From Thalassospiraceae bacterium LMO-SO8 (GTDB taxonomy: Bacteria; Pseudomonadota; Alphaproteobacteria; Rhodospirillales; Casp-alpha2), in the NCBI GenBank assembly GCA_031655335.1, contig CP134226.1, positions 558,001 to 622,000 on the forward strand: 64,000 nt of DNA, given 5' to 3'. Both the position numbers and the translations under genes were made by a program. Shown one piece after another: positions 1 through 64,000 of the stretch (the first letter of the stretch is position 1; every line of letters starts with the position of its first letter). The notes beneath the pieces are model-generated. The model was not told where the DNA came from and did no database searches. It saw only the letters and a program-made list of their open reading frames with translations.

Positions 1-140
1 GGGTGATACTTGGTGCCGCGCTGACGCACGATGATGTTGCCGGCCTCGACAGCCTGACCGCCGGACTTCTTCAAGCCCAGGCGGCGGCCTTCCGAATCGC
101 GGCCGTTGCGCGAACTACCACCGGATTTCTTATGTGCCAT
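1..140 (-). CDS. rpmA: 50S ribosomal protein L27 (3' part outside window)
   Basis: The protein starts [20 protein letters not shown], the conserved N-terminus of bacterial L27, which reaches the peptidyl-transferase centre of the large ribosomal subunit. Only the first 46 codons are present; the gene runs off the left edge of the window. It lies 13 nt downstream of rplU on the same strand, the usual rplU-rpmA operon order. No cleavable N-terminal extension of the Firmicutes type is present, because the Met directly precedes the Ala-His-Lys-Lys sequence. Confidence 0.95.
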
Positions 141-153
141 CGGTGACTACTCC

Positions 154-660
154 TTATTCCTCGCCCTTTTTGGGGGCGGCTTTCTTGGCGGGGGCCTTCT
201 TGGCCGCGGGCTTTTTCGCGGCCGGTTTGGCGTCAGCCTTATCGGCGGCCGCCTTGGATTCCTGTTTCGCCGGCTTGGCGTCGGCGGCGGGTTCGGCGTC
301 GGCCTTCTTCGGCGCCGCCTTCTTGGCCGCGGCCGGCTTGGTGCCGGTGGCGCTCACGTCGACGATGCGCAGCACCGTCTCGAACTGCCGATGGCCCTTG
401 AGGCGGCGGTAGTTGTGGCGCCGCTTCTTCTTGAAGATCAGAACCTTGTCGCCCTTCTGCTGTTCCAGCACTTCGGCGAACACGGCGGCCTTCTCGACCA
501 CGGGGGTGCCGAACGTGGGGGCCTTGCCCTCTTCGCCCAGCATCATCACCTGGCCAACTTCAATCGTTTCACCCGGCTCGCCAAGCAGCTTTTCCACGAT
601 GATGACGTCACCCGACGTCACCCGATACTGCTTACCGCCGGTCTTGATAACCGCGTACAT
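154..660 (-). CDS. rplU: 50S ribosomal protein L21 with Ala/Lys-rich C-terminal tail
   Basis: Residues 1 to about 103 are the standard L21 fold: start MYAVIKTGGKQYRV and the motif FKKKRRHNYRRLKGHRQ, which binds 23S rRNA. The protein has 168 residues where most L21 proteins have about 103. The extra C-terminal part is a low-complexity tail of Ala, Lys and Pro with repeated AAPKK and KKAPAKK units, a type of extension known from several alphaproteobacterial L21 proteins. It is the first gene of an rplU-rpmA operon. A sigma-70-type promoter and a long perfect palindrome lie just upstream. Confidence 0.96.
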   Translation of the reverse strand: MYAVIKTGGKQYRVTSGDVIIVEKLLGEPGETIEVGQVMMLGEEGKAPTFGTPVVEKAAVFAEVLEQQKGDKVLIFKKKRRHNYRRLKGHRQFETVLRIVDVSATGTKPAAAKKAAPKKADAEPAADAKPAKQESKAAADKADAKPAAKKPAAKKAPAKKAAPKKGEE

Positions 661-708
661 CGTTTCAGAACCCTATTAATTGTTGATCTTGTTTGGTTAT
701 TTCCATCT

Positions 709-740
709 GCCGTCCCTTCTGGCGCGGCAGAAGGGACGGC
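709..740. repeat. 13-bp perfect inverted repeat in the rplU leader
   Basis: Bases 709-721 (GCCGTCCCTTCTG) are the exact reverse complement of 728-740, separated by a 6-nt GCGCGG loop. The palindrome sits between the predicted -10 box of rplU and its start codon, overlapping the likely transcription start. It could be an operator in DNA or a hairpin at the 5' end of the mRNA. There is no U-tract toward rplU, so it is not a classical terminator. Confidence 0.7.
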
Positions 741-768
741 AATATAGCCACGAAGACCCAGAAGTCAA
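741..768 (-). promoter_or_regulatory. Predicted sigma-70-type promoter of rplU-rpmA
   Basis: On the minus strand the sequence reads TTGACT, 16 nt, TATATT, close to the sigma-70 consensus. Transcription would start near 733-736, about 75 nt before the rplU ATG. This is a sequence match only. Confidence 0.6.
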
Positions 769-884
769 TCGATCATACACTCGCGACATGCAGTCGCGTC
801 AAAAATCGCGGGGATCAAGCAAAAACTCTACATAATAAAAATTATGATAAATGAATAATTTATATCGAACCTCAGAGAGTTTCG

Positions 885-2333
885 TCAAAAAATTTGCAAT
901 GATGCGAGCAATCCCCTGTGTATTATAATTTTTTCGTTTATATTAAAATTTACCCTTATTCCATTATACTTAAAAATTTCCCTGTTTGTTTGAGTAGGCA
1001 AATTTCCAATTACGCCGTAATGGAAAAGTGCCTTACAGAGGTCAAAAAACTCAAGCTTGACAATTCCGTCGCTAACTACCAACAGATCATACTTAGCCTT
1101 GAACTCATGCGGCCTTATAACCTGCTTCCTCATTGAGGAAAAAATATCTAAAATTTCACCAAAATATGGTATCACGGAATACAACTCATCATTGAACTCC
1201 CCCCTGAGGTACTCAGAATAAATCTCTGTTGCTTTTTTTATTGATGCATTTGAAATTTTATTTTCACTTCGTTGAATAGATACAGAAGCACATGCACGCA
1301 TGTAAGCGATCATATCTCGGGGGCGCATAAGCGTGCCACGCAATAGATGCTTAAAAACAGACCTTTTTTGCTTTCCAAAATTGCCATAACGAATTTCCTT
1401 ACTTTGAAAAATTGCGTCAAATTCTGCGCTAAACCTTATAATCCCGGAGCTCGGTGGTGTGTGCGCCCTTGAAATTCGATGCGCCATTAGGTTTCTTAAT
1501 GAAGATTCTGTCCAATCTAGAGTCATCGACAAATCAGACCATTTATTTTTATCATTATCTTTAAGCAAATCAAAAATATCTGTTCTAAGAAATGCTATAG
1601 GAAGAACCCTTGATTTCGCCACTTTAAAATCTGATCTCAAAGAATGTATCGCCTTAAATAGGCTAATAATTAAAGAAAAATAATTTTCATCTGTATTTGC
1701 ATCAAGAACGCCCACAAAATCTTCATCTAGAGCATCAAACAAAATATAGTAAGAACATTCTCCTCCATGGTTTTTGATTATATCAATTAAAGAAGACACC
1801 CTCCTCTCCCACGGCTGACCATTTGGCACCACAATACTTTCCGTATGCACATCGCCACCGTTCCCCAATATAGAAAAACCTCCAGATTTACTGATCAATT
1901 GGGAAATCGAATGGGCTAGAGAATTTTCCATATCTAAATTGAATACTTGAGATAATTCTGTTGATACATGAGGCTGGACGTTTTTATTTTCACCGGCCAT
2001 CATGGAGCAAACAGCACTTAAAATCACATATTTCCAAAGGGTAATGTACTGACTTGTTCCCCGATACCCCCCGTCCCGCAAGGCATAGAGGTCGTTGAAA
2101 GGAAAATGTTGAAAGCTCAATATTCGTGCAAATGTCTTTTCGTCTGTGGAATGCCTTAGGTGCTCAACGATAGCTGTTTTTCCCGTACCCTTTCGGCCCA
2201 AGACAAAGCATTTTGATGAATCCACAAGGGTTTGAAGGTCGCTAACCGAATAAAAATACCTGGAAGATTCTTCTTCTTTGGCCTCCAACTTCCAGTCCTT
2301 AATCTCATTTAAAACAGGATTTCGATTCACCAT
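885..2333 (-). CDS. P-loop ATPase, possibly Sll1717-like family
   Basis: The protein has 482 residues from the chosen ATG. A Walker A motif, GRKGTGKTA, lies about 45 residues in, and a Walker B-like stretch, YYILFDALDED, lies near residue 200. The rest is helical with no membrane segments. The arrangement resembles stand-alone STAND/KAP-like ATPases annotated as Sll1717 family, but that assignment is from memory. The ATG at 2331-2333 is preferred because an AAGGGG sequence lies about 11 nt upstream; a TTG at 2375 would add 14 residues. The gene is strikingly AT-rich compared with the flanking ribosomal genes, so it was probably acquired. It lies between rplU and a tRNA gene used as an integration site. 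A defence role is inference only. Confidence 0.65.
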   Translation of the reverse strand: MVNRNPVLNEIKDWKLEAKEEESSRYFYSVSDLQTLVDSSKCFVLGRKGTGKTAIVEHLRHSTDEKTFARILSFQHFPFNDLYALRDGGYRGTSQYITLWKYVILSAVCSMMAGENKNVQPHVSTELSQVFNLDMENSLAHSISQLISKSGGFSILGNGGDVHTESIVVPNGQPWERRVSSLIDIIKNHGGECSYYILFDALDEDFVGVLDANTDENYFSLIISLFKAIHSLRSDFKVAKSRVLPIAFLRTDIFDLLKDNDKNKWSDLSMTLDWTESSLRNLMAHRISRAHTPPSSGIIRFSAEFDAIFQSKEIRYGNFGKQKRSVFKHLLRGTLMRPRDMIAYMRACASVSIQRSENKISNASIKKATEIYSEYLRGEFNDELYSVIPYFGEILDIFSSMRKQVIRPHEFKAKYDLLVVSDGIVKLEFFDLCKALFHYGVIGNLPTQTNREIFKYNGIRVNFNINEKIIIHRGLLASLQIF

Positions 2334-2662
2334 CCCACCCAATTCCCCTTTATTGCAACGAAAGCAAACTACCAATGATCAGCATAGCCTCGCGCGGCAG
2401 GCTTTTCTAATATATTATAGGTTGATTTTATCAAAATTTTCCCCTTAAGAGGCCAATAGGAAGTCCTTTTTATTGGGATATTGCCGCACGCTTGTTTAAT
2501 CATATCAACCCAAAAAAAATATCCCCGCGACGAACCAGTGGACAGGGAAAAATTCGCGGCTATAAAGGGGCGTTCCCGGACCACATTTGGTTTCGACATA
2601 TCGGGCGGCGTCTTGGCGGACGCCGCCGGGCTTCTGAAAAGACGCAACTTTTTAGGGCTTTA
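2334..2662. other. AT-rich gap between the ATPase gene and tRNA-Ser
   Basis: I see no convincing gene here. On the minus strand there is a consensus -10 hexamer TATAAT (2414-2419) that could serve the ATPase gene, though no good -35 box is correctly spaced. A short palindrome, TTGAT-TTT-ATCAA (2422-2434), lies just upstream of it. The right half becomes GC-rich and may hold the tRNA promoter. Confidence 0.5.
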
Positions 2663-2754
<92 letters not shown>

Positions 2755-2809
2755 TATATGTTCGCCTAAGTCCGCATGAACCCATAAAAATCAAATGAAA
2801 CAAAATGTT

Positions 2810-2886
2810 ACATAGGCATTGCGTTCGCGAATGTCTGTTGGCATTCGCCTATGTTCATGTTCTATATGTGGGTAGAAATGTAGGTA
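2810..2886. promoter_or_regulatory. Nested inverted repeats and integrase arm-type repeats near attL
   Basis: ACATAGGC (2810-2817) pairs with GCCTATGT (2847-2854), and inside it GCGAATG (2827-2833) pairs with CATTCGC (2842-2848). Just downstream are two tandem 11-12 bp units, GTGGGTAGAAAT and GTAGGTAGAAAG. The first 19 bases (2868-2886) recur with one mismatch near the right end at 17095-17113. The placement on both sides of the att core fits integrase arm sites or sites for an excisionase. Confidence 0.6.
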
Positions 2887-2902
2887 GAAAGCACCTCACA
2901 CG

Positions 2903-4144
2903 ATGCCCCGCCAGATCCACCGTCTCGATGCAATGACCGTAAAGCACCTAAAGGCACGCGGTCTGCACGCAGACGGTGGCGGGCTTTATCTCCAAATCAG
3001 CCGGTTTGACACAAAATCCTGGATCTTCCGTTTCACGCTGAACGGCAATGCTAGACAGATGGGTTTGGGTCCATTGCACACGGTGCCGCTATCAGAGGCG
3101 CGCCAGGCGGCCGAGGAATGCCGAAAACTGCTCCGAACCGGCACCGACCCGATTGATCATCGGAAAACCGAACGCGCCCGCCACGGGCTCGAAGTCGCAA
3201 AGGTGATGACCTTTAAAGAGTGCGCGACGGCATATCTGCGTTCTCACGGTGCCGCTTGGTCGAACATCAAACATTCGGCTCAGTGGAAAAGCACCCTTGA
3301 GGCGTACGTTTATCCCTCGTTCGGTGTCCTCCCGGTCCAAGACATCGATACCGGGCTCGTGCTGAAGGTCTTGGAGCCGATCTGGACTTCAAAGACAGAA
3401 ACCGCCAGCCGCATACGCGGCCGAATAGAATCGATCTTGGATTGGGCGAAAGCGCGCGGATATCGCGAGGGCGAGAACCCTGCCCGCTGGCGAGGACACC
3501 TGGACAAGCTGCTGCCAGCAAAAAACAAGATCAGCAAAGTCACTCATCATGCCGCATTACCGTACACCGAGATCGGAGCGTTCGTATCCGAGCTCAAAAA
3601 TCACGATGCCATTTCCGCACGGGGTCTTGAGTTCCTGATTTTGACCGCAGCCCGGACGGGTGAGGTTATCGGGGCAACATGGGACGAGATCGATTTTGCT
3701 CACAAAGTTTGGACGATCCCGGAAGAACGCATGAAAGCAGGCAATGAACACCGCGTGCCCATTTCCGAGCGCAGCATCAAAATCCTAATTGAGATGCAGG
3801 AGACCAAAGTCTCTGATTTCATTTTTCCGGGTGCCAAGAAGAACAAACCGCTCTCGAACATGGCATTCCTGCAATTAATGAAGCGGATGGGGCGCGGTGA
3901 CCTCACGGCACATGGATTCCGCTCCACATTCCGGGACTGGACTGCCGAGCGAACCAACTACCCTCGGGAAGTCGCTGAGATGGCCCTCGCCCACACCGTT
4001 AGCGACAAGGTTGAGGCGGCTTATCGCCGCGGCGACATGTTCGATAAGCGACGCCGGCTGATGGACGAATGGGCAAGCTTCTGCCGAAATTCGTCTACGG
4101 ACAGCTATGGGAAAGTCACACCTATTCGGGAGAACCTAAAATGA
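2903..4144 (+). CDS. int: Tyrosine recombinase/integrase of the tRNA-Ser island
   Basis: This 413-residue protein has the three-part plan of P4-type integrases: an N-terminal arm-binding domain (DUF4102-like, about residues 5-85, with DGGGLYLQI), a SAM-like core-binding domain (about 100-190) and a C-terminal catalytic domain. The catalytic residues can be read: Arg251 in TAARTGEV, His347 and Arg350 in TAHGFRSTFRDW, His373 in LAHTVSDKV and Tyr384 in AAYRRGDMF. It would catalyse integration and excision at the 3' end of tRNA-Ser. Its stop overlaps the next start (ATGA), suggesting translational coupling with the downstream hypothetical gene. Confidence 0.95.
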   Translation: MPRQIHRLDAMTVKHLKARGLHADGGGLYLQISRFDTKSWIFRFTLNGNARQMGLGPLHTVPLSEARQAAEECRKLLRTGTDPIDHRKTERARHGLEVAKVMTFKECATAYLRSHGAAWSNIKHSAQWKSTLEAYVYPSFGVLPVQDIDTGLVLKVLEPIWTSKTETASRIRGRIESILDWAKARGYREGENPARWRGHLDKLLPAKNKISKVTHHAALPYTEIGAFVSELKNHDAISARGLEFLILTAARTGEVIGATWDEIDFAHKVWTIPEERMKAGNEHRVPISERSIKILIEMQETKVSDFIFPGAKKNKPLSNMAFLQLMKRMGRGDLTAHGFRSTFRDWTAERTNYPREVAEMALAHTVSDKVEAAYRRGDMFDKRRRLMDEWASFCRNSSTDSYGKVTPIRENLK

Positions 4145-4824
4145 GGCCGGAAGAACGCCAGATTAGGTTTTGCCGCTATCCCGCGATTGATCAACATCTT
4201 CCGTCCATTCTGGCCTGCTTTAATGGCTTAAGTTTTTTTAAATTCGCCAGAAGAGGGTTCTATCAACGCCTCGGATTTATTTACGACGGTCACGTTTATT
4301 TTCATGAGCTGGTTTCTGGAAGTGGGCCGGACGGGATGAAATATCCTTCCGTCAAGAAGGCGAAAGCCTTCATTGAGGCAACACGTAACCAGTTATCAAA
4401 GAGGATCGCATGGATTGACGATAATCACAGATACGTTGGCGAGGTAACGTTCCCGGAGACCGGAAAAACGATCAGAAGTACGTTTCCTTTGCCGCCGCCA
4501 AACCTCGTTGAATTACGCAAGAAACTTGTTGAGGCAAAAGCGGCAGCTGATGCGGCCGAGCCTTCCATCACGGGCAGGATAAAAACCGGCCCTAATCCCG
4601 ACGTTATTCAACGCCTAGTCGATCAGCTGCAATCACTCTATGAGGATTTCGCAGAGACAAAAGCTACGGCTTTATCGGTTGGATCAGATGGGCATCCATC
4701 CCCAACCGAATTCCAACGGTTTGTGAGAAGTTGCTTCGTCGCGTTCGGCGCCTACATTCCGGACACACTAGAAGAGACGGTCCATAAGAAGCTCGATCGC
4801 TCCAAATCTAAATTTCTGGAGTGA
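4141..4824 (+). CDS. Hypothetical protein coupled to the integrase
   Basis: I do not recognise this 227-residue protein. The chosen ATG overlaps the integrase stop codon as ATGA. The N-terminal half is rich in aromatic residues (ACFNGLSFFKFARRGFYQ, then FIYDGHVYFHELV). The middle has a Lys/Ala-rich probable helix (ELRKKLVEAKAAADAAE), and the C-terminal half looks helical. No signal peptide, membrane segment or catalytic motif was seen. Its coupling to int suggests a role in element maintenance, but that is inference. Confidence 0.7.
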   Translation: MRPEERQIRFCRYPAIDQHLPSILACFNGLSFFKFARRGFYQRLGFIYDGHVYFHELVSGSGPDGMKYPSVKKAKAFIEATRNQLSKRIAWIDDNHRYVGEVTFPETGKTIRSTFPLPPPNLVELRKKLVEAKAAADAAEPSITGRIKTGPNPDVIQRLVDQLQSLYEDFAETKATALSVGSDGHPSPTEFQRFVRSCFVAFGAYIPDTLEETVHKKLDRSKSKFLE

Positions 4825-4870
4825 CAGGGCTTAAATAGGCGGCAAATCACACCTATTCCCGCCTCCTGAC

Positions 4871-4900
4871 ATTCCGTCAATGTTCGTCAAAATCCGTCGT
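4871..4900 (+). repeat. Three 10-bp phased repeats upstream of the excisionase gene
   Basis: ATTCCGTCAA, TGTTCGTCAA and AATCCGTCGT follow each other without a gap, giving a CGTC core every 10 bp, about one helical turn. They end 31 bp before the start of the excisionase-like gene. They may be binding sites for that protein (autoregulation or DNA bending) or iterons. Confidence 0.55.
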
Positions 4901-4931
4901 TGCGCACTGACGCGCCAGCCGGAGAACAATT

Positions 4932-5141
4932 ATGACGAACCAAAATCACCCAACCACAATCTCGCCCCGAGTTAATTGGCGGGTTAGCGATTTTTGCGCC
5001 GCCCATGGCATCTGCCGCACCACCTTTTACGAGGCAGTAAAACGCGGCGAGATCAAGACGTTCAAAGTCGGCCGCCGGACATTAATTGCCGACACCGAGG
5101 CCCGTGCATGGCAGGCCAATCAGGAAGAAGACGGGGAGTAA
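4932..5141 (+). CDS. Excisionase/AlpA-like helix-turn-helix protein
   Basis: The 69-residue protein has a MerR-like winged-helix start, WRVSDFCAAHGICRTTFYEA, followed by VKRGEIKTFKVGRRTLIADT, the pattern of the helix_turn_helix_17/excisionase family. Such proteins bind the att arms or the integrase promoter and favour excision. It lies two genes from the integrase and follows three phased 10-bp repeats that may be its targets. A GGAG sequence about 9 nt upstream (CCGGAGAACAATT before ATG) supports the start. Confidence 0.8.
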   Translation: MTNQNHPTTISPRVNWRVSDFCAAHGICRTTFYEAVKRGEIKTFKVGRRTLIADTEARAWQANQEEDGE

Positions 5142-5149
5142 TCCAAACA

Positions 5150-5242
5150 ATGTGCATTTTGAAGGTGCTGAATGCCTCGCTCGACCCTCTCAACAAGCGT
5201 GGCTTTTCCTCTTCGCGACGACATGAAACAGCACAACAATGA
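5150..5242 (+). CDS. Possible 30-residue leader ORF
   Basis: A short frame starting MCILKVLNASLDPLNKRG opens 8 nt after the excisionase stop, with GGGGAG about 10 nt before its ATG. Its TGA overlaps the ATG of the next gene as ATGA. It may simply carry ribosomes to the downstream start. No similarity is recognised and it could be chance. Confidence 0.3.
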   Translation: MCILKVLNASLDPLNKRGFSSSRRHETAQQ

Positions 5243-6123
5243 GCATCCAGTGGATTAACTATGTGCTCGACCATTCGGAATCGAAGGGTTCAGCGCGTTT
5301 GGTGCTTATTATTATTGCTGAACACGCAAACATATTCGGGATCGCATGGCCCTCAATCAACCGTATCGCAGAGAAAGCAAACATCGACCGCACCAACGTG
5401 ATTCGACATATCAAAAATCTCAAAAAATTAGGCGAACTTACTGTTGTCGGCAGAGACAGGAGCGGCACCAACAAATTCCAATTACTCCTAGGCCAATCTC
5501 CCACCCGTCCAGATCATATTTCACCATCACATGGTGACAAAAACACGCCGGTATCGGAATGCGAAATCGCAAACCCACTAGGTGCGATTTCGCATCAACA
5601 GAAGTGCGGAACCGCACCCCAAACCTTCAATGAACCCCCATTAGAACCATTAAGCATAGTCGACAATGGGGTGCCGGCTGAAACGCCATCCGAACCGGAA
5701 ATCGCCTTTATGTCGTGGAACTCCATGGCAAAACGAGCAGGGCTTTCGACCATTAAGTTAGTCGAAAAAACTCGTACTAAAAAAGCTGAGGAGCTTCTGA
5801 AGAAGATCGGCGGTTTGGACCAATGGAACCTTGCTCTCAACATGGTTGAAACAAATTCGTTTTTGTGCGGCGCTGGGGAAAAGGGCTGGAAGATCACAAT
5901 TGATAAAATGCTCGATCAACACTTCTTTGCCTGCTTGATTGAAGGTGGATACGACCGATTTTCCCCCAACAGACCAGACCAGAGCCAATATACGCCCCGA
6001 CGCGTGTCAATGACCGAAGCGGCGCTTCGAGTTGCAAAACGAGGTTCCGCCTCTAAAAACGTCACACATGGTCGCCCTGAATATGATTTTGCAGAAGCAT
6101 TTTTCAGGAAACTCGCAGAATGA
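5239..6123 (+). CDS. Helix-turn-helix protein, replication-initiator-like
   Basis: Residues about 8-85 form a winged HTH_36-type domain: SARLVLIIIAEHAN, then WPSINRIAEKANIDRTNVIRHIKNLKKLGEL with a basic wing. This fold is common in phage and plasmid replication proteins of the DnaD/replication O type and in element regulators. The C-terminal half (about 150-294) is predicted helical, contains WNLALNMVE and GWKITIDKML, and ends in a basic tail. It has 294 residues and no ATPase motifs. A role in replication or control of the island is inferred from the fold and position. Confidence 0.65.
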   Translation: MSIQWINYVLDHSESKGSARLVLIIIAEHANIFGIAWPSINRIAEKANIDRTNVIRHIKNLKKLGELTVVGRDRSGTNKFQLLLGQSPTRPDHISPSHGDKNTPVSECEIANPLGAISHQQKCGTAPQTFNEPPLEPLSIVDNGVPAETPSEPEIAFMSWNSMAKRAGLSTIKLVEKTRTKKAEELLKKIGGLDQWNLALNMVETNSFLCGAGEKGWKITIDKMLDQHFFACLIEGGYDRFSPNRPDQSQYTPRRVSMTEAALRVAKRGSASKNVTHGRPEYDFAEAFFRKLAE

Positions 6124-6157
6124 AAAATGAATACTCTAACCGAATGGACCGGGCATC

Positions 6158-6343
6158 GTGAAACGATGCGCCGCACAGACGCGCCAAGGCCTCCCCTGCA
6201 AGCGAAAGGCGGTCTTTGGCAAGAGTAGATGCTTAAATCACGGAGGCCTCTCCACGGGCCCGAAAACTGATGAGGGTCGCCTTCGTATTTCCGAAGCACA
6301 AAAACGGAGGTGGGCGGAGTACAGGAAAGCCCAGAATCTCTAG
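6158..6343 (+). CDS. HGGxSTG-motif small protein
   Basis: This 61-residue basic protein starts at GTG and reads KRCAAQTRQGLPCKRKAV, then CLNHGGLSTGPKTDEGR, then RRWAEYRKAQ. The Cys pairs and the HGG-STGPKT block define a small family often found in phages and islands, of unknown function and possibly zinc- and nucleic-acid-binding. No ATG is available in frame near the motif, so GTG is taken as the start. Confidence 0.7.
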   Translation: MKRCAAQTRQGLPCKRKAVFGKSRCLNHGGLSTGPKTDEGRLRISEAQKRRWAEYRKAQNL

Positions 6344-6644
6344 CCTATGCGCGCACGCATGCGCGCGACGCGCGCATGCGTGTCATGGGGTATTACTCTC
6401 GCTTGCCACTTAATGAAGATTAATTTCAGTTTGGGACTTTAAAGCACTAACTGGGTATCCAAGTCTGATCCGACATAGTAGCAACGACAGCGCCCGGCTA
6501 ACCCACCCGGAATCGCGGCAGGCTTTAGACGAAATTGTTCCCATCATTACGTTTGCTGCGAGCATGTTATTTGAGAATAAAATAACGCGGCATGAGTGTT
6601 TCTCCAGTCCTGAGGCGAGAAAAGGCAAACAGGGGGAAAACGGA
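6344..6644. other. Gap between small HGG-motif gene and hypothetical gene
   Basis: No gene is supported here. The left part holds a 27-bp alternating purine-pyrimidine palindrome (listed separately). The remainder may contain the promoter of the next gene, but no convincing hexamer pair was found. Confidence 0.5.
6355..6381. repeat. 27-bp perfect palindrome of alternating CG/CA steps
   Basis: ACGCATGCGCGCG (6355-6367) is the exact reverse complement of 6369-6381, with a single A between. Purines and pyrimidines alternate through 6347-6382 except at the centre, a pattern prone to Z-DNA or cruciform formation. It lies 12 nt after a stop codon but has no T-tract, so terminator function is uncertain. 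Confidence 0.7.
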
Positions 6645-7460
6645 ATGAAAATTTCGAAGCCAGTCAATAATACACAGATAGAATTCAACAAGCTTTGTGA
6701 TTTGGGTGGGGGGCCTGGTGGGGGGCCGGCACGAACGCGAGTGCAAGAACTTCTGCATGACAGCGGCAAAAAACTGAACGCGCTGGCCAAACGTGACATC
6801 GATGAAAGTCTGACCGAGTTCTCTGACCGGAACCCTTGGCACGTCTGTTATGCGGTCGGCATTTGCTGGGGACACCTCGCACACTACGACTTGGCCTTTG
6901 TTGAAGCTGCGGTAAACCTCCTGGAGAGCTGGAACGACGATGATTTAAAGATCGCACGCGATTTCCATTTAGAACGGGGGCCCGACCCGATTGAACAATC
7001 GCTGGCCGGGGGAAACACGTTGTTCGAGGTGGTCACGATGCCGGGCCAGTTACCCGAAAGCTTGGAGAGATACCGTAGAGCGCAAGACCGTTGGCTCGGC
7101 CGCATTATCTCCAAGGATCGGCCCAAGTACATCGGTAGCTGGAATGCTACGGCCATGTTTATGGTTGCTTTGTTCTCTAATCCCAAACTAGCCGACGAGA
7201 TGATCGAGACGGTAGTCATGCTACCGCCAGGTGGACCGATATACAACGCCCTAAAAATTCTGTACGGCGCTCATTTTCTAAGCAGGGCTCCTGCGGGCAG
7301 TGCGTTGGACGATGGAGATTTCGAGTCAGGGGCAATCTACGAAAACAATGCGCTATTTCTTGACGTGCTCAAAGGGCACAGCGGATGGAACCTTCTCGAC
7401 GTGCACAGCGGATTATACATGCTGGGAACAAGATTCCCGGCTTCAGCCACTTGGTTTTGA
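6645..7460 (+). CDS. Hypothetical island cargo protein with GGGPGGGP motif
   Basis: I do not recognise this 271-residue protein. An AGGGGG box about 9 nt before ATG 6645 decides the start. Near residue 20 there is a GGGPGGGPAR glycine-proline stretch encoded by near-duplicate GGTGGGGGGCC units. The remainder is soluble and rich in Trp and Leu (HVCYAVGICWGHLAHYDLAF, ATAMFMVALF). There are no membrane or nuclease motifs. It stands alone between the replication-type genes and the restriction operon, a cargo position. Confidence 0.6.
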   Translation: MKISKPVNNTQIEFNKLCDLGGGPGGGPARTRVQELLHDSGKKLNALAKRDIDESLTEFSDRNPWHVCYAVGICWGHLAHYDLAFVEAAVNLLESWNDDDLKIARDFHLERGPDPIEQSLAGGNTLFEVVTMPGQLPESLERYRRAQDRWLGRIISKDRPKYIGSWNATAMFMVALFSNPKLADEMIETVVMLPPGGPIYNALKILYGAHFLSRAPAGSALDDGDFESGAIYENNALFLDVLKGHSGWNLLDVHSGLYMLGTRFPASATWF

Positions 7461-7968
7461 AGGCTCGGCCCTAATCGTACTCTTAGTTGTCACTTTCGGG
7501 GTGGCTGGCCAAAAGCCTGTGGCGCGGGAACCGGGATTTGCTCGCGCGCAGCGCGCGTCTTGGGGTCTTACTACGCCGTTGCTAAAACGCGGCAGGGGTC
7601 TCTAGATACTCAGCCAATGGATTAACACGGATATTTGCCAGTCACAGATTAATTCAGCCAGCAGTTTTCTATCGCAATCCATCAATTTATCAGCTTACCA
7701 AATGCCATCACTAACCCGCCCGCGATGTTCGGCAACCTCCCTAAGAGGGTGAAGTTGGGCAATATCTGCACATGCAAGATGGGGTCACAGCGTGACCGGG
7801 AGACGCGCAGTGTTTTTTCGACTAGATGCGAATGACTGATATGGGCAAGGAGAGATAGATAACACGAGGACCAAACCGCATCCCGCGGCTCATTTCCACA
7901 ACCCTTGGATGTTCCTGATTTTTACCGTACCGTCTCAATCAACTAGTCGACATGGCGTGCCCTGACAA
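7461..7968. other. Upstream region of the restriction operon
   Basis: About 500 bases without a supported gene. It has a GC-rich CGCGCGC-AG-CGCGCG imperfect hairpin near 7542-7557 and should contain the hsdR promoter, but I cannot place one with confidence. A six-codon ORF (ATG at 7952) overlaps the hsdR start as ATGA. No strong ribosome binding site precedes hsdR. Confidence 0.4.
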
Positions 7969-10900
7969 ATGATTAGTAATTTTGAGTTTCTCGATTATTT
8001 GGATGTAGAACTTGCAAACCTTGGCAAGCTCGCAGAAAGCTATTTCCAGGATGATCCAAGCACGAGTTTGATCAAGCTTCGGCAATTTAGCGAGCGGCTC
8101 ACTAAACGGCACGCGGCCCAGATGGGCATTGAGATTCAGGACATCGATACACAGGCCGATCTGCTTCGCAAAATGAAGTACGAACGTGCTGCACCAGATC
8201 GCGTCTTGGATGTTCTGCATCACGTCAGAAAGCTCGGAAATGCTGCCGTACATGAAGGCCGCGGTGATCATCGTGAAGCCTTGGCATGCCTCAAGATGGC
8301 GGTTCAGCTCGGCGTTTGGCATGTACGGGCTACGACCGCCCAGCGAAAATTTTCACCCGGTCCTTTCTTGCCACCCAAAGCCCCAGATACTTCTGGAGCC
8401 GACCTGCAGGCCGAACTTGAGAGGCTCAGAGCTGAGCGTAACGACGCGCTTACAGCGGTTCAAAAGGCCGAGGAGGAAAGACAAATAGCTCTCCTCGCCG
8501 CGGAGACAGCAGAGGAGCGCCATAGGCGGGAAATCGAAGAACGACAAACTTGGGAAGCACTCGCGCAAGATGCGGATCGACAACTCCAAGAGCTTTCCGA
8601 ACAGGCCAGCCACCAGTCATCGGCGGAGCGCATTGCGTTCGCCCAAGCAGTCGAGGAGGCGGCTGGGGCCGTTGTCCTCGACGAGCAATCCACACGTGCC
8701 TTGATCGATCAGCAGCTTCGGGATCGGGGCTGGGAAGCGGACACCAGCAAAATTAAGTCTAGCATGGGAGTTCGGCCCGTGAAGGGGCGTAACTTGGCAA
8801 TTGCCGAATGGCCGACAAAGTCAGGCCCAGCAGATTACGCACTTTTTGTTGGAGAAAAATGCGTGGGTATCGTGGAGGCCAAAAGGTATCAAAAAAATAT
8901 TTCTGCCGCCATTGATCAAGCCGAGCGTTATTCCAAGGGATTTGAATGGGAGCAGAATAAGACGGCGTGGGACAATGAATATTTTGTGCCGTTTGTTTTC
9001 GCCACAAATGGCAGGCCATATTTAAAACAAGTGGAAACAGAAAGCGGCATTTGGTTCCGTGATGTTCGCTTGGCCAATAATCTCCGCCGCGCACTCATGG
9101 GATGGTTCACCCCTGATGAATTGGTTTCCCTATCAGAGGTCGAGAAAGAGAAGGCCCAGACTGCGCTCGAGACCCGAAGCTTCGACTTTGGCTTTCAGCT
9201 TCGGCCCTATCAAAAGGAAGCGATCCAAGCAGTCGAGAAAACTCTTGTTACCGAAAAGCGGGAAATGCTCATCGCGATGGCAACCGGCACCGGCAAGACA
9301 AAGCTCGCCATCGCGATGCTGTACCGGCTGCTCTCTACTAAACGGTTCCGTCGAATTTGCTTCGTCGTTGATCGCTCGGCACTCGGAACACAGACCAGTG
9401 ACGAATTCATGAGCACGGCGATTGAGGGGCCAAAGACCTTTGGCCAGATCTTTGGGATCAAGGGCCTTACGGATATCAAACCGGACTCCGAAACCCGTGT
9501 CCATATATGCACAATCCAAGGGTTGGTGAAGCGAGTTCTGTATAACTCTGATCCTGCAGACGTCCCGCCCATTGGGCAGTACGACCTAATGGTAATCGAT
9601 GAGTGTCACAGAGGATACTTGCTGGACCGTGAGATGTCCGATGCGGAGCTAAGCTTTCGGGGCCAGGAGGACTATATTTCCAAGTACCGTAGGGTCCTGG
9701 AACACTTCGACGCGGTCAAGATCGGCCTGACCGCGACGCCCGCGCTGCACACAGCACAGATCTTTGGGGATCCAATCTACACCTACTCTTATCGAGAGGC
9801 CGTAGTTGACGGTTGGCTAATCGACCACGAACCTCCAATCCGATTTCAAACGGCACTCAGCAAAGCTGGGATCGTCTTTGAAGCCGGCGAGGACGTAGAG
9901 GTGATGGACACCAAAACCGGCGAGATCGAGAACGTGATTGCGCCCGATGAACTAGAGTTCCAGGTCGAGTCGTTTAACCGAAAGGTCATCACTCAACCCT
10001 TCAACCAAGTTGTAGCCGAAGAGCTAGCCAGACACATCGACCCCAGCCTGGAGGGTAAGACACTAGTTTTTGCTGCCACGGATACTCACGCAGATATTGT
10101 CGTTCACGAACTGAAAAAAGCATTCGCCGCGCAGTATGGTTCAATCGAGGATGCCGCTATCCGGAAGATCACTGGCAGCGTCGATAACGTTGGCAAACTA
10201 ATCCGGTCTTTTCGCAACGATGCCTTTCCACAGATCGCTGTCACGGTGGACTTGCTGACGACTGGCATTGACGTGCCGAAAATCACCAACTTGGTCTTCA
10301 TTCGGCGCGTAAACAGCCGAATTCTTTACGAGCAAATGCTCGGACGAGCCACCCGCCGCTGCGATGAAATCGGCAAAGAGGTGTTCCGCATTTTCGATGC
10401 AGTAGACCTCTATGCTTCTCTTCAAAGCCTCACGCAGATGAAACCTGTTGCCAGCGATCCGAAGCTAACTTTCGAGCAATTATTCGACGAATTTGCGAAC
10501 GTTACAGAAGCGGATCAGCGCGCGCTTGTGCGCGATCAAATTCTAACCAAATTGCACCGCAGATTACGCAAGTTGCCCAGCAAGGTGGCGGATGCAGTCC
10601 AAGACCTCACTGGCGAAACCGTTGAGGAGCTGCGCGATCGCCTTAAGAACCATACCCCCGAGCAAGCTGTAGCCTTTGCCAAGAAATTCGGCGAGCTGGG
10701 AAAAATTCTGGATTGGAACCCCGACGGATCTGGCCCAAACCTGATTCCGATTTCTCCCCACCATGACAGCATGCACGCCGTCACAACCGGCTATGGCAAC
10801 TATGAGAAGCCTGAGGATTTTCTCGACACGTTCACTTCCTTCATAAAGAACAATCAAAATCGGATTGCCGCACTTTCGGTCGTGGTCCAACGCCCACGTG

Positions 10901-11313
10901 AACTGACGCGAGCGCAGTTGCGGAGCCTGCGGCTAGAACTTGATAAGATGGGCTTCTCTGAGACCAACCTGCGCCGCGCTTGGAACGATGCCTCTAACGA
11001 AGACATAGCGGCCTCCATCATTGGCTTCATCCGTCAGGCTGCGTTGGGCGACCCTTTGATCCCCTTTGAGACCCGTGTCGAAACTGCCACCAAATCCATC
11101 TTGGCCAAAGCCAAATGGACAGAGCCGCAGAAGACCTGGCTCCGCCGCATCGCCGAGCAGATCACTAAGGAAATCGTGGTAGACCGCAATAGTATCGATC
11201 AAGGTACATTCGCGGCTCAGGGGGGTTTTAACCGCCTGAACCGAGTGTTTAATGGTCAACTCGAGACCATTCTCAGTGATTTCAACGAAGAACTCTGGAA
11301 AGCGAGCGCATGA
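7969..11313 (+). CDS. hsdR: Type I restriction enzyme, R (motor/nuclease) subunit, EcoEI type
   Basis: The 1114-residue protein has in order: a DUF4145-like N-terminal domain (1-125), a coiled coil (about 150-220), an HSDR_N nuclease domain with ADYALF then VEAK near residue 302 (PD-(D/E)xK), a superfamily 2 helicase with Walker A ATGTGKT (about 438-444), DECH (about 544) and TATP motifs, and an EcoEI R C-terminal domain. It translocates DNA and cleaves it when the HsdM/HsdS complex finds unmethylated sites. Its stop overlaps the hsdM start (ATGA). All visible catalytic motifs look intact. Confidence 0.95.
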   Translation: MISNFEFLDYLDVELANLGKLAESYFQDDPSTSLIKLRQFSERLTKRHAAQMGIEIQDIDTQADLLRKMKYERAAPDRVLDVLHHVRKLGNAAVHEGRGDHREALACLKMAVQLGVWHVRATTAQRKFSPGPFLPPKAPDTSGADLQAELERLRAERNDALTAVQKAEEERQIALLAAETAEERHRREIEERQTWEALAQDADRQLQELSEQASHQSSAERIAFAQAVEEAAGAVVLDEQSTRALIDQQLRDRGWEADTSKIKSSMGVRPVKGRNLAIAEWPTKSGPADYALFVGEKCVGIVEAKRYQKNISAAIDQAERYSKGFEWEQNKTAWDNEYFVPFVFATNGRPYLKQVETESGIWFRDVRLANNLRRALMGWFTPDELVSLSEVEKEKAQTALETRSFDFGFQLRPYQKEAIQAVEKTLVTEKREMLIAMATGTGKTKLAIAMLYRLLSTKRFRRICFVVDRSALGTQTSDEFMSTAIEGPKTFGQIFGIKGLTDIKPDSETRVHICTIQGLVKRVLYNSDPADVPPIGQYDLMVIDECHRGYLLDREMSDAELSFRGQEDYISKYRRVLEHFDAVKIGLTATPALHTAQIFGDPIYTYSYREAVVDGWLIDHEPPIRFQTALSKAGIVFEAGEDVEVMDTKTGEIENVIAPDELEFQVESFNRKVITQPFNQVVAEELARHIDPSLEGKTLVFAATDTHADIVVHELKKAFAAQYGSIEDAAIRKITGSVDNVGKLIRSFRNDAFPQIAVTVDLLTTGIDVPKITNLVFIRRVNSRILYEQMLGRATRRCDEIGKEVFRIFDAVDLYASLQSLTQMKPVASDPKLTFEQLFDEFANVTEADQRALVRDQILTKLHRRLRKLPSKVADAVQDLTGETVEELRDRLKNHTPEQAVAFAKKFGELGKILDWNPDGSGPNLIPISPHHDSMHAVTTGYGNYEKPEDFLDTFTSFIKNNQNRIAALSVVVQRPRELTRAQLRSLRLELDKMGFSETNLRRAWNDASNEDIAASIIGFIRQAALGDPLIPFETRVETATKSILAKAKWTEPQKTWLRRIAEQITKEIVVDRNSIDQGTFAAQGGFNRLNRVFNGQLETILSDFNEELWKASA

Positions 11314-12785
11314 ACCCGAATACCGCCGATATCGTCGCCAAGCTTTGGCGCGAATGCAAAACGCTCCAATCCGCTGGCGTGTCCTATTCGAACTACGTCA
11401 ACGAACTAACGTTCCTGCTTTTTTTGAAAATGCTTGAAGAAACCAAGCAGGAAGGTCGCCTGCCCAATGGACATTCGTGGCGGAAGCTGGCCAACACCGA
11501 GGGCGGCGACCAGTTACAATATTACAAAGAGATGCTGCTGGAGTTAGGCAACCCTGAGAAAACTAACGACCCAGTGACGTTGGCGATTTTCACCGATGCC
11601 ATGACGCATCTGCGCCTCCCCAAAGACCTCAAGACGCTGACGACGAACATAGACAAGCTCGACTGGTTTACGGCGCGCGAAGATGGGTTGGGTGATCTTT
11701 ACGAAGGCTTGTTAGAAAAAACCACTTCGGCCACCAAGTCCAAGGCTGGGCAGTACTTCACACCAAGAGCACTGATTGACTGCATTATCCGCCTCGTTAA
11801 ACCCCAACCGGGAGAGGTTATTCAAGACCCGGCCGCGGGCACTGGTGGATTTCTGATCGCTGCGGATCGCTACATAAAGGATGCAACCGACGATTTGTTC
11901 AAGCTGTCGGAGGCAAAAGCACATTTCCAGCGCCGCCAGGCATTTGTCGGTCACGAATGGGTACCAGATACTCACCGCTTATGTGTGATGAACATGCTAC
12001 TCCACGGGATCGAAAGCCTCGTTGGATGCGAAGACAGTTGCGCCCCCCAGGGAGAGGCCATTGGCAAGGCCGAGGTAATCCTCACGAACCCGCCTTTTAA
12101 TAAAATGTCGGGGAATGTGAACCGCCCCGATTTCACAATAACGGCGGGCGAGCGCGTGGGGCCAATGCCCTTCCTCGAACACGCTGTTCGTAACCTGAAG
12201 AAGGGCGGGCGCTGCGCCATTGTCATGCCTGACAATATTCTGTTCGGCGAAGGTACGGGAACCGAACTTCGTCGCTTTCTAATGGTGAATTGCAATTTAC
12301 ACACCATCCTGCGCCTACCCACGGGCATCTTCTATGCCCAAGGGGTCAAAACGAATGTGCTGTTCTTCTCTCGAGTGACGAACAAGGTTTACCCTGATGA
12401 TCATAAGGAACAAGCGACGGAAGCTGTCTGGTTCTACGATCTGCGCACCAACATGCCGTCATTTGGCAAGACTAACGCTCTGAACGTAGAACACTTTTCA
12501 GACTTTGAGGCTGCCTTTGGTTCAGATCCCTTGGGCGGTTCTGAGCGAGTGGATACGGGCGAGTCCGGCCGCTGGCGCTGTTTGACGCGCGACCAGATTG
12601 CCGCGCGAGGCGATAACCTAGACTGGACATGGCTGCGCGATGAAAGCGGTGACCCTGAAGATGAAATGACCGAGCCCGACGAGCTCGCGGCTGCGATCAT
12701 GGGCCATCTTCGCGCCGCACTCGATGAGATTGAGGCGTTGAGTGAAGAGCTGGAAGACACTCCTCAACCGGAGGCAATTAGATGA
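11310..12785 (+). CDS. hsdM: Type I DNA N6-adenine methyltransferase subunit
   Basis: This 491-residue protein has an N-terminal helical HsdM_N domain (1 to about 130). The N6-methyltransferase domain follows, with QYFTPRALID, the SAM-binding motif DPAAGTGGF (about 173-181) and the catalytic NPPF motif (about 260-263). It methylates adenine in the site chosen by HsdS and protects the host DNA. It overlaps hsdR and hsdS by 4 nt at each end, so the three genes are translationally coupled. The acidic C-terminus (DEMTEPDELAAAIM, then ALSEELEDTPQPE) is helical. Confidence 0.96.
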   Translation: MNPNTADIVAKLWRECKTLQSAGVSYSNYVNELTFLLFLKMLEETKQEGRLPNGHSWRKLANTEGGDQLQYYKEMLLELGNPEKTNDPVTLAIFTDAMTHLRLPKDLKTLTTNIDKLDWFTAREDGLGDLYEGLLEKTTSATKSKAGQYFTPRALIDCIIRLVKPQPGEVIQDPAAGTGGFLIAADRYIKDATDDLFKLSEAKAHFQRRQAFVGHEWVPDTHRLCVMNMLLHGIESLVGCEDSCAPQGEAIGKAEVILTNPPFNKMSGNVNRPDFTITAGERVGPMPFLEHAVRNLKKGGRCAIVMPDNILFGEGTGTELRRFLMVNCNLHTILRLPTGIFYAQGVKTNVLFFSRVTNKVYPDDHKEQATEAVWFYDLRTNMPSFGKTNALNVEHFSDFEAAFGSDPLGGSERVDTGESGRWRCLTRDQIAARGDNLDWTWLRDESGDPEDEMTEPDELAAAIMGHLRAALDEIEALSEELEDTPQPEAIR

Positions 12786-14293
12786 GCGGGCTTCCGAAGG
12801 GATGGGTAGAGGCCTCTATTCTAGATACAGTTGCGGATTACGAGACAACTGACCCCCGAAGAACGCCCGACCAGTCGTTCCTCTATGTCGACATCGGGGC
12901 GATAGATAATTCAGTTCAGAAAATTACTGCTCCAAAGGAGTTTCTTGGGCGAGAGGCACCGTCTCGAGCACGTCGGGTCATAAAGACCAACGATGTCTTG
13001 TTCTCGACAGTCCGCACCTATTTAAAAAACGTCGCTCAAGTTCCAGAAGAACTCGACAATCAGCTAACGTCGACAGGCATAAGCGTTCTACGTGCGAACG
13101 ATGCGATTGAACCAGGTTATCTCTTCCGGTGGGTCGGCTCACCGGGTTTCATTGACGAAATCTCACAAGCACAAGACGGCACGATGTACCCTGCTGTAAG
13201 GGATGATGACGTTTTGAATGGCCCGATTTCTCTTCCTCCACTCCCCGAGCAATTGAGGATCGTTAAGAAGCTCGAAACCCTCAGCGGCTACACTACCAAC
13301 GCCCGCGCCCACCTGACCGCCATCGCAAGACTGACTGAGCGGTATAAGAACGCGGCTCTAGATGCTCGGCTTCCATCTCCGAACACGACCTTAGACAGCC
13401 GCTTGGTCTCGACTTTCTACGGGCCGCGCTTCTCAAAAGAAGCCTACGTGCAAGTAGGTGGCGTACCAACAATTCGTACAACTGATTTTTCAGACGATGG
13501 CACGGCGACGACTGATCTAGCCCCCCGAGTCGAAGTCAGCGACAAAGACCTAGAGAAATGGAAACTGCATGGCGGCGACATTCTCGTCACCAGAACAGGC
13601 TCAATCGGGAAGTGCGCATTGTTCGAGGATGACGATGCCGTTGCGCTACCAAGCGCTTACCTGATCAGAGTGCGTGTGGACACTTCGGTATTATTACCTC
13701 GTTTTGCATTCTTATATTTTGTGTCTCCTAGCGGACAAAAGCATTTAGGCGTCTCTACGCAAGCTGTTGCTCAACCAAACATCAACGCTGCCGCCATTCG
13801 TTCGTTACCAATTGCAATTGTACCCATCGACCAGCAACGTGAGATTATCCGCCGGATCGAAACCGACTTCGCCAAAATTGACCGCCTCGTTACAGAGTCC
13901 GAGAAGGCCCTGAAACTCACCGACAGACTGGATCAACGAATCCTCGCGAAGGCTTTCTCGGGCGAACTCGTCCCCCAAGACCCCAACGATGAACCAGCAA
14001 GCGAGCTTCTTGCACGCATTCGCGAAGCTCGCGCAGACGCGCCTAGAAAGTCGCGTCAGAGACGGACGAAAGTAGATCCCATGAAGACAAATCCCAAAGA
14101 GCTCTTGTTGGCTGACAGCGCAGAATGGCCCAAGAACGGCCTGCCTTTCGAAGAGATTGCCAAACGGGTCATTTTGCCCCATGACGATTTACGCGATGCT
14201 CTGTTTGATCTTTTGGGCGGAGCAAAGCCAAAGCTGGAGCAAGTATTCAACAAGGACGAGGCTCGCATGCGCCTTCGAAGGGTCACGCAATGA
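12782..14293 (+). CDS. hsdS: Type I restriction specificity subunit with extra C-terminal domain
   Basis: Two target-recognition domains (about residues 1-155 and 200-365) alternate with helical spacers containing LPPLPEQLRIVKKLE and PIDQQREIIRRIE. The second spacer ends with AKAFSGELVPQDPNDEPASE, where most HsdS proteins stop soon after. Here about 84 more residues (420-503) follow: a basic linker, then a winged-helix-like segment with LPFEEIAKRVILPHDDLRDA and KDEARMRLRRV. The start overlaps the hsdM stop (ATGA) and the end overlaps the ATPase gene the same way. The tail is discussed as a finding. Confidence 0.93.
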   Translation: MSGLPKGWVEASILDTVADYETTDPRRTPDQSFLYVDIGAIDNSVQKITAPKEFLGREAPSRARRVIKTNDVLFSTVRTYLKNVAQVPEELDNQLTSTGISVLRANDAIEPGYLFRWVGSPGFIDEISQAQDGTMYPAVRDDDVLNGPISLPPLPEQLRIVKKLETLSGYTTNARAHLTAIARLTERYKNAALDARLPSPNTTLDSRLVSTFYGPRFSKEAYVQVGGVPTIRTTDFSDDGTATTDLAPRVEVSDKDLEKWKLHGGDILVTRTGSIGKCALFEDDDAVALPSAYLIRVRVDTSVLLPRFAFLYFVSPSGQKHLGVSTQAVAQPNINAAAIRSLPIAIVPIDQQREIIRRIETDFAKIDRLVTESEKALKLTDRLDQRILAKAFSGELVPQDPNDEPASELLARIREARADAPRKSRQRRTKVDPMKTNPKELLLADSAEWPKNGLPFEEIAKRVILPHDDLRDALFDLLGGAKPKLEQVFNKDEARMRLRRVTQ

Positions 14294-15891
14294 GACTCCG
14301 GGCCCTCAAGATCGAGAAGTCTGCGGCTGGGGGCGGTCTATTTGACGGTGCAAAAATCTGGTTCGGCCGGGAAATGGACGGCAAAACGAATGAACCGCTT
14401 GCGCCTTTGTGCCTCATTGGCCCGAACGGATCGGGCAAATCTCAGTTTTTGCAGCTGATCGCCGAGATATTTCAAGCAGCCTGGCACGCACACGCGCCAA
14501 ACGAGGAACGGAAAAGCGCGAACGCAGAAGTCCTTTTCGACCTGACATACATGATTTCTCCCGATGGAAAAGATAACGCAGAGACGGTCCGACTTGTAAG
14601 GACACTTAAGGGAAAAAAACCAGGCCCAATTGAGCTCCACCTCGGCGAAGATGAAGTGATCAAGTCCTCCTCTAAAAAATTTGGGCAATACCTACCATCG
14701 ATCGTGATCGGCTACACCTCCGGCGATAATGAAACGCTTAGTTTACCATTCCTCGCTAGCCGAAGCGGATATGCCGACGATGTCGCTCGCGCAGCTCTGA
14801 GTGATAGTGGCGAGAGCGCCGTACCAGACAACCGACTGATGCTGATCGACTACGGAACCAACCTCGAAGTTCTGTTTTCGAACCTAATACTTGGTTCGGA
14901 GCATGTTCGAGGCGAGCTACTTCGCCATGCGCGACTGGGAGACCTCGCGTCATGCCGATGCGTTGTGCGCCTGGCGCATTCGGCTGTTCCCAAGGCACCC
15001 AAAACGCGCGCGGCCAAGTCGAAACGAAAAGGCATACAACTGACTGAAGAGCTCGAAGCCATCATCGACCGGCTAAAACGCACGGCCACATGTTGGCACA
15101 TTGACGAAAAGTCGGAGACCTACACGTTTGATTTCTTCATTACCAAAGCAACCCGCGACGCGTTTTCCCATTTTTGGGACGGAGCTTTTTCGCTTTACAG
15201 ATCGTTGCACAAGCTTGCCCTACTGAACGATCTCGCGATCCCACGCGCGGCACGCCACCGGCTGGAAAAGGCGGTCAAGGAAAGGCGGTTTGCATCGAGA
15301 CTGCCGGAGCCACAGCAAGAAGACATGGTTTTCGGGTTCGAAGAAGTGCGGTTTTGGCCGGAGGGCAATCGTGCAGAAGCAGTCGACTACGTTTCACTTT
15401 CAGACGGAGAGCACCAACAGGCCTTGATCCTCGGCACGTATGCCATGGTCACGGATACAAACGCCATTTTTCTGCTCGATGAGCCGGAGTCACATTTCAA
15501 TCCAAAATGGCGCGTGAAGTTCGTCCGGCGTTTGATGGATATGACGGGCAATCGTGGCAACCAAGAAGTCTTGCTGACGACGCATGCCCCGTTTGTTCCA
15601 TCGGACATGCCACGCGAGCAGGTCATGATTTTTTCGCGGAACGAACAGACCGGTAAAGTCGAAGTGGCAGAACCAAAGATAGAGACGTTTGGAACCGCTT
15701 TCGATCGCATTCTCGAAATGTGTTTCGACATTCGCCCCCCAAATTCGCAGATCGCAGAGGAAGAGATCGAGCGATTGTTAAAGTCAAAAAATTTGGAGGA
15801 GGTAGAAGCAGGCTTCAAAGAGCTGGGCCCATCTACAGGCAAGGCTCTCCTTGCCGACCATCTGCGCAAACTGAAGAACCAGCCTGTCTAA
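14290..15891 (+). CDS. Restriction-system-associated AAA/ABC-type ATPase (PtuA-like)
   Basis: This 533-residue protein has Walker A IGPNGSGKS (about 43-51), an ABC-signature-like SLSDGEHQQ, Walker B AIFLLDEPESHF (about 390-402) and an H-loop LLTTHAPF. This is the ABC/SMC/OLD-like layout of PtuA in Septu and of the ATPase in some retron systems. It overlaps hsdS by ATGA and the HNH gene by TAATG, so it is made with the restriction enzyme. The family is known beside restriction systems (restriction system-associated AAA family ATPase). No TOPRIM nuclease domain is seen, so cleavage is probably the neighbour's job. Confidence 0.88.
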   Translation: MRLRALKIEKSAAGGGLFDGAKIWFGREMDGKTNEPLAPLCLIGPNGSGKSQFLQLIAEIFQAAWHAHAPNEERKSANAEVLFDLTYMISPDGKDNAETVRLVRTLKGKKPGPIELHLGEDEVIKSSSKKFGQYLPSIVIGYTSGDNETLSLPFLASRSGYADDVARAALSDSGESAVPDNRLMLIDYGTNLEVLFSNLILGSEHVRGELLRHARLGDLASCRCVVRLAHSAVPKAPKTRAAKSKRKGIQLTEELEAIIDRLKRTATCWHIDEKSETYTFDFFITKATRDAFSHFWDGAFSLYRSLHKLALLNDLAIPRAARHRLEKAVKERRFASRLPEPQQEDMVFGFEEVRFWPEGNRAEAVDYVSLSDGEHQQALILGTYAMVTDTNAIFLLDEPESHFNPKWRVKFVRRLMDMTGNRGNQEVLLTTHAPFVPSDMPREQVMIFSRNEQTGKVEVAEPKIETFGTAFDRILEMCFDIRPPNSQIAEEEIERLLKSKNLEEVEAGFKELGPSTGKALLADHLRKLKNQPV

Positions 15892-16973
15892 TGCTATTTT
15901 CATACCCAGCTAATGCGTTGGCATCGAACTGGCTGAACTCAACAGTCATTGATGTATTGATCGCTGGGATGGATGCTATTGATGCTGGAGGCGCGCCCGT
16001 AGAATGGCCGACGTGCTTGCCAAATGCACGACGAACAGTTCTCAGGCGGCGAACCGGCCTAAGACGAAAACTTGAAGAGTTCTGGGAGTTATACGCAGAG
16101 CTCAATGATCAAGAAAAAGCGACTGTGCGTGAGGCAATTGCGCGCCAGACGGATCTACCAGGCATTTATTCGAACCATACCCCTTGTCCATCCTTGTCAG
16201 GCTTGCCATTGAACATCCGCCCGAAGGTTCGAAAACTATTTGATTACTTATACGATCAGTTGGGTGAAATCAAAGAAGGCGAGGAGTGCCTTAGAGACAT
16301 TCAGTACAGGGCCATATACCTCAGCGGAATTAGAATATGCCCGTTTTGCGGTCTCAATTACTTCAGAGCGCCGAACGCGCCCCGACATGCGCTCGACCAT
16401 TTGTTGGACAAGCCTCGGTATCCCTTCTCAGCAGCCGACCTTCGCAATCTTCCCCCGACCTGCCATGAATGCAATTCAACCTACAAACACACCACAGACA
16501 TTATTCACAAAGCCGATGGATCAAGACGACGATGCTCAGACCCATACTCTGGTCCTGTATTCTCGATAAGCTTGGCAGCCAGTGAGTTCTTTTCAGGCAA
16601 CGAGATTGGCGGCTGGAGACTGCCCCGCTGGGAAGTCGAACTTGTCGGCCCAGGTAACGAACAAGCCGAGACTTGGGATACCGTGTATCAAATAAAAACG
16701 CGATACTGCCGTGATATATTGGACGCGGATTTTCTCTCGTGGATCCAACATTTTTCAAATTGGTACAGTCGTAAATTCGGAAAGGGGACATCATCGGCAC
16801 AGGTTGCTGATCGCCTGCCGCGGTATATTGATTCAGTCATTCAAGACGGTTTCGCAGATCGCGCTTTTTTAAAAGCCGAAGCATTTCGATTTGTGCACGA
16901 ATCTTGTGATGCCCCAGGCCTAGGTGAAGACGTTCGCGAGTGGCTATGGAACTTCGTAGAGTATGCCACTTAG
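15891..16973 (+). CDS. HNH nuclease partner of the ATPase (PtuB-like)
   Basis: The start ATG overlaps the ATPase stop (TAATG), giving 360 residues. A zinc-ribbon HNH core is visible: CPFCG (150-154), ALDHLLDK with the first catalytic His near 170, then LRNLPPTCHECNSTYK with Cys191 and Cys194. The N-terminal 140 residues and C-terminal 150 residues are helical and of unknown fold. ATPase-plus-HNH pairs are the hallmark of Septu (PtuA/PtuB). It is the last gene of the five-gene operon. A homing role is unlikely given the tight coupling. Confidence 0.85.
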   Translation: MLFSYPANALASNWLNSTVIDVLIAGMDAIDAGGAPVEWPTCLPNARRTVLRRRTGLRRKLEEFWELYAELNDQEKATVREAIARQTDLPGIYSNHTPCPSLSGLPLNIRPKVRKLFDYLYDQLGEIKEGEECLRDIQYRAIYLSGIRICPFCGLNYFRAPNAPRHALDHLLDKPRYPFSAADLRNLPPTCHECNSTYKHTTDIIHKADGSRRRCSDPYSGPVFSISLAASEFFSGNEIGGWRLPRWEVELVGPGNEQAETWDTVYQIKTRYCRDILDADFLSWIQHFSNWYSRKFGKGTSSAQVADRLPRYIDSVIQDGFADRAFLKAEAFRFVHESCDAPGLGEDVREWLWNFVEYAT

Positions 16974-17094
16974 GCCATAGGCTAATGGAATTATCAGGAT
17001 CATGCGCAACTCGACGAGCTTCGCCCCACGGATTTGCCTTTTTGACGCCGACACGACTTTCTTTCCAAATCGGGTCAACTACCTAATTTAGAAC

Positions 17095-17113
17095 GTGGGT
17101 AGAAACGTAGGTA
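17095..17113 (+). repeat. Right-end copy of the integrase arm-type repeat
   Basis: GTGGGTAGAAACGTAGGTA matches 2868-2886 at 18 of 19 positions and has the same orientation. It lies 49 bp inside the right att core; the left copy lies 113 bp inside the left core. After circularisation the two would flank the att core, as expected of arm sites. Confidence 0.65.
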
Positions 17114-17162
17114 TTATCTCAAATTATAATTATTCCCTTTATTATCAAAGGTAAATGGCGGA

Positions 17163-17178
17163 CTCCCTCTCCGCCATT
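17163..17178 (+). repeat. Right attachment-site core (attR)
   Basis: CTCCCTCTCCGCCATT repeats the tRNA-Ser end at 2739-2754 exactly. It marks the far end of the island. Beyond it the sequence returns to high-GC chromosomal genes. Confidence 0.85.
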
Positions 17179-17246
17179 ATGTCTCTGAATTTCGAAAATA
17201 GCCGGTCAGACGCCGGGCCTTTGGCGGCCCGGGCGGCGTTGGCCGC

Positions 17247-18188
17247 TTATGGGTTCGCGGTTTCGTCCACGGGCAGCGGTTGCGGGCCCCGGACGGCGCG
17301 CCAGAACGGAATGACGTTGGCGTTGTAGTCCTTGTCGCCCCGCCCCTTCAGTTCCTCATGCAACCGGCGCAGGTTGTGATAGGGCACGCCCGGATAGATG
17401 TGATGGGCGGTGTGGAAGCGCAGGCCGAGCGGCTGCAGAAGCGCCGCCAGGGGGGCCTCCACCGTGAAGCTGTCGAGCACATGGTCCCGTTTGTCGGTTT
17501 GCGCGACATGCCCGATCATGCGGTGTTCAAAGGGAATCCGCATGGTCCCCGCCATCCAGCCGCCGACCAGGATGGCGTAATAGATCGGCAGCCATTGCAG
17601 CGCCGTCAGACAAAACACAGCGAAAATGACAAGCGAGTAGCGGCTCAGCCAGGTGATTTCCTTGCGGTAGCGTTCCTCGACATCGCTGCCCATGGTGAAG
17701 CCGTGCCGCCGGAGCACGCGTTCCAACCCTTCTTCCGCGTTCGCCCCCAGGCTGGCCGTCGTCGCCAGGAACAGGTTCAGGAACGGCATCAGGAACGGCG
17801 CGATGAACACGACGAAGATCATCAGGGCGTGATTGGTGCGCAGCGGCAGATACTGCGGGTCGTCCTTGGTCCCGAACACGCCCAGGGAATGATGAGTCAG
17901 GTGCGGCTTATAAAACCGCGATGCGGGCAGCAGGATGACGGCGCCGACCGTCAGGTTCCACAGCAGGGCAAAGCGTCTCATCTTCCTGTCCCCCTGGCGG
18001 TGGGTGATCTCGTGCGCGAAGCAGGCGCCCCGATACAGGGACAAACTGCCGAGAATCATGGGCAGGACACGCATCCAGCCGTCCGTTTCGAGGGCCCAAA
18101 TGAAACAGGCCGCGAACACCGCGAAGGACGCCAGGAAATCCGCGTAATAGATCGCCATATCGGCATCGTAGTAGGATTTGTCGATCAT
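17247..18188 (-). CDS. Membrane fatty acid desaturase
   Basis: The 313-residue integral membrane protein has the three His boxes of di-iron desaturases: HEITH (H59, H63), HLTHH (H96, H99, H100) and HTAHH (H259, H262, H263) followed by IYPGVPYHNL. Four or more hydrophobic segments surround them. It would introduce a double bond (or hydroxyl) into an acyl chain in the inner membrane. It is divergent from the cyclopropane synthase gene, which uses unsaturated acyl chains as substrate, so the two fit one pathway. The exact position specificity cannot be read. Confidence 0.85.
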   Translation of the reverse strand: MIDKSYYDADMAIYYADFLASFAVFAACFIWALETDGWMRVLPMILGSLSLYRGACFAHEITHRQGDRKMRRFALLWNLTVGAVILLPASRFYKPHLTHHSLGVFGTKDDPQYLPLRTNHALMIFVVFIAPFLMPFLNLFLATTASLGANAEEGLERVLRRHGFTMGSDVEERYRKEITWLSRYSLVIFAVFCLTALQWLPIYYAILVGGWMAGTMRIPFEHRMIGHVAQTDKRDHVLDSFTVEAPLAALLQPLGLRFHTAHHIYPGVPYHNLRRLHEELKGRGDKDYNANVIPFWRAVRGPQPLPVDETANP

Positions 18189-18343
18189 GCCGGGCCCCGC
18201 CTATCCTAGCCCTTCGTTGAATAAATGATGGGGCATCGGAATGCAATCGGCCCCCCGCCGCCCCTCGCGTCCGATTTCGTCCTTCACAACTCCTTGATAT
18301 CCAACTTTAATGCACGCCACCATTGGGGGCAGGAGGGGGAATT

Positions 18344-19531
18344 ATGAAGAAGACGATCCGCGACATCGCGCATGCCATACAGCGTGCCCAACCCGAGGCA
18401 AGTTTCACGGTCCGCTTTTGGGACGGAGAGACGATCGAAATCGGCGACTCCCCGGCATTCGTGCTGTGGTTCAAGGAAAAGCGGGCACTTTCCCGCACGC
18501 TTGCCGACGCCTTCATGGGCTTTGGCGAATCCTACATGGCCGGCGACATCGAGGTTGAAGGCGACCTGCAGGAGCTTTTTCGGCTCAGCTGGTCCGTCGA
18601 CTTCGCCAACAATCCCATATCGCTGGGCCTGAAGGTGCGCATGGCCGTGGCCTATATCCTGAACCAGAACACATTCACCCGCGCACGCAAGAACATTTCC
18701 CACCATTACGACATCGGCAACGAGTTCTACGAACTCCTGCTGGGCCCGACCATGGCCTATACCTGCGCCTACTACCACACGCCGGAAGACACCATCGACC
18801 AGGCGCAAATCAACAAATTCGACCACATCTGCCGCAAGGTGATGCTCGCCCCCGGCGACCACATCGCCGACCTGGGCTGCGGCTGGGGCGGTCTTTTGAT
18901 CCACGCCGCCAAGCACTACGGCGTGACCGGAGTCGGCGTTTCCTTGTCACGAGAACAGGTCGATTTCGCCAATCGACGGATCGCCGCAGCGGGCCTGACG
19001 GACAAGGTGGAGGTCCAATTCCGCGACTACCGGGAGATCGAAGGGACCTACGACAAGCTGGTCACGGTGGGGATGATGGAGCATGTGGGCTGGCGCTTCA
19101 TCCCGGGTTGTTTCAAGAAGATCAGCGAGGTCCTCAAGCCCGGCGGCCTGGGCTTGGTCCATACCATCGGCAACGACACGCCCCACCATAACGACCCTTG
19201 GACCGAAAAATACCTGTTCCCCGGTTCGCGGGTCCCGACCTTGACCCAGCTTGTCGAGAACGCGGCACAGGCCGGCATGAACGTGATCGACGTGGAGAAC
19301 CTTCGCCTGCACTATCCGCCGACGATCAACGCCTGGCTCGATTCCTTCAATCGGAACGAGGATCGCATCCGCGAGATGTTCGATGAGACCTTCGTGCGCA
19401 TGTACCGACTGTATATGGCCGTATCCGCCGTTTCGTTCACGCACGGCGACAATCGACTGTTCCACGTCGTGTTCACGAACGGCCTGGCCAACGACCTGCC
19501 CCTGACCCGCGGACACCTCTACCGCGACTGA
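18344..19531 (+). CDS. cfa: Cyclopropane-fatty-acyl-phospholipid synthase
   Basis: An AGGAGGGGG box before ATG 18344 fixes the start (395 residues). The SAM motif is visible as IADLGCGWGGLLIHAA, followed by VGVSLSREQ; both are diagnostic of CFA synthases, as is the upstream HHYDIGNEFYELLLGPTMAY. The enzyme moves a methylene group from SAM to a cis double bond of membrane phospholipid acyl chains, at the inner-membrane face. It starts the plus-strand run of lipid genes and lies 19 nt before the glycosyltransferase gene. Confidence 0.95.
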   Translation: MKKTIRDIAHAIQRAQPEASFTVRFWDGETIEIGDSPAFVLWFKEKRALSRTLADAFMGFGESYMAGDIEVEGDLQELFRLSWSVDFANNPISLGLKVRMAVAYILNQNTFTRARKNISHHYDIGNEFYELLLGPTMAYTCAYYHTPEDTIDQAQINKFDHICRKVMLAPGDHIADLGCGWGGLLIHAAKHYGVTGVGVSLSREQVDFANRRIAAAGLTDKVEVQFRDYREIEGTYDKLVTVGMMEHVGWRFIPGCFKKISEVLKPGGLGLVHTIGNDTPHHNDPWTEKYLFPGSRVPTLTQLVENAAQAGMNVIDVENLRLHYPPTINAWLDSFNRNEDRIREMFDETFVRMYRLYMAVSAVSFTHGDNRLFHVVFTNGLANDLPLTRGHLYRD

Positions 19532-19550
19532 TGACATCTGGATTCCGGGA

Positions 19551-20726
19551 ATGAGCGATGACCGCCGCCATATCGTGGTGATCTACACCGATGCCGGCGG
19601 CGGTCACCGGATGACCGCGTTCGCGTCCAAGGAAATTCTGGAGGCGACCGGGCTTTACCGGGTGACGCTGATCAACCCCTACAAGGAACTGATGCCGCAT
19701 CTGGATCTTTTGTTGCGCCTTTCCGGCCGCCGATCCGAGGACATCTACAACGAAACGATCCTGCGCGACGGGCGCACGGGCCTGTACTGTCTGTTGTACT
19801 ACGTCATGGTGCTGATCAATTTCCGCCTGTCGGCGCGCGAAGGGCGGCGGACCTTCGCGGACTATTTCGAACGCCAGCGCCCCGACATGGTGATCAGCGT
19901 GCTGCCCATGCTGAACCGGGCGATCTTCGACGGGCTTCAGGACTATCGGATGCGGGGCGGCGGGCGGGAAACGGCGCGCGGCGTCGTGCTCATCACCGAC
20001 TGGGCGGAAATGGGCCGCCACGTCTGGTTTCCCAGGGGCCGGGACTACGACGCCATCTGCGGGACCGAGGAGGCCCACCGCCGCGCGGCGTCCGACGCCG
20101 TCCCTGCCGGACGCGTCCACCGAACCCAGGGCTTGCTGTTGAAGCCTGCGTTCCTCGCCGGCCCCGCGGCGGACAAGGCCGCCGCCCGCGCCGCCCTCGG
20201 CCTGGCGCCGGACCGGCCGGTCGTCTGCGTGCTCTACGGCGGCGGCGGCAGTTGGCGCATGCGCGACCTGGCGCTGTCGATGAAAGACACGCCGCCGAAC
20301 GGACAGGTGGTCTTCATGTGCGGGCATAACGACGCGCTGGCGGAGGAACTGCGGGCCGTCGACTGGCCCTTCCCGGCGCGGGTGGTCGGCTTCACCGACG
20401 ACGTGGCGGGCTATCTCGGCATGGCCGACGTGTTCGTGGGCAAGCCGGGGCCGGGCAGCGTCAGCGAGGCCCTGGCCTGCGGGCTGTCGCTGCTTGTCGA
20501 CCGAACCATGGCCCTGCCGCAGGAAAAGCCGGTGCTGCGATGGCTCAAGAAATCGGGCGCGGGCCGGGCCTTCACCAGCCTGGCGGAATTTCACCAGGCG
20601 CTGGCCGACCTGTTGGGCCGCCACCGCACAGGGGGGCCGCCGGCCCACCCCAACACGGCGGCCGCCGAATTGCCCGCGATCATCGCCGGTATCCTGGACC
20701 GCGACAACGGACGCCACGGGGAATAG
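19551..20726 (+). CDS. MGDG-synthase-like glycosyltransferase (GT28)
   Basis: The N-terminal block IYTDAGGGHRMTAFASKEIL matches the start of monogalactosyldiacylglycerol synthases and MurG/processive GT28 enzymes. The C-terminal domain has GKPGPGSVSEALACGLSLL, the nucleotide-sugar site. At 391 residues it is a normal length for the family. Known relatives transfer galactose or glucose to diacylglycerol on the cytoplasmic face of the membrane. UDP-galactose could come from the galE product encoded nearby, and a DGD1-like enzyme encoded 2.3 kb away could add the second sugar. The sugar used is not readable. Confidence 0.8.
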   Translation: MSDDRRHIVVIYTDAGGGHRMTAFASKEILEATGLYRVTLINPYKELMPHLDLLLRLSGRRSEDIYNETILRDGRTGLYCLLYYVMVLINFRLSAREGRRTFADYFERQRPDMVISVLPMLNRAIFDGLQDYRMRGGGRETARGVVLITDWAEMGRHVWFPRGRDYDAICGTEEAHRRAASDAVPAGRVHRTQGLLLKPAFLAGPAADKAAARAALGLAPDRPVVCVLYGGGGSWRMRDLALSMKDTPPNGQVVFMCGHNDALAEELRAVDWPFPARVVGFTDDVAGYLGMADVFVGKPGPGSVSEALACGLSLLVDRTMALPQEKPVLRWLKKSGAGRAFTSLAEFHQALADLLGRHRTGGPPAHPNTAAAELPAIIAGILDRDNGRHGE

Positions 20727-20731
20727 CCGGC

Positions 20732-21319
20732 ATGCTGACGTTTCTTCTGAACGTCTGGGACCGCTATCTAAGCCCTCATTCCCGGATGAAACGCCTGCCC
20801 GCGCGGATCCTCGCGCACCTCGAACCGAACAGCGACATCCTGGACGTCGGGTCCTATGACGGCGCCCTGGCGGAACGGCTTGTTCTGGGCGATCCGACGA
20901 TTTCCCTGACCGCGGTCGACGTCGTTGTCGCGCCCACCCCCCGCATGCCGGTCCTCCGCTACGACGGGCATCGCCTGCCCTTCGCGGACGATGCGTTCGA
21001 TATCGTCACCTTGATCGACGTTCTTCACCACGACGACCACCCGGAAGCGGTTCTTGGGGAAGCCGCCCGGGTCGCCCGGCGCAAGGTGGTGATCAAGGAT
21101 CACTATTGGAACACCCGGTTGGAGCGGTGGATTCTCCGCCTATCGGATTTTCTCGGGAACCGGCACCGCGGGATAAACCTGCCCAACCATTATCTGAAAC
21201 CCGCGGAATGGGACGCGTTGTTCGACACGGCCGGTCTCCGGGTCATCAAGCAGGAAACCTTCCGCTACGGTTTTCTCGATCGGTGCAATCAGGTGATTTT
21301 CGTGGCCGGGCGGCGCTAG
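20732..21319 (+). CDS. Class I SAM-dependent methyltransferase
   Basis: The 195-residue protein carries motif I ILDVGSYDGALAERL, motif II-like SLTAVDVV and motif III region FDIVTLIDVLHHDDHPEAVL, the Methyltransf_11 pattern. It follows the MGDG-synthase-like gene after 5 nt, so the two are likely co-transcribed. The C-terminus has HYWNTRLERWILRLSDFLGN. A lipid-linked substrate is plausible from context but cannot be shown; the class also methylates quinones and many small molecules. Confidence 0.75.
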   Translation: MLTFLLNVWDRYLSPHSRMKRLPARILAHLEPNSDILDVGSYDGALAERLVLGDPTISLTAVDVVVAPTPRMPVLRYDGHRLPFADDAFDIVTLIDVLHHDDHPEAVLGEAARVARRKVVIKDHYWNTRLERWILRLSDFLGNRHRGINLPNHYLKPAEWDALFDTAGLRVIKQETFRYGFLDRCNQVIFVAGRR

Positions 21320-21326
21320 CGGCGTC

Positions 21327-21959
21327 TCAGGACGCCGGCAGCGGGGACAGGCGCCGGCCGCCCAGATAGAGCAACACCACCGCCGGCATCAGCAGGACAT
21401 GATAGGTGCCGTAAAGCCCCAGGCCGAAGAAGCCCGGGCTGCCCAGCGGGATCAGGGCGGAAGCCCCGAGCGTGCCCAAAACCCCCAGACACATGGCGAC
21501 GGAGCCCTTGCCGCCGCGCAACCCGAACAGGCTGAGAATCAGCAGCAGAAGCATCACCACCGTATAAAACCCGACGACGGCCAGGAAATTGTCGGAGGTG
21601 GCCACCGTCCACAGCGTCGCCGCCAGCCCGGCGGCCCCGGCCGCCAGCACCACCGTCCGCCAGCGGGACGGCAAAAACTGGGCCACCGCCGCCATCAGCA
21701 TGGTGAAGCTGGCCAGCGCGATGGCCGCGCGCGTGGCGATGGCCATGGCGGGGTGCCCAGGATGGTCCACCGCCTCGAAGAACCCGTGATCGATGGCGCC
21801 GAGCATGGTCGCCGTGCCGGTCAGAAACAGCGTGACGGCCCAGTACCAGGCCGGAGAATGAACCGAGATGTCAGGCCGGAACAACAACCCGGCCAGGAGA
21901 AACGTCTCGCAGGCGAGAATCACGTCGGTCAGGGCGGTGATGGCAAGGCTGCTGAGCAT
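21327..21959 (-). CDS. Multipass membrane protein of unknown function
   Basis: About seven hydrophobic segments run through this 210-residue protein, for example ILACETFLLAGLLF, AAIALASFTMLMAAVAQF and VVMLLLLILSLFGL. The ATG at 21957-21959 is preferred over one 18 codons upstream because the hydrophobic start follows it directly. It is convergent with the methyltransferase gene and divergent from the lipid kinase gene. I do not recognise the family. Confidence 0.65.
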   Translation of the reverse strand: MLSSLAITALTDVILACETFLLAGLLFRPDISVHSPAWYWAVTLFLTGTATMLGAIDHGFFEAVDHPGHPAMAIATRAAIALASFTMLMAAVAQFLPSRWRTVVLAAGAAGLAATLWTVATSDNFLAVVGFYTVVMLLLLILSLFGLRGGKGSVAMCLGVLGTLGASALIPLGSPGFFGLGLYGTYHVLLMPAVVLLYLGGRRLSPLPAS

Positions 21960-22064
21960 GGGCGGTGTCTCGATGCTGGTTTGGCGGAACGGACCGGTCG
22001 ACTGTATAAACAAGACGATGATGTTCTAGTACTTAAACCTGTCGTCGCAAGGGAGAACTGGCAT

Positions 22065-22985
22065 TTGGACGTCCTGCACGGCACGCATCCTGGCCCCGCG
22101 ACACTGGTGCGGCCGTCACGCCTGCTCGTCATCCTGAACCACTCCCTCGGTCAACGGCGGGAGCGGCGGTTTCGCCATGTGCTGGCGGGATTGCGGCACG
22201 CCGGATGCAGGGTCGATGTCCAAACCACCTTCGCCCCTGGCGAAGCCAGCCGGCTCGTCCGGGCCGCCGACAAGTCGGCGTTCGACGCCATCGCCGTGGC
22301 CGGCGGCGACGGCACCGTGAACGACGCCGTCAACGGTGTCACGCCCACGTCACCGGCGCTCGGTCTCATCCCGATCGGCACGGCCAACGTCCTGGCCCGG
22401 GAACTCGGCCTGGGCACGGGGCCAGAGGCCATCGTCGATTGCCTGACCCGGGGGCGTTTCCTGGCGGTCCGCCCGGGCGTCGCCAACGGCCGGCGGTTCT
22501 TGATGATGGCCAGCGCCGGATTCGACGCCCAGGTCGTGGACGGCCTGAACCAGGATCTGAAGCGGCGCATCGGCAAGGCGGCCTATGTGGTGGAGGCCGC
22601 CCGCAGGATCGTCCGCTATGCATGTCCGCCGCTGGCCCTTCGGATCGATGGCCGGCCGGTCACGGCGGCAACCATCGTGGCCTGCCGCGGTCGCCACTAC
22701 GGCGGCGGATTCGTGCTGGCACCTGGCGCGGAGCTGACGACGCCCCGCTTCCAGGTTGCCCTGTTCCGCCGCCCCGGACGCCTGGCGACGGTCGGCTACT
22801 CTCTCGCCCTGCCGCTTGGACTGCTGACCCGGCTGAACTTGATCGACCACGTGGCCGCGGACCGTATCGATATCGCGGGCCCATCCGGCAATCCGGTGCA
22901 AGGCGATGGCGACATCATTGCCCGTCTGCCGGTCACGTTGACCATCGCCGACGACCCCGTGTTCCTGATCGCGCCGGCGGCCTGA
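22065..22985 (+). CDS. Diacylglycerol-kinase-family lipid kinase
   Basis: The glycine-rich catalytic motif AVAGGDGTVNDAVNG, followed by LGLIPIGTANVLARELG, is the signature of DagK/YegS lipid kinases. No ATG lies before these motifs in this frame. A TTG at 22065 preceded by AAGGGAG is the best start (306 residues); a GTG at 22107 is the alternative. The enzyme would phosphorylate diacylglycerol or a related lipid, linking the glycolipid and phospholipid pools. This fits the flanking glycosyltransferase genes. Confidence 0.85.
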   Translation: MDVLHGTHPGPATLVRPSRLLVILNHSLGQRRERRFRHVLAGLRHAGCRVDVQTTFAPGEASRLVRAADKSAFDAIAVAGGDGTVNDAVNGVTPTSPALGLIPIGTANVLARELGLGTGPEAIVDCLTRGRFLAVRPGVANGRRFLMMASAGFDAQVVDGLNQDLKRRIGKAAYVVEAARRIVRYACPPLALRIDGRPVTAATIVACRGRHYGGGFVLAPGAELTTPRFQVALFRRPGRLATVGYSLALPLGLLTRLNLIDHVAADRIDIAGPSGNPVQGDGDIIARLPVTLTIADDPVFLIAPAA

Positions 22986-22992
22986 CATCCGG

Positions 22993-24153
22993 TCACAGCA
23001 TTTCGTCAAGGGTCCGGCAGGCGGTCATCCAGTCGAATTCCCGGCGCGCCTTCTCCGGCGTTTCCGGCAAGACCGCAAGGGCACGGCGCAAAGCCGCCAC
23101 CGCGCCGTCCGCGTCGGAATAAAAATGGACGTTCGGATAATCCCGAAACGGGTCGTTGGCGGCACATTCCGGTAGGACCACGTGACGGCCCGCGACCAGG
23201 GCCTCCATCGTCGTGCTGCACAGAACCTCGCTGAGTGACGGGTTGAAGAACACACGGTAGTTCGCCATGTCGCACCATGGGCTGGTGCTGGAACCAAGAA
23301 AGCGGACCGGCGCCCCGCGATCCGCCGCCCGCCGCTCAATGGCCGCCCGGTCGGGCCCCTCGCCCAGCACGTCGATCTCCAGGTTCATGCGTTTGGCGGT
23401 TTCGATGATCGCCGCCAGCCCCTTGTTCCAGACCAGGCGGCCCAGAAAGAAAACGCCCCGATTGCCGGCCTCGACCGGCGCGACCCGGGCGTAGTCGGAG
23501 ACCACGCCGGTTACACGGGCCACCCTCATGGGGTGGCCAAGGCCGTTCAGCGCGACCGCCTGCGACAGCGGAACGATGAAGTCCGTATGGGCGCGCATCA
23601 GCCGGGCGTGGCGCCATTCGACGAATCGGGCGGCCAAATCGCAGCCGGGGAAGTCAGCGGCGCGGATATAATGCCCGTAATTGGTCATGACGACGCCGAC
23701 CACCCGTTCCGCCGCAAGGCGCCGGCGCGGGCGGCTCGTCGGAAACCAATGAAGGTGTTCGGGTTCCTGCAATACGTAGGCACGGGCATCCGGCACGGCG
23801 GCGTAGACATCCGCCAACGCCACGATGCTGGCGAGCGGACCCGCGTAGTAGCCGCGGTAGAATCGCACCTCCGGCAACGGCGGCGCGCCCAGGCGTTCCG
23901 CTTCCTCAACCAGCCAACGGGCCTGATCGCCCGGCGTGTCGAACAGGACCCGATTCCACAACCGGCGCTGCGAACCCGCCCCCAGCCAGGGCACCACCAG
24001 GACCGTTCGTCGGCCCAGGGCCGCCAACCCACAGGCATGCCAAAGCGAAAAGAACGCGGGCCCCGTCCGCCACGGCAACGCCGCCGTGGAAATGACGGCG
24101 ACGTCGATTTCGGCGGCATCGTCCGGGCGGATTGTTTCGTGTCGCGGCGGCAT
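22993..24153 (-). CDS. DGD1-like glycosyltransferase (candidate DGDG synthase, GT4)
   Basis: The 386-residue protein has the features of plant-type digalactosyldiacylglycerol synthases: VLVVPWLGAGSQ near residue 53, FYRGYYAGPLASIVALADV near 99, VLQEPEHLHWF near 127 and GVVMTNYGHYIRAADF near 152. The C-terminal GT-B domain has FLGRLVWNKGLAAIIETAK and NPSLSEVLCSTTMEALVAG. It would add a second sugar to a monoglycosyl lipid at the membrane. It is convergent with the lipid kinase gene and 2.3 kb from the MGDG-synthase-like gene. Which sugar and acceptor are used is inferred. Confidence 0.75.
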   Translation of the reverse strand: MPPRHETIRPDDAAEIDVAVISTAALPWRTGPAFFSLWHACGLAALGRRTVLVVPWLGAGSQRRLWNRVLFDTPGDQARWLVEEAERLGAPPLPEVRFYRGYYAGPLASIVALADVYAAVPDARAYVLQEPEHLHWFPTSRPRRRLAAERVVGVVMTNYGHYIRAADFPGCDLAARFVEWRHARLMRAHTDFIVPLSQAVALNGLGHPMRVARVTGVVSDYARVAPVEAGNRGVFFLGRLVWNKGLAAIIETAKRMNLEIDVLGEGPDRAAIERRAADRGAPVRFLGSSTSPWCDMANYRVFFNPSLSEVLCSTTMEALVAGRHVVLPECAANDPFRDYPNVHFYSDADGAVAALRRALAVLPETPEKARREFDWMTACRTLDEML

Positions 24154-24242
24154 GGCAGGATGGTCCTTGTTCCGGCGGCCGTTGCCGCCACGAAACTCTA
24201 GAAACTTACGGATTCAATGTCCAAAATGAAGCAGAGGGAATA

Positions 24243-25391
24243 ATGGCGGACCAGACTGTCAATCAGACTGCGGAGACATCCGCCCGGCCGCCGGCGAACG
24301 CAGCACAGCAGGCGAAGAGCCTGCGGATGTTGGCGCCGGACACCCGCGAGGCCATGTTCTCCATTGCCAAGCGTATCTCCTTCAAGGCGGGTGAGTTGAT
24401 CTTTCCCGAAGGTGCGCTGACCAATGAATTCTATATCATCGAAGAAGGCCACGTGGTCGGCTTCCGCGCCCAGAGCCATGACGGCGGCGAAGGCGAATGG
24501 TCCGTGGTCCGCCTAGGTCCGGGCGAGATCTTGGGCGAAATGTCGTTCCTCGACGGCGGGCCGCGCCAGATCAGCGTCCGCGCGGACAGCGACTGCACGC
24601 TTCTCAGCTTCCATCCCTTCGATTTACTGGAATTGGATAACGGCGACCATTTCTACGACAACCTGCGCGCCAGCATCAGCGTCGCCGTCGTCGAGCGCAT
24701 GCGGATCAGCACGGAAAAGCAGATCGCGACGCTCAAACATCAGATCGAAGCCATCAAGACACAACAGCAGTTCGGCCAGTTCTTCGTCTACACCGTCGCC
24801 CTGATGGCGATCGGCATGATCGTCAACAACGTGATCGCCAACCAGATTCTCAAGGTCGACATCTATACGGCGCAATTCGCCTGGCAATACCTCGCCGTCC
24901 TTCTGGTGCCCAGCTATGTCGTCGTCCGGTTGATGAAAATTCCGTTCCGGCAATTGGGGCTGACGACGCAGGGGTTGCGCAAGTCGTTGACCGAAGGCGC
25001 CGCGATCTCCGCCGTGATCATCGCCCTGACGGTGTCGGTGGTCGTGGCGTCGCGCGTCGTCGATTCCATACCGCCCATCGAGCTCAAGTTCGATCCCGTG
25101 GGCTCGGTCGCCTATCTGCTGCATTCGTTCCTACAGGAACTGATCGGCCGCGGCCTGATGCAGTCGTCGTTCCAGCGGTTCCTCATGGATGAGAAGGGGA
25201 TTCGCTCGGTGCTTTTAAGCGGTACGCTGTTCGGCGTGTTCCATATCCATTTCGGTCTGCCGGCCGTCGGTCTGACCATGCTCAGCTGTTTTGTCTTCGG
25301 GTTGTTCTATCTGCGTCATCAGAACCTCGCCGGTGTGACGCTGCTGCATTACGCCATCGGCGCCTGCGCCTTTATCACCGGCATTCTTTAG
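24243..25391 (+). CDS. Cyclic-nucleotide-binding domain fused to CPBP-family membrane domain
   Basis: The start at ATG 24243 follows an AGAGGGA box (382 residues). Residues about 30-155 form a cNMP-binding beta-roll (IIEEGHVVGF, LGPGEILGEMSFLDGGPRQ). A coiled linker is followed by at least six membrane segments. The CPBP (CAAX protease/bacteriocin-processing) motifs are present near the C-terminus: QELIGRG, FGVFHIHFG and HYAIGACAF. The first Glu of the usual EExxxR motif is Gln, so protease activity is uncertain. It overlaps the galE stop by 4 nt tail to tail. It may sense a cyclic nucleotide or lipid in the membrane. Confidence 0.8.
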   Translation: MADQTVNQTAETSARPPANAAQQAKSLRMLAPDTREAMFSIAKRISFKAGELIFPEGALTNEFYIIEEGHVVGFRAQSHDGGEGEWSVVRLGPGEILGEMSFLDGGPRQISVRADSDCTLLSFHPFDLLELDNGDHFYDNLRASISVAVVERMRISTEKQIATLKHQIEAIKTQQQFGQFFVYTVALMAIGMIVNNVIANQILKVDIYTAQFAWQYLAVLLVPSYVVVRLMKIPFRQLGLTTQGLRKSLTEGAAISAVIIALTVSVVVASRVVDSIPPIELKFDPVGSVAYLLHSFLQELIGRGLMQSSFQRFLMDEKGIRSVLLSGTLFGVFHIHFGLPAVGLTMLSCFVFGLFYLRHQNLAGVTLLHYAIGACAFITGIL

Positions 25392-26389
25392 GCCTGCCGC
25401 CGACACGATTGCGAAGACTTCGCCGCGCTGATCCAGGCCCAGGCATGGGCAATCTGCGTCGCCAGGTCGCCGAAGCGGGGTGACCATTCAAGCTCGTGGA
25501 GCGCCTGCCGGATGTCGGCGACCAGTTCCGGCGGGTCGCCGGGGCGCGGGGCACGGAAGACGGTGGGGATGGACCGCCCGGTGACCTGTTCGGCGGTCCG
25601 GATCACCGTGCGCACGCTGTCGCCACGGCCGCTGCCCAGATTGTAGACCGCGGCCGACGTCGCGCCGGACAGCCGCCCGAGCGCCAGGACATGGGCGTCC
25701 GCCAGGTCCGAGACATGAACGTAGTCGCGGATGCAGGTGCCGTCGGGTGTCGGGTGCCGATCCCCGAAGATCTCGACCTCGGACCGGAGACCGAGGGCGG
25801 TTTCCAGGCAGACCGGGATCAAATGGGTCTCCGGTTCGTGCCTTTCGCCAAGTTCGCCGTCCGGGTCGGCCCCGGCCGCGTTGAAATACCGCAGGGAGAC
25901 GGACCCGATGCCATGCGCCGCGTGGTCACGAACAAGTTGCTCGCAGATAGCCTTCGAGTGACCGTAGGGCGAGGTCGGCAGCAGCGGCGCCGTCTCGGCG
26001 ACCGGCATGGCGGCGGGGCGTCCGTAGGTCGCGCCGCTTGAGGACAGGACCATGCGGCGGACCCCCGTCTCGCGCATGACCGCCAAAAGCGTCAACGTCG
26101 CGCCGACGTTGTTGTCATAGTATTTGGCCGGATTCGCGACCGACTCGCTCACGGAAAGATGGGCGGCGAGATGAATGACCGCGACCGGACGCCGCGCCAG
26201 CATCACCGCCTTCAGACGCGCCGTATCGGCAAGGTCGCCCACGTCCAAGGGGCCCCAGCGAACACTGTCCCGGTGGCCCTGCGACAGGTTGTCGTAGGCG
26301 ACGGGCACATAGCCGGCATTGTTCAGCGCTTTGCACACATGCGCGCCGATGAACCCGGCGCCGCCGGTGACGAGAACGCTTTCCCGCAT
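25388..26389 (-). CDS. galE: UDP-glucose 4-epimerase
   Basis: The Rossmann NAD site is LVTGGAGFIGAHV at the N-terminus. The catalytic Ser/Tyr/Lys triad is visible in LSSSGATYG and SPYGHSK. The protein has 333 residues, normal for GalE, and the substrate-binding part has RYFNAAGADPDGELGE. It interconverts UDP-glucose and UDP-galactose in the cytoplasm. Its position beside two galactolipid-synthase-like genes suggests it supplies UDP-galactose for glycolipid head groups, but it could serve polysaccharides too. ATG 26389 is chosen over a TTG one codon upstream. Confidence 0.93.
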   Translation of the reverse strand: MRESVLVTGGAGFIGAHVCKALNNAGYVPVAYDNLSQGHRDSVRWGPLDVGDLADTARLKAVMLARRPVAVIHLAAHLSVSESVANPAKYYDNNVGATLTLLAVMRETGVRRMVLSSSGATYGRPAAMPVAETAPLLPTSPYGHSKAICEQLVRDHAAHGIGSVSLRYFNAAGADPDGELGERHEPETHLIPVCLETALGLRSEVEIFGDRHPTPDGTCIRDYVHVSDLADAHVLALGRLSGATSAAVYNLGSGRGDSVRTVIRTAEQVTGRSIPTVFRAPRPGDPPELVADIRQALHELEWSPRFGDLATQIAHAWAWISAAKSSQSCRRQA

Positions 26390-26539
26390 CAAGCCGCCCC
26401 CGCCGCTTGCCGAGGTAAAAAATCCATCGTGTTCAACGTCCAGACCCCCGCGGTTATTTTTCTCTCCGTCCCTTGCCCCGAAAACGGTTGAGCAGTGTCG
26501 AATGCCTGCAACCTCTTATAGGCGACATCCGCCGACTGG

Positions 26540-28393
<1,854 letters not shown>

Positions 28394-28759
28394 GTGGGTC
28401 AGGCTGTTCCGTAAAATGTCCGCACGCGGCCTGTTACCCGGGCCGCCACCCCGGGATAACGCCCCGGGCGGGGGAAGTCAGGTGTTTTTCCCGGGTGGAC
28501 GCTATTGGTTGCGGATTTTTCGGGAAACCGGCTCGCCGAACCGGCACCAGCCGCAATGGCCGACACTACTTTCCGCTCAAAAATAGGAATAAATACTAGA
28601 CGTTGATCACAAGCCGCGCCATGGTCGAGGCGCACTTTCGAAAGAAGTATGGCCCGCCATCAGATGCAAAATGAGCGCGGCCATGGAACAGCTTTACTTT
28701 CATTGAAGTGGTATAAATAGAATATGGTATAAGTTATTAAGCTATTAGGACACTGCAAC
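28394..28759. other. Gap between recQ and the DUF1877 gene
   Basis: No gene is supported. The left half is GC-rich with repeated CCCGGG-centred short inverted repeats (about 28437-28495). The right half turns AT-rich (GTGGTATAAATAG, ATGGTATAAG near 28709-28732) and probably holds the promoter of the DUF1877 gene. No hexamer pair was convincing. Confidence 0.5.
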
Positions 28760-29305
28760 ATGGCAGCCCGAGGCGTCCACTTCGCGATATCGACCGAGCA
28801 GCGCGCGGGTCTGGAGTCCCAGGCTGACGACCAGGAACGGATATATTTCGTGCAGGATAAAATCGAAGGCCCCTGGGACAGGGACCACCTGCAAGAAACC
28901 GACAAGGCCTGGGACGCCATTCACCGGTGTTTAAGCGAGTGGCCGGCGGATACACCCTACTTCTATCCCGTGGCGGCCGAACACGGAACCTATGCCCTTC
29001 CCGAAGACCATGGCTCGTATCCGTTGAAGCTTGCCGTGCTTGGCGGCAAGCGGCTCCAGGAAAGCGAGTACGACTACTTCATTCGCCTGATCGAGCCTCA
29101 CGAGGTCTCCGACTTGGTTCCGGCACTCAAAGAGATCGACAAGTCAGCACTCCGAGCACGTTACTTCAAGCACTGTAAGGGTGCCTGGCCAGAATATGGG
29201 GAGGATGATTTCGGATACACATGGGAATACTTCGAAATGTTGCGTGACTTTTTTGAACGGATGAGTGGGAACGGCCGTGCCGTGATTTTCACCGCAGATC
29301 AATAA
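28760..29305 (+). CDS. DUF1877 family (YfbM-like) protein
   Basis: The 181-residue protein starts MAARGVHFAISTEQ and has ETDKAWDAIHRCL, LKLAVLGGKRL and a complete C-terminus ending GRAVIFTADQ, the typical DUF1877 order. Members are small cytoplasmic proteins of unknown role. The stop TAA (29303-29305) is followed in the same frame, without a gap, by a truncated HNH nuclease frame. The AT-rich upstream region differs from the surrounding genes, which suggests the segment was acquired. Confidence 0.85.
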   Translation: MAARGVHFAISTEQRAGLESQADDQERIYFVQDKIEGPWDRDHLQETDKAWDAIHRCLSEWPADTPYFYPVAAEHGTYALPEDHGSYPLKLAVLGGKRLQESEYDYFIRLIEPHEVSDLVPALKEIDKSALRARYFKHCKGAWPEYGEDDFGYTWEYFEMLRDFFERMSGNGRAVIFTADQ

Positions 29306-29791
29306 GTCCTGCCACGCCTAGGGACAGAACAGACCGCACCCGGATTAGCTGAAGACCAAACGCCCTACACTGGCGAATCAGAAAGAGAGCGTCTCCAACA
29401 ACTGACAAGCCGCATTGTGCGCGACAGGACATTCCGGCAGATCGTACTGCGCGCCTACGATGCGCGCTGCGCGATCACAGGTTTCAAGTTCATCAACGGT
29501 GGGGGACGAGCCGAGGTCGACGCGGCGCACATTCGGCCAGTGCAGTATGACGGCCCCGACATCATCAACAATGGAATCGCCCTGTCAGGCACCGCGCATT
29601 GGATGTTTGATCGTGGGTTGATCAGCCTAACGGATGACTTAAAAATCCTTATTTCCCGACAGGTCAACGATATCGACAGTGTGAAGTCCTTCATTAACAA
29701 AACAGGTCAAGCCACTCCGCCGCTACGGCCCACAGACAGACCGCATCCTCGCTTTCTTAGCTGGCACCGCGAAAAGTGCTTTAAGGCCTGA
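29306..29791 (+). pseudogene. 5'-truncated HNH endonuclease gene
   Basis: From the codon after the DUF1877 stop the same frame stays open for 161 codons. It encodes the C-terminal part of an HNH nuclease: FRQIVLRAYDARCAITGFK, then EVDAAHIRPVQYDGPD with the catalytic His, then NNGIALSGTAHWMFDRG. Full-length relatives have about 300 residues with an N-terminal domain that is missing here. There is no ATG; GTG 29417 could start a short product of 124 residues. It is best read as a remnant, though expression from GTG or by stop-codon readthrough cannot be excluded. Confidence 0.7.
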
Positions 29792-29920
29792 GTCATAATT
29801 TAAGGTCGCCTAGCCCCCGATCTCATTCCCCGATATATCGTTCACATATTTCTATTTGTCCCATCATCCCCGGCATGATCGACTGGCGTCCCCGCCCACC
29901 TCAGATCACGCGAGCCCGCC

Positions 29921-30622
29921 ATGCCCCCCATGCCCACCACCGACAACCCCATCGGCCATGACGTCGACCAGGAAGCGCGCGACGTCATGGACGCGCTCGA
30001 CGGCGGCGGGATCGCGATCATTCCGCTGAACGTCGCCTATGCCATCCTGGGCCGCACGGAGGGGGCGCTGCGCCGCATTTTCGAGGTCAAGCGGCGCAGT
30101 TTCGAGAAGCCCTCGGGCCTGTTCGGCTGCGCGGCCGCGTCGGCTGACCTGCACGTGCTGGACGCCGAGGCCCAGGCCATCCGCACCGCCCTGATCGAAG
30201 ACGCCGACCTGCCGTTTTCCATCGTCGCGGACTACCGGCGGGATCATCCGCTGCTGGCGGGGGTCGAGCCGTTCGTGCTGGAAACCTCGACCAAGGGGCC
30301 GACCATGGACATGCTGCTGAACGCGGGGCCGCTGCACAACGCGCTCGCCGAGTTGAGCCATGTGCGGGGCACGCCCGTGTTCGGGTCCAGCGCCAACCAG
30401 TCCCTGTCCGGGTCCAAATACACGGTCGCCGAGATCGAGCCCGAGGTGGTGGCCGCCGCCGACATCGTGATCGACCACGGGCGCTGCCGCGACGCCAACG
30501 ACCGGGGCCTGTCGTCGACCATCATCGACTTCCGCGACTACACGGTGGTCCGCGCCGGCTGCCGGTTCGACGAGATCGCGGCGTTCCTGGCCGAGCGTTT
30601 CGGGCGGCGCATCACCGCCTGA
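29921..30622 (+). CDS. YrdC/Sua5-family protein (threonylcarbamoyl-AMP synthase-like)
   Basis: The 233-residue protein has the YrdC fold. A KRRSFEKPSGLFGCAA motif corresponds to the KxR-SxKP nucleotide-binding region, and there is a VFGSSANQSLSG block near residue 165. Family members make threonylcarbamoyl-AMP for the t6A modification of tRNA, or are paralogues of unknown role. The sequence departs from the housekeeping TsaC/Sua5 consensus (FEKPSGL rather than RPKxxPL), so a paralogue of different function is likely. It is convergent with the GNAT-nitrilase gene after 6 nt. Confidence 0.75.
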   Translation: MPPMPTTDNPIGHDVDQEARDVMDALDGGGIAIIPLNVAYAILGRTEGALRRIFEVKRRSFEKPSGLFGCAAASADLHVLDAEAQAIRTALIEDADLPFSIVADYRRDHPLLAGVEPFVLETSTKGPTMDMLLNAGPLHNALAELSHVRGTPVFGSSANQSLSGSKYTVAEIEPEVVAAADIVIDHGRCRDANDRGLSSTIIDFRDYTVVRAGCRFDEIAAFLAERFGRRITA

Positions 30623-30628
30623 CGGCGG

Positions 30629-32197
30629 CTACCCCTGCCCGCCGCGCCAATCGATGCGGTAGAGGTCGAAGCGCCGGTCCCGCAGGTTCTGCACCGTGCC
30701 GGAATGGCGCGCCGTCCTCAGGTTATCCAGGCGCAGGTCGGCGAAGGCGACCATTTCCACGTTCGGCGTCGTGTCGGCGGCGATGCCGTCGCGCGCGAAG
30801 GACACGTCGCAGGGGGTCAGGATGCAGCTTTGCGCGTACTGGATGTCCATGTTGTCGACGTTGGGCAGGTTGCCCACGTTGCCGGCCAGGACAACGTACA
30901 TCTGGTTTTCCACGGCCCGCGCCTGCCCGCAATAGCGCACGCGCATGTAGCTTTGCCGCTCATCCGTGCAGAACGGCACGAACAAAATCTGTGCCCCCTG
31001 GTCGACCAGATGGCGGGACAGTTCGGGAAATTCGCAGTCGTAGCAGATGTTGACGCCGATCGGCCCGCAGTCGGTCATGATGGTCGAGACCTCCGTGCCG
31101 CCCTGGATATGCCACCAGTAGCGTTCGTTGGGCGTCGGGTGGATCTTGTCCTGACGGTGGATGGCGCCGTCGCGCAGGCAGACGTAACAGGTGTTCCGGA
31201 TGTCGCCGTTTTCTTCCCGCGAGGGGTGCGAGCCGCCGATGATGTTGATGTTGTAGCTGACGGCGAGGCCGCTCAGAAGTTCCTTCAGCGGCTCCGTATA
31301 GCGGGTCAGATGAGCGATCGCCTCCGACGCGGGGATCTGTTCGTTTTCGATGGACAGCAGTTGCAGGGTGAACAGTTCGGGAAACACCACGAAGTCGGAT
31401 TTGTAGTCGGCGACGACGTCGACGAAATATTCCACCTGGGCGGCGAATTCCTCGAACGACTTGAGCCGCCGCTGCTGATACTGCACCAGACTGACGCGGA
31501 CGGTGTCGACGGAACGGTTGCTTGGGCGCGACGATATCGGTTCGGGCGCGATGTATTTTGGATCGCGCCATACCAGATGCGCCGCATGGCCGCCCGATTC
31601 CGCGTCCGACGGCAGGTAGTCCTCGAGCACGCCGACAATTTCAAAACCGTTGCGCAGCTGGAACCCGAGCACGGAATCGCGCAGGTTCTTGGCCGCCACC
31701 GCATCGACATAGGCGCGGGGAGAGCCGATCTTCTTGGACCGCCGGGCGTATCCCGGGATGCGTCCGCCGAACACGATGCCCTTCAGGTGCAGTTCCGTGG
31801 CCAGCGCCTTGCGCGCCGCATACAGCCGCTGGCCGATGCGCAGGCCGCGGAAGTCGGGGTCGACGAAGACCTCCATGCCGTACAGCCAGTCGCCGGCCGG
31901 ATCGTGACGCGAGGCGAAGCCGTTGCCGGTGATCTGCCACCAGGTATGGTGGGCGAAGGCGATCTCCTCGGCGATGCGGAAGGTGGCGCAATAGCCGACG
32001 ACCTCATCCTCGTAGGTGGCGACGAACTGGCCTTGCGGGAAGTTGTTGATCTGCCCGCGCAGCTGGTCCGCCGAATAGGCGGCCATGGTGGGATAGACCT
32101 TTTTGTACAGCTTCAAGATCGCCGGCACGTCGCCTTCTCGTGCATGACGCACGACAAGTTTCGCCTTGGCTTCGTTGCTCGCGGTTTTGGTCGGCAT
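30629..32197 (-). CDS. Bifunctional GNAT acetyltransferase / carbon-nitrogen hydrolase
   Basis: In this 522-residue fusion, residues about 10-205 are a GNAT domain (ACETYLTRANSFERASE fold, motif A region FRGLRIGQRLYAAR). Residues about 230-510 are a nitrilase-superfamily domain with the Glu-Lys-Cys triad visible as FPELFTLQ, DKIHPTPNE and ICYDCEFPE. Such fusions are a known family; the natural substrate is not established. It stands as a single gene, with the deacetylase gene behind it on the same strand at 57 nt. Confidence 0.9.
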   Translation of the reverse strand: MPTKTASNEAKAKLVVRHAREGDVPAILKLYKKVYPTMAAYSADQLRGQINNFPQGQFVATYEDEVVGYCATFRIAEEIAFAHHTWWQITGNGFASRHDPAGDWLYGMEVFVDPDFRGLRIGQRLYAARKALATELHLKGIVFGGRIPGYARRSKKIGSPRAYVDAVAAKNLRDSVLGFQLRNGFEIVGVLEDYLPSDAESGGHAAHLVWRDPKYIAPEPISSRPSNRSVDTVRVSLVQYQQRRLKSFEEFAAQVEYFVDVVADYKSDFVVFPELFTLQLLSIENEQIPASEAIAHLTRYTEPLKELLSGLAVSYNINIIGGSHPSREENGDIRNTCYVCLRDGAIHRQDKIHPTPNERYWWHIQGGTEVSTIMTDCGPIGVNICYDCEFPELSRHLVDQGAQILFVPFCTDERQSYMRVRYCGQARAVENQMYVVLAGNVGNLPNVDNMDIQYAQSCILTPCDVSFARDGIAADTTPNVEMVAFADLRLDNLRTARHSGTVQNLRDRRFDLYRIDWRGGQG

Positions 32198-32254
32198 GTT
32201 GGTTCCTATGTTTTCATCATTGCGCCCGGGCCGCGGAATGCGGCGGGCGGTCGT

Positions 32255-32914
32255 CTAGGCGGCGCCGGCCGCCTCGGAAACGCAGGCATCGAAATCGCCC
32301 GTCACCCGGCCGCGCCGGAGCGGCAGGCAGGCGTCGGGGAAATCCTGGCGGAACACGCCGCCCAGGTCCCGCACCCGGCCGATGAAACGTTCCAGATGCG
32401 CCATGGCGCCTGTCGGCAGGTCGTGAACGACGATCAGCGCGTGGTCGAGGGACGTCAATTGCGCCATCGCCGTCTCGACCCATCCGTCCGGGTCGGCCCA
32501 GTCACGGGGAATGGCGTTCCACAGCACGCAGGTATAGCGGCCTTCGATCAGGTAGTCCGCGACGGGTCGGCTGAGGAGGTGCGGGCCGAGCGCCCCGCCG
32601 CCGCCGAACGGGCGGAACAGTTTGTCGGCATGGGCAAGATCGCCGATCAGGGCCTGGGTGCGGCCGATCTCGGCCTCGGGCACGTCCCCGCCCGGCAGGT
32701 TCCCCAAAGGGGTTTCGTGGCTATAGGTATGGTTGGCGATCCAATGCCCTTCGGCCGCGGCCCGTTGGGCCAGCTTGCGCCGGGCCGGATCGGCGATCTT
32801 GTGACCGAGAACGAAGAAACTGGCCGGGACTTCGGCCCGCGCCAGCACGTCGAGCACGCCCGGCGTCACGTCGGGTTCGGGCCCGTTGTCGAAGGTCAGG
32901 GTTACGTCGCGCAT
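32255..32914 (-). CDS. Polysaccharide deacetylase family protein
   Basis: The NodB-type motifs are TFDNGPEPDVTPGVLDVL at the N-terminus and ANHTYSHETPLGN with the metal-binding His-x3-His. The first motif has one Asp (FDNG rather than FDDG), a common variant. There are 219 residues and no signal peptide, so it would act in the cytoplasm unless exported by another route. The substrate (N-acetylated polysaccharide or small amide) cannot be told. Confidence 0.82.
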   Translation of the reverse strand: MRDVTLTFDNGPEPDVTPGVLDVLARAEVPASFFVLGHKIADPARRKLAQRAAAEGHWIANHTYSHETPLGNLPGGDVPEAEIGRTQALIGDLAHADKLFRPFGGGGALGPHLLSRPVADYLIEGRYTCVLWNAIPRDWADPDGWVETAMAQLTSLDHALIVVHDLPTGAMAHLERFIGRVRDLGGVFRQDFPDACLPLRRGRVTGDFDACVSEAAGAA

Positions 32915-32966
32915 GGCCCCAGCCTAGCGGAACGCGGGGCCGGAGGGAACGGCGGCGACGGGGGAA

Positions 32967-33548
32967 TCAGGCGGATTTCTTGACGAATTCGGTCAAAATG
33001 ACGATCTGCTGGCCGTTGACCCGGCCTTCGATCTGCGCCGCGTTGTCGCGCACCAGGGAAATGCCGCGCACGGCGGTACCGCGCTTGGCCGTGAAGTTGG
33101 CCCCCTTGACGGTCAGGTCCTTGATCAGGGTCACCGTATCGCCGGCCGCCAGCACCGCGCCGTGACAGTCGCGGTGCACGACTCCGTCGTCTGCCGCCCC
33201 GGCATCCGCGCCCGATTGCGCCCAGGCCAGGGTGTCGTCGTCCAGGTAAAGCTGGTCGAGAAGCTCCGCCGCCCAGGCCTCGGCCTTGAACCGGCTCAGG
33301 ATCCGCCAGGCCATGACCTGCACCGCCGGGACCGGGGTCCACATGCTGTCGGCCAGACACCGCCAATGACCGGCATCCATGGCCGCCGGGTCGCCGACCT
33401 GGGCCCGGCATGTCGCGCAGAGCAGCACGCAATCGTCCGCCGCGCCCGTGGACGCGGGCGGCACTTCGTACACCGCCAGATCATCGGTGGCGGCGCAAAG
33501 CTCGCAGGCGCCGCCGCTGCGGCCGTGGAGGTCGGTTTCCGTGGTCAT
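32967..33548 (-). CDS. PhnA/YjdM-like zinc-ribbon protein
   Basis: The N-terminal zinc ribbon has CELCAATDDLAVYEV and LLCATCRAQV. The C-terminal beta domain has HRDCHGAVLAAGDTVTLIKDL and ends in ILTEFVKKSA, the PhnA/YjdM pattern. Despite the name, these proteins have no proven role in phosphonate breakdown. ATG 33548 is used because a GGGAAA box precedes it; an upstream start adds five residues. 193 residues. Confidence 0.85.
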   Translation of the reverse strand: MTTETDLHGRSGGACELCAATDDLAVYEVPPASTGAADDCVLLCATCRAQVGDPAAMDAGHWRCLADSMWTPVPAVQVMAWRILSRFKAEAWAAELLDQLYLDDDTLAWAQSGADAGAADDGVVHRDCHGAVLAAGDTVTLIKDLTVKGANFTAKRGTAVRGISLVRDNAAQIEGRVNGQQIVILTEFVKKSA

Positions 33549-33639
33549 GTCGTTTTCCCGCAAAAGCCTGCAAAAGATCGAGCCGCCCCTTTAAAGGACC
33601 GCGGCCGAAAAGGAAAGAAAGACGGGACCGGGACGGCCT

Positions 33640-34848
33640 CTAGCGCAGCGCGGCGCAGGCGCGCTGGATGCGCTCGCAGGCCTGGGTCAGTTCCTCGACC
33701 GCCGCCGCATAGGAAATGCGGAAATAGGGCGACACGCCGTAGGCCCCACCGTGGACGGTGGCCACGCCCTCCGTCTCCAGCAGGTACATGACGAAATCGC
33801 GGTCGGTCTCGATCACCTGGCCCGACGGCGTCGTCTTGCCGATGACGCCCGCGCAGGAGGGATAGACGTAGAACGCCCCCTTGGGCACGGGGCAGGAAAT
33901 CCCCGGCGCCTGGTTGAGCATGGAGACCACCAGATCGCGCCGGTCCTCGAACGACTTGGACCGTTCGGCGACATAGTCCTGCGGCCCGTTCAGCGCCTCC
34001 ACCGCGGCGGCCTGGCTGACCGAGGCCGCGCCCACGGTGACCAGGGATTGCAGCTTGATCATCTGCTTGACCAGGGACGGGTGGGCCCCGGCGTAGCCGA
34101 TGCGCCAGCCGGTCATCGCAAACGCTTTCGACACGCCGTTGACGGTCACCGTACGGTCGAACAGTTTGGGCTCGACCTGGGCGATGGTCGCGAACTTCAG
34201 CCCGTCGAAGGCGATGTGCTCGTAGATGTCGTCGGCGATGATCCCGACGCGGGGATAGTCCAGCAGCACGTCGGCCAGCGCGCGCAAGTCGGCCTCTTCA
34301 TAGACGGCGCCCGTGGGATTGTTGGGCGAATTAAGCAGAAGCCAGCGCGTCTTCGGCGTGATCGCCTTGCGCAACTGGTCGGCCGTCAGCTTGAAATCGT
34401 GGTCCTCGGCACAGGGCACGATGACCGGCACGCCGCCCGCGAACTTGATCATGTCGATATAGGCCACGTAGTAGGGGGCCGGCAGGACGACCTCGTCCCC
34501 GTCGTCGGTCCCGGCGGTGAAGGCGTTGAAAATCACCTGCTTGGCGCCGTTGCCGACGATGATGTGGTCGCGCGTGTAGTCCAGGCCGTTCTCGCGCTTG
34601 AACTTGGCGATGATGGCGTCCTTCAGCGCGTTGGTCCCGCCGATGGGGGTATAGGTCGTCTGGCCCTCGCGCATGGCGCGGATCGCCGCCTCCATCACGT
34701 GGTCCGGCGTCGGAAAGTCCGGCTGGCCCGAGGACAGGGAGATGACGTCGCGCCCCGCTTCCTTCATTTCACGGGCGCGCTGCGTCATCACGGCGGAGGG
34801 CGAGGTTTCGATGCGGTCCATGCGGGCCGCGAATTCCAGATCGGTCAT
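33640..34848 (-). CDS. Class I PLP-dependent aminotransferase (aspartate aminotransferase type)
   Basis: The 402-residue fold-type I aminotransferase has LNSPNNPTGAVY, and the PLP lysine in GVSKAFAMTGWRIGYAG. The C-terminus has PYFRISYAAAVEELTQACER. It is close in layout to the alphaproteobacterial aspartate/prephenate aminotransferase subgroup (Ib). It acts on aspartate, glutamate or prephenate in the cytoplasm. The gene appears to be monocistronic. Confidence 0.9.
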   Translation of the reverse strand: MTDLEFAARMDRIETSPSAVMTQRAREMKEAGRDVISLSSGQPDFPTPDHVMEAAIRAMREGQTTYTPIGGTNALKDAIIAKFKRENGLDYTRDHIIVGNGAKQVIFNAFTAGTDDGDEVVLPAPYYVAYIDMIKFAGGVPVIVPCAEDHDFKLTADQLRKAITPKTRWLLLNSPNNPTGAVYEEADLRALADVLLDYPRVGIIADDIYEHIAFDGLKFATIAQVEPKLFDRTVTVNGVSKAFAMTGWRIGYAGAHPSLVKQMIKLQSLVTVGAASVSQAAAVEALNGPQDYVAERSKSFEDRRDLVVSMLNQAPGISCPVPKGAFYVYPSCAGVIGKTTPSGQVIETDRDFVMYLLETEGVATVHGGAYGVSPYFRISYAAAVEELTQACERIQRACAALR

Positions 34849-34923
34849 GGTGTTTCCTGCGGGCTGGCGTTTCTTGCGGGCTTGATTTTGCCCGGCCCCA
34901 TCGTCCCCGTTTTCAGAAAGCCG

Positions 34924-35322
34924 TCAAGAGCCTGCGCACTTCACGCATCGGCAGCCGGCCGGCCGGATGTACTCCTCGAAGTACTCCTTGCCGTAGTCGT
35001 AGGTGATTTCCTCGCCTTCCTTGATCGGCCGGATCGCCTCGATGGTGATGCGCTTTTCATCGTGGCTGACGAACGCCTTGGCGTTCGGGCGGCAGGAATG
35101 ATTGATGTAGCGCGCCAGGTTGGCGCGCGGCGAGCCGTCGATGTAATGCTTGTCGTTCAACTGAAACAGATAACGGTTCGGCTTCACATCGGCTTTCTTG
35201 GTGCTGAGACGCGGGCCGGTGTATTCGATCAGCTCCTCGCCCTTCTTGAAATCCCGGAGGGCGCGCAGGCCCAGGCCGGCGGACGAGCGGAAAACTTTGA
35301 AGTCTTTGTGCTTGTTGGTCAT
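34924..35322 (-). CDS. Small SET-domain protein (putative protein-lysine methyltransferase)
   Basis: A minimal SET domain fills the whole 132-residue protein: GLGLRALRDFKKGEELIEY, then ARYINHSCRPNAKAF (SAM and pseudoknot site) and EEITYDYGKEYF (catalytic Tyr). A post-SET-like cysteine cluster, CRCVKC, closes the C-terminus. SET proteins methylate lysines; bacterial targets are mostly unknown. It stands alone, between the aminotransferase and the urease genes, in the same orientation. Confidence 0.9.
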   Translation of the reverse strand: MTNKHKDFKVFRSSAGLGLRALRDFKKGEELIEYTGPRLSTKKADVKPNRYLFQLNDKHYIDGSPRANLARYINHSCRPNAKAFVSHDEKRITIEAIRPIKEGEEITYDYGKEYFEEYIRPAGCRCVKCAGS

Positions 35323-35391
35323 GCCAAATCCCGATGGTGAAAAGCGCGCGCCCTTGTACCAACAATAATGGCCGTTTTGGTCAAAACCGTG

Positions 35392-36032
<641 letters not shown>

Positions 36033-36036
<4 letters not shown>

Positions 36037-36707
36037 GATCTGAATAGCCTCGTGTACTGGGTTTCGTGGCGCATGGCGGCCACGTCGGAAAGAAAGGCGC
36101 AGCCGCCGAGGGCGGCAAGGTCGGCGGCCTGGGCGGCCTCGGCCGTATGGGCGACGGCGTCTTCCAACGCCGCCAGGACGCGCTGGCCGTCGGTCTGCCC
36201 CAAGGGGATCAGCCGCACGCCCGCGGAAATCAGGTTGGCCGCCACGGCATGGACATAGGCATGCAGGGCCGGGGCCAGCGGCAGGCCATGCCCGGCCGCC
36301 GCCCAGGCCACGGCGACGGGATAGGCGCAATCCCCCGGGATCAGCTGCGCATCGTCACCGTCCCAGGGCCAGCTCGCCCGCGTCGCCAGCAGAAAAGCGT
36401 TGCCCTGGGCCGTGGTCTCGAGCCGCCGTTCCGACGACGGGCAGAGCGCGACGGCGAGGTCGTTGATCGCCGCCAGCGCGGCCCCGTCCCCCGCCCGCGC
36501 CGCGTCATGGGTGCGGGCGAACAACACGGCGTCGGACCAGGCCCCGCCGTGATGCAGCAGATCGCGCAGCCAGCGTTCCAAACCCGCGCGGTCCGCCACC
36601 GCCCCCGTTTCCACCGCCCATTCCAGGCCGTGGCTGTAGGCGAAGGCGCCAACGGGATAGCCCGGCGACAGCCAGGCCAGGAGCCGGTAAAGCGATCCGC
36701 TATCCAT
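36033..36707 (-). CDS. ureF: Urease accessory protein UreF
   Basis: The helical UreF protein (224 residues from ATG 36707) has [23 protein letters not shown] at the N-terminus and [17 protein letters not shown] in the C-terminal half, both family hallmarks. It binds UreD and recruits UreG in the maturation complex. The start codon overlaps the 3' end of ureE by 8 nt; a longer start within ureE's His-rich tail codons is unlikely. Confidence 0.95.
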
Positions 36708-37203
36708 GGGAGTGTCCGTGATGATGGCCGTGGGAATGATCGTCGTCGCCGTGGTCGTGGCCGTGGGTGCGGCCATGGCCGTAGGCGCCGCCCTCCGGAT
36801 TGAAGGGGGCCGAGACATGGGCGACATGGGCGCCCAGCTTCACCAGCATGTCCTCGATCACATGGTCGCGGCGGATGCGCAAGCGGTCGCCCAGCAATTC
36901 CGTCGGCAGATGCCGGTTGCCCAGGTGCCAGGCGACGCGGACCAGATGATCGATGTCGTCGCAGGTGACTTCGGCCAGGGGCTCCGCCGCCGCCGTCACG
37001 GCGACCAGCCGGCCGTCCTCGAGCACCAGACCGTCGCCGTCGGCCAGCGCCTCGGCCTCCGCCAGGTCCAAAAGGAAGCCGAGGCCGCCCGTCCCGGTCA
37101 TGGCGAGCCGCCGCCGGTGACGATGGTCGAAATCGAGCACCACCGTATCGGCGGCCGGCCCCGACCAGTCCCCTTTCCGCTTGAGCGCCGTTGCCCGAAG
37201 CAT
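36700..37203 (-). CDS. ureE: Urease accessory nickel metallochaperone UreE
   Basis: The N-terminal domain has [16 protein letters not shown]. The C-terminal domain includes [19 protein letters not shown], with the conserved His, and the metal site [12 protein letters not shown]. The tail is extremely His-rich ([21 protein letters not shown] type), a nickel store common in some UreE proteins. It is 167 residues long. It delivers Ni to the UreG-urease complex. It is separated from ureC by a 148-bp gap that holds a repeat element. Confidence 0.96.
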
Positions 37204-37230
37204 GTGCGTCTCCCCTTCAGATCAAGCCAT

Positions 37231-37329
37231 CCGCCCCCTCACCCTGCCCTCACCCCCTGGAAGGGGGAGAGGGTTACATAGGCTTGGCCCGGCGAAGCCG
37301 TGCCTAGCCGACGTTGGGTAAGGGGGCGG
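37231..37329. repeat. 99-bp element with 14-bp terminal inverted repeats
   Basis: CCGCCCCCTCACCC (37231-37244) pairs with GGGTAAGGGGGCGG (37316-37329) at 13 of 14 positions. Between them is another GGAAGGGGGAGAGGG/CCCTCACCCC set. It lies between ureC and ureE on an otherwise compact operon. Similar CCCTCACCCC and GGGGAGAGGG words occur in the gap at 48397-48523, suggesting a dispersed intergenic repeat family. Confidence 0.65.
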
Positions 37330-37351
37330 TTCATTCTCGCAACATCTTGCC

Positions 37352-39063
<1,712 letters not shown>

Positions 39064-39064
<1 letters not shown>

Positions 39065-39384
39065 TAGTTCGCTCCCCCGTCGAGATCGCCCATGACCTTT
39101 TGATTGAACCCGTAGACCTTGCGCGCACCCAGAAGCGGCACCAGGGTCACGTCGCGGGACTGGCCCGGTTCGAACCGCACGGCCGTGCCCGACGCGATGT
39201 CGAGCCGCATGCCCCGCGCCTGTTCCCGGTCGAAGTCGAGGGCCGGGTTGGTTTCGTAGAAATGATAGTGGCTGCCGACCTGGACCGGACGGTCGCCCGT
39301 GTTGGCGACGGTCAGGGTCACGGTGGGCTGGCCCGCGTTCAATTCGATGTCGCCGGGGGCCGCGATGATTTCACCTGGGATCAT
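39064..39384 (-). CDS. ureB: Urease beta subunit
   Basis: The 106-residue protein starts [16 protein letters not shown] and has [19 protein letters not shown] and GYNGAANG-type end sequence [14 protein letters not shown]. These match UreB of three-subunit ureases. It forms the (alpha-beta-gamma)3 urease with ureA and ureC products. It lies 11 nt after ureA and overlaps ureC by one base. Confidence 0.97.
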
Positions 39385-39395
39385 GGCGTCCTCCC

Positions 39396-39698
39396 TCAGC
39401 GGATCGGGTTGTGGACGGTGACCAGCTTGGTCCCGTCGGGAAAGGTGGCTTCGACCTGCACGTCGTGGATCATCTCGGGAATCCCCTCCATGACCTGATC
39501 GCGGGTGATGACATGGGCCCCCGCCTCCATCAGGTCGGCGACGGATCGCCCGTCGCGGGCGCCCTCGACCACGAAGTCGGAAATCAGCGCGATGGCTTCC
39601 GGGTGGTTCAGCTTGACCCCCCGTTCCAGCCGCCGGCGCGCCACCATCGCCGCCATGGCGATCAGCAGCTTGTCCTTTTCTCTGGGTGTCAGGTTCAT
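39396..39698 (-). CDS. ureA: Urease gamma subunit
   Basis: The 100-residue protein begins [27 protein letters not shown] and has [21 protein letters not shown], typical of UreA. It is part of the urease structural core. Ribosome-binding sequence GGAGGCT lies just upstream. Its presence as a separate gene shows the bacterial three-subunit type and not the fused type. Confidence 0.97.
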
Positions 39699-39725
39699 GG
39701 AGCCTCCCTTTATCTTCTTTGACGT

Positions 39726-40574
39726 CTAGAGGTGCCAGACGCGGGGCAGCGCCCGCCCGGCCAACAAGTTCAGCAGCGGCACCAGACGGGCCCGCAGGGC
39801 GCGGTCGTCGGGCGCGACCAGACGGCAGATCAGCAATCCGGGCAGCGCACTCGCCCCCGCCGTGGCGAGCGGGTCAAGCACGGCCCGCGCCTCGGCCAGT
39901 TTCTCTTCCGCCCTGGCCACGGCCAGAACCACCGTCGCCATCGCCTTGTTGCCGGCCAGAACGGCGGGGCCGACGGCCACATTGTCGATATCGCCCGCGA
40001 TGCGGGCCGCGTCCGCGAAAATCAGTTTACCGTCGCGCCGCACACGCCAGGAATCGGTGAACGTGCCCCCGGTGACGATCTCGCCCGAGGCAACACGCCC
40101 CAGCACCAGGGCCTCGACCGCGAGGAACGCCGCGTCGCCGTCCAGATCGACGTCGAGCGAACGGTCGAGCCGGCCGCCGTCGAACAGAATGGTTTCCTGA
40201 GGCAGCCAGTGCAGCGTGGCACCCGGGCCCGCCGCCAACCGGGTCTCGACCCGTGCCGGCTGGTCGCCCGTGGCGCGGTAGACCCGCTCGCAGGCCTGGG
40301 TGGTCAGGGTCAGGGCCGCGCCCGGCCCGGCCTCGGCCTCCGTCCCATAGACGTCGCCGCCCGTAAGCCCGCCCGCCGTGTTGAGCAACACCGCCTCCAC
40401 CGAAGACGGGCCGTAAACCTTGGGCAGGCGCAGCTTGGCGCAACCGTCCTGATACAGTTCCGCCAGGCGGGTAACGCCGCCTTCGGCCCGGACCGCGATC
40501 CGGGCCCAACCGCGGGCGCGCTGAAGGGGAATGATCTCGCCGGGCCGGTCAGACGGTGAGGTGCCGTCGTACAT
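39726..40574 (-). CDS. ureD: Urease accessory protein UreD
   Basis: From ATG 40574 the protein has 282 residues, with [20 protein letters not shown] and [18 protein letters not shown] followed by [19 protein letters not shown], the UreD/UreH hallmarks. UreD is the scaffold on apourease for UreF and UreG. The start lies inside the end of urtE (26-nt overlap), which joins the transport and urease parts into one transcript. Confidence 0.94.
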
Positions 40575-41358
40575 CGTCCGCGTCCAACTCGCTCTTGTCA
40601 CCGGCGACAATGACCTCGCCCCGGTCCATGACGGTGATGGCGTCGGCCAATTCGTGGGCGAAATCAAAATACTGTTCGACCAGCAGGATCGCCATTTCCC
40701 CTTTCTCGCGCAAGTAGGAAACCGCGTCCTTCACCGTCTTGTTGGTCTCGCCGTTGGAGTCCCGGGGCGGCGTGTCGTAGACTCGCAGGGACGAGGCCTC
40801 GTCCTGCTTGTTCGACCGGTCGCGCAGGAACTTGATGGCCCCGCCGATGTCCTTGATGATCGAGGGCTGGATGCCTTCCGTGGGTTCGTCCAGCACCAGC
40901 AGGCGCGGCCGCGTGACCAGCGCCCGGCCGATCGCCAGTTGCTGCTGCTGGCCGCCGGACAGGTCGCCGCCCCGGCGTTTCAGCATGTCCTTCAGCACGG
41001 GGAACAGCTCGAACACCTCGTCCGGCACGAAACGCATCTTGGCCGGCAGGCCGGCAAAGCCGGTTTCCAAATTCTCCTGCACGGTCAGCAGGGGGAAGAT
41101 CTCGCGCCCCTGGGGCACATAGGCGATGCCGCGGCGCGCCCGGTCGAAGGTCGCCAGCGAATTGACCGAGGCCCCGTCCCATAGAATGTCGCCATTAGCG
41201 ATGGGATGATGGCCGACGATGGCGCGCAGCAGCGACGTCTTGCCGACGCCGTTGCGGCCCAGGACGCAGGTGACCTTGCCGATCTCGGCCTTCATGCTGA
41301 CGCCGCGAAGGGCCTGGGCGGCGCCGTAGAACAGGTCGACGTTTTGGACTTCAAGCAT
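40549..41358 (-). CDS. urtE: Urea ABC transporter ATP-binding protein UrtE, with internal insertion
   Basis: The ATPase has Walker A GRNGVGKTSLL (about 34-44), ABC signature LSGGQQQQ (about 133-140) and Walker B LLVLDEPTEG (about 152-161). The LVEQYFDFAHELAD block is typical of UrtE. The protein has 269 residues, where about 230 is usual. The excess is a hydrophilic insert at residues about 181-217, just after IKFLRDR, before REKGEMAILLVEQ. UrtD and UrtE power urea import through UrtBC. Confidence 0.93.
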   Translation of the reverse strand: MLEVQNVDLFYGAAQALRGVSMKAEIGKVTCVLGRNGVGKTSLLRAIVGHHPIANGDILWDGASVNSLATFDRARRGIAYVPQGREIFPLLTVQENLETGFAGLPAKMRFVPDEVFELFPVLKDMLKRRGGDLSGGQQQQLAIGRALVTRPRLLVLDEPTEGIQPSIIKDIGGAIKFLRDRSNKQDEASSLRVYDTPPRDSNGETNKTVKDAVSYLREKGEMAILLVEQYFDFAHELADAITVMDRGEVIVAGDKSELDADDVRRHLTV

Positions 41359-41375
41359 CTCTCGTCTTCCTCTCC

Positions 41376-42122
41376 CTAGCGTCCCAGATAGACTTCGATG
41401 ACGCGCTCGTCGGCGCTGACGTAATCCAGGGTGCCCTCGGCGATGGCCGATCCTTCGTGCAGCACCGTGACCTGCACGTCCAGGTCGCGCACGAAGGCCA
41501 TGTCGTGTTCGACCACGACCACGGAATGGCGCTGGGCGATGTCACGCAACAGGCGGGCCGTTTCTTCCGTTTCCGCGTCGGTCATGCCGGCGACCGGCTC
41601 GTCCACCAACAGCAGCTTGGGGTCCTGGGCCAGCAGCATGCCGATTTCCAGCCACTGTTTCTGGCCGTGGGACAGGTTGGCCGAGACCTCATCCTTCACG
41701 CGGGTCAGGCGGATGATCTCAAGGATGTCCTCGATCTCCTTCCTGTCCTTGGCGCCGGTGGCGTGGAACAGGGTGTCCCAGGCCCGCCGCCCGGATTTGA
41801 GCGCCAGCACCAGGTTGTCCCACACCGTGTGGTTTTCGAACACGGTCGGTTTCTGGAACTTGCGCCCGATGCCGAGAGAGGCGATCTCCGCCTCGTCCAT
41901 GCGGGTCAGGTTCACGGTCTCGTCGAACAGGACGCGGCCGTTGTCGGGCTTCGTCTTGCCGGTGATGACGTCCATCATCGTGGTCTTGCCCGCCCCGTTG
42001 GGGCCGATGATGGCGCGCATTTCCCCCGGCTTCACGGTCAGCGACAGGTCACGGAGCGCGCGGAAGCCGTCGAACGAGACGTTGACGTTTTCCAGATAGA
42101 GGATCGAGCTTTTGGAGGACAT
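41376..42122 (-). CDS. urtD: Urea ABC transporter ATP-binding protein UrtD
   Basis: Starting at ATG 42122 (248 residues), the ABC ATPase shows Walker A IGPNGAGKTTMMDVITG, a signature region NLSHGQKQWLEIGMLLAQ and Walker B LLLVDEPVAGM. The LSHGQ form is common in LivG-type ATPases. It pairs with UrtE on the membrane part. It lies between urtC and urtE with 4- and 17-nt spacings. A longer in-frame start 25 codons upstream would run into urtC and is unlikely. Confidence 0.94.
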   Translation of the reverse strand: MSSKSSILYLENVNVSFDGFRALRDLSLTVKPGEMRAIIGPNGAGKTTMMDVITGKTKPDNGRVLFDETVNLTRMDEAEIASLGIGRKFQKPTVFENHTVWDNLVLALKSGRRAWDTLFHATGAKDRKEIEDILEIIRLTRVKDEVSANLSHGQKQWLEIGMLLAQDPKLLLVDEPVAGMTDAETEETARLLRDIAQRHSVVVVEHDMAFVRDLDVQVTVLHEGSAIAEGTLDYVSADERVIEVYLGR

Positions 42123-42126
42123 GCGC

Positions 42127-43266
42127 TCAATCTCCTTCTTGCGGCTGGGGTGCGGCGGCGTCCTTGGACGCACGGCGCTTGGCCTTCCAGTCGTCATAGG
42201 TGCCGACGATGCCCTTGGGCAGGAACAGGGTCACGGCGATGAACAGCCCGCCCAGCGCGAACAGCCAGAATTCCGGCAGAATGCCCGTGAACAGGGTCTT
42301 GCCGAAGTTGACGATGATCGCCCCCACGGTCGCCCCGACCAGGGTGCCCCGGCCGCCGACGGCGACCCAGATCACAACCTCGATCGAGTTGGCGGGGGTG
42401 AATTCCGACGGGTTGATGATGCCGACCTGGGGCACGTACAAGGCCCCCGCGACACCCGCCATGCAGGCCGATAGCGTCCAGACCAGCAATTTGTAGTTCT
42501 CGGGCCGGTAGCCCAGGAAACGGGTCCGGCTTTCCGCGTCGCGCACGGCGATCAGCACCTTGCCGAACTTGGAATTGACCAGCGCCTTACAGATGATGAA
42601 GCCGAGCGCCAGAGCCACCGCCGAGGCCAGCAACAGGCCGACGCGGGTCGAGTCCGCCTGCACGTCGAAGCCCAGGATTTCCTTGAAGTCGGTCAGGCCG
42701 TTGTTACCGCCAAAGCCCATGTCGTTGCGGAAGAAGGCGAGCATCAGGGCGAAGGTCAGGGCCTGGGTGATGATCGAGAGATAGACCCCCGTGACCCGCG
42801 AGCGGAAGGCGAACCAGCCGAACACGAAGGCAAGCACCCCGGGCACCGCGACGACCATCAGGGCGGCGAACCAGAACTGGTCGAAGCCGTACCAGAACCA
42901 GGGCAGTTCCTTCCAGTTCAGGAACACCATGAAGTCGGGCAGGATCGGATCGCCGTAGACGCCGCGCGTGCCGATCTGGCGCATCAGGTACATGCCCATG
43001 GCGTAGCCGCCGAGGGCGAAGAACGCCGCATGGCCAAGCGACAGCACGCCGCAGAAACCCCAGACGAGATCGACCGAGAGGGCGAGCAGGGCGTAGCACA
43101 GGTATTTGCCGAGTAGCGCCACCGTATAGGACGACACGTGAAGCGGGCTGTCGGCCGCGGTCCCCAGGCTGAGGATCGAGACGGCGAGGACGATCAGGAA
43201 CAGAAGCCCCAGGAAGATCACCGCGCGGCGGTCGAAGCCGCCCTGAATAAGCTTGAGGGTCATCAT
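42127..43266 (-). CDS. urtC: Urea ABC transporter permease UrtC
   Basis: A LivM-type permease of 379 residues with about ten membrane segments, among them YLCYALLALSVDLVWGFCG and IWVAVGGRGTLVGATVGAII. The conserved loop FCGVLSLGHAAFFALGGYAMG is visible. It forms the urea channel with UrtB in the inner membrane. The first of two adjacent ATGs overlaps the urtB stop (ATGA). Confidence 0.95.
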   Translation of the reverse strand: MMTLKLIQGGFDRRAVIFLGLLFLIVLAVSILSLGTAADSPLHVSSYTVALLGKYLCYALLALSVDLVWGFCGVLSLGHAAFFALGGYAMGMYLMRQIGTRGVYGDPILPDFMVFLNWKELPWFWYGFDQFWFAALMVVAVPGVLAFVFGWFAFRSRVTGVYLSIITQALTFALMLAFFRNDMGFGGNNGLTDFKEILGFDVQADSTRVGLLLASAVALALGFIICKALVNSKFGKVLIAVRDAESRTRFLGYRPENYKLLVWTLSACMAGVAGALYVPQVGIINPSEFTPANSIEVVIWVAVGGRGTLVGATVGAIIVNFGKTLFTGILPEFWLFALGGLFIAVTLFLPKGIVGTYDDWKAKRRASKDAAAPQPQEGD

Positions 43267-44882
43267 TGCTCGATCGCCCGGCCCTTGAGGGCGAACAGCC
43301 CCCGTGGACGTTTCTGGATGAACAGGATGATGAACACCAGGACCAGGACCTTGCCCAGCACCGCCCCCGCATAGGGTTCAAGGAACTTATTGGCGACACC
43401 GAGCGTCATGGCGCCCACCAGGGTGCCCCACAGGTTGCCGACCCCGCCGAACACCACGACCATGAAGCTGTCGATGATGTAGCTTTGGCCCAGGTTGGGG
43501 CTGACGTTGTCGATCTGCGAAAGCGCCACCCCGGCGATCCCGGCGATGCCGGAGCCGAGCCCGAAGGTCACGGCATCGACCCAGTTGGTGCGGATGCCCA
43601 TGGCACCGGCCATGCGGCGGTTCTGGGTCACGGCGCGCATCTGCAAGCCGAGGGGCGTTTTCTTCAACACCGCCATCAGGGCGAACAGCACGACCAGGGA
43701 GAACACGATGATCCACAGCCGGTTGTAGGTGATGGTCAGATGGCCGACCTCGAAGGCGCCCGCCATGTAGTCGGGCGTGCCGACCTCGCGGTTGGACGGC
43801 CCGAAGATGGTGCGCACGGCCTGTTGCAGAACCAGGGAGAGCCCCCAGGTCGCGAGCAGAGTTTCCAGCGGGCGGCCGTAGAGGAAGCGGATGATGCAGC
43901 GTTCCACCGCCATGCCGATGGCGCCGGCGACCAGGAAAGCCAGCGGCACGGAAATGAGGAGCGAATACGCGAACAATTCCGGCATCGAGGTGCGGATCAC
44001 TTCCTGCACCATGAAGGTCACGTAGGCGCCGATCATCACCATCTCGCCGTGGGCCATGTTGATGACCCCCATGACGCCGAAGGTGATGGCGAGGCCGATG
44101 GCGGCGAGCAGCAGGACCGAGCCCAGCGACAGCCCGTACCATACGTTCTGCGCGGCGCCCCAGAGTTCCAGGGTCTGGCGGATCGATTTGGCCGTCGCCT
44201 CGGCGGCGGCCTTCACCGCACCCTCCGATTGCGCGGCGGCGGCCAGGGCGACGGACAGGGCGTCGCGGTCACCGCGTTCCTCGATCAGCTTGAGGGCCGC
44301 GATCTTGTCCGCATCGGGTACGTCGGATTTCAGCTGCACGGCGGCGCGGGCGCCCTGCAATGCCCTCCTCACCTTATCCTCGGTTTCCTTGAGGATCGCG
44401 GCCTCGAGGGGTGCCAGCATGTCCGGGTCTTGAGACTTGAACACCGCCGCCGCCGCCTTCAGGCGCACGGCCGGGACCTTGGACAGCAGCGTCAGCCCGC
44501 CCAGCGCCGCCTTGAGCTCGCGCCGCAGCCGGTTGTTCACGCGGATCTTCTTGACCGAAAAACTGTCGGATGTGCCGGCGTCCTTGCCGGACAGGGGATC
44601 GACCAGGGCGAAGCCGCCGTCGGTCTTTTTGGTGATGAAAACCTTTTTGTCGGCGGGCCGGACGTAAAGGTCGCCCGCCAGAAGGGCCTGCAGGGCGGGA
44701 ACGACGCGGTCGTCGCCCGATGCCGCGAGGGCCTGAATCTGCTTGGCCGTTTCGGAGAACCCGCCCGTGCCCAGCGCATCGATCTGCGCCTGGAGGGCCG
44801 TGTCGTCCGCCTGGGCCGGCCCCGTGGGGATCAGCCAGGCGAGGGCCAGGAAAAGCAATAATGAATGAATGGATCGCGCCAT
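43263..44882 (-). CDS. urtB: Urea ABC transporter permease UrtB (long form)
   Basis: ATG 44882 gives a 539-residue protein with a signal peptide (LLLFLALAWLIPTGPAQADD). Residues about 25-225 are a periplasmic helical domain, and a LivH-type permease (about 235-535) follows, with GLAITFGVMGVINMAHGEMVMIG. Long UrtB proteins with this N-terminal domain are known in several Proteobacteria. The N-terminal domain may interact with UrtA. The stop overlaps the urtC start by 4 nt. Confidence 0.94.
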   Translation of the reverse strand: MARSIHSLLLFLALAWLIPTGPAQADDTALQAQIDALGTGGFSETAKQIQALAASGDDRVVPALQALLAGDLYVRPADKKVFITKKTDGGFALVDPLSGKDAGTSDSFSVKKIRVNNRLRRELKAALGGLTLLSKVPAVRLKAAAAVFKSQDPDMLAPLEAAILKETEDKVRRALQGARAAVQLKSDVPDADKIAALKLIEERGDRDALSVALAAAAQSEGAVKAAAEATAKSIRQTLELWGAAQNVWYGLSLGSVLLLAAIGLAITFGVMGVINMAHGEMVMIGAYVTFMVQEVIRTSMPELFAYSLLISVPLAFLVAGAIGMAVERCIIRFLYGRPLETLLATWGLSLVLQQAVRTIFGPSNREVGTPDYMAGAFEVGHLTITYNRLWIIVFSLVVLFALMAVLKKTPLGLQMRAVTQNRRMAGAMGIRTNWVDAVTFGLGSGIAGIAGVALSQIDNVSPNLGQSYIIDSFMVVVFGGVGNLWGTLVGAMTLGVANKFLEPYAGAVLGKVLVLVFIILFIQKRPRGLFALKGRAIEQ

Positions 44883-44935
44883 GAACCTGCCGCCGTTGCC
44901 AGGATGGTGGTTGCGGAATTTGTTAGTGGTGTGGG

Positions 44936-44957
44936 GGGCGGGGCGCTTGCCCCGCCC
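44936..44957. terminator. GC hairpin between urtA and urtB (possible attenuator)
   Basis: GGGCGGGGC-GCTT-GCCCCGCCC is a perfect 9-bp stem with a 4-nt loop, about 45 nt after the urtA stop on the minus strand. No run of U follows in the transcribed direction, so it is more likely a stabiliser or partial attenuator than a full terminator. Such a hairpin would let urtA, the binding protein, be made in excess over the permease. Confidence 0.5.
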
Positions 44958-45001
44958 GCCCGTGTGGTCTGTACCTGTCACGGCTGTGACCGGGCCCTAA
45001 C

Positions 45002-46291
45002 TCAGGACCCCTTGCCGCTGCACTTGCCGGTCTTGACGTTGAAGTTGCCGCAGGCCATGGGCTTGCGCCAATCGGAGATCAGGTCCTTGGAGCCCGGCAG
45101 GAAGTCGGACCAGGCATCGCCCGGCACTAGGCCCGGCGTCGAGGACACGGTTTCGAACTGGCCGTTGGCCTGAATCTCGCCGATCAGCACCGGCTTGGTG
45201 ATGTGGTGGTTCGGCATCATGGCCGAGTAGCCGCCGGTCAGGTTCGGCACGGTGACGCCGACGATGCTGTCGATCACGGCGTCCGGCTTGGTCGTGCCGG
45301 CGATCTCGACCGCCTTCACCCACATGTTGAAGCCGATGTAATGGGCTTCCATGGGGTCGTTGGTCACGCGCTTGTCGTTCTTGATGAAGGTCTTCCACTT
45401 CTTGATGAACGCGGCGTTTTCCGGCGTGTTGGCCGACATGAAGTAGTTCCAGGCGGCCAGGTGGCCGACCAGGGGTGCCGTGTCGAGACCGGCCAGTTCC
45501 TCTTCGCCGACCGAGAACGCGACGACCGGAATGTCTTCGGCCTTGATGCCCTGGTTGGCCAGTTCCTTGTAGAACGGCACGTTGGCGTCGCCGTTGATGG
45601 TCGAGACGACGGCGGTCTTCTTGCCGGCGGAACCGAACTTCTTGATGTCGGCGACGATCGTCTGCCAGTCGGAATGACCGAACGGCGTGTAGTTGATCAT
45701 GATGTCTTCGGCGGGCACGCCCTTGTCCTTGAGATAGGTCTCAAGAATCTTGTTCGTGGTGCGCGGATAGACATAGTCGGTCCCGGCCAGGACCCAGCGC
45801 TTCACGCCTTCCTGCTTGGCCAGATAATCGACGGCGGGGATCGCCTGCTGGTTCGGCGCCGCACCCGTGTAGAACACGTTCTTCTGGCTTTCCTCGCCTT
45901 CGTACTGGACCGGATAGAACAGGACCGAATTCAGTTCCTCGAACACCGGCAAAACGGATTTGCGCGACACGGAGGTCCAGCAGCCGAACACCACGTCGAC
46001 CTTCTTGACCTCGATCAGCTCGCGCGCCTTTTCGGCGAACAGCGGCCAGTTGGACGCGGGATCGACGACGACGGCTTCGAGCTTCTTGCCCAAAAGGCCG
46101 CCTTTCTTGTTCTGCTCCTCGATCAGCATCAGCATGACGTCCTTCAGCGTGGTTTCGCTGATCGCCATGGTGCCGGACAGAGAATGGAGAATGCCGACTT
46201 TGATGGTGTCGGCGGCCTGCGCGACGGTGCCCGTCATCGCGGCCGCGGCCAGGGCGATGCCCGCCACTGCCCCCCGGAAATACGTTTTCAT
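45002..46291 (-). CDS. urtA: Urea ABC transporter substrate-binding protein UrtA
   Basis: ATG 46291 (429 residues) follows a GGAGG box at good spacing. The signal peptide is GAVAGIALAAAAMTG with cleavage likely after AQA. The mature protein starts ADTIKVGILHSLSGTMAISE, the typical UrtA N-terminus, and includes GCWTSVSRKSVLPVFEE and NGQFETVSSTPGLVPGDAWS. It captures urea in the periplasm. It is the first gene of the urt-ure cluster, behind a sigma-54 promoter. Confidence 0.96.
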   Translation of the reverse strand: MKTYFRGAVAGIALAAAAMTGTVAQAADTIKVGILHSLSGTMAISETTLKDVMLMLIEEQNKKGGLLGKKLEAVVVDPASNWPLFAEKARELIEVKKVDVVFGCWTSVSRKSVLPVFEELNSVLFYPVQYEGEESQKNVFYTGAAPNQQAIPAVDYLAKQEGVKRWVLAGTDYVYPRTTNKILETYLKDKGVPAEDIMINYTPFGHSDWQTIVADIKKFGSAGKKTAVVSTINGDANVPFYKELANQGIKAEDIPVVAFSVGEEELAGLDTAPLVGHLAAWNYFMSANTPENAAFIKKWKTFIKNDKRVTNDPMEAHYIGFNMWVKAVEIAGTTKPDAVIDSIVGVTVPNLTGGYSAMMPNHHITKPVLIGEIQANGQFETVSSTPGLVPGDAWSDFLPGSKDLISDWRKPMACGNFNVKTGKCSGKGS

Positions 46292-46339
46292 TATATCGCC
46301 TCCAAATAAGGAATTGTTGCTGCGTTGCGGCAAGGTAAT

Positions 46340-46356
46340 GGCAAGGGCCGTGCCAA
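46340..46356 (-). promoter_or_regulatory. Sigma-54 (RpoN) promoter of urtABCDE-ureDABC-ureEFG
   Basis: On the minus strand the sequence reads TTGGCACGGCCCTTGCC, which matches the -24/-12 consensus (TGGCACG, N4, TTGC) with correct spacing. Transcription would start near 46329-46331, about 40 nt before the urtA ATG. RpoN promoters at urea genes usually respond to NtrC under nitrogen limitation. Confidence 0.85.
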
Positions 46357-46372
46357 TTTGCACAGCCCTGGG

Positions 46373-46390
46373 ACGAATAAAAATATTCGT
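46373..46390. promoter_or_regulatory. Inverted repeat upstream of the sigma-54 promoter
   Basis: ACGAATA (46373-46379) is the exact reverse complement of TATTCGT (46384-46390), with AAAA between. It lies 17 bp upstream of the -24 element. It may be an activator site or bending site; it does not match the usual NtrC consensus. Confidence 0.4.
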
Positions 46391-46694
46391 TATTTTTCAA
46401 TGCATTAAAAACACATTTAACCAATGCCGTCTTGCGAATGCGCCGCAGCTTCAGGTTAAAAATTATGCAAATTAGCTTATTTGCCCAAAATATAACCATA
46501 CAAGTGTGCGGTGGCGAAGCCGCCGGTTGCCCCACCGCCGGACGCCCAATCGGCAAATGACAAATTGATCTGGCGCGGGGTATAAGGCGCGTCTATATCG
46601 AACCTATCGATACCTGTCATAGATTCACCCTATTGTCTGCGCTATAACCCGCCGACCCCCACCGCCGATCCGGCCCCATCCCATCGGAGACATC

Positions 46695-48371
46695 ATGAAC
46701 ACGCTCAACCGCGACGCCCGCTCCACCCATTCCGAAACCCTGACGAAGGCCGGCAAGCTGCGCCGCATGCTGACCTCGCCCGAGCTGGAATTCATCATGG
46801 AGGCCCACAACGGCCTGTCGGCGAAGATCGTCGAGGAAGCCGGGTTCAAGGGCATCTGGGCGTCCGGCCTGTCCATGTCCGCGGCCTTGGGCGTGCGCGA
46901 CAACAACGAAGCGTCCTGGACCCAGGTCCTGGAAGTCCTGGAATTCATGTCCGACGCCACGTCGATCCCGATCCTGGTCGACGGCGACACGGGCTGGGGC
47001 AACTTCAACAACATGCGCCGCGCGGTGACCAAGTTCTGCCAGCGCGGCATTGCCGGCATCTGTATCGAGGACAAGCTATTCCCCAAGACCAATTCCTTCA
47101 TCGGCGAGGGCCAGCCGCTGGCCGACATGGCCGAGTTCGCGGGCAAGATCAAGGCGGGCAAGGACTCGCAGACCGACCCCGACTTCTCCATCGTCGCGCG
47201 GCTGGAAGCGTTCATCGCCGGGCGCGGCCTGAACGAGGCGCTCGACCGCGCCCATGCCTATGCCGAGGCCGGGGCCGACGCCGTGCTGTGCCATTCCAAG
47301 CTGGCGACCGCCGACGAGGTCATGGAATTCATGCGCCAATGGGACAACCGCGTGCCCGTCGTGATCGTGCCGACCAAGTATTACGCCACGCCGACCGACG
47401 ACTTCCGCAAGGCGGGGGTATCGCTGGCGATCTGGGCCAACCACAATCTTCGCGCGTCGATCACCGCCATGCGCGAGACCACGGCCCGCATCCTGCGCGA
47501 GGAAAGCCTGGCCGGGATCGAGCCGCACATCACGACCGTGTCGGAAATCTTCCAGCTGCAGGGCAACGACGAATTGCGTCAGGCCGAAGGCCGCTACCTT
47601 CCGGCCAAGAAGGCGCCGGGGGCGGTGATCCTCGCCGCGTCGCGCGGCCAGGCCCTGGGCGAACTGACCGCCGACCGGCCGAAATGCATGATCGACGTGC
47701 GCGGCCGTCCCCTCTTGGCGCGCCTGACCGACACCCTGAAGCAGTCGGGCGTGCGCGACATCACGGTCGTGCGCGGCTACGCCAAGCAGATGATCAACCT
47801 GCCGGGCATCGCCACCGTGGACAACGACTTCTATGAAAAGACCGGCGAGGTCGGCAGCCTGGCCTGCGCCAAGGACGCGATCCAGGGCGACTGCGTCATC
47901 GCCTACGGCGACATCCTGTTCCGCCATCATCTCCTCGACAAGCTGATGGAAACGGCGGGCGACATCGTCGTCGTGGTCGACGGCCAGTGGCGCGCGCGCG
48001 GCGACGAACACCAGGGCGACGACGCCGAAACGGTCTGGGTGCGCGACTTCGCCGAATGCTCCCTGCCCTTCGGCGCCGACTTCATGGACGAGGACGCGCC
48101 GGTGACCCTGACCGCCATGGGCCCGGATATCGCCGAGGACCGCATCTCCGGCGAATGGGTCGGCCTTGCCCGTGTCACGGAAAAGGGCGCCGAGATCGTC
48201 CGCGCGGAAATCGACGCCATGCTGGCCGAGGGCCTGACCAAGGCGGGCCTGCCCGCGCTGTTTTCCCGCCTGGTCGCCAAGGGGCACGAGGTTTCCGTCG
48301 CCTACGTGGCCGGACAATGGATGGACATCGACCACGCGGCCGACCTGAATCAGGCGAAGCTGTTCCTGTAA
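46695..48371 (+). CDS. Phosphoenolpyruvate mutase fused to nucleotidyltransferase
   Basis: Residues about 25-285 are PEP mutase, with [17 protein letters not shown] and the family signature [14 protein letters not shown] mutase makes phosphonopyruvate, the first C-P bond of natural phosphonates. Residues about 305-558 are a sugar-nucleotide-transferase-like domain ([15 protein letters not shown], then [18 protein letters not shown]), which may activate the final phosphonate with CTP for attachment to lipid or glycan. The gene points toward the decarboxylase gene 185 nt later. 558 residues. The N-terminal start ATG 46695 follows GGAGACATC. Confidence 0.92.
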
Positions 48372-48396
48372 AAAATCCACGTCAATCTCCCACCCT

Positions 48397-48523
48397 CCCT
48401 CTCCCCCGCCCCGGGGGAGAGGGCCGGGGTGAGGGGGTGGTTCGGCCGAAAATCCCCCTCACCCACTGCGGCTCAAGCCCTAACGGGCTTGAGCCTCGTT
48501 GCCCTCTCCCTTAAGGGAGAGGG
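48397..48523. repeat. Cluster of four intergenic hairpins (REP-like)
   Basis: Between the mutase and decarboxylase genes lie four perfect inverted repeats: CCCTCTCCCCCG (48397-48408/48412-48423), GGTGAGGGGG (48428-48437/48454-48463), GCTCAAGCCC (48471-48480/48485-48494) and the 22-bp palindrome CCCTCTCCCTTAAGGGAGAGGG (48502-48523). The words match those in the 37231-37329 element, so this is likely a dispersed repeat. It could also terminate or stabilise transcripts. Confidence 0.65.
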
Positions 48524-48556
48524 AACTGGTTTCTGCCCTTTACCCCGGAGCCCGCC

Positions 48557-49735
48557 ATGATCGACGCCGACGACTTCCTGACCCCGCTGCGCGCGCGGGG
48601 CTTCGACTTCTTCACGGGCGTGCCCTGCTCGTTCCTGACGCCGCTGATCAACAAGGTGGTCGGCGGCGCCGGGGCGGGCGGCGGGGCCAACGTGCGGCTC
48701 GACTACGTGCCGGCGGCAAGCGAGGGCGAGGCCGTGGCCATCGCGTCGGGCGCCTGGCTGGCCGGGCGCGGCACGGTGGTGATGTTCCAGAACTCAGGAT
48801 TGGGCAACGCGGTCAATCCGCTGACGTCGCTCAACCATCCGTTCCGCATCCCGTCCCTGGTGGTCACCACCTGGCGGGGGGCCCCGGGGTTGAAGGACGA
48901 ACCCCAGCACGAGGTCATGGGCGAGATCACGCCGGACCTGCTCGACGTCATCCGCATCCCGCACCTGCCCTTCCCGACCGAGGCGGCGACGGTCGAACCC
49001 GCCCTGAAAGTGGCCCTGAGCTACATGGACGCCGAAAACCTGCCCTTCGCCTTCATCATGGAGAAGGGCAGCGTGAGGGACGACGGCCTGGACGCCACGT
49101 CCCTGCCCGCCCCCGACCTGGGCCCGGTGACCGACCTGTTCACCGGCGCAGACCTGCCGGGACGCATGCGGTCGATGGAAGCCGTGCTGGAGGTTCTGCC
49201 CGAGGACGCCGGCATCATCGCCACCACGGGCAAGTGCGGGCGCGAGCTGTTCACCATCGAGGACCGCAAGCAGCACCTGTACCAGGTCGGCTCCATGGGC
49301 GGGGCCGCCGGCATGGGGCTGGGGGCGGCGCTCAACGTCACCTCGCCCATCGTCGTGTTCGACGGCGACGGGGCCGCCCTGATGAAGCTGGGGTCCATGG
49401 CGACCATCGGGGCCATGGCGCCCACCAACCTGATCCATATGGTGTTCGACAACGGGACCTACGATTCCACGGGCGGCCAGCCGACCACGGCCCCCGCCGT
49501 GCGCTTCGCCCGCGTCGCGCAGGCCTGCGGCTATGCCGCCGGCTGGGAGACCGACAGCCTGGACGGCCTCAAGCAGGCCGTCACGGAAGCCCTCAAGACC
49601 CCCGGCCCGCACCTGATCCACATGAAGATCGCGCCCGGTTCCATGAAGGAGCTGGGCCGCCCGACCGTGACCCCGCCCGAGGTCGCGCGCCGGTTCCGCG
49701 ATTTCCTGACCCCTTACCGCAAGACAGGGGGCTAA
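48557..49735 (+). CDS. Phosphonopyruvate decarboxylase
   Basis: A thiamine-diphosphate enzyme of 392 residues. The N-terminal half has FFTGVPCSFLTPLINKV and YVPAASEGEAVAIASGAWLAG. The C-terminal half has the TPP motif VFDGDGAALMKLGSMATIGAM and ends near VFDNGTYDSTGGQPTT. The pattern matches Ppd/AepY, which makes phosphonoacetaldehyde in the pathway to 2-aminoethylphosphonate. It is the second step after the mutase encoded upstream. No aminoethylphosphonate transaminase gene is adjacent. Confidence 0.93.
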   Translation: MIDADDFLTPLRARGFDFFTGVPCSFLTPLINKVVGGAGAGGGANVRLDYVPAASEGEAVAIASGAWLAGRGTVVMFQNSGLGNAVNPLTSLNHPFRIPSLVVTTWRGAPGLKDEPQHEVMGEITPDLLDVIRIPHLPFPTEAATVEPALKVALSYMDAENLPFAFIMEKGSVRDDGLDATSLPAPDLGPVTDLFTGADLPGRMRSMEAVLEVLPEDAGIIATTGKCGRELFTIEDRKQHLYQVGSMGGAAGMGLGAALNVTSPIVVFDGDGAALMKLGSMATIGAMAPTNLIHMVFDNGTYDSTGGQPTTAPAVRFARVAQACGYAAGWETDSLDGLKQAVTEALKTPGPHLIHMKIAPGSMKELGRPTVTPPEVARRFRDFLTPYRKTGG

Positions 49736-49736
49736 T

Positions 49737-51338
49737 TCAGCCCACCGCCGCCGCCCGTTCGCCCGCCAGTTCATGGCGGAGGCCCAGATAGAGGCTCAGG
49801 CACATCGCCAGCAGGATCACCGTGAACGGCAGTCCGACGCAGATCGCCGCCGCCTGCAGCGCGCCGAGCGCATCCGCCCCGCCGCCGAACAGCAGAGCCC
49901 CCGCGACCACGCCTTCGATCACCGCCCAGAAAATACGCTGAACCACGGGGGCATCAAGCTTGCCGCCGGCGGTGATGCTGTCGATCACCAGCGAGCCGGA
50001 ATCCGACGAGGTGACAAAGAACACCAGCACCAGACAGATGGCGACGAAGGACGTGACCGAGGCCAACGGCAGGTTTTCGAGCATCTGGAACATGGCCAGC
50101 GACACGTCTTCAAGGCCATCTGCCAGCCCGCCCATGTCGGCCTCGACCTGATACAGGGCGGAGCCGCCGAACACGGCCATCCACACCAGCGTCACCAGGG
50201 TCGGCACCAGCAGCACGGCGACGATGAACTGACGCACGGTGCGGCCGCGCGACACCCGGGCGATGAACATGCCGACGAAGGGCGACCAGGAAATCCACCA
50301 GGCCCAGTAGAACACGGTCCAGCCGTGGAAGAATTTCTCGTCCTCGCGCCCGATCCAGTTACTGAGCGGCACGATGGTGGTGATGTAGCTTTTGCCGGTC
50401 TCCAGGACATTGGACACGAGATCGCCCGTCGGCCCGACCACGAACACGAAGGCCAAAAGCAGCGCCGCCATGACCATGTTGATCTGGGACAGAACCTTCA
50501 CCCCGCCGTCGAGGCCGCGCACCACGGAAAACACGGCGACGGCGGTGACGCCGCAGATGATGGCGATCTGCACGTTGATGGTGTTGGGAATGTCGAACAG
50601 GAAATGAAGGCCGCTCGCCGCCTGCTGGGCGCCAAAGCCCAGCGACGTGGCCAGACCGAACAGGGTCGCCAACACGGCGACCGTGTCGATCCCATGGCCG
50701 AACCAGCCCCAGGCGCGATCCTGGATCAACGGATAGAAGCCGGAGCGGATCGTCAGCGGCAAACCCTTGTTGTAGGTGAAGAACGCCAACGACAGCCCGA
50801 CCACCGCATAGATCGCCCACGGATGAAGCCCCCAATGAAACATGGTCGCGCTGAGCGCCGCATCGGCGCCGCCGGGGGTGCGGGGCTCCACCCCCAGGGG
50901 CGTGCCGAACCAGTTCGTGTAATAGGCCGTGGGTTCCGCCACGGACCAGAACATCAGCCCGATCCCCATGCCCGCGGCGAACAGCATGGAGAACCAGGAC
51001 ATCACGGAAAATTCCGGCGTCGCGTCGGGCCCGCCCAGGCGGATGTTCCCCACGGGCAGGAAAATCAGCGCCACACAGAACAGGACAAACACATTGGCCC
51101 CGGCCATGAACAGCCAGTCGAAATGATCGATGGACCATGATTTGGCGCCGTCGAATAATATTTTCGCCGGGCCCGGCGCCATCAACGTACCAATAACAAA
51201 TAAAAGAACAAAAATTGCTGAGATCCAGAATACAGGATGGTGAATGTCCATACCAAATTTCTGAATATTATCCTGACCTGTTTCGTATTCAGTGTCGTAA
51301 ATATCTTCCACAAATACTTTCCCTGTTGTCCATCTCAT
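49737..51338 (-). CDS. BCCT-family osmolyte transporter
   Basis: This 533-residue protein has twelve predicted membrane segments and the BCCT motif FYWAWWISWSPFVGMFIARVSRGRT (positions about 330-355). Members carry glycine betaine, carnitine, choline or related quaternary amines with Na+ or H+. It ends one base before the decarboxylase gene's end, so the two genes converge tightly. Substrate cannot be decided, and a phosphonate link is only by position. The N-terminal 30 residues are hydrophilic and acidic. Confidence 0.92.
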   Translation of the reverse strand: MRWTTGKVFVEDIYDTEYETGQDNIQKFGMDIHHPVFWISAIFVLLFVIGTLMAPGPAKILFDGAKSWSIDHFDWLFMAGANVFVLFCVALIFLPVGNIRLGGPDATPEFSVMSWFSMLFAAGMGIGLMFWSVAEPTAYYTNWFGTPLGVEPRTPGGADAALSATMFHWGLHPWAIYAVVGLSLAFFTYNKGLPLTIRSGFYPLIQDRAWGWFGHGIDTVAVLATLFGLATSLGFGAQQAASGLHFLFDIPNTINVQIAIICGVTAVAVFSVVRGLDGGVKVLSQINMVMAALLLAFVFVVGPTGDLVSNVLETGKSYITTIVPLSNWIGREDEKFFHGWTVFYWAWWISWSPFVGMFIARVSRGRTVRQFIVAVLLVPTLVTLVWMAVFGGSALYQVEADMGGLADGLEDVSLAMFQMLENLPLASVTSFVAICLVLVFFVTSSDSGSLVIDSITAGGKLDAPVVQRIFWAVIEGVVAGALLFGGGADALGALQAAAICVGLPFTVILLAMCLSLYLGLRHELAGERAAAVG

Positions 51339-51483
51339 ACTTTCTATCTGATATGCATATTAACGAATTACCCCCGCCGCCGTGAACCCCTGGGCAGGCA
51401 TTCTTAAAAAAAACGGCGTCCGGCCCCGCCCACGGCGGGATCGCGTGGAACAAAATGACGATTTTATGGAATTGTACGTATTG

Positions 51484-51936
51484 CTAGGAGCAACTGGCGC
51501 CGGGCGGCGTCGCGCCGGCGGGAGTCACGATCACCGCGACCCGCTCGATCTGCTTGTCGCCGACGATGTCGGCGATGGTGGCGTGCAGGGTGCGGTCCAG
51601 GTCCGACGGGATGGTCGTTCCGGTGGGGCTGGACGCCCTGACCCTTTCCCTGATCAAACGCGCCGCGGCGGACTGAACCGTTTTCGCCCGCGCACAAACG
51701 ACCGCCCGTTCGGCGGCGCCGGGCACGGTCAGGCTCAAGGACACCAGCACCACATCGTCGGGCGCCCCCAGTATAAGCGGGATCGGCGACAGGGTGACGA
51801 TATGGGGCGTCAACCGTGCCTCCTGGCCCGTCGGCCCCGCGCCCTTGAGATCATAACTCAAGCCTGTCATGGCCACGGCCGCGAGGATCGCGCCGGTGGC
51901 ACCGCATGTCAGCATCAGGCCCTTGGTAAAATTCAT
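51484..51936 (-). CDS. Hypothetical exported or membrane-anchored protein
   Basis: ATG 51936 has a GGAAGGG box 7 nt upstream. The 150-residue product starts with one hydrophobic segment (KGLMLTCGATGAILAAVAM) and continues with TPHIVTLSPIPLILGAPDDV, LVSLSLTVPG and a helical part that ends near VAVIVTPAGATPPGASCS. The beta-then-helix order after a single anchor loosely resembles FliL-like proteins, but I do not assign that. Cysteine close to the C-terminus. It stands between the BCCT and methyltransferase genes. Confidence 0.6.
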   Translation of the reverse strand: MNFTKGLMLTCGATGAILAAVAMTGLSYDLKGAGPTGQEARLTPHIVTLSPIPLILGAPDDVVLVSLSLTVPGAAERAVVCARAKTVQSAAARLIRERVRASSPTGTTIPSDLDRTLHATIADIVGDKQIERVAVIVTPAGATPPGASCS

Positions 51937-52173
51937 CGAAGCCCTTCCCGCACACTCTGGACTGCCTTCGTCGATATCTGGGCGATAGTTAAGGCGCGCG
52001 CACCGGATGGCCTCAACGCCTTTGAGGGAGCATAGACCTAAATCTACAACCATTATACGTGAAAGATCGCCCGCGCCCGAACCCCGCCGGGCGCCGGTTT
52101 TGGACATTGTGGAAACGCATGCTAGGGTCGCCGCATACGATCAACGGAAAATCAGGACTGGAGACGGCACCCC

Positions 52174-53196
52174 ATGGATGGACGCCTGGTGGAAACGGCT
52201 GAGGACGTATCGCAACTTGCCTTCGGATTCATGGCCTCGAAGGCGCTGTTCGCGGCGCTACACGTTGACGTGTTCACGGTGCTGGCGGACGGGGCGAAAA
52301 CCTCGGCCGAGATTTCCAAGGAAACCGGCATTCCCGCCAACCGCATCACCACCCTGATGACCGCGCTGACCAGCGTCGGCCTGGTCGACCGATCCGACGA
52401 CGAGATCTATGCCAATTCGCCGGGGGCCGAGGCCTTCCTTGCGCGCGGCGCCAAGTACGATTTCGGCGACTACCTGCGCTATCAGATCGACCGCCAGATG
52501 TATCCGTTTTTGCAGCAGCTGAACGAGGTCATGGACGGCTCCCTCGACCCGGACGCGGTCGACAGCTATCAGCATTGGATGGCCGACCCCAAGCAGGCCG
52601 CGATCTATTCCGAGGCCCAGCATGCGGGCTCTCTCGGCCCCGGCAAGACGTTGGCGCGGCTGGTCGATCTTTCCGGCGCCAAGACGCTGCTCGACGTGGC
52701 CGGCGGCACGGGCGCCATGACCATCCGGCTGCTAGAGGCCAATCCGGAAATGACCTCGACCATCATCGATTTTCCCAACGTGTCCGAACTGGGCTGGCGC
52801 TTCATCACCGAGGCGGGGATGGTCGACCGGGTGCGCTACATCCCCGGCAACGCGTTGCAGATCGCCTGGCCGACGGAACAGGACGCGATCCTCATGTCCT
52901 ATCTGTTTTCCGGCATTCCCGGCGGCGAACTGCCGCGCATGGTGTCCGACGCCTTCGCCAGCCTGGCCCCCGGCGGACGCTTCATGGTCCACGACTTCAT
53001 GGTCGACAACGACCGCCAGGGACCGCCCATGGCCGCCCTGTGGCAGTTACAGCACATGGCCTTCACGCCCGATGCCCGCTCGGTCACCCCGGGCTGGCTC
53101 AAGGCGCAGATGAAGGACGCCGGGTTCCAGGACATCGAGGAACACGAAATGGTCCCCGGCCTGACGCGGCTGGTGGTCGGAACGAAACCCGCCTAA
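52174..53196 (+). CDS. O-methyltransferase family 2-like SAM methyltransferase
   Basis: The 340-residue protein has an N-terminal winged-helix dimerisation domain (KALFAALHVDVFTVLADGA, SAEISKETGIPANRITTLM). The C-terminal SAM domain has motif I LLDVAGGTGAMTIRLLE and DFPNVSEL, the layout of plant-type and bacterial acetylserotonin/carminomycin O-methyltransferases. Members methylate hydroxyls of small aromatic compounds. A catalytic His, expected in the motif near FMVHDFMVDN, cannot be assigned with confidence. It is divergent from the gene at 51484. Confidence 0.85.
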   Translation: MDGRLVETAEDVSQLAFGFMASKALFAALHVDVFTVLADGAKTSAEISKETGIPANRITTLMTALTSVGLVDRSDDEIYANSPGAEAFLARGAKYDFGDYLRYQIDRQMYPFLQQLNEVMDGSLDPDAVDSYQHWMADPKQAAIYSEAQHAGSLGPGKTLARLVDLSGAKTLLDVAGGTGAMTIRLLEANPEMTSTIIDFPNVSELGWRFITEAGMVDRVRYIPGNALQIAWPTEQDAILMSYLFSGIPGGELPRMVSDAFASLAPGGRFMVHDFMVDNDRQGPPMAALWQLQHMAFTPDARSVTPGWLKAQMKDAGFQDIEEHEMVPGLTRLVVGTKPA

Positions 53197-53402
53197 CTGG
53201 CCGACCGTCCGCCGGCCCCGTCCTTGCCGCGGACGGGCCCCGTGCGCTGCGCGTTCTTGTCTCTGACGCAGACCGCCTGATCGACATGGGCGATCACCAG
53301 TTCCCGTTCCTCGAAACAGCCGATCATCGTGCCATGAACCGAATGGATTTTCGCGTCGAGCGCCCCGGCAACGATCGTAAGGGTAATAAGGATCCAACTC
53401 AT
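53193..53402 (-). CDS. Small hypothetical protein
   Basis: ATG 53402 has an AAGGAGA box 8 nt upstream. The 69-residue product begins MSWILITLTIVAGALDAK, a likely signal or anchor segment, and ends in a charged tail (KNAQRTGPVRGKDGAGG). Its stop overlaps the methyltransferase stop by 4 nt tail to tail. No family is recognised, and the support is mainly the ribosome binding site and N-terminal segment. Confidence 0.5.
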   Translation of the reverse strand: MSWILITLTIVAGALDAKIHSVHGTMIGCFEERELVIAHVDQAVCVRDKNAQRTGPVRGKDGAGGRSAS

Positions 53403-53580
53403 GCATCGGTCTCCTTGCATCGCTCCCAGAGCCTGATTTTACCACGCAGGCCGGGAATGGCCGCACGTCCATTCGTAAAACCTTGTGAAAGCCGATAACC
53501 GGCGAAACTGGCCGCAGAGCGCATCCCCGGTTAATCTTTCGCAGGAATTCTTGTCATCCAGCCCGCCGGGAGGAACCGCC

Positions 53581-55074
53581 ATGCGCGTCGTCATCGCCAT
53601 GATGAAGCACGAAACCAACACCTTTTCGCCGGTGCCGACGCCGATCGAACGGTTCGCCCGCGCCATCCCCCTGCCTTACGAAGGGGATGCCGCCTACAAA
53701 GCCTTCAAAGGCACCGGCAGCGGCACGGGCGGCTTCATCGACCTGGCGGAAGAGGCCGGGGCCGAGATCGTCATCCCTATCGCCGCCAACGCCGCACCGT
53801 CGGGCCCCGTGGCCGACGCCGCCTTCGACTACATGGCGACGCGCATCGTGGACGCGGTCAGGGCCGGCTGCGACGCCCTGTTCCTCGACCTGCACGGCGC
53901 CATGGTGACGGACAGCCGCGAGGACGGCGAGGGCAGCCTGATCCAACAGATCCGCGCCGTCGCCCCCGACCTGCCCATCGCCGTGGCGCTCGACATGCAC
54001 ACCAACCTCTATCCCGACCTGGCGGAAAACGTGACCTGCCTCGCGGGCTATCAGACCTATCCCCACATCGACCACTACGAAACCGCGCGGCGCGCCGGGC
54101 GGCCCGTCTACGCCATGTTGCGGGGCGAGGCCCGGCCGACGATCGCCTGGGGCAACCGGCCCATGCTGCCCCATGTCATGCGCCAGGGCTCGGACAATTT
54201 CCCCAACAAGGACTTGCAGGAAATGACCCGGCGCATGGAGCGGGAAGGCGCCTTGACCGCCTCCCTGTTCACGGGCTTTCCCCATGCGGATATCTACAAT
54301 GCCGGTGTCTCCGCCGTGGTGGTGACCGACGGCGACCGGGCGCTCGCCGAGAAATTCCGGGACGAGCTTCTCGATTTCGCCTGGAACGAGCGCAAGGCCT
54401 TCGTCTACGAGATCGAACCCCTGGAAAGCTCCATCGCCCGCGCGACGGAAATCAAAAAGGGCGACGGCCCGGTCGTTTTGCTGGACCATTACGACAACGC
54501 AGCCTCCGGCGGCACGCAGGACACCATGACCGTTCTGGCGGCGATCCTGGACGCCGGGCTGGACGATGTCGCCGCCTTCGCGATCTGCGATCCCGACGCG
54601 GTCCAGAAGATGACCCAGGCCGGCATCGGCGCGGAGATCACCCTGGACCTCGGCGGCAAGGTCGACATGCCCGCCATCGGCGAGACGGGCAAGCCGCTGA
54701 CCGTCACCGGGCGGGTCAAGGTGTTGACCGACGGCATCTACAAGAACAAGGGCCCCGCCAACCGCGGCGTAACCATGGACATGGGACCAAGCGGCGTGCT
54801 CGACACCGGCCGCGTGCAGATCTGCGTGATCTCGCGCCAGCAGGAACCCAACGACACGGCCTGCTTCACGTCCCTGGGCATCGCCCCCGAGGAAAAGACC
54901 TTCCTGATGCTGAAAAGCCGCATTCACTACCGCGCCGGGTTCGGCAAGCTCGCGAAACAGGTCATCGAATGCGCCGGCACCGGCGTCTGCGGCTCCGACT
55001 ATTCGAAGCTGAATTTCAAGAACGTGCGGCGACCGATCTATCCGTTGGATAATTTGAATGATCCGATGTCATAG
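53581..55074 (+). CDS. M81-family (MlrC-type) metallopeptidase
   Basis: A GGGAGGA box 8 nt before ATG 53581 fixes the start (497 residues). The DUF1485/MlrC N-terminal domain has MMKHETNTFSPVPT and FLDLHGAMVTDSREDGEG, and the metal site AVALDMHTNLYPDLAEN. Its C-terminal DUF domain has LLDHYDNAASGGTQDT and VGRKVDMPAIGETGKPLT-like segments. MlrC degrades linear microcystin in sphingomonads; the wider family probably cleaves other peptides or amides. It is convergent with the ATP-grasp gene. Confidence 0.88.
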   Translation: MRVVIAMMKHETNTFSPVPTPIERFARAIPLPYEGDAAYKAFKGTGSGTGGFIDLAEEAGAEIVIPIAANAAPSGPVADAAFDYMATRIVDAVRAGCDALFLDLHGAMVTDSREDGEGSLIQQIRAVAPDLPIAVALDMHTNLYPDLAENVTCLAGYQTYPHIDHYETARRAGRPVYAMLRGEARPTIAWGNRPMLPHVMRQGSDNFPNKDLQEMTRRMEREGALTASLFTGFPHADIYNAGVSAVVVTDGDRALAEKFRDELLDFAWNERKAFVYEIEPLESSIARATEIKKGDGPVVLLDHYDNAASGGTQDTMTVLAAILDAGLDDVAAFAICDPDAVQKMTQAGIGAEITLDLGGKVDMPAIGETGKPLTVTGRVKVLTDGIYKNKGPANRGVTMDMGPSGVLDTGRVQICVISRQQEPNDTACFTSLGIAPEEKTFLMLKSRIHYRAGFGKLAKQVIECAGTGVCGSDYSKLNFKNVRRPIYPLDNLNDPMS

Positions 55075-55096
55075 GGCGGCCCCTACGCGTGCCGAT

Positions 55097-56173
55097 CTAT
55101 CCGCGCGACAAGCCGTTGTCTGCGATCCTTAAAATCATCTGCTCATAGCTCAAGTCGAGATTGAGCGAACAGGCTCTGTAAAAGTATCCCTTGCGAAGGC
55201 CCGGCATGAGGTTTGCCTCGACGAAGTGGGGGACCTGATCATGATTCATCATGATATCGATGCGGCCGAACGATTTCCCGCCTAACGCCCTGAATGCCGC
55301 TTTCGCCAGTTCGGAAAGCTGCTCATGAACCCCGGGGTCTGAAACCGCGAGAACCTTCTCCCCGTCGTTCTTCTTGATTTCATAATCAAGAATTCGATTT
55401 CCGTTCTCGTTTTCCTCAACAATGATTTCAATGGGCATCGCCGTAAGGATTCCGGTCGCGGCGTCCTCTAGAATTCCAACGCTGTATTCTTTTCCGGACA
55501 AATAGCTTTCCGCCAAAGAACGCGCATTTTGGACCCTGTGGATCTCAGATACTTTTTCCGCGAAATCGGTGAAACAACTCACGACGGAATTGGCGTCCAC
55601 GCCCCGGCTATCGCCGCCTGTAATCGGCTTAACGAACAAGGGGAACGCGATCGGGATTGACTCGGCGGTTGGGTGTTCTCCGGGAAGCGTGGTGAAATGC
55701 AGCGCCGTGGCGATGCCCGCTTCCTGCACAATGCATTTGGCGCGGCTTTTATCCGATTCACGATCCAGCGCTTTTCTGCCCGATGCGATATAGGGAATGC
55801 CGAACGTATCCAGATAGTCGTTCAGCCATAGCGTTTTACCGAAAAAATCAAAATACTTTACGCCTGAAAAAACCAGGTCCGGGTTTCTTGAAACCAACCG
55901 TTCCAAATCATCATGTGAGTTGATTTCCGTTATTCTAACCGATTGATAGTAATCCGATAAAATCCCCTGAATAATTTTTCCATCCAGAACGATGCCAACG
56001 TTCTTTTGGTTTTGCGTGACGTCCGCCGGCTTGGGAACTGTAACAATCTCAATCGTCTTTTGGATTTTCCCAGACGAAAAATCCACGTCTCTCAAAGCCT
56101 GCGCTTTCAGATAAATGGGCTCACCATAGGTTTGTGTTCCCTCGGGCGCGGTCAAAAGCGGGGCCGTCTCCAT
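55097..56173 (-). CDS. D-Ala-D-Ala-ligase-like ATP-grasp enzyme
   Basis: The ATP-grasp motifs are PLFVKPITGGDSRGVDANS (substrate/phosphate loop), FGRIDIMMNHDQVPHFVEANLMPGL (metal-binding Asp/Glu/Asn) and AESYLSGKEYSVGIL. 358 residues from ATG 56173; a GGAGAAG box lies 8 nt upstream. It would join a carboxylate to an amine using ATP, as in D-Ala-D-Ala ligase or dipeptide/siderophore-type ligases. Base composition is distinctly lower in GC than the neighbours, suggesting transfer. It is convergent with the MlrC-like gene, with a peptide link possible but unproven. Confidence 0.8.
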   Translation of the reverse strand: METAPLLTAPEGTQTYGEPIYLKAQALRDVDFSSGKIQKTIEIVTVPKPADVTQNQKNVGIVLDGKIIQGILSDYYQSVRITEINSHDDLERLVSRNPDLVFSGVKYFDFFGKTLWLNDYLDTFGIPYIASGRKALDRESDKSRAKCIVQEAGIATALHFTTLPGEHPTAESIPIAFPLFVKPITGGDSRGVDANSVVSCFTDFAEKVSEIHRVQNARSLAESYLSGKEYSVGILEDAATGILTAMPIEIIVEENENGNRILDYEIKKNDGEKVLAVSDPGVHEQLSELAKAAFRALGGKSFGRIDIMMNHDQVPHFVEANLMPGLRKGYFYRACSLNLDLSYEQMILRIADNGLSRG

Positions 56174-56491
56174 ATTCAAAACTTCTCCTTATATTTTTCA
56201 TGCACAAAGCGTTTGGAAACACGCACTGGTTCCAGTTTCTCAAATTGCCGGCTGACAATGGTGGTGAACGCGCCCGCGCAGATTTTTTCTACACTCAGCC
56301 AAATAAATTTATCAGAATAATAAATATTTATATACGCAATATTTACTCAATACTTTTTACTTGCATTTATATTTAAAGCGAATAATGCGCTAACCCAACT
56401 TCCTGATTTATCGTCCCGGGCGGTGCGATCGGCGGTTGCGCTGCGCATGGCTTTGCGATACGGCCAAGGAAAGACCGAAGGAAACACCAAG
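56174..56491. other. AT-rich divergent gap
   Basis: No gene is supported. The stretch 56290-56385 is very AT-rich, with short repeats such as AATATTT, and stands out from the GC-rich chromosome. It should hold promoters for the ATP-grasp gene (leftward) and the dehydrogenase gene (rightward), but I cannot place them reliably. Confidence 0.5.
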
Positions 56492-57598
56492 ATGAATGAA
56501 ACCAAATGCACCATCGCCGTGATCCGCGGCGACGGCATCGGCGTCGACGTGACGGACGCGGCCCTGGCCGTGATCGAGGCGGCGCGCGGGCGCACGGGCG
56601 GCTTCCAACTCGTCTGTAACGACCTTGTGGCCGGCGCCGGCTACTTCAAGGAAACGGGACAGGACATGGCGCCGGGGCACGAAGATGCCTCGGCCGAGGC
56701 CGACGCGATCCTGTTGGGCGCCATCGGCCTGCCCGCCGTGCGCCACGCGGACGGCACGGAAATCTCCCCTCATCTGCGGCTTCGCGAACGGTTTCAGTTG
56801 TATGCCGGCGTGCGCCCCGTGAAGGCCTATCCCAACGCGCCCCGGCGCCTGGCCGACCCCCGCGCCGACGCCATCGACCTGATCATCCTCAGGGAATCGA
56901 CGGAAGGCCTGTTCTATTCCGCCGCCGCCAACAAGCGCGAGACCGTGGCCAACGACAGCGAGGTTCAGGACATCCTGCGCATCACCCGGCAGACCTCGGA
57001 AAAGCTGTTCGATTTCGCCTTTCGCTTGGCCGAAAAGCGCAAGGCCAAGGGCGGTAAAGGCATGGTCACCTGCGTCGACAAGGCCAACGTGTTCCGCTCC
57101 ATGGCCTTCTTCCGCAAGATCTTCGACGAACGCAAGGCCGCCTTTCCGGACATCCCCGCGTCCTACAACTACGTCGACGCCCAGGCGCTCGATCTGATCC
57201 GCCGGCCCTGGGATTTCGACGTTCTGGTCATGGAAAACATGTTCGGCGACATCCTGTCGGACCTGGCGGGCGGGTTGGTCGGCGGCATGGGCATGGCGTC
57301 CTGCGCCGAGGTCGGCGACGAACACGCCCTGTTCCAGCCGGCCCACGGATCGGCCCCCGACATCATGGGCCAGGACAAGGCCAATCCGCTGGCCGCCATC
57401 CTGTCGGCGGCGCTGATGCTGGACTACCTGTCGGACAGGCAGGGCGGCCATGCCGGCCTCGCCGACGCGGCCACGGTGATCGAGGACGCCGTGCAACGGG
57501 GGTTCGAGGCGAACCGCCTGCGCCCCATGGAATTCGGCGGCGACATGGGCACGCAGGCCGTCACCCGCGAGGTGATCGACCTGATTTCCGGGGACTAA
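56492..57598 (+). CDS. Isocitrate/isopropylmalate dehydrogenase family enzyme
   Basis: The 368-residue protein has TIAVIRGDGIGVDVTDAAL, RESTEGLFYSAAANKRE and the C-terminal block GMGMASCAEVGDEHALFQPAHGSAPDI with PLAAILSAALMLDYL, the IPMDH/IDH/tartrate dehydrogenase family. It would oxidatively decarboxylate a 2-hydroxy acid with NAD(P)+. LeuB is usually in an operon with leuC/leuD; here it stands alone, so tartrate/D-malate dehydrogenase or another 2-hydroxyacid use is plausible. Start ATG 56492 follows AAGGAAA. Confidence 0.88.
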   Translation: MNETKCTIAVIRGDGIGVDVTDAALAVIEAARGRTGGFQLVCNDLVAGAGYFKETGQDMAPGHEDASAEADAILLGAIGLPAVRHADGTEISPHLRLRERFQLYAGVRPVKAYPNAPRRLADPRADAIDLIILRESTEGLFYSAAANKRETVANDSEVQDILRITRQTSEKLFDFAFRLAEKRKAKGGKGMVTCVDKANVFRSMAFFRKIFDERKAAFPDIPASYNYVDAQALDLIRRPWDFDVLVMENMFGDILSDLAGGLVGGMGMASCAEVGDEHALFQPAHGSAPDIMGQDKANPLAAILSAALMLDYLSDRQGGHAGLADAATVIEDAVQRGFEANRLRPMEFGGDMGTQAVTREVIDLISGD

Positions 57599-57617
57599 CG
57601 CGGGGCTCGAACCGGGC

Positions 57618-58322
57618 TCAGGCGGCGAGCCCGCCCAGGCTTTCGTCGGCGAGGCGGCGGCAATCGGGAATGTCCACGTGACGTCCCTTGAAATGGGCCA
57701 GGCCCTCGTCCTCGATGGCGCGGATAATCCGCGACATGGTTTCCGAGCGCACCCCGATCAGGGACGCGATGTCCTGGCGCGACACGGGCAGTTCCAGATG
57801 CACCTCGCATCCGGCGTCGCGGTCGGCATCGCCGCCCAGCGCGACCAGAAGACGCAGGAAGCGCACCCGGCAGGACGCCGTGACGGTTTCCAGAACCTTG
57901 GTTTCCGCCTCGGCCATGTCCCTGGCCAGATGGTGGAAGAAGGCCATGACCAACGCCGGATTTTCCGCCGTCATGCGGTGCATCGCGGGCGCCGGGACAA
58001 AGCAGATGCGGGTTTCCTTCAAGGCTTCCGCGCCGACGCTGTGGGGCATGCCGGTCAAAAGAGAACGGTAGCCGAAGGTTTCGCCGGGGCGGACCAGACG
58101 CAGCAGCACCGATTCACCGTCCGCGTCGACCTTGCGGATGCCGATCAGGCCCGACGACACGCAATACACGCCGGTCGCCGCGTCGCCTTCGTGATAGATG
58201 GCTTCACCGGCCAGAAAATTCCGCGGGCGGCGGGCGCAATCCATATCGGTGACGCTCGCCCCCTTCAGGACCGACCATTCGGCAGCCTGACGGTGGGCGC
58301 AATTGGCGCACGGCTTTTCCAT
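57618..58322 (-). CDS. FNR-type Crp/Fnr transcriptional regulator
   Basis: ATG 58322, with GGGGAG 5 nt upstream, gives 234 residues starting MEKPCANCAH. The effector domain (AIYHEGDAATGVYCVSSG) is followed by a dimer helix and a winged HTH (LPVSRQDIASLIGVRSETMSRIIRAIEDEGL). Cys-x2-Cys at the N-terminus, a further Cys about 20 residues later and a Cys (ETRICFVPA) aligned with Cys122 of E. coli FNR suggest an oxygen-sensing iron-sulphur cluster. It probably autoregulates, since a perfect FNR box lies 80 bp upstream. Confidence 0.88.
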   Translation of the reverse strand: MEKPCANCAHRQAAEWSVLKGASVTDMDCARRPRNFLAGEAIYHEGDAATGVYCVSSGLIGIRKVDADGESVLLRLVRPGETFGYRSLLTGMPHSVGAEALKETRICFVPAPAMHRMTAENPALVMAFFHHLARDMAEAETKVLETVTASCRVRFLRLLVALGGDADRDAGCEVHLELPVSRQDIASLIGVRSETMSRIIRAIEDEGLAHFKGRHVDIPDCRRLADESLGGLAA

Positions 58323-58401
58323 GATAACTCCCCAAGGTTTGGCATCGGGCCGATGCCGACATTCCGTGGTGGAAGTGTCGCTCATATTCTAATCTCAGCA
58401 A

Positions 58402-58415
58402 TTGATCTGGATCAA
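58402..58415. promoter_or_regulatory. Perfect FNR box (TTGAT-N4-ATCAA)
   Basis: TTGATCTGGATCAA matches the FNR consensus exactly. Its centre is about 86 bp from both the fnr-type ATG (58322, leftward) and the small ORF ATG (58495, rightward), so it can serve both divergent genes. The regulator encoded here is the likely binder. Confidence 0.85.
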
Positions 58416-58494
58416 CACTCCGTCCCGGGCGGCGAGATAACCTTGCCGGGTCCACCTGTCAGGTGTGGACGCCTGTTCTGGGGGAACCGGAGAG

Positions 58495-58701
58495 ATGCCC
58501 AACAGGGCCCGTACCGCAAACTTCGAAGAAACCGTGCGCCGGTTCATCCTGCGCTACGGCGAGGCCGCCCTGACGGAGGCGAACCGCCGCATGCGCGAAC
58601 TGGACGCGGAGGGCGACAGCGACGGCGCGGAAACCTGGCGTCAGGTCGCCGCCGCCATCGCCGCGCAAAGCGCCCCCGCGCGGGGCGGGCGCCTGCACTA
58701 G
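58495..58701 (+). CDS. Small hypothetical protein divergent from FNR-type regulator
   Basis: ATG 58495 has GGAGAG directly upstream. The 68-residue protein begins MPNRARTANFEETVRRFILR and continues with helical GEAALTEANRRMRELDAEGD and WRQVAAAIAAQS. It is soluble, charged and without known motifs. It shares an intergenic region and FNR box with the regulator gene, so it may be oxygen-regulated. Function unknown. Confidence 0.65.
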   Translation: MPNRARTANFEETVRRFILRYGEAALTEANRRMRELDAEGDSDGAETWRQVAAAIAAQSAPARGGRLH

Positions 58702-58705
58702 GCGG

Positions 58706-59050
58706 TCAGCGCGCCGCCGTCACCATGATCTCGACCTGAGTGCCCATTTCAAGCTGCGCGCCGACGCAGGCGCGGGCCGGACGGTTGAGATCGCCCAACC
58801 ATTCCTTCCACACCTCATTCATGGCCGGCTTGCGGCGCAGGTCGTCCAGATAAATCACGGCCGTGAGCAGCTTGGATTTGTCCGTGCCGTAATGGGCCAG
58901 GCAGGCGTCGATCTTGGCCAGCACGTCGCGGGTCTGGCCGGCCACGTCCTTCGACGTGTCGCCGCCCGTCAGTCCGCACAGATAGACGGTGGTGTCCGTC
59001 GCCGTGCCCTGGCTGAGAATTTCGCCCGAGTTCAAATGTTCGATGGTCAT
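58706..59050 (-). CDS. RidA family protein (enamine/imine deaminase type)
   Basis: ATG 59050 has AGGAGA 9 nt upstream; 114 residues. The RidA core is visible as TVYLCGLTGG, LAKIDACLAHYGTDKSKLL and NRPARACVGAQLEMGTQVEIM, with the conserved Arg in the RPARACV position that binds the substrate carboxylate in active RidA. RidA hydrolyses reactive enamines made by PLP enzymes. It is close to leucine-catabolism genes but on the other strand. Confidence 0.9.
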   Translation of the reverse strand: MTIEHLNSGEILSQGTATDTTVYLCGLTGGDTSKDVAGQTRDVLAKIDACLAHYGTDKSKLLTAVIYLDDLRRKPAMNEVWKEWLGDLNRPARACVGAQLEMGTQVEIMVTAAR

Positions 59051-59219
59051 GTGGGATGTCTCCTGCGGTGGTTTGTTTTTATCCCCCATTCTTGGAGCGT
59101 GAGACGCCCCGGGGCAATGGAAATTGCCATGAACCCCCTTCCCTTACGTCAACCCGCAGCCCTTGTGCCCCGCCCCCGGGACCGGGATAATCGCGCCCAG
59201 GTTCTTGGGAGACATCGGA

Positions 59220-60383
59220 ATGTTCACCACCGGGATGACCTTCGCGCTCGGCAACGAGGTCGAGGCCCTGCGCGACACGGTTTTCCGCTTTGCGCAGGAC
59301 CGCATCGCGCCGCGCGCCGCCGAGATCGACGAAACCAACGAATTCCCCCGCGACCTGTGGCCGGAGATGGGCAAGCTGGGCCTGCTCGGCATTACGGCGG
59401 ACGCGGATCACGGCGGGGCCGCCATGGGCTATCTCGCCCATTGCGTGGCGATGGAAGAAATCTCCCGCGCCTCGGCCTCGGTGGCGTTGTCCTACGGCGC
59501 CCATTCCAACCTCTGCGTCAACCAGATCAACCGCAACGGCACGCCCGAGCAAAAGGCGCGCTATCTGCCCAAGCTGATCACCGGCGAACATCTGGGGGCG
59601 CTGGCCATGAGCGAGCCCGGGGCCGGGTCCGACGTGGTCGGCATGAAGCTGAAGGCCGAGCGGCGCAACGACCGCTACATCCTGAACGGCAACAAGATGT
59701 GGATCACCAACGGCCCCCAGGCGGACGTGCTGGTGGTCTACGCCAAGACCCAGCCGGACGCAGGCAGCAAGGGCATCACCGCCTTCCTGGTGGAGAAAGG
59801 CATGGTCGGGTTTTCGACCGCGCAGAAGCTCGACAAGCTGGGCATGCGCGGCTCCGACACCTGCGAGTTGGTGTTCGAAGATTGCGAGATCCCGGCGGAA
59901 AACGTGCTGGGCGAGGTCGATGCGGGCGTGAAGGTGCTGATGTCGGGGCTTGATTACGAGCGCCTGGTGCTGGCCGCCGGGCCCGTCGGCATCATGCAGG
60001 CCTGCCTGGATATCGTCGTGCCCTATGTCCACGACCGAAAACAGTTCGGCCAGGCGATCGGCGAGTTCCAGCTGATGCAGGGCAAGCTGGCCGACATGTA
60101 CACGGACATGAACGCGTCCCGCGCCTATGTCTATGCCGTGGCCCAGGCCGCCGACCGGGGCCGCACCACGCGCAAGGACGCCGCCGGATGCATCCTGTAT
60201 GCCGCCGAGAAGGCGACCCAGGTGGCGTTGCAGGCCGTGCAGGCCCTGGGCGGCATGGGATACATCAACGAAAGCCCCACGGGGCGGCTGCTGCGCGACG
60301 CCAAGCTGTACGAAATCGGCGCCGGCACGTCGGAAATCCGCCGCATGCTGATCGGCCGCGAACTGTTCCAGGAGACGGCGTAA
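59220..60383 (+). CDS. Isovaleryl-CoA dehydrogenase
   Basis: The acyl-CoA dehydrogenase (387 residues) has [19 protein letters not shown] and [17 protein letters not shown] at the flavin domain. The catalytic Glu is seen in [13 protein letters not shown], the position used by isovaleryl-CoA dehydrogenase and not by medium-chain enzymes. The C-terminus has [30 protein letters not shown]. It oxidises isovaleryl-CoA in leucine breakdown. The stop overlaps the next start by one base (TAATG), which confirms the operon. Confidence 0.93.
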
Positions 60384-61993
60384 TGCCCAAGTTCGAATCC
60401 CAGATCGCCACCAACACCCCGGCGTTCAAGAAGAACAAGGACCGCATGGACGGCTTGGTCGGCGCGCTGAAGGACGCCCGCGCGACCGTCGAAAAAGGCG
60501 GCAGCGATCAGGCCCGCGACCGCCACCTTTCGCGCGGCAAACTGCTGCCCCGCGACCGGGTGAAGGGACTGCTCGACCCGGGCAGCCCGTTCCTCGAGGT
60601 CGGCCAGCTCGCGGCCTGGAACATGTACGACGGCGGCGTGCCGGGGGCCGGCATGATCGCCGGGATCGGCCGCGTGTCGGGCACGGACTGCATGATCGTG
60701 TGCAACGACGCCACGGTGAAGGGTGGAACGTACTACCCCATCACCGTGAAGAAGCACCTCCGGGCCCAGGAAATCGCCATGGAGAACGGCCTGCCCTGTG
60801 TCTATCTGGTCGATTCCGGCGGCGCCAACCTGCCCAATCAGGATCAGGTGTTCCCCGACCGCGACCATTTCGGGCGCATCTTCTTCAACCAGGCCAACAT
60901 GTCGGCGGCCAACATCCCGCAGATCGCCGTGGTCATGGGATCCTGCACGGCGGGCGGCGCTTACGTTCCCGCCATGTGCGACGAAAGCGTCATCGTCAAG
61001 GGCCAGGGCACGATCTTCCTGGGCGGCCCGCCGTTGGTGAAGGCCGCGACGGGCGAGGAAGTGACGGCGGAAGACCTGGGCGGCGCCGATGTTCATTGCC
61101 GCAAGTCGGGCGTCGCCGATCATTACGCCGAAAACGACGGCCATGCGTTGGAGATCGCCCGCGCCGCCGTGTCGCACCTCAACCGCGCCCCCGCCACCCA
61201 CGGCGTGACCCTGGCCGCGCCGGAAGACCCGGCCTACGACCCCGAAGACATCAACGGCATCATCCCGGCCGATCCGCGCCTGCCCTACAACGTGCGCGAG
61301 GTCATCGCGCGGATCGTCGACGGATCGCGGTTCGACGAATTCAAGCGCCTGTACGGCGAAACCGTGGTCTGCGCCTTCGCGCATATCGACGGCGTGCCCG
61401 TGGGCATCGTCGCCAACAACGGCATTCTGTTTTCCGCCTCGGCCCTGAAGGCGACCCATTTCATCGAACTGTGCGACCAGCGGGGCATCCCCCTGGTGTT
61501 CCTGCAAAATATTTCCGGCTTCATCGTCGGCCGCCAGTTCGAGGCCGAAGGCATCACCAAGGACGGCGCCAAGATGGTCACCGCCGTGGCCACGGCGCGG
61601 GTGCCCAAGGTGACGCTGTTCATCGGCGCAAGCTATGGCGGCGGCAACTACGGCATGTGCGGGCGCGCCTATTCGCCCCGCTTCCTGTGGACCTGGCCCA
61701 ATTCGCGCATCGCCGTGATGGGCGGCGAACAGGCGGCGGGCGTGTTGGCGACAGTCAAGCGCGACGGTATCGAGCGCGACGGCGGCGACTGGTCGGCGGA
61801 GGACGAGAAGGCGTTCAAGGCCCCCATCATCGCCCAGTTCAACGAACAGGCCGATCCCCTCTACGCCACCGCGCGGCTATGGGACGATGGTATTATAACT
61901 CCGGCGGAAACCCGCCGGGTGCTGGCCCACTCCCTGAAAATCGCCCTCAACCGCCCGACCCCGCCGGGTGGCTTCGGCATCTTCAGGATGTAG
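60383..61993 (+). CDS. Methylcrotonyl-CoA carboxylase beta subunit (carboxyltransferase)
   Basis: The 536-residue carboxyltransferase has a conserved N-terminus ([21 protein letters not shown]), the crotonase-like core with [19 protein letters not shown] and a C-terminal half with [19 protein letters not shown] and the oxyanion loop region [20 protein letters not shown]. It forms methylcrotonyl-CoA carboxylase with a biotin-bearing alpha subunit. The alpha gene is not adjacent here. Between IVD and HMG-CoA lyase it fits leucine catabolism, which favours MCC over other acyl-CoA carboxylases. Confidence 0.92.
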
Positions 61994-62010
61994 GCAGAGG
62001 GATGACCGCC

Positions 62011-62880
62011 ATGGCCGACGCCGTCACCATCTACGAAGTCGGGCCCCGCGACGGCCTGCAAAACGAGAAGCGCCTGATCCCGGCCGCCGACAAGGTACGC
62101 CTGATCGACCTTCTGGCCGAGGCCGGCTTCACCAAGATCGAGGCGACCAGTTTCGTGTCGCCCAAATGGGTGCCGCAGATGGCCGACGCCGCCGAGGTCA
62201 TGGCCGCGATCACCCGCAGGCCCGGGGTGACCTACGCCGCCCTGACCCCCAACATGAAGGGATACGAGGGAGCCCGCGCGGCCAAGGTCGACGAGGTCGC
62301 CGTGTTCGCCGCCGCCTCGGAAGCCTTCAGCCAAAAGAACATCAACTGCTCGATCGACGAAAGCCTGGCGCGCTTCCGGCCCCTGACCGAAGCCGCCCGG
62401 GCCGACGGCATTCCCGTGCGGGGATACGTATCCTGCGTCACCGACTGCCCCTATTCCGGCGCCGTGCCGCCGGAGGCCGCCGCCCGCGTGACCGAGGCGT
62501 TGTTCGCCCTCGGCTGTTATGAGGTCTCCCTCGGTGACAGCATCGGCAAGGCGGCGCCCGAGGCCGTCGCCGCCATGCTGGACGCGGTGCTGAATGTCGC
62601 CGACGCCGCCGACCTGGCGGGCCATTTCCACGACACGGGCGGCCGCGCGCTCGACAACATCGCGGTCAGCCTGGACAAGGGGCTGCGCACCTTCGATTCC
62701 TCCGTCGGCGGCCTGGGCGGCTGCCCCTACGCGCCGGGGGCCAAGGGCAACGTGGCGACGGGCCGCGTGGTCGATTTCCTGGACCGCGCCGGCCATGCCA
62801 CCGGCATCGACCGGGCCGGCCTGGCCGCCGCCGAGGCCTTCGTCGCCGGTCTGGCGCTGGGCGAGACAAATCGCGGGTGA
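62011..62880 (+). CDS. Hydroxymethylglutaryl-CoA lyase
   Basis: The TIM-barrel lyase (289 residues from ATG 62011) has YEVGPRDGLQNEKRLIP, SFVSPKWVPQMADAAEV and the signature GGLGGCPYAPGAKGNVATG with the catalytic Cys. It splits HMG-CoA to acetoacetate and acetyl-CoA, the last step of the leucine pathway. The AGAGGG box 9 nt upstream favours this ATG over one at 62002. It closes the three-gene operon. Confidence 0.93.
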   Translation: MADAVTIYEVGPRDGLQNEKRLIPAADKVRLIDLLAEAGFTKIEATSFVSPKWVPQMADAAEVMAAITRRPGVTYAALTPNMKGYEGARAAKVDEVAVFAAASEAFSQKNINCSIDESLARFRPLTEAARADGIPVRGYVSCVTDCPYSGAVPPEAAARVTEALFALGCYEVSLGDSIGKAAPEAVAAMLDAVLNVADAADLAGHFHDTGGRALDNIAVSLDKGLRTFDSSVGGLGGCPYAPGAKGNVATGRVVDFLDRAGHATGIDRAGLAAAEAFVAGLALGETNRG

Positions 62881-62995
62881 AATTCCCCGGCAAACGGATA
62901 TGCTGGACCTTGGCCGCATCCCGGTATATGCGGTTTATGACATGGTCCGAAACGGACCGCCGACCCGCGCAGAAGAACGCGGGCGCTCTTGATGG

Positions 62996-64000
62996 ATGGC
63001 GCTGTTGAACAACCGCCAACTGATCGCGTTGTACGGTGCGACCCTGGCCGCCGTGTTCGGGCTCGCGTACCTATGGGAATTCAGGGTTGCAGGCGATGCC
63101 GCCGAGACGCTCGCCCAAGGATCACCGCATGTGCAACGGATCGACCGCTGGGAACACGTCCTGACGGCCACCGCCTTCGCCGCCGTCGCCATGCTCGTGC
63201 CGGCCGGGATCATCGGCTGGATTCTCAAGAAACAGAAGGCGGCCGAAGACGCCTACCGCCGCAGCGAAGGCACCTTGCGCGCCTTCATCGACCACGCGCC
63301 GGCGCTGGTCGCGCTCAAGCACGCCGACGGCCGCTACCTTTTGATGAACAAGGAATACACCAACCAGTTGGGCCTGGACCCCGCCAAGGCCGAAGGCCTG
63401 GACGCCAGCAACGTGTTTCCGACCGGCCTTGCCCAGGAATTCCGGGCTCAGGAACGCCGGGCCATCGAAACCCGCCAGGACGTGACCGAGGAACACGTCA
63501 TCCCCCACACGGACGGCGACCATGTGCATCTGTGCACCAAGTTTCCCGTCATGGGGGAAGACGGCACGGTCGTCGGCATCGGCACCTTTTCCACGGACAT
63601 TACGGAGCAGAAGGCCGCAGAACGGCATATCAACGACGCCCTGATGGACGCCGAGCGCGCCAACCGCGCGAAGTCCGAGTTTCTCGCCAACATGAGCCAC
63701 GAACTGCGCACGCCGCTGAATTCGATCATCGGGTTTTCCCAGGTCATGTCCTTGGGCGAGGGCCTGAGGCTGCCCCCCGGCAAACATGTGGAATACGCCC
63801 GCGACATCCAGCGGTCGGCCGAACACCTGTTGCAACTCATCAACGACCTGTTGGACCTGTCCAAGATCGAAGCCGGCCAGATCACCCTGAACGAGGACGA
63901 AATCTATCTGCCGGAAACCCTTGAACAGGCCTGCCACATGCTCGAGACCGAGGCCGAAGCCAAGGCCTTGACCCTGACCTGCGCCTGCGAAGCCGGGACC
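62996..64000 (+). CDS. PAS-domain sensor histidine kinase (3' end outside window)
   Basis: About 335 residues are present. Two membrane segments (about 8-28 and 54-76) enclose a short periplasmic loop. A PAS domain (about 90-210) has FIDHAPALVALKHADGRYLL and GTFSTDITEQK. The HisKA domain follows, with FLANMSHELRTPLNSIIGF and the phosphoacceptor His near residue 235. The HATPase domain is beyond the window end. The start codon at 62996 is chosen for the N-terminal membrane segment and has no strong Shine-Dalgarno box. Confidence 0.88.
   Translation, partial: MALLNNRQLIALYGATLAAVFGLAYLWEFRVAGDAAETLAQGSPHVQRIDRWEHVLTATAFAAVAMLVPAGIIGWILKKQKAAEDAYRRSEGTLRAFIDHAPALVALKHADGRYLLMNKEYTNQLGLDPAKAEGLDASNVFPTGLAQEFRAQERRAIETRQDVTEEHVIPHTDGDHVHLCTKFPVMGEDGTVVGIGTFSTDITEQKAAERHINDALMDAERANRAKSEFLANMSHELRTPLNSIIGFSQVMSLGEGLRLPPGKHVEYARDIQRSAEHLLQLINDLLDLSKIEAGQITLNEDEIYLPETLEQACHMLETEAEAKALTLTCACEAGT

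What the first reader, a model, noticed from the sequence alone, without database searches (positions are those of the whole stretch)
7969..16973. Composite defence operon: complete type I RM joined to a Septu-like ATPase/HNH pair
Seen: five genes on one strand, each overlapping the next by 1-4 nt (ATGA three times then a fourth ATGA into the ATPase gene, then TAATG). Established: ABC-like ATPase plus HNH nuclease is the Septu (PtuA/PtuB) design, and restriction-associated AAA ATPases are known near type I RM loci. Inference: the ATPase/HNH pair could be a second layer that senses DNA ends or stalled HsdR complexes made by the type I enzyme. A locus with intact hsdRMS and both partners in strict overlap is a good candidate for a coordinated or abortive response.
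Basis: partly seen in the sequence, partly recalled or inferred. Interest (0 to 1): 0.75.

Follow-up and report, generated by a model that had tools for sequence, protein, structure and literature searches.

The report
HsdS-coupled ATPase/HNH arm of restriction operon
A bacterial DNA-restriction operon carries a second, Septu-like ATPase-nuclease pair that appears to be plugged into the DNA-recognition subunit through an extra domain, and in many related bacteria this pair is present where the normal cutting subunit is missing, so it may be an alternative weapon of the same targeting machinery.

Summary
The five-gene operon is real: hsdR, hsdM, hsdS, ATPase, HNH, joined by three ATGA overlaps and one TAATG, in a ~14.4-kb island at tRNA-Ser. 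The ATPase belongs to TIGR04435, 'restriction system-associated AAA family ATPase' (412 bits, cut-off 300), so that link has a name already. The HNH protein has no Pfam or NCBIfam match.

The association is not chance: in 78 of 78 ATPase loci with upstream sequence the next gene is hsdS or a remnant of it; 74 of 80 have the HNH gene next. But the constant partner is HsdS, not hsdRMS. Of 58 loci with 4 kb on both sides, 34 have no hsdR and 2 only a separate one. Genome-wide, EcoKI-type HsdR passes its cut-off in 0 of 37 genomes (these 34 plus 3 with a separate hsdR).

HsdS here carries an extra C-terminal domain, predicted winged helix, found in 0 of 53 informative control HsdS without the ATPase. 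It covaries with the ATPase (r 0.85), the rest of HsdS less (0.57).

Best reading: the pair is a second, or sole, effector arm tethered to HsdMS through the HsdS tail. Coupling is well supported; the effector role is inference.

The parts
2663..2752 (+). tRNA-Ser(cga), integration site of the island
   Evidence: ARAGORN
2739..2754 (+). att-like 16-bp direct repeat (3' end of tRNA-Ser); second copy 17163-17178
   Evidence: exact repeat
2903..4144 (+). tyrosine integrase of the island
   Evidence: Pfam Arm-DNA-bind_3, Phage_int_M, Phage_integrase
4932..5141 (+). excisionase-like HTH
   Evidence: HTH_17 26.6 bits (cut-off 27), TIGR01764 21.9 bits (cut-off 28.8), both just below
7969..11313 (+). 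hsdR, EcoKI-like type I restriction subunit (DUF4145 N-terminus, HSDR_N, ResIII, EcoEI_R_C)
   Evidence: NF008521 1546 bits; Pfam
11310..12785 (+). hsdM, N6-adenine methylase; motifs DPAAGTGGF and NPPF present
   Evidence: PF02384 220 bits; motifs
12782..14293 (+). hsdS, specificity subunit of 503 aa with a C-terminal add-on
14093..14290 (+). HsdS residues 438-503: predicted winged-helix tail, seen so far only in HsdS next to this ATPase
   Evidence: AlphaFold2 helix-helix-helix-strand-strand, pLDDT about 90; found in 0 of 55 control HsdS without ATPase, 2 of them cut off; profile hits 2 of 398 genomes, both ATPase loci
14081..14083 (+). in-frame ATG (HsdS residue 434) just before the winged helix; possible internal start
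   Evidence: start-like codon conserved; the window's own Shine-Dalgarno is no better than shuffles
14290..15891 (+). restriction system-associated ATPase (OLD/PtuA-like ABC ATPase): Walker A 14419-14442, signature LSDGEHQ 15397-15417, Walker B 15469-15489
   Evidence: TIGR04435 412 bits > 300; conserved motifs
15891..16973 (+). HNH-type protein, 360 aa; invariant C150, C153, D169, H170, C194, N195, K199 (core 16338-16487)
   Evidence: PADLOC PDC-M62B 49 bits
17163..17178 (+). distal att-like repeat closing the island

Best explanation
The locus is an EcoKI-like type I RM operon with a second effector arm. Shown by comparison: HsdS, the ATPase and the HNH protein form an inherited unit, and HsdS carries a dedicated, predicted winged-helix tail on a flexible linker that goes with the ATPase. 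Inferred: the tail docks the ATPase on the HsdM2S complex; when HsdMS meets DNA with unmethylated target sites, or is blocked by a phage inhibitor, the ABC ATPase changes state and releases or aims the HNH protein at nucleic acid (the incoming DNA, or a host target such as tRNA as in retron-Eco7 PtuAB). HsdM methylation protects the host. Where hsdR is missing, the commoner arrangement among the relatives seen, this arm would be the only restriction activity; in the window it works beside HsdR.
For: HsdS or a remnant next to the ATPase in 78 of 78 loci with upstream sequence; HNH next in 74 of 80 (of the six without, L060 ends at a contig edge). hsdR absent in 34 of 58 loci with 4 kb on both sides; NF008521 HsdR over cut-off in 0 of 37 genomes, those 34 plus the 3 with a separate hsdR, while the same search found the operon's own HsdR in L035's genome (1316 bits). 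On the ATPase tree the HsdR label changes 12 times, at least 9. HsdM NPPF in 68 of 68 unbroken HsdM. Tail: 0 of 55 control HsdS without ATPase, 53 of them with their 3' end; tail profile in 2 of 398 genomes, both ATPase loci. Covariation in 61 loci: tail-ATPase 0.85 (partial on HsdM 0.72), HsdS body-ATPase 0.57 (partial 0.21), HNH-ATPase 0.91; HsdR-HsdM 0.95 in 24 loci. Catalytic motifs conserved. A second, PADLOC-Septu-like ATPase/PtuB lineage also sits after hsdS with its own add-on tail.
Against: No activity was tested; no complex was modelled. The tail and the ATPase gene are neighbours, so their covariation may come from linkage and recombination inside hsdS, not contact. L115 has ATPase and HNH after an HsdS without a tail. 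Five of six Larkinella loci have neither HNH nor HsdR, leaving no recognisable nuclease. TIGR00348-type HsdR passes its cut-off in 20 of the 37 genomes and NF008521-like matches below cut-off (best 172-258 bits) occur in 5 of 37; either could in principle act in trans. hsdM is split into several frames in L025, L031 and L097, and L088 has only a 99-aa HsdS remnant and no hsdM, so some R-less loci may be decayed. The tail profile did not reach L092's genome. Many of the genomes are drafts or MAGs.
Confidence: 0.55

Rival explanations
1. PrrC-like guard: the ATPase/HNH pair is held silent by the type I complex and is unleashed, as a suicide nuclease, when a phage inhibits or disassembles that complex.
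For: PrrC sits inside a type IC locus and is activated when phage T4 Stp inhibits the enzyme (passage in PMC12707154); PtuAB of retron-Eco7 degrades tRNA-Tyr (passages in PMC11555353). The tail on HsdS would be a natural tether.
Against: In R-less loci there would be nothing to guard except a methylase (34 of 58 loci); a guard alone would leave these operons without restriction. Guarding of HsdMS itself is not excluded.
Confidence: 0.25
2. Ordinary Septu next to type I RM: the pair is an independent PtuAB-like defence that merely travels in the same operon.
For: ATPase related to PtuA in PADLOC (142.7 bits) and to solved PtuA chains (E 2.6e-13 for a retron Ec78 ATPase, 2.2e-11 for Septu PtuA 8ee4); one defence system's genes embedded in another's are known (passage in PMC12255303).
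Against: In the best 80 relatives and 8 plasmid loci never seen away from hsdS or its remnant where upstream sequence is held; hsdR comes and goes instead; dedicated HsdS tail. The 212 weaker relatives were not seen.
Confidence: 0.12
3. The HsdS tail and ATPase regulate the type I enzyme itself (assembly, restriction alleviation, or translocation control), the HNH protein being a structural or processing factor.
For: HsdM and HsdS are nearly always kept with it (HsdM in 33 of the 34 R-less well-flanked loci); chains of the ScpA-ScpB complex, a partner of an ABC ATPase (recalled), are among weak fold matches of the HsdS model.
Against: No HsdR to regulate in 34 of 58 loci; HNH residues C150, C153, D169, H170, C194, N195 and K199 are kept in 71 of 71 and N186 in 69 of 71, which points to catalysis.
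Confidence: 0.08

Closest known systems
TIGR04435 restriction system-associated AAA family ATPase (NCBIfam)
   Same: The window ATPase scores 412 bits, cut-off 300; the family name already states the link with restriction systems.
   Different: The tool shows only the model's name, which does not mention the HNH partner, the HsdS tail or the frequent lack of HsdR; the window clade is a divergent branch (31-32% identity to two relatives that score 749 and 727 bits).
Septu PtuA/PtuB and retron-Eco7/Ec78 effectors
   Same: OLD/ABC-type ATPase followed by an HNH protein; PADLOC PtuA1 142.7 bits, solved retron and Septu PtuA chains E 2.6e-13 to 2.2e-11.
   Different: HNH protein unlike PtuB (19.7 bits; hhalign probability 4%); next to hsdS in the loci seen; no reverse transcriptase among the ten island proteins scanned.
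PrrC / EcoprrI
   Same: ATPase-containing nuclease encoded inside a type I RM operon (PMC12707154 and PMC11555353, passages).
   Different: PrrC is a single-chain anticodon nuclease (recalled); here two proteins with HNH, an HsdS tail and frequent absence of HsdR.
[quoted passage not shown] 2020, cited in PMC12839542)
   Same: OLD-ABC ATPases paired with HNH or other nucleases were reported in RM-like settings, as cited in PMC12839542 (passages).
   Different: Krishnan et al. 2020 itself was not held, so overlap with the HsdMS-tail arrangement could not be judged.
MADS (methylation-associated defence system)
   Same: Methylase, S-like subunit and AAA ATPase; NCBIfam MAD2 95 bits to HsdM, MAD5 69 to HsdS, MAD3 30 to the ATPase; PADLOC mad2 176, mad5 130, mad8 19 bits.
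   Different: All NCBIfam scores far below the cut-offs (720, 400, 420); the type I models score higher.

Membership tests
Type I restriction-modification (EcoKI-like) | hsdR, hsdM, hsdS all present and full length | tested here: met
   NF008521 1546 bits; N6_Mtase 220 bits; S-subunit match
Type I restriction-modification (EcoKI-like) | ATP-dependent restriction and adenine methylation | not testable with these tools
   sequence only
TIGR04435 | whole-protein score over the curated cut-off | tested here: met
   412 versus 300 bits
Septu type I | PtuA homologue | tested here: inconclusive
   PADLOC PtuA1 142.7 bits over 39-482 of 533; NCBIfam (retron) PtuA 46.5 versus cut-off 500
Septu type I | PtuB homologue | tested here: not met
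   19.7 bits over 57 residues; no NCBIfam hit; hhalign probability 4%
Septu type I | self-contained two-gene system | tested here: not met
   hsdS or a remnant adjacent in 78 of 78 loci with upstream sequence
Retron type I-A | reverse transcriptase and msr-msd next to ptuAB | tested here: not met
   no reverse transcriptase family among the ten island proteins scanned; msr-msd not searched
PrrC anticodon nuclease | single-chain ATPase-ACNase matching a PrrC model | tested here: inconclusive
   no PrrC model among the families shown for the ATPase or HNH protein, but only the best 25 of 101 PADLOC families were shown for the ATPase
MADS | MAD3 over cut-off | tested here: not met
   29.9 versus 420 bits
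PADLOC candidate PDC-M62 | PDC-M62A plus PDC-M62B | tested here: inconclusive
   M62A 50.7 bits, M62B 49 bits, both partial

The most novel reading that the evidence does not exclude
A distinct class of restriction system: HsdM2S supplies self/non-self discrimination, and instead of (or beside) the HsdR translocase a PtuA-like ATPase with an HNH protein is the effector, recruited by an HsdS-borne winged helix. That winged helix is in addition made as a free small subunit of about 70 residues from an internal start codon in hsdS, as some CRISPR systems make their small subunit (recalled analogy).
Probability: 0.35. Interest if true: 0.85.

Novelty: new variant of a known kind. Interest (0 to 1): 0.7.

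Why it matters
It would mean that the targeting half of type I RM can drive a wholly different nuclease module, bridging restriction-modification and Septu/retron-type effectors, and that some 'Septu' or 'orphan hsdMS' annotations are parts of one system. It makes an open question testable: how OLD/PtuA-type ATPases are told what to attack. Here the candidate sensor (HsdMS, with a known kind of DNA target and a methylation readout) and the candidate adaptor (a 65-residue domain) are both defined.

Tried and rejected
Septu as the filing: rejected because the HNH protein is not a PtuB and the pair was not seen away from hsdS. Fold search of the HNH model (pLDDT 95.6) against PDB: no match at E <= 0.001, so no fold-level relative. 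Tail against Pfam (28 members, window tail 0 families; stray hits of one to three members) and PDB sequences (best CagD, E 0.0014): nothing taken as real. The two tail lineages (window type and PtuA1 type) are not detectably homologous (hhalign probability 0.3%), so 'one ancestral adaptor' is not claimed. The internal-start idea was tested against synonymous shuffles: Shine-Dalgarno signal modest overall (p = 0.0045; the best of several candidate codons was taken per gene, which flatters it), much weaker than at the hsdS start itself (mean -3.1 versus -6.3), and for the window none (70.5% of 200 shuffles as good), so it stays a side hypothesis; a scar of gene fusion explains the boundary Met as well. 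PDC-M62/M01 as a name: only partial matches. Phage records: no ATPase match at 1e-15. Krishnan et al. 2020 not held.
Full report
Observation. The five genes are present, on one strand and overlapping as described, apart from a miscount of the ATGA junctions (three, then TAATG). HsdR is EcoKI-like over its whole length (NF008521, 1546 bits), HsdM an N6-adenine methylase, HsdS a specificity subunit whose model matches solved HsdS. The genes lie in an island of about 14.4 kb: tRNA-Ser at 2663-2752, integrase at 2903-4144, and a 16-bp copy of the tRNA end at 17163. G+C is about 0.50-0.55 from 3 to 17 kb and 0.60-0.69 over most of the rest downstream, with dips (0.535 near 56 kb); the first 3 kb are 0.42-0.46.

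What the two extra genes are. The ATPase passes the NCBIfam model TIGR04435, 'restriction system-associated AAA family ATPase' (412 bits, cut-off 300), and is related to PtuA. The 360-aa downstream protein has no Pfam or NCBIfam match; its alignment over 50 sequences shows an HNH-like core with invariant C150, C153, D169, H170, N186, C194, N195, K199 (in 71 rows re-counted, N186 is kept in 69 and the others in 71). Its model is confident (pLDDT 95.6) but has no PDB fold match at E <= 0.001. PtuB similarity is confined to the HNH core.

How constant is the arrangement. A scan of genome contigs with an ATPase alignment gave 80 loci, the best of 292 relatives; by their titles they span many phyla; the 212 weaker ones were not seen. 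The next gene upstream is hsdS, or what is left of it, in 78 of 78 loci that have upstream sequence (L078 and L080 begin in the ATPase), with the 4-nt overlap in 54. Among these, L024 has HsdS in two frames, L088 only a 99-aa remnant that holds the tail, L075 and L094 are short or cut near contig edges, and L089 has a 144-aa stretch. HNH follows within 16 nt in 74 of 80, in two frames in L042 and L101; of the other six, L060 ends at a contig edge and five Larkinella loci lack it and have a shorter ATPase, while a sixth Larkinella (L099) has it. On plasmids, nine records were hit by the two ATPase searches and eight were read (the Vibrio vulnificus record H6 was not opened). All eight have S upstream of the ATPase (broken in L176), HsdM, and an HNH protein of the window type (L173-L176) or of the PtuB-like type (L177-L180) downstream; HsdR is next to three (L173, L176, L180).

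HsdR is the part that comes and goes. By tblastn with all detected HsdR, 52 of 80 loci have no HsdR in the held flanks, 25 have it in the operon, 3 have one in a separate second system. With at least 4 kb on both sides: 34 of 58 none, 22 in the operon, 2 separate. A motif scan of ORFs of 450 aa or more in the 52 loci found one further large helicase-like protein, in L089. The 34 and the three 'separate' loci (membership re-checked) were searched genome-wide: NF008521 HsdR over cut-off in 0 of 37, weaker matches (best 172-258 bits) in 5 of 37; TIGR00348 HsdR over cut-off in 20 of 37 and no match at 1e-30 in 12 of 37. Eleven of the 37 have neither at 1e-30, among them the Pseudomonas fluorescens FW300-N2E3 and Aliirhizobium terrae chromosomes titled complete (the latter with a broken hsdM). 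As a positive control the same search found HsdR in the genome of L035, which has it in the operon. On a quick ML tree of 84 ATPases the label HsdR changes 12 times, at least 9 by well-supported branches; 16 rows with short flanks carried no label, the 'separate' loci were labelled as lacking it, and several long branches meet. For comparison, HsdR was detected in 54 of 64 loci collected with the window HsdM as bait.

The HsdS tail. In the ATPase-adjacent HsdS printed there is an extension, mostly 107-141 residues counted from the conserved last-helix motif, except in L059, whose HsdS frame stops early and whose tail lies in another frame; the Bacteroidota forms L092, L096, L099, L101, L102 have a longer variant. 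EcoKI HsdS (2y7c, 464 aa) aligns only to residue 421 of 503. The AlphaFold2 model of the window HsdS (46 sequences, pLDDT 91.6) has a linker at about 420-437 (pLDDT 60-65) and then helix 438-446, helix 456-462, helix 467-479, strands 485-490 and 495-500, a winged-helix order. Weak Foldseek matches (E 1 to 5) of 63-71 columns are ScpA-ScpB complex chains, ArsR, Z-alpha and other winged-helix proteins; that they lie on the tail is inferred from their length. Control: 64 loci collected by HsdM (8, 56, regions). Of 60 with an HsdS, 55 have no ATPase next to it and none of these scores over 10 bits with the tail profile; two of the 55 (L140, L148) are cut off at the 3' end and a few others are fragments, so 53 are informative at most. 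Five have an ATPase next to it: L135 has the window-type tail (56 bits), L118, L121 and L164 have a different add-on, L115 none. HsdS of relatives whose HsdM is 53-63% identical to the window's (L107-L114, identities) end at the linker. The canonical TIGR04435 loci L171 and L172 score only 6 and 12 bits with the tail profile, though their HsdS is extended. A tail profile (A8, 28 rows) hits 2 of 398 genomes of the phylum, the window's and L135's, and 11 of 12 chosen ATPase genomes, once each; nine of the 12 had supplied a row of A8, and L092's was missed.

Modules. Over 61 loci, distances of the tail follow the ATPase (r 0.85; 0.72 given HsdM) and the HNH protein (0.84), whereas the rest of HsdS follows the ATPase less (0.57; 0.21 given HsdM) (L024, L059 and rows under length limits were left out). 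In 24 loci with HsdR in the operon, HsdR follows HsdM (0.95) more than tail (0.76), ATPase (0.73) or HNH (0.69), while tail-ATPase is 0.87 (the 25-locus figure, 0.92, had included L036, whose HsdR is of another system). So the locus looks like two modules, {R, M} and {S tail, ATPase, HNH}, joined inside HsdS. Linkage alone could cause this, since the tail abuts the ATPase gene.

A parallel lineage. L121 and L164 (and by position L118, whose ATPase is in two frames) encode ATPases and HNH proteins that match PADLOC Septu models over most of their length (PtuA1 656 and 938 bits, PtuB1 288 and 342 bits), yet sit as M-S-PtuA-PtuB without HsdR in the held flanks (only 2.2 kb beyond hsdM in L164), each HsdS with its own C-terminal add-on. 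L177, L178 and L179 on plasmids are alike, L180 has HsdR. So some loci that PADLOC would probably read as Septu belong to HsdMS operons.

Possible internal start. Just before the winged helix most hsdS genes have an in-frame ATG, GTG or TTG: 62 of 68 within codons -78 to -64; ATG in 76% against 13% of 15-codon stretches of the gene body. At the aligned column, 44 of 68 rows have such a codon; 5 of 7 Leu are TTG (16% in these genes) and 4 of 9 Val are GTG (22%); related rows are not independent. Some have strong ribosome-binding sites (for example L049, L067, L081, L121, L179); the window does not. This could be an internal start or a scar of fusion.

Mechanism. Shown: conserved unit, HsdS tail, optional HsdR, conserved catalytic motifs. 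Inferred: docking of the ATPase on HsdMS via the tail; activation by unmethylated target DNA or by inhibition of HsdMS; nucleic acid cleavage by the HNH protein. Published precedents for the steps: PrrC activation on inhibition of EcoPrrI (PMC12707154, passages), tRNA-Tyr degradation by retron-Eco7 PtuAB and DNA as the target of Septu PtuAB (PMC11555353, passages).

Novelty. No paper listed by ten searches was seen to describe the HsdS tail or R-less HsdMS-ATPase-HNH operons; passages only were read of PMC11555353, PMC12707154, PMC12839542, PMC12255303, PMC8565338, PMC12137116 and PMC10853773. [quoted passage not shown] that source could not be read, so I rate this a new variant of a known kind, not categorically new.

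Noticed in passing
L118, L121, L164, L177-L180: ATPase/HNH pairs of the PtuA1/PtuB1 kind (two scanned, both match PADLOC Septu models strongly) sit in hsdMS operons with their own, different HsdS add-on tails, mostly without hsdR.
   Followed up: partly
L061, L063, L064, L066, L068 (Larkinella): M-S-ATPase without HNH and without hsdR; the ATPase lacks its last ~40 residues, hinting that this part contacts the HNH protein.
   Followed up: partly
L059:2980-3290: HsdS frame ends early and the winged-helix tail lies in a different frame with its own ATG; real split, slippage or assembly error.
   Followed up: partly
L023, L032, L034, L044, L173 between hsdM and hsdS: 0.8-2 kb of extra sequence between hsdM and hsdS; in L173 it includes a GIY-YIG nuclease gene.
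   Followed up: no
L135:4330-5930: ATPase gene is in two open frames while HsdS with tail, HNH and HsdM remain.
   Followed up: no
window 4069-7460: Island genes between integrase and hsdR: HTH_36 protein (5239-6123) and two proteins without a match in the three libraries scanned (4069-4824, 6564-7460).
   Followed up: no
window 17247-19531: Downstream of the island ORFs look like a fatty-acid-desaturase-type membrane protein and a cyclopropane-fatty-acid-synthase-like methyltransferase (by eye, not searched).
   Followed up: no
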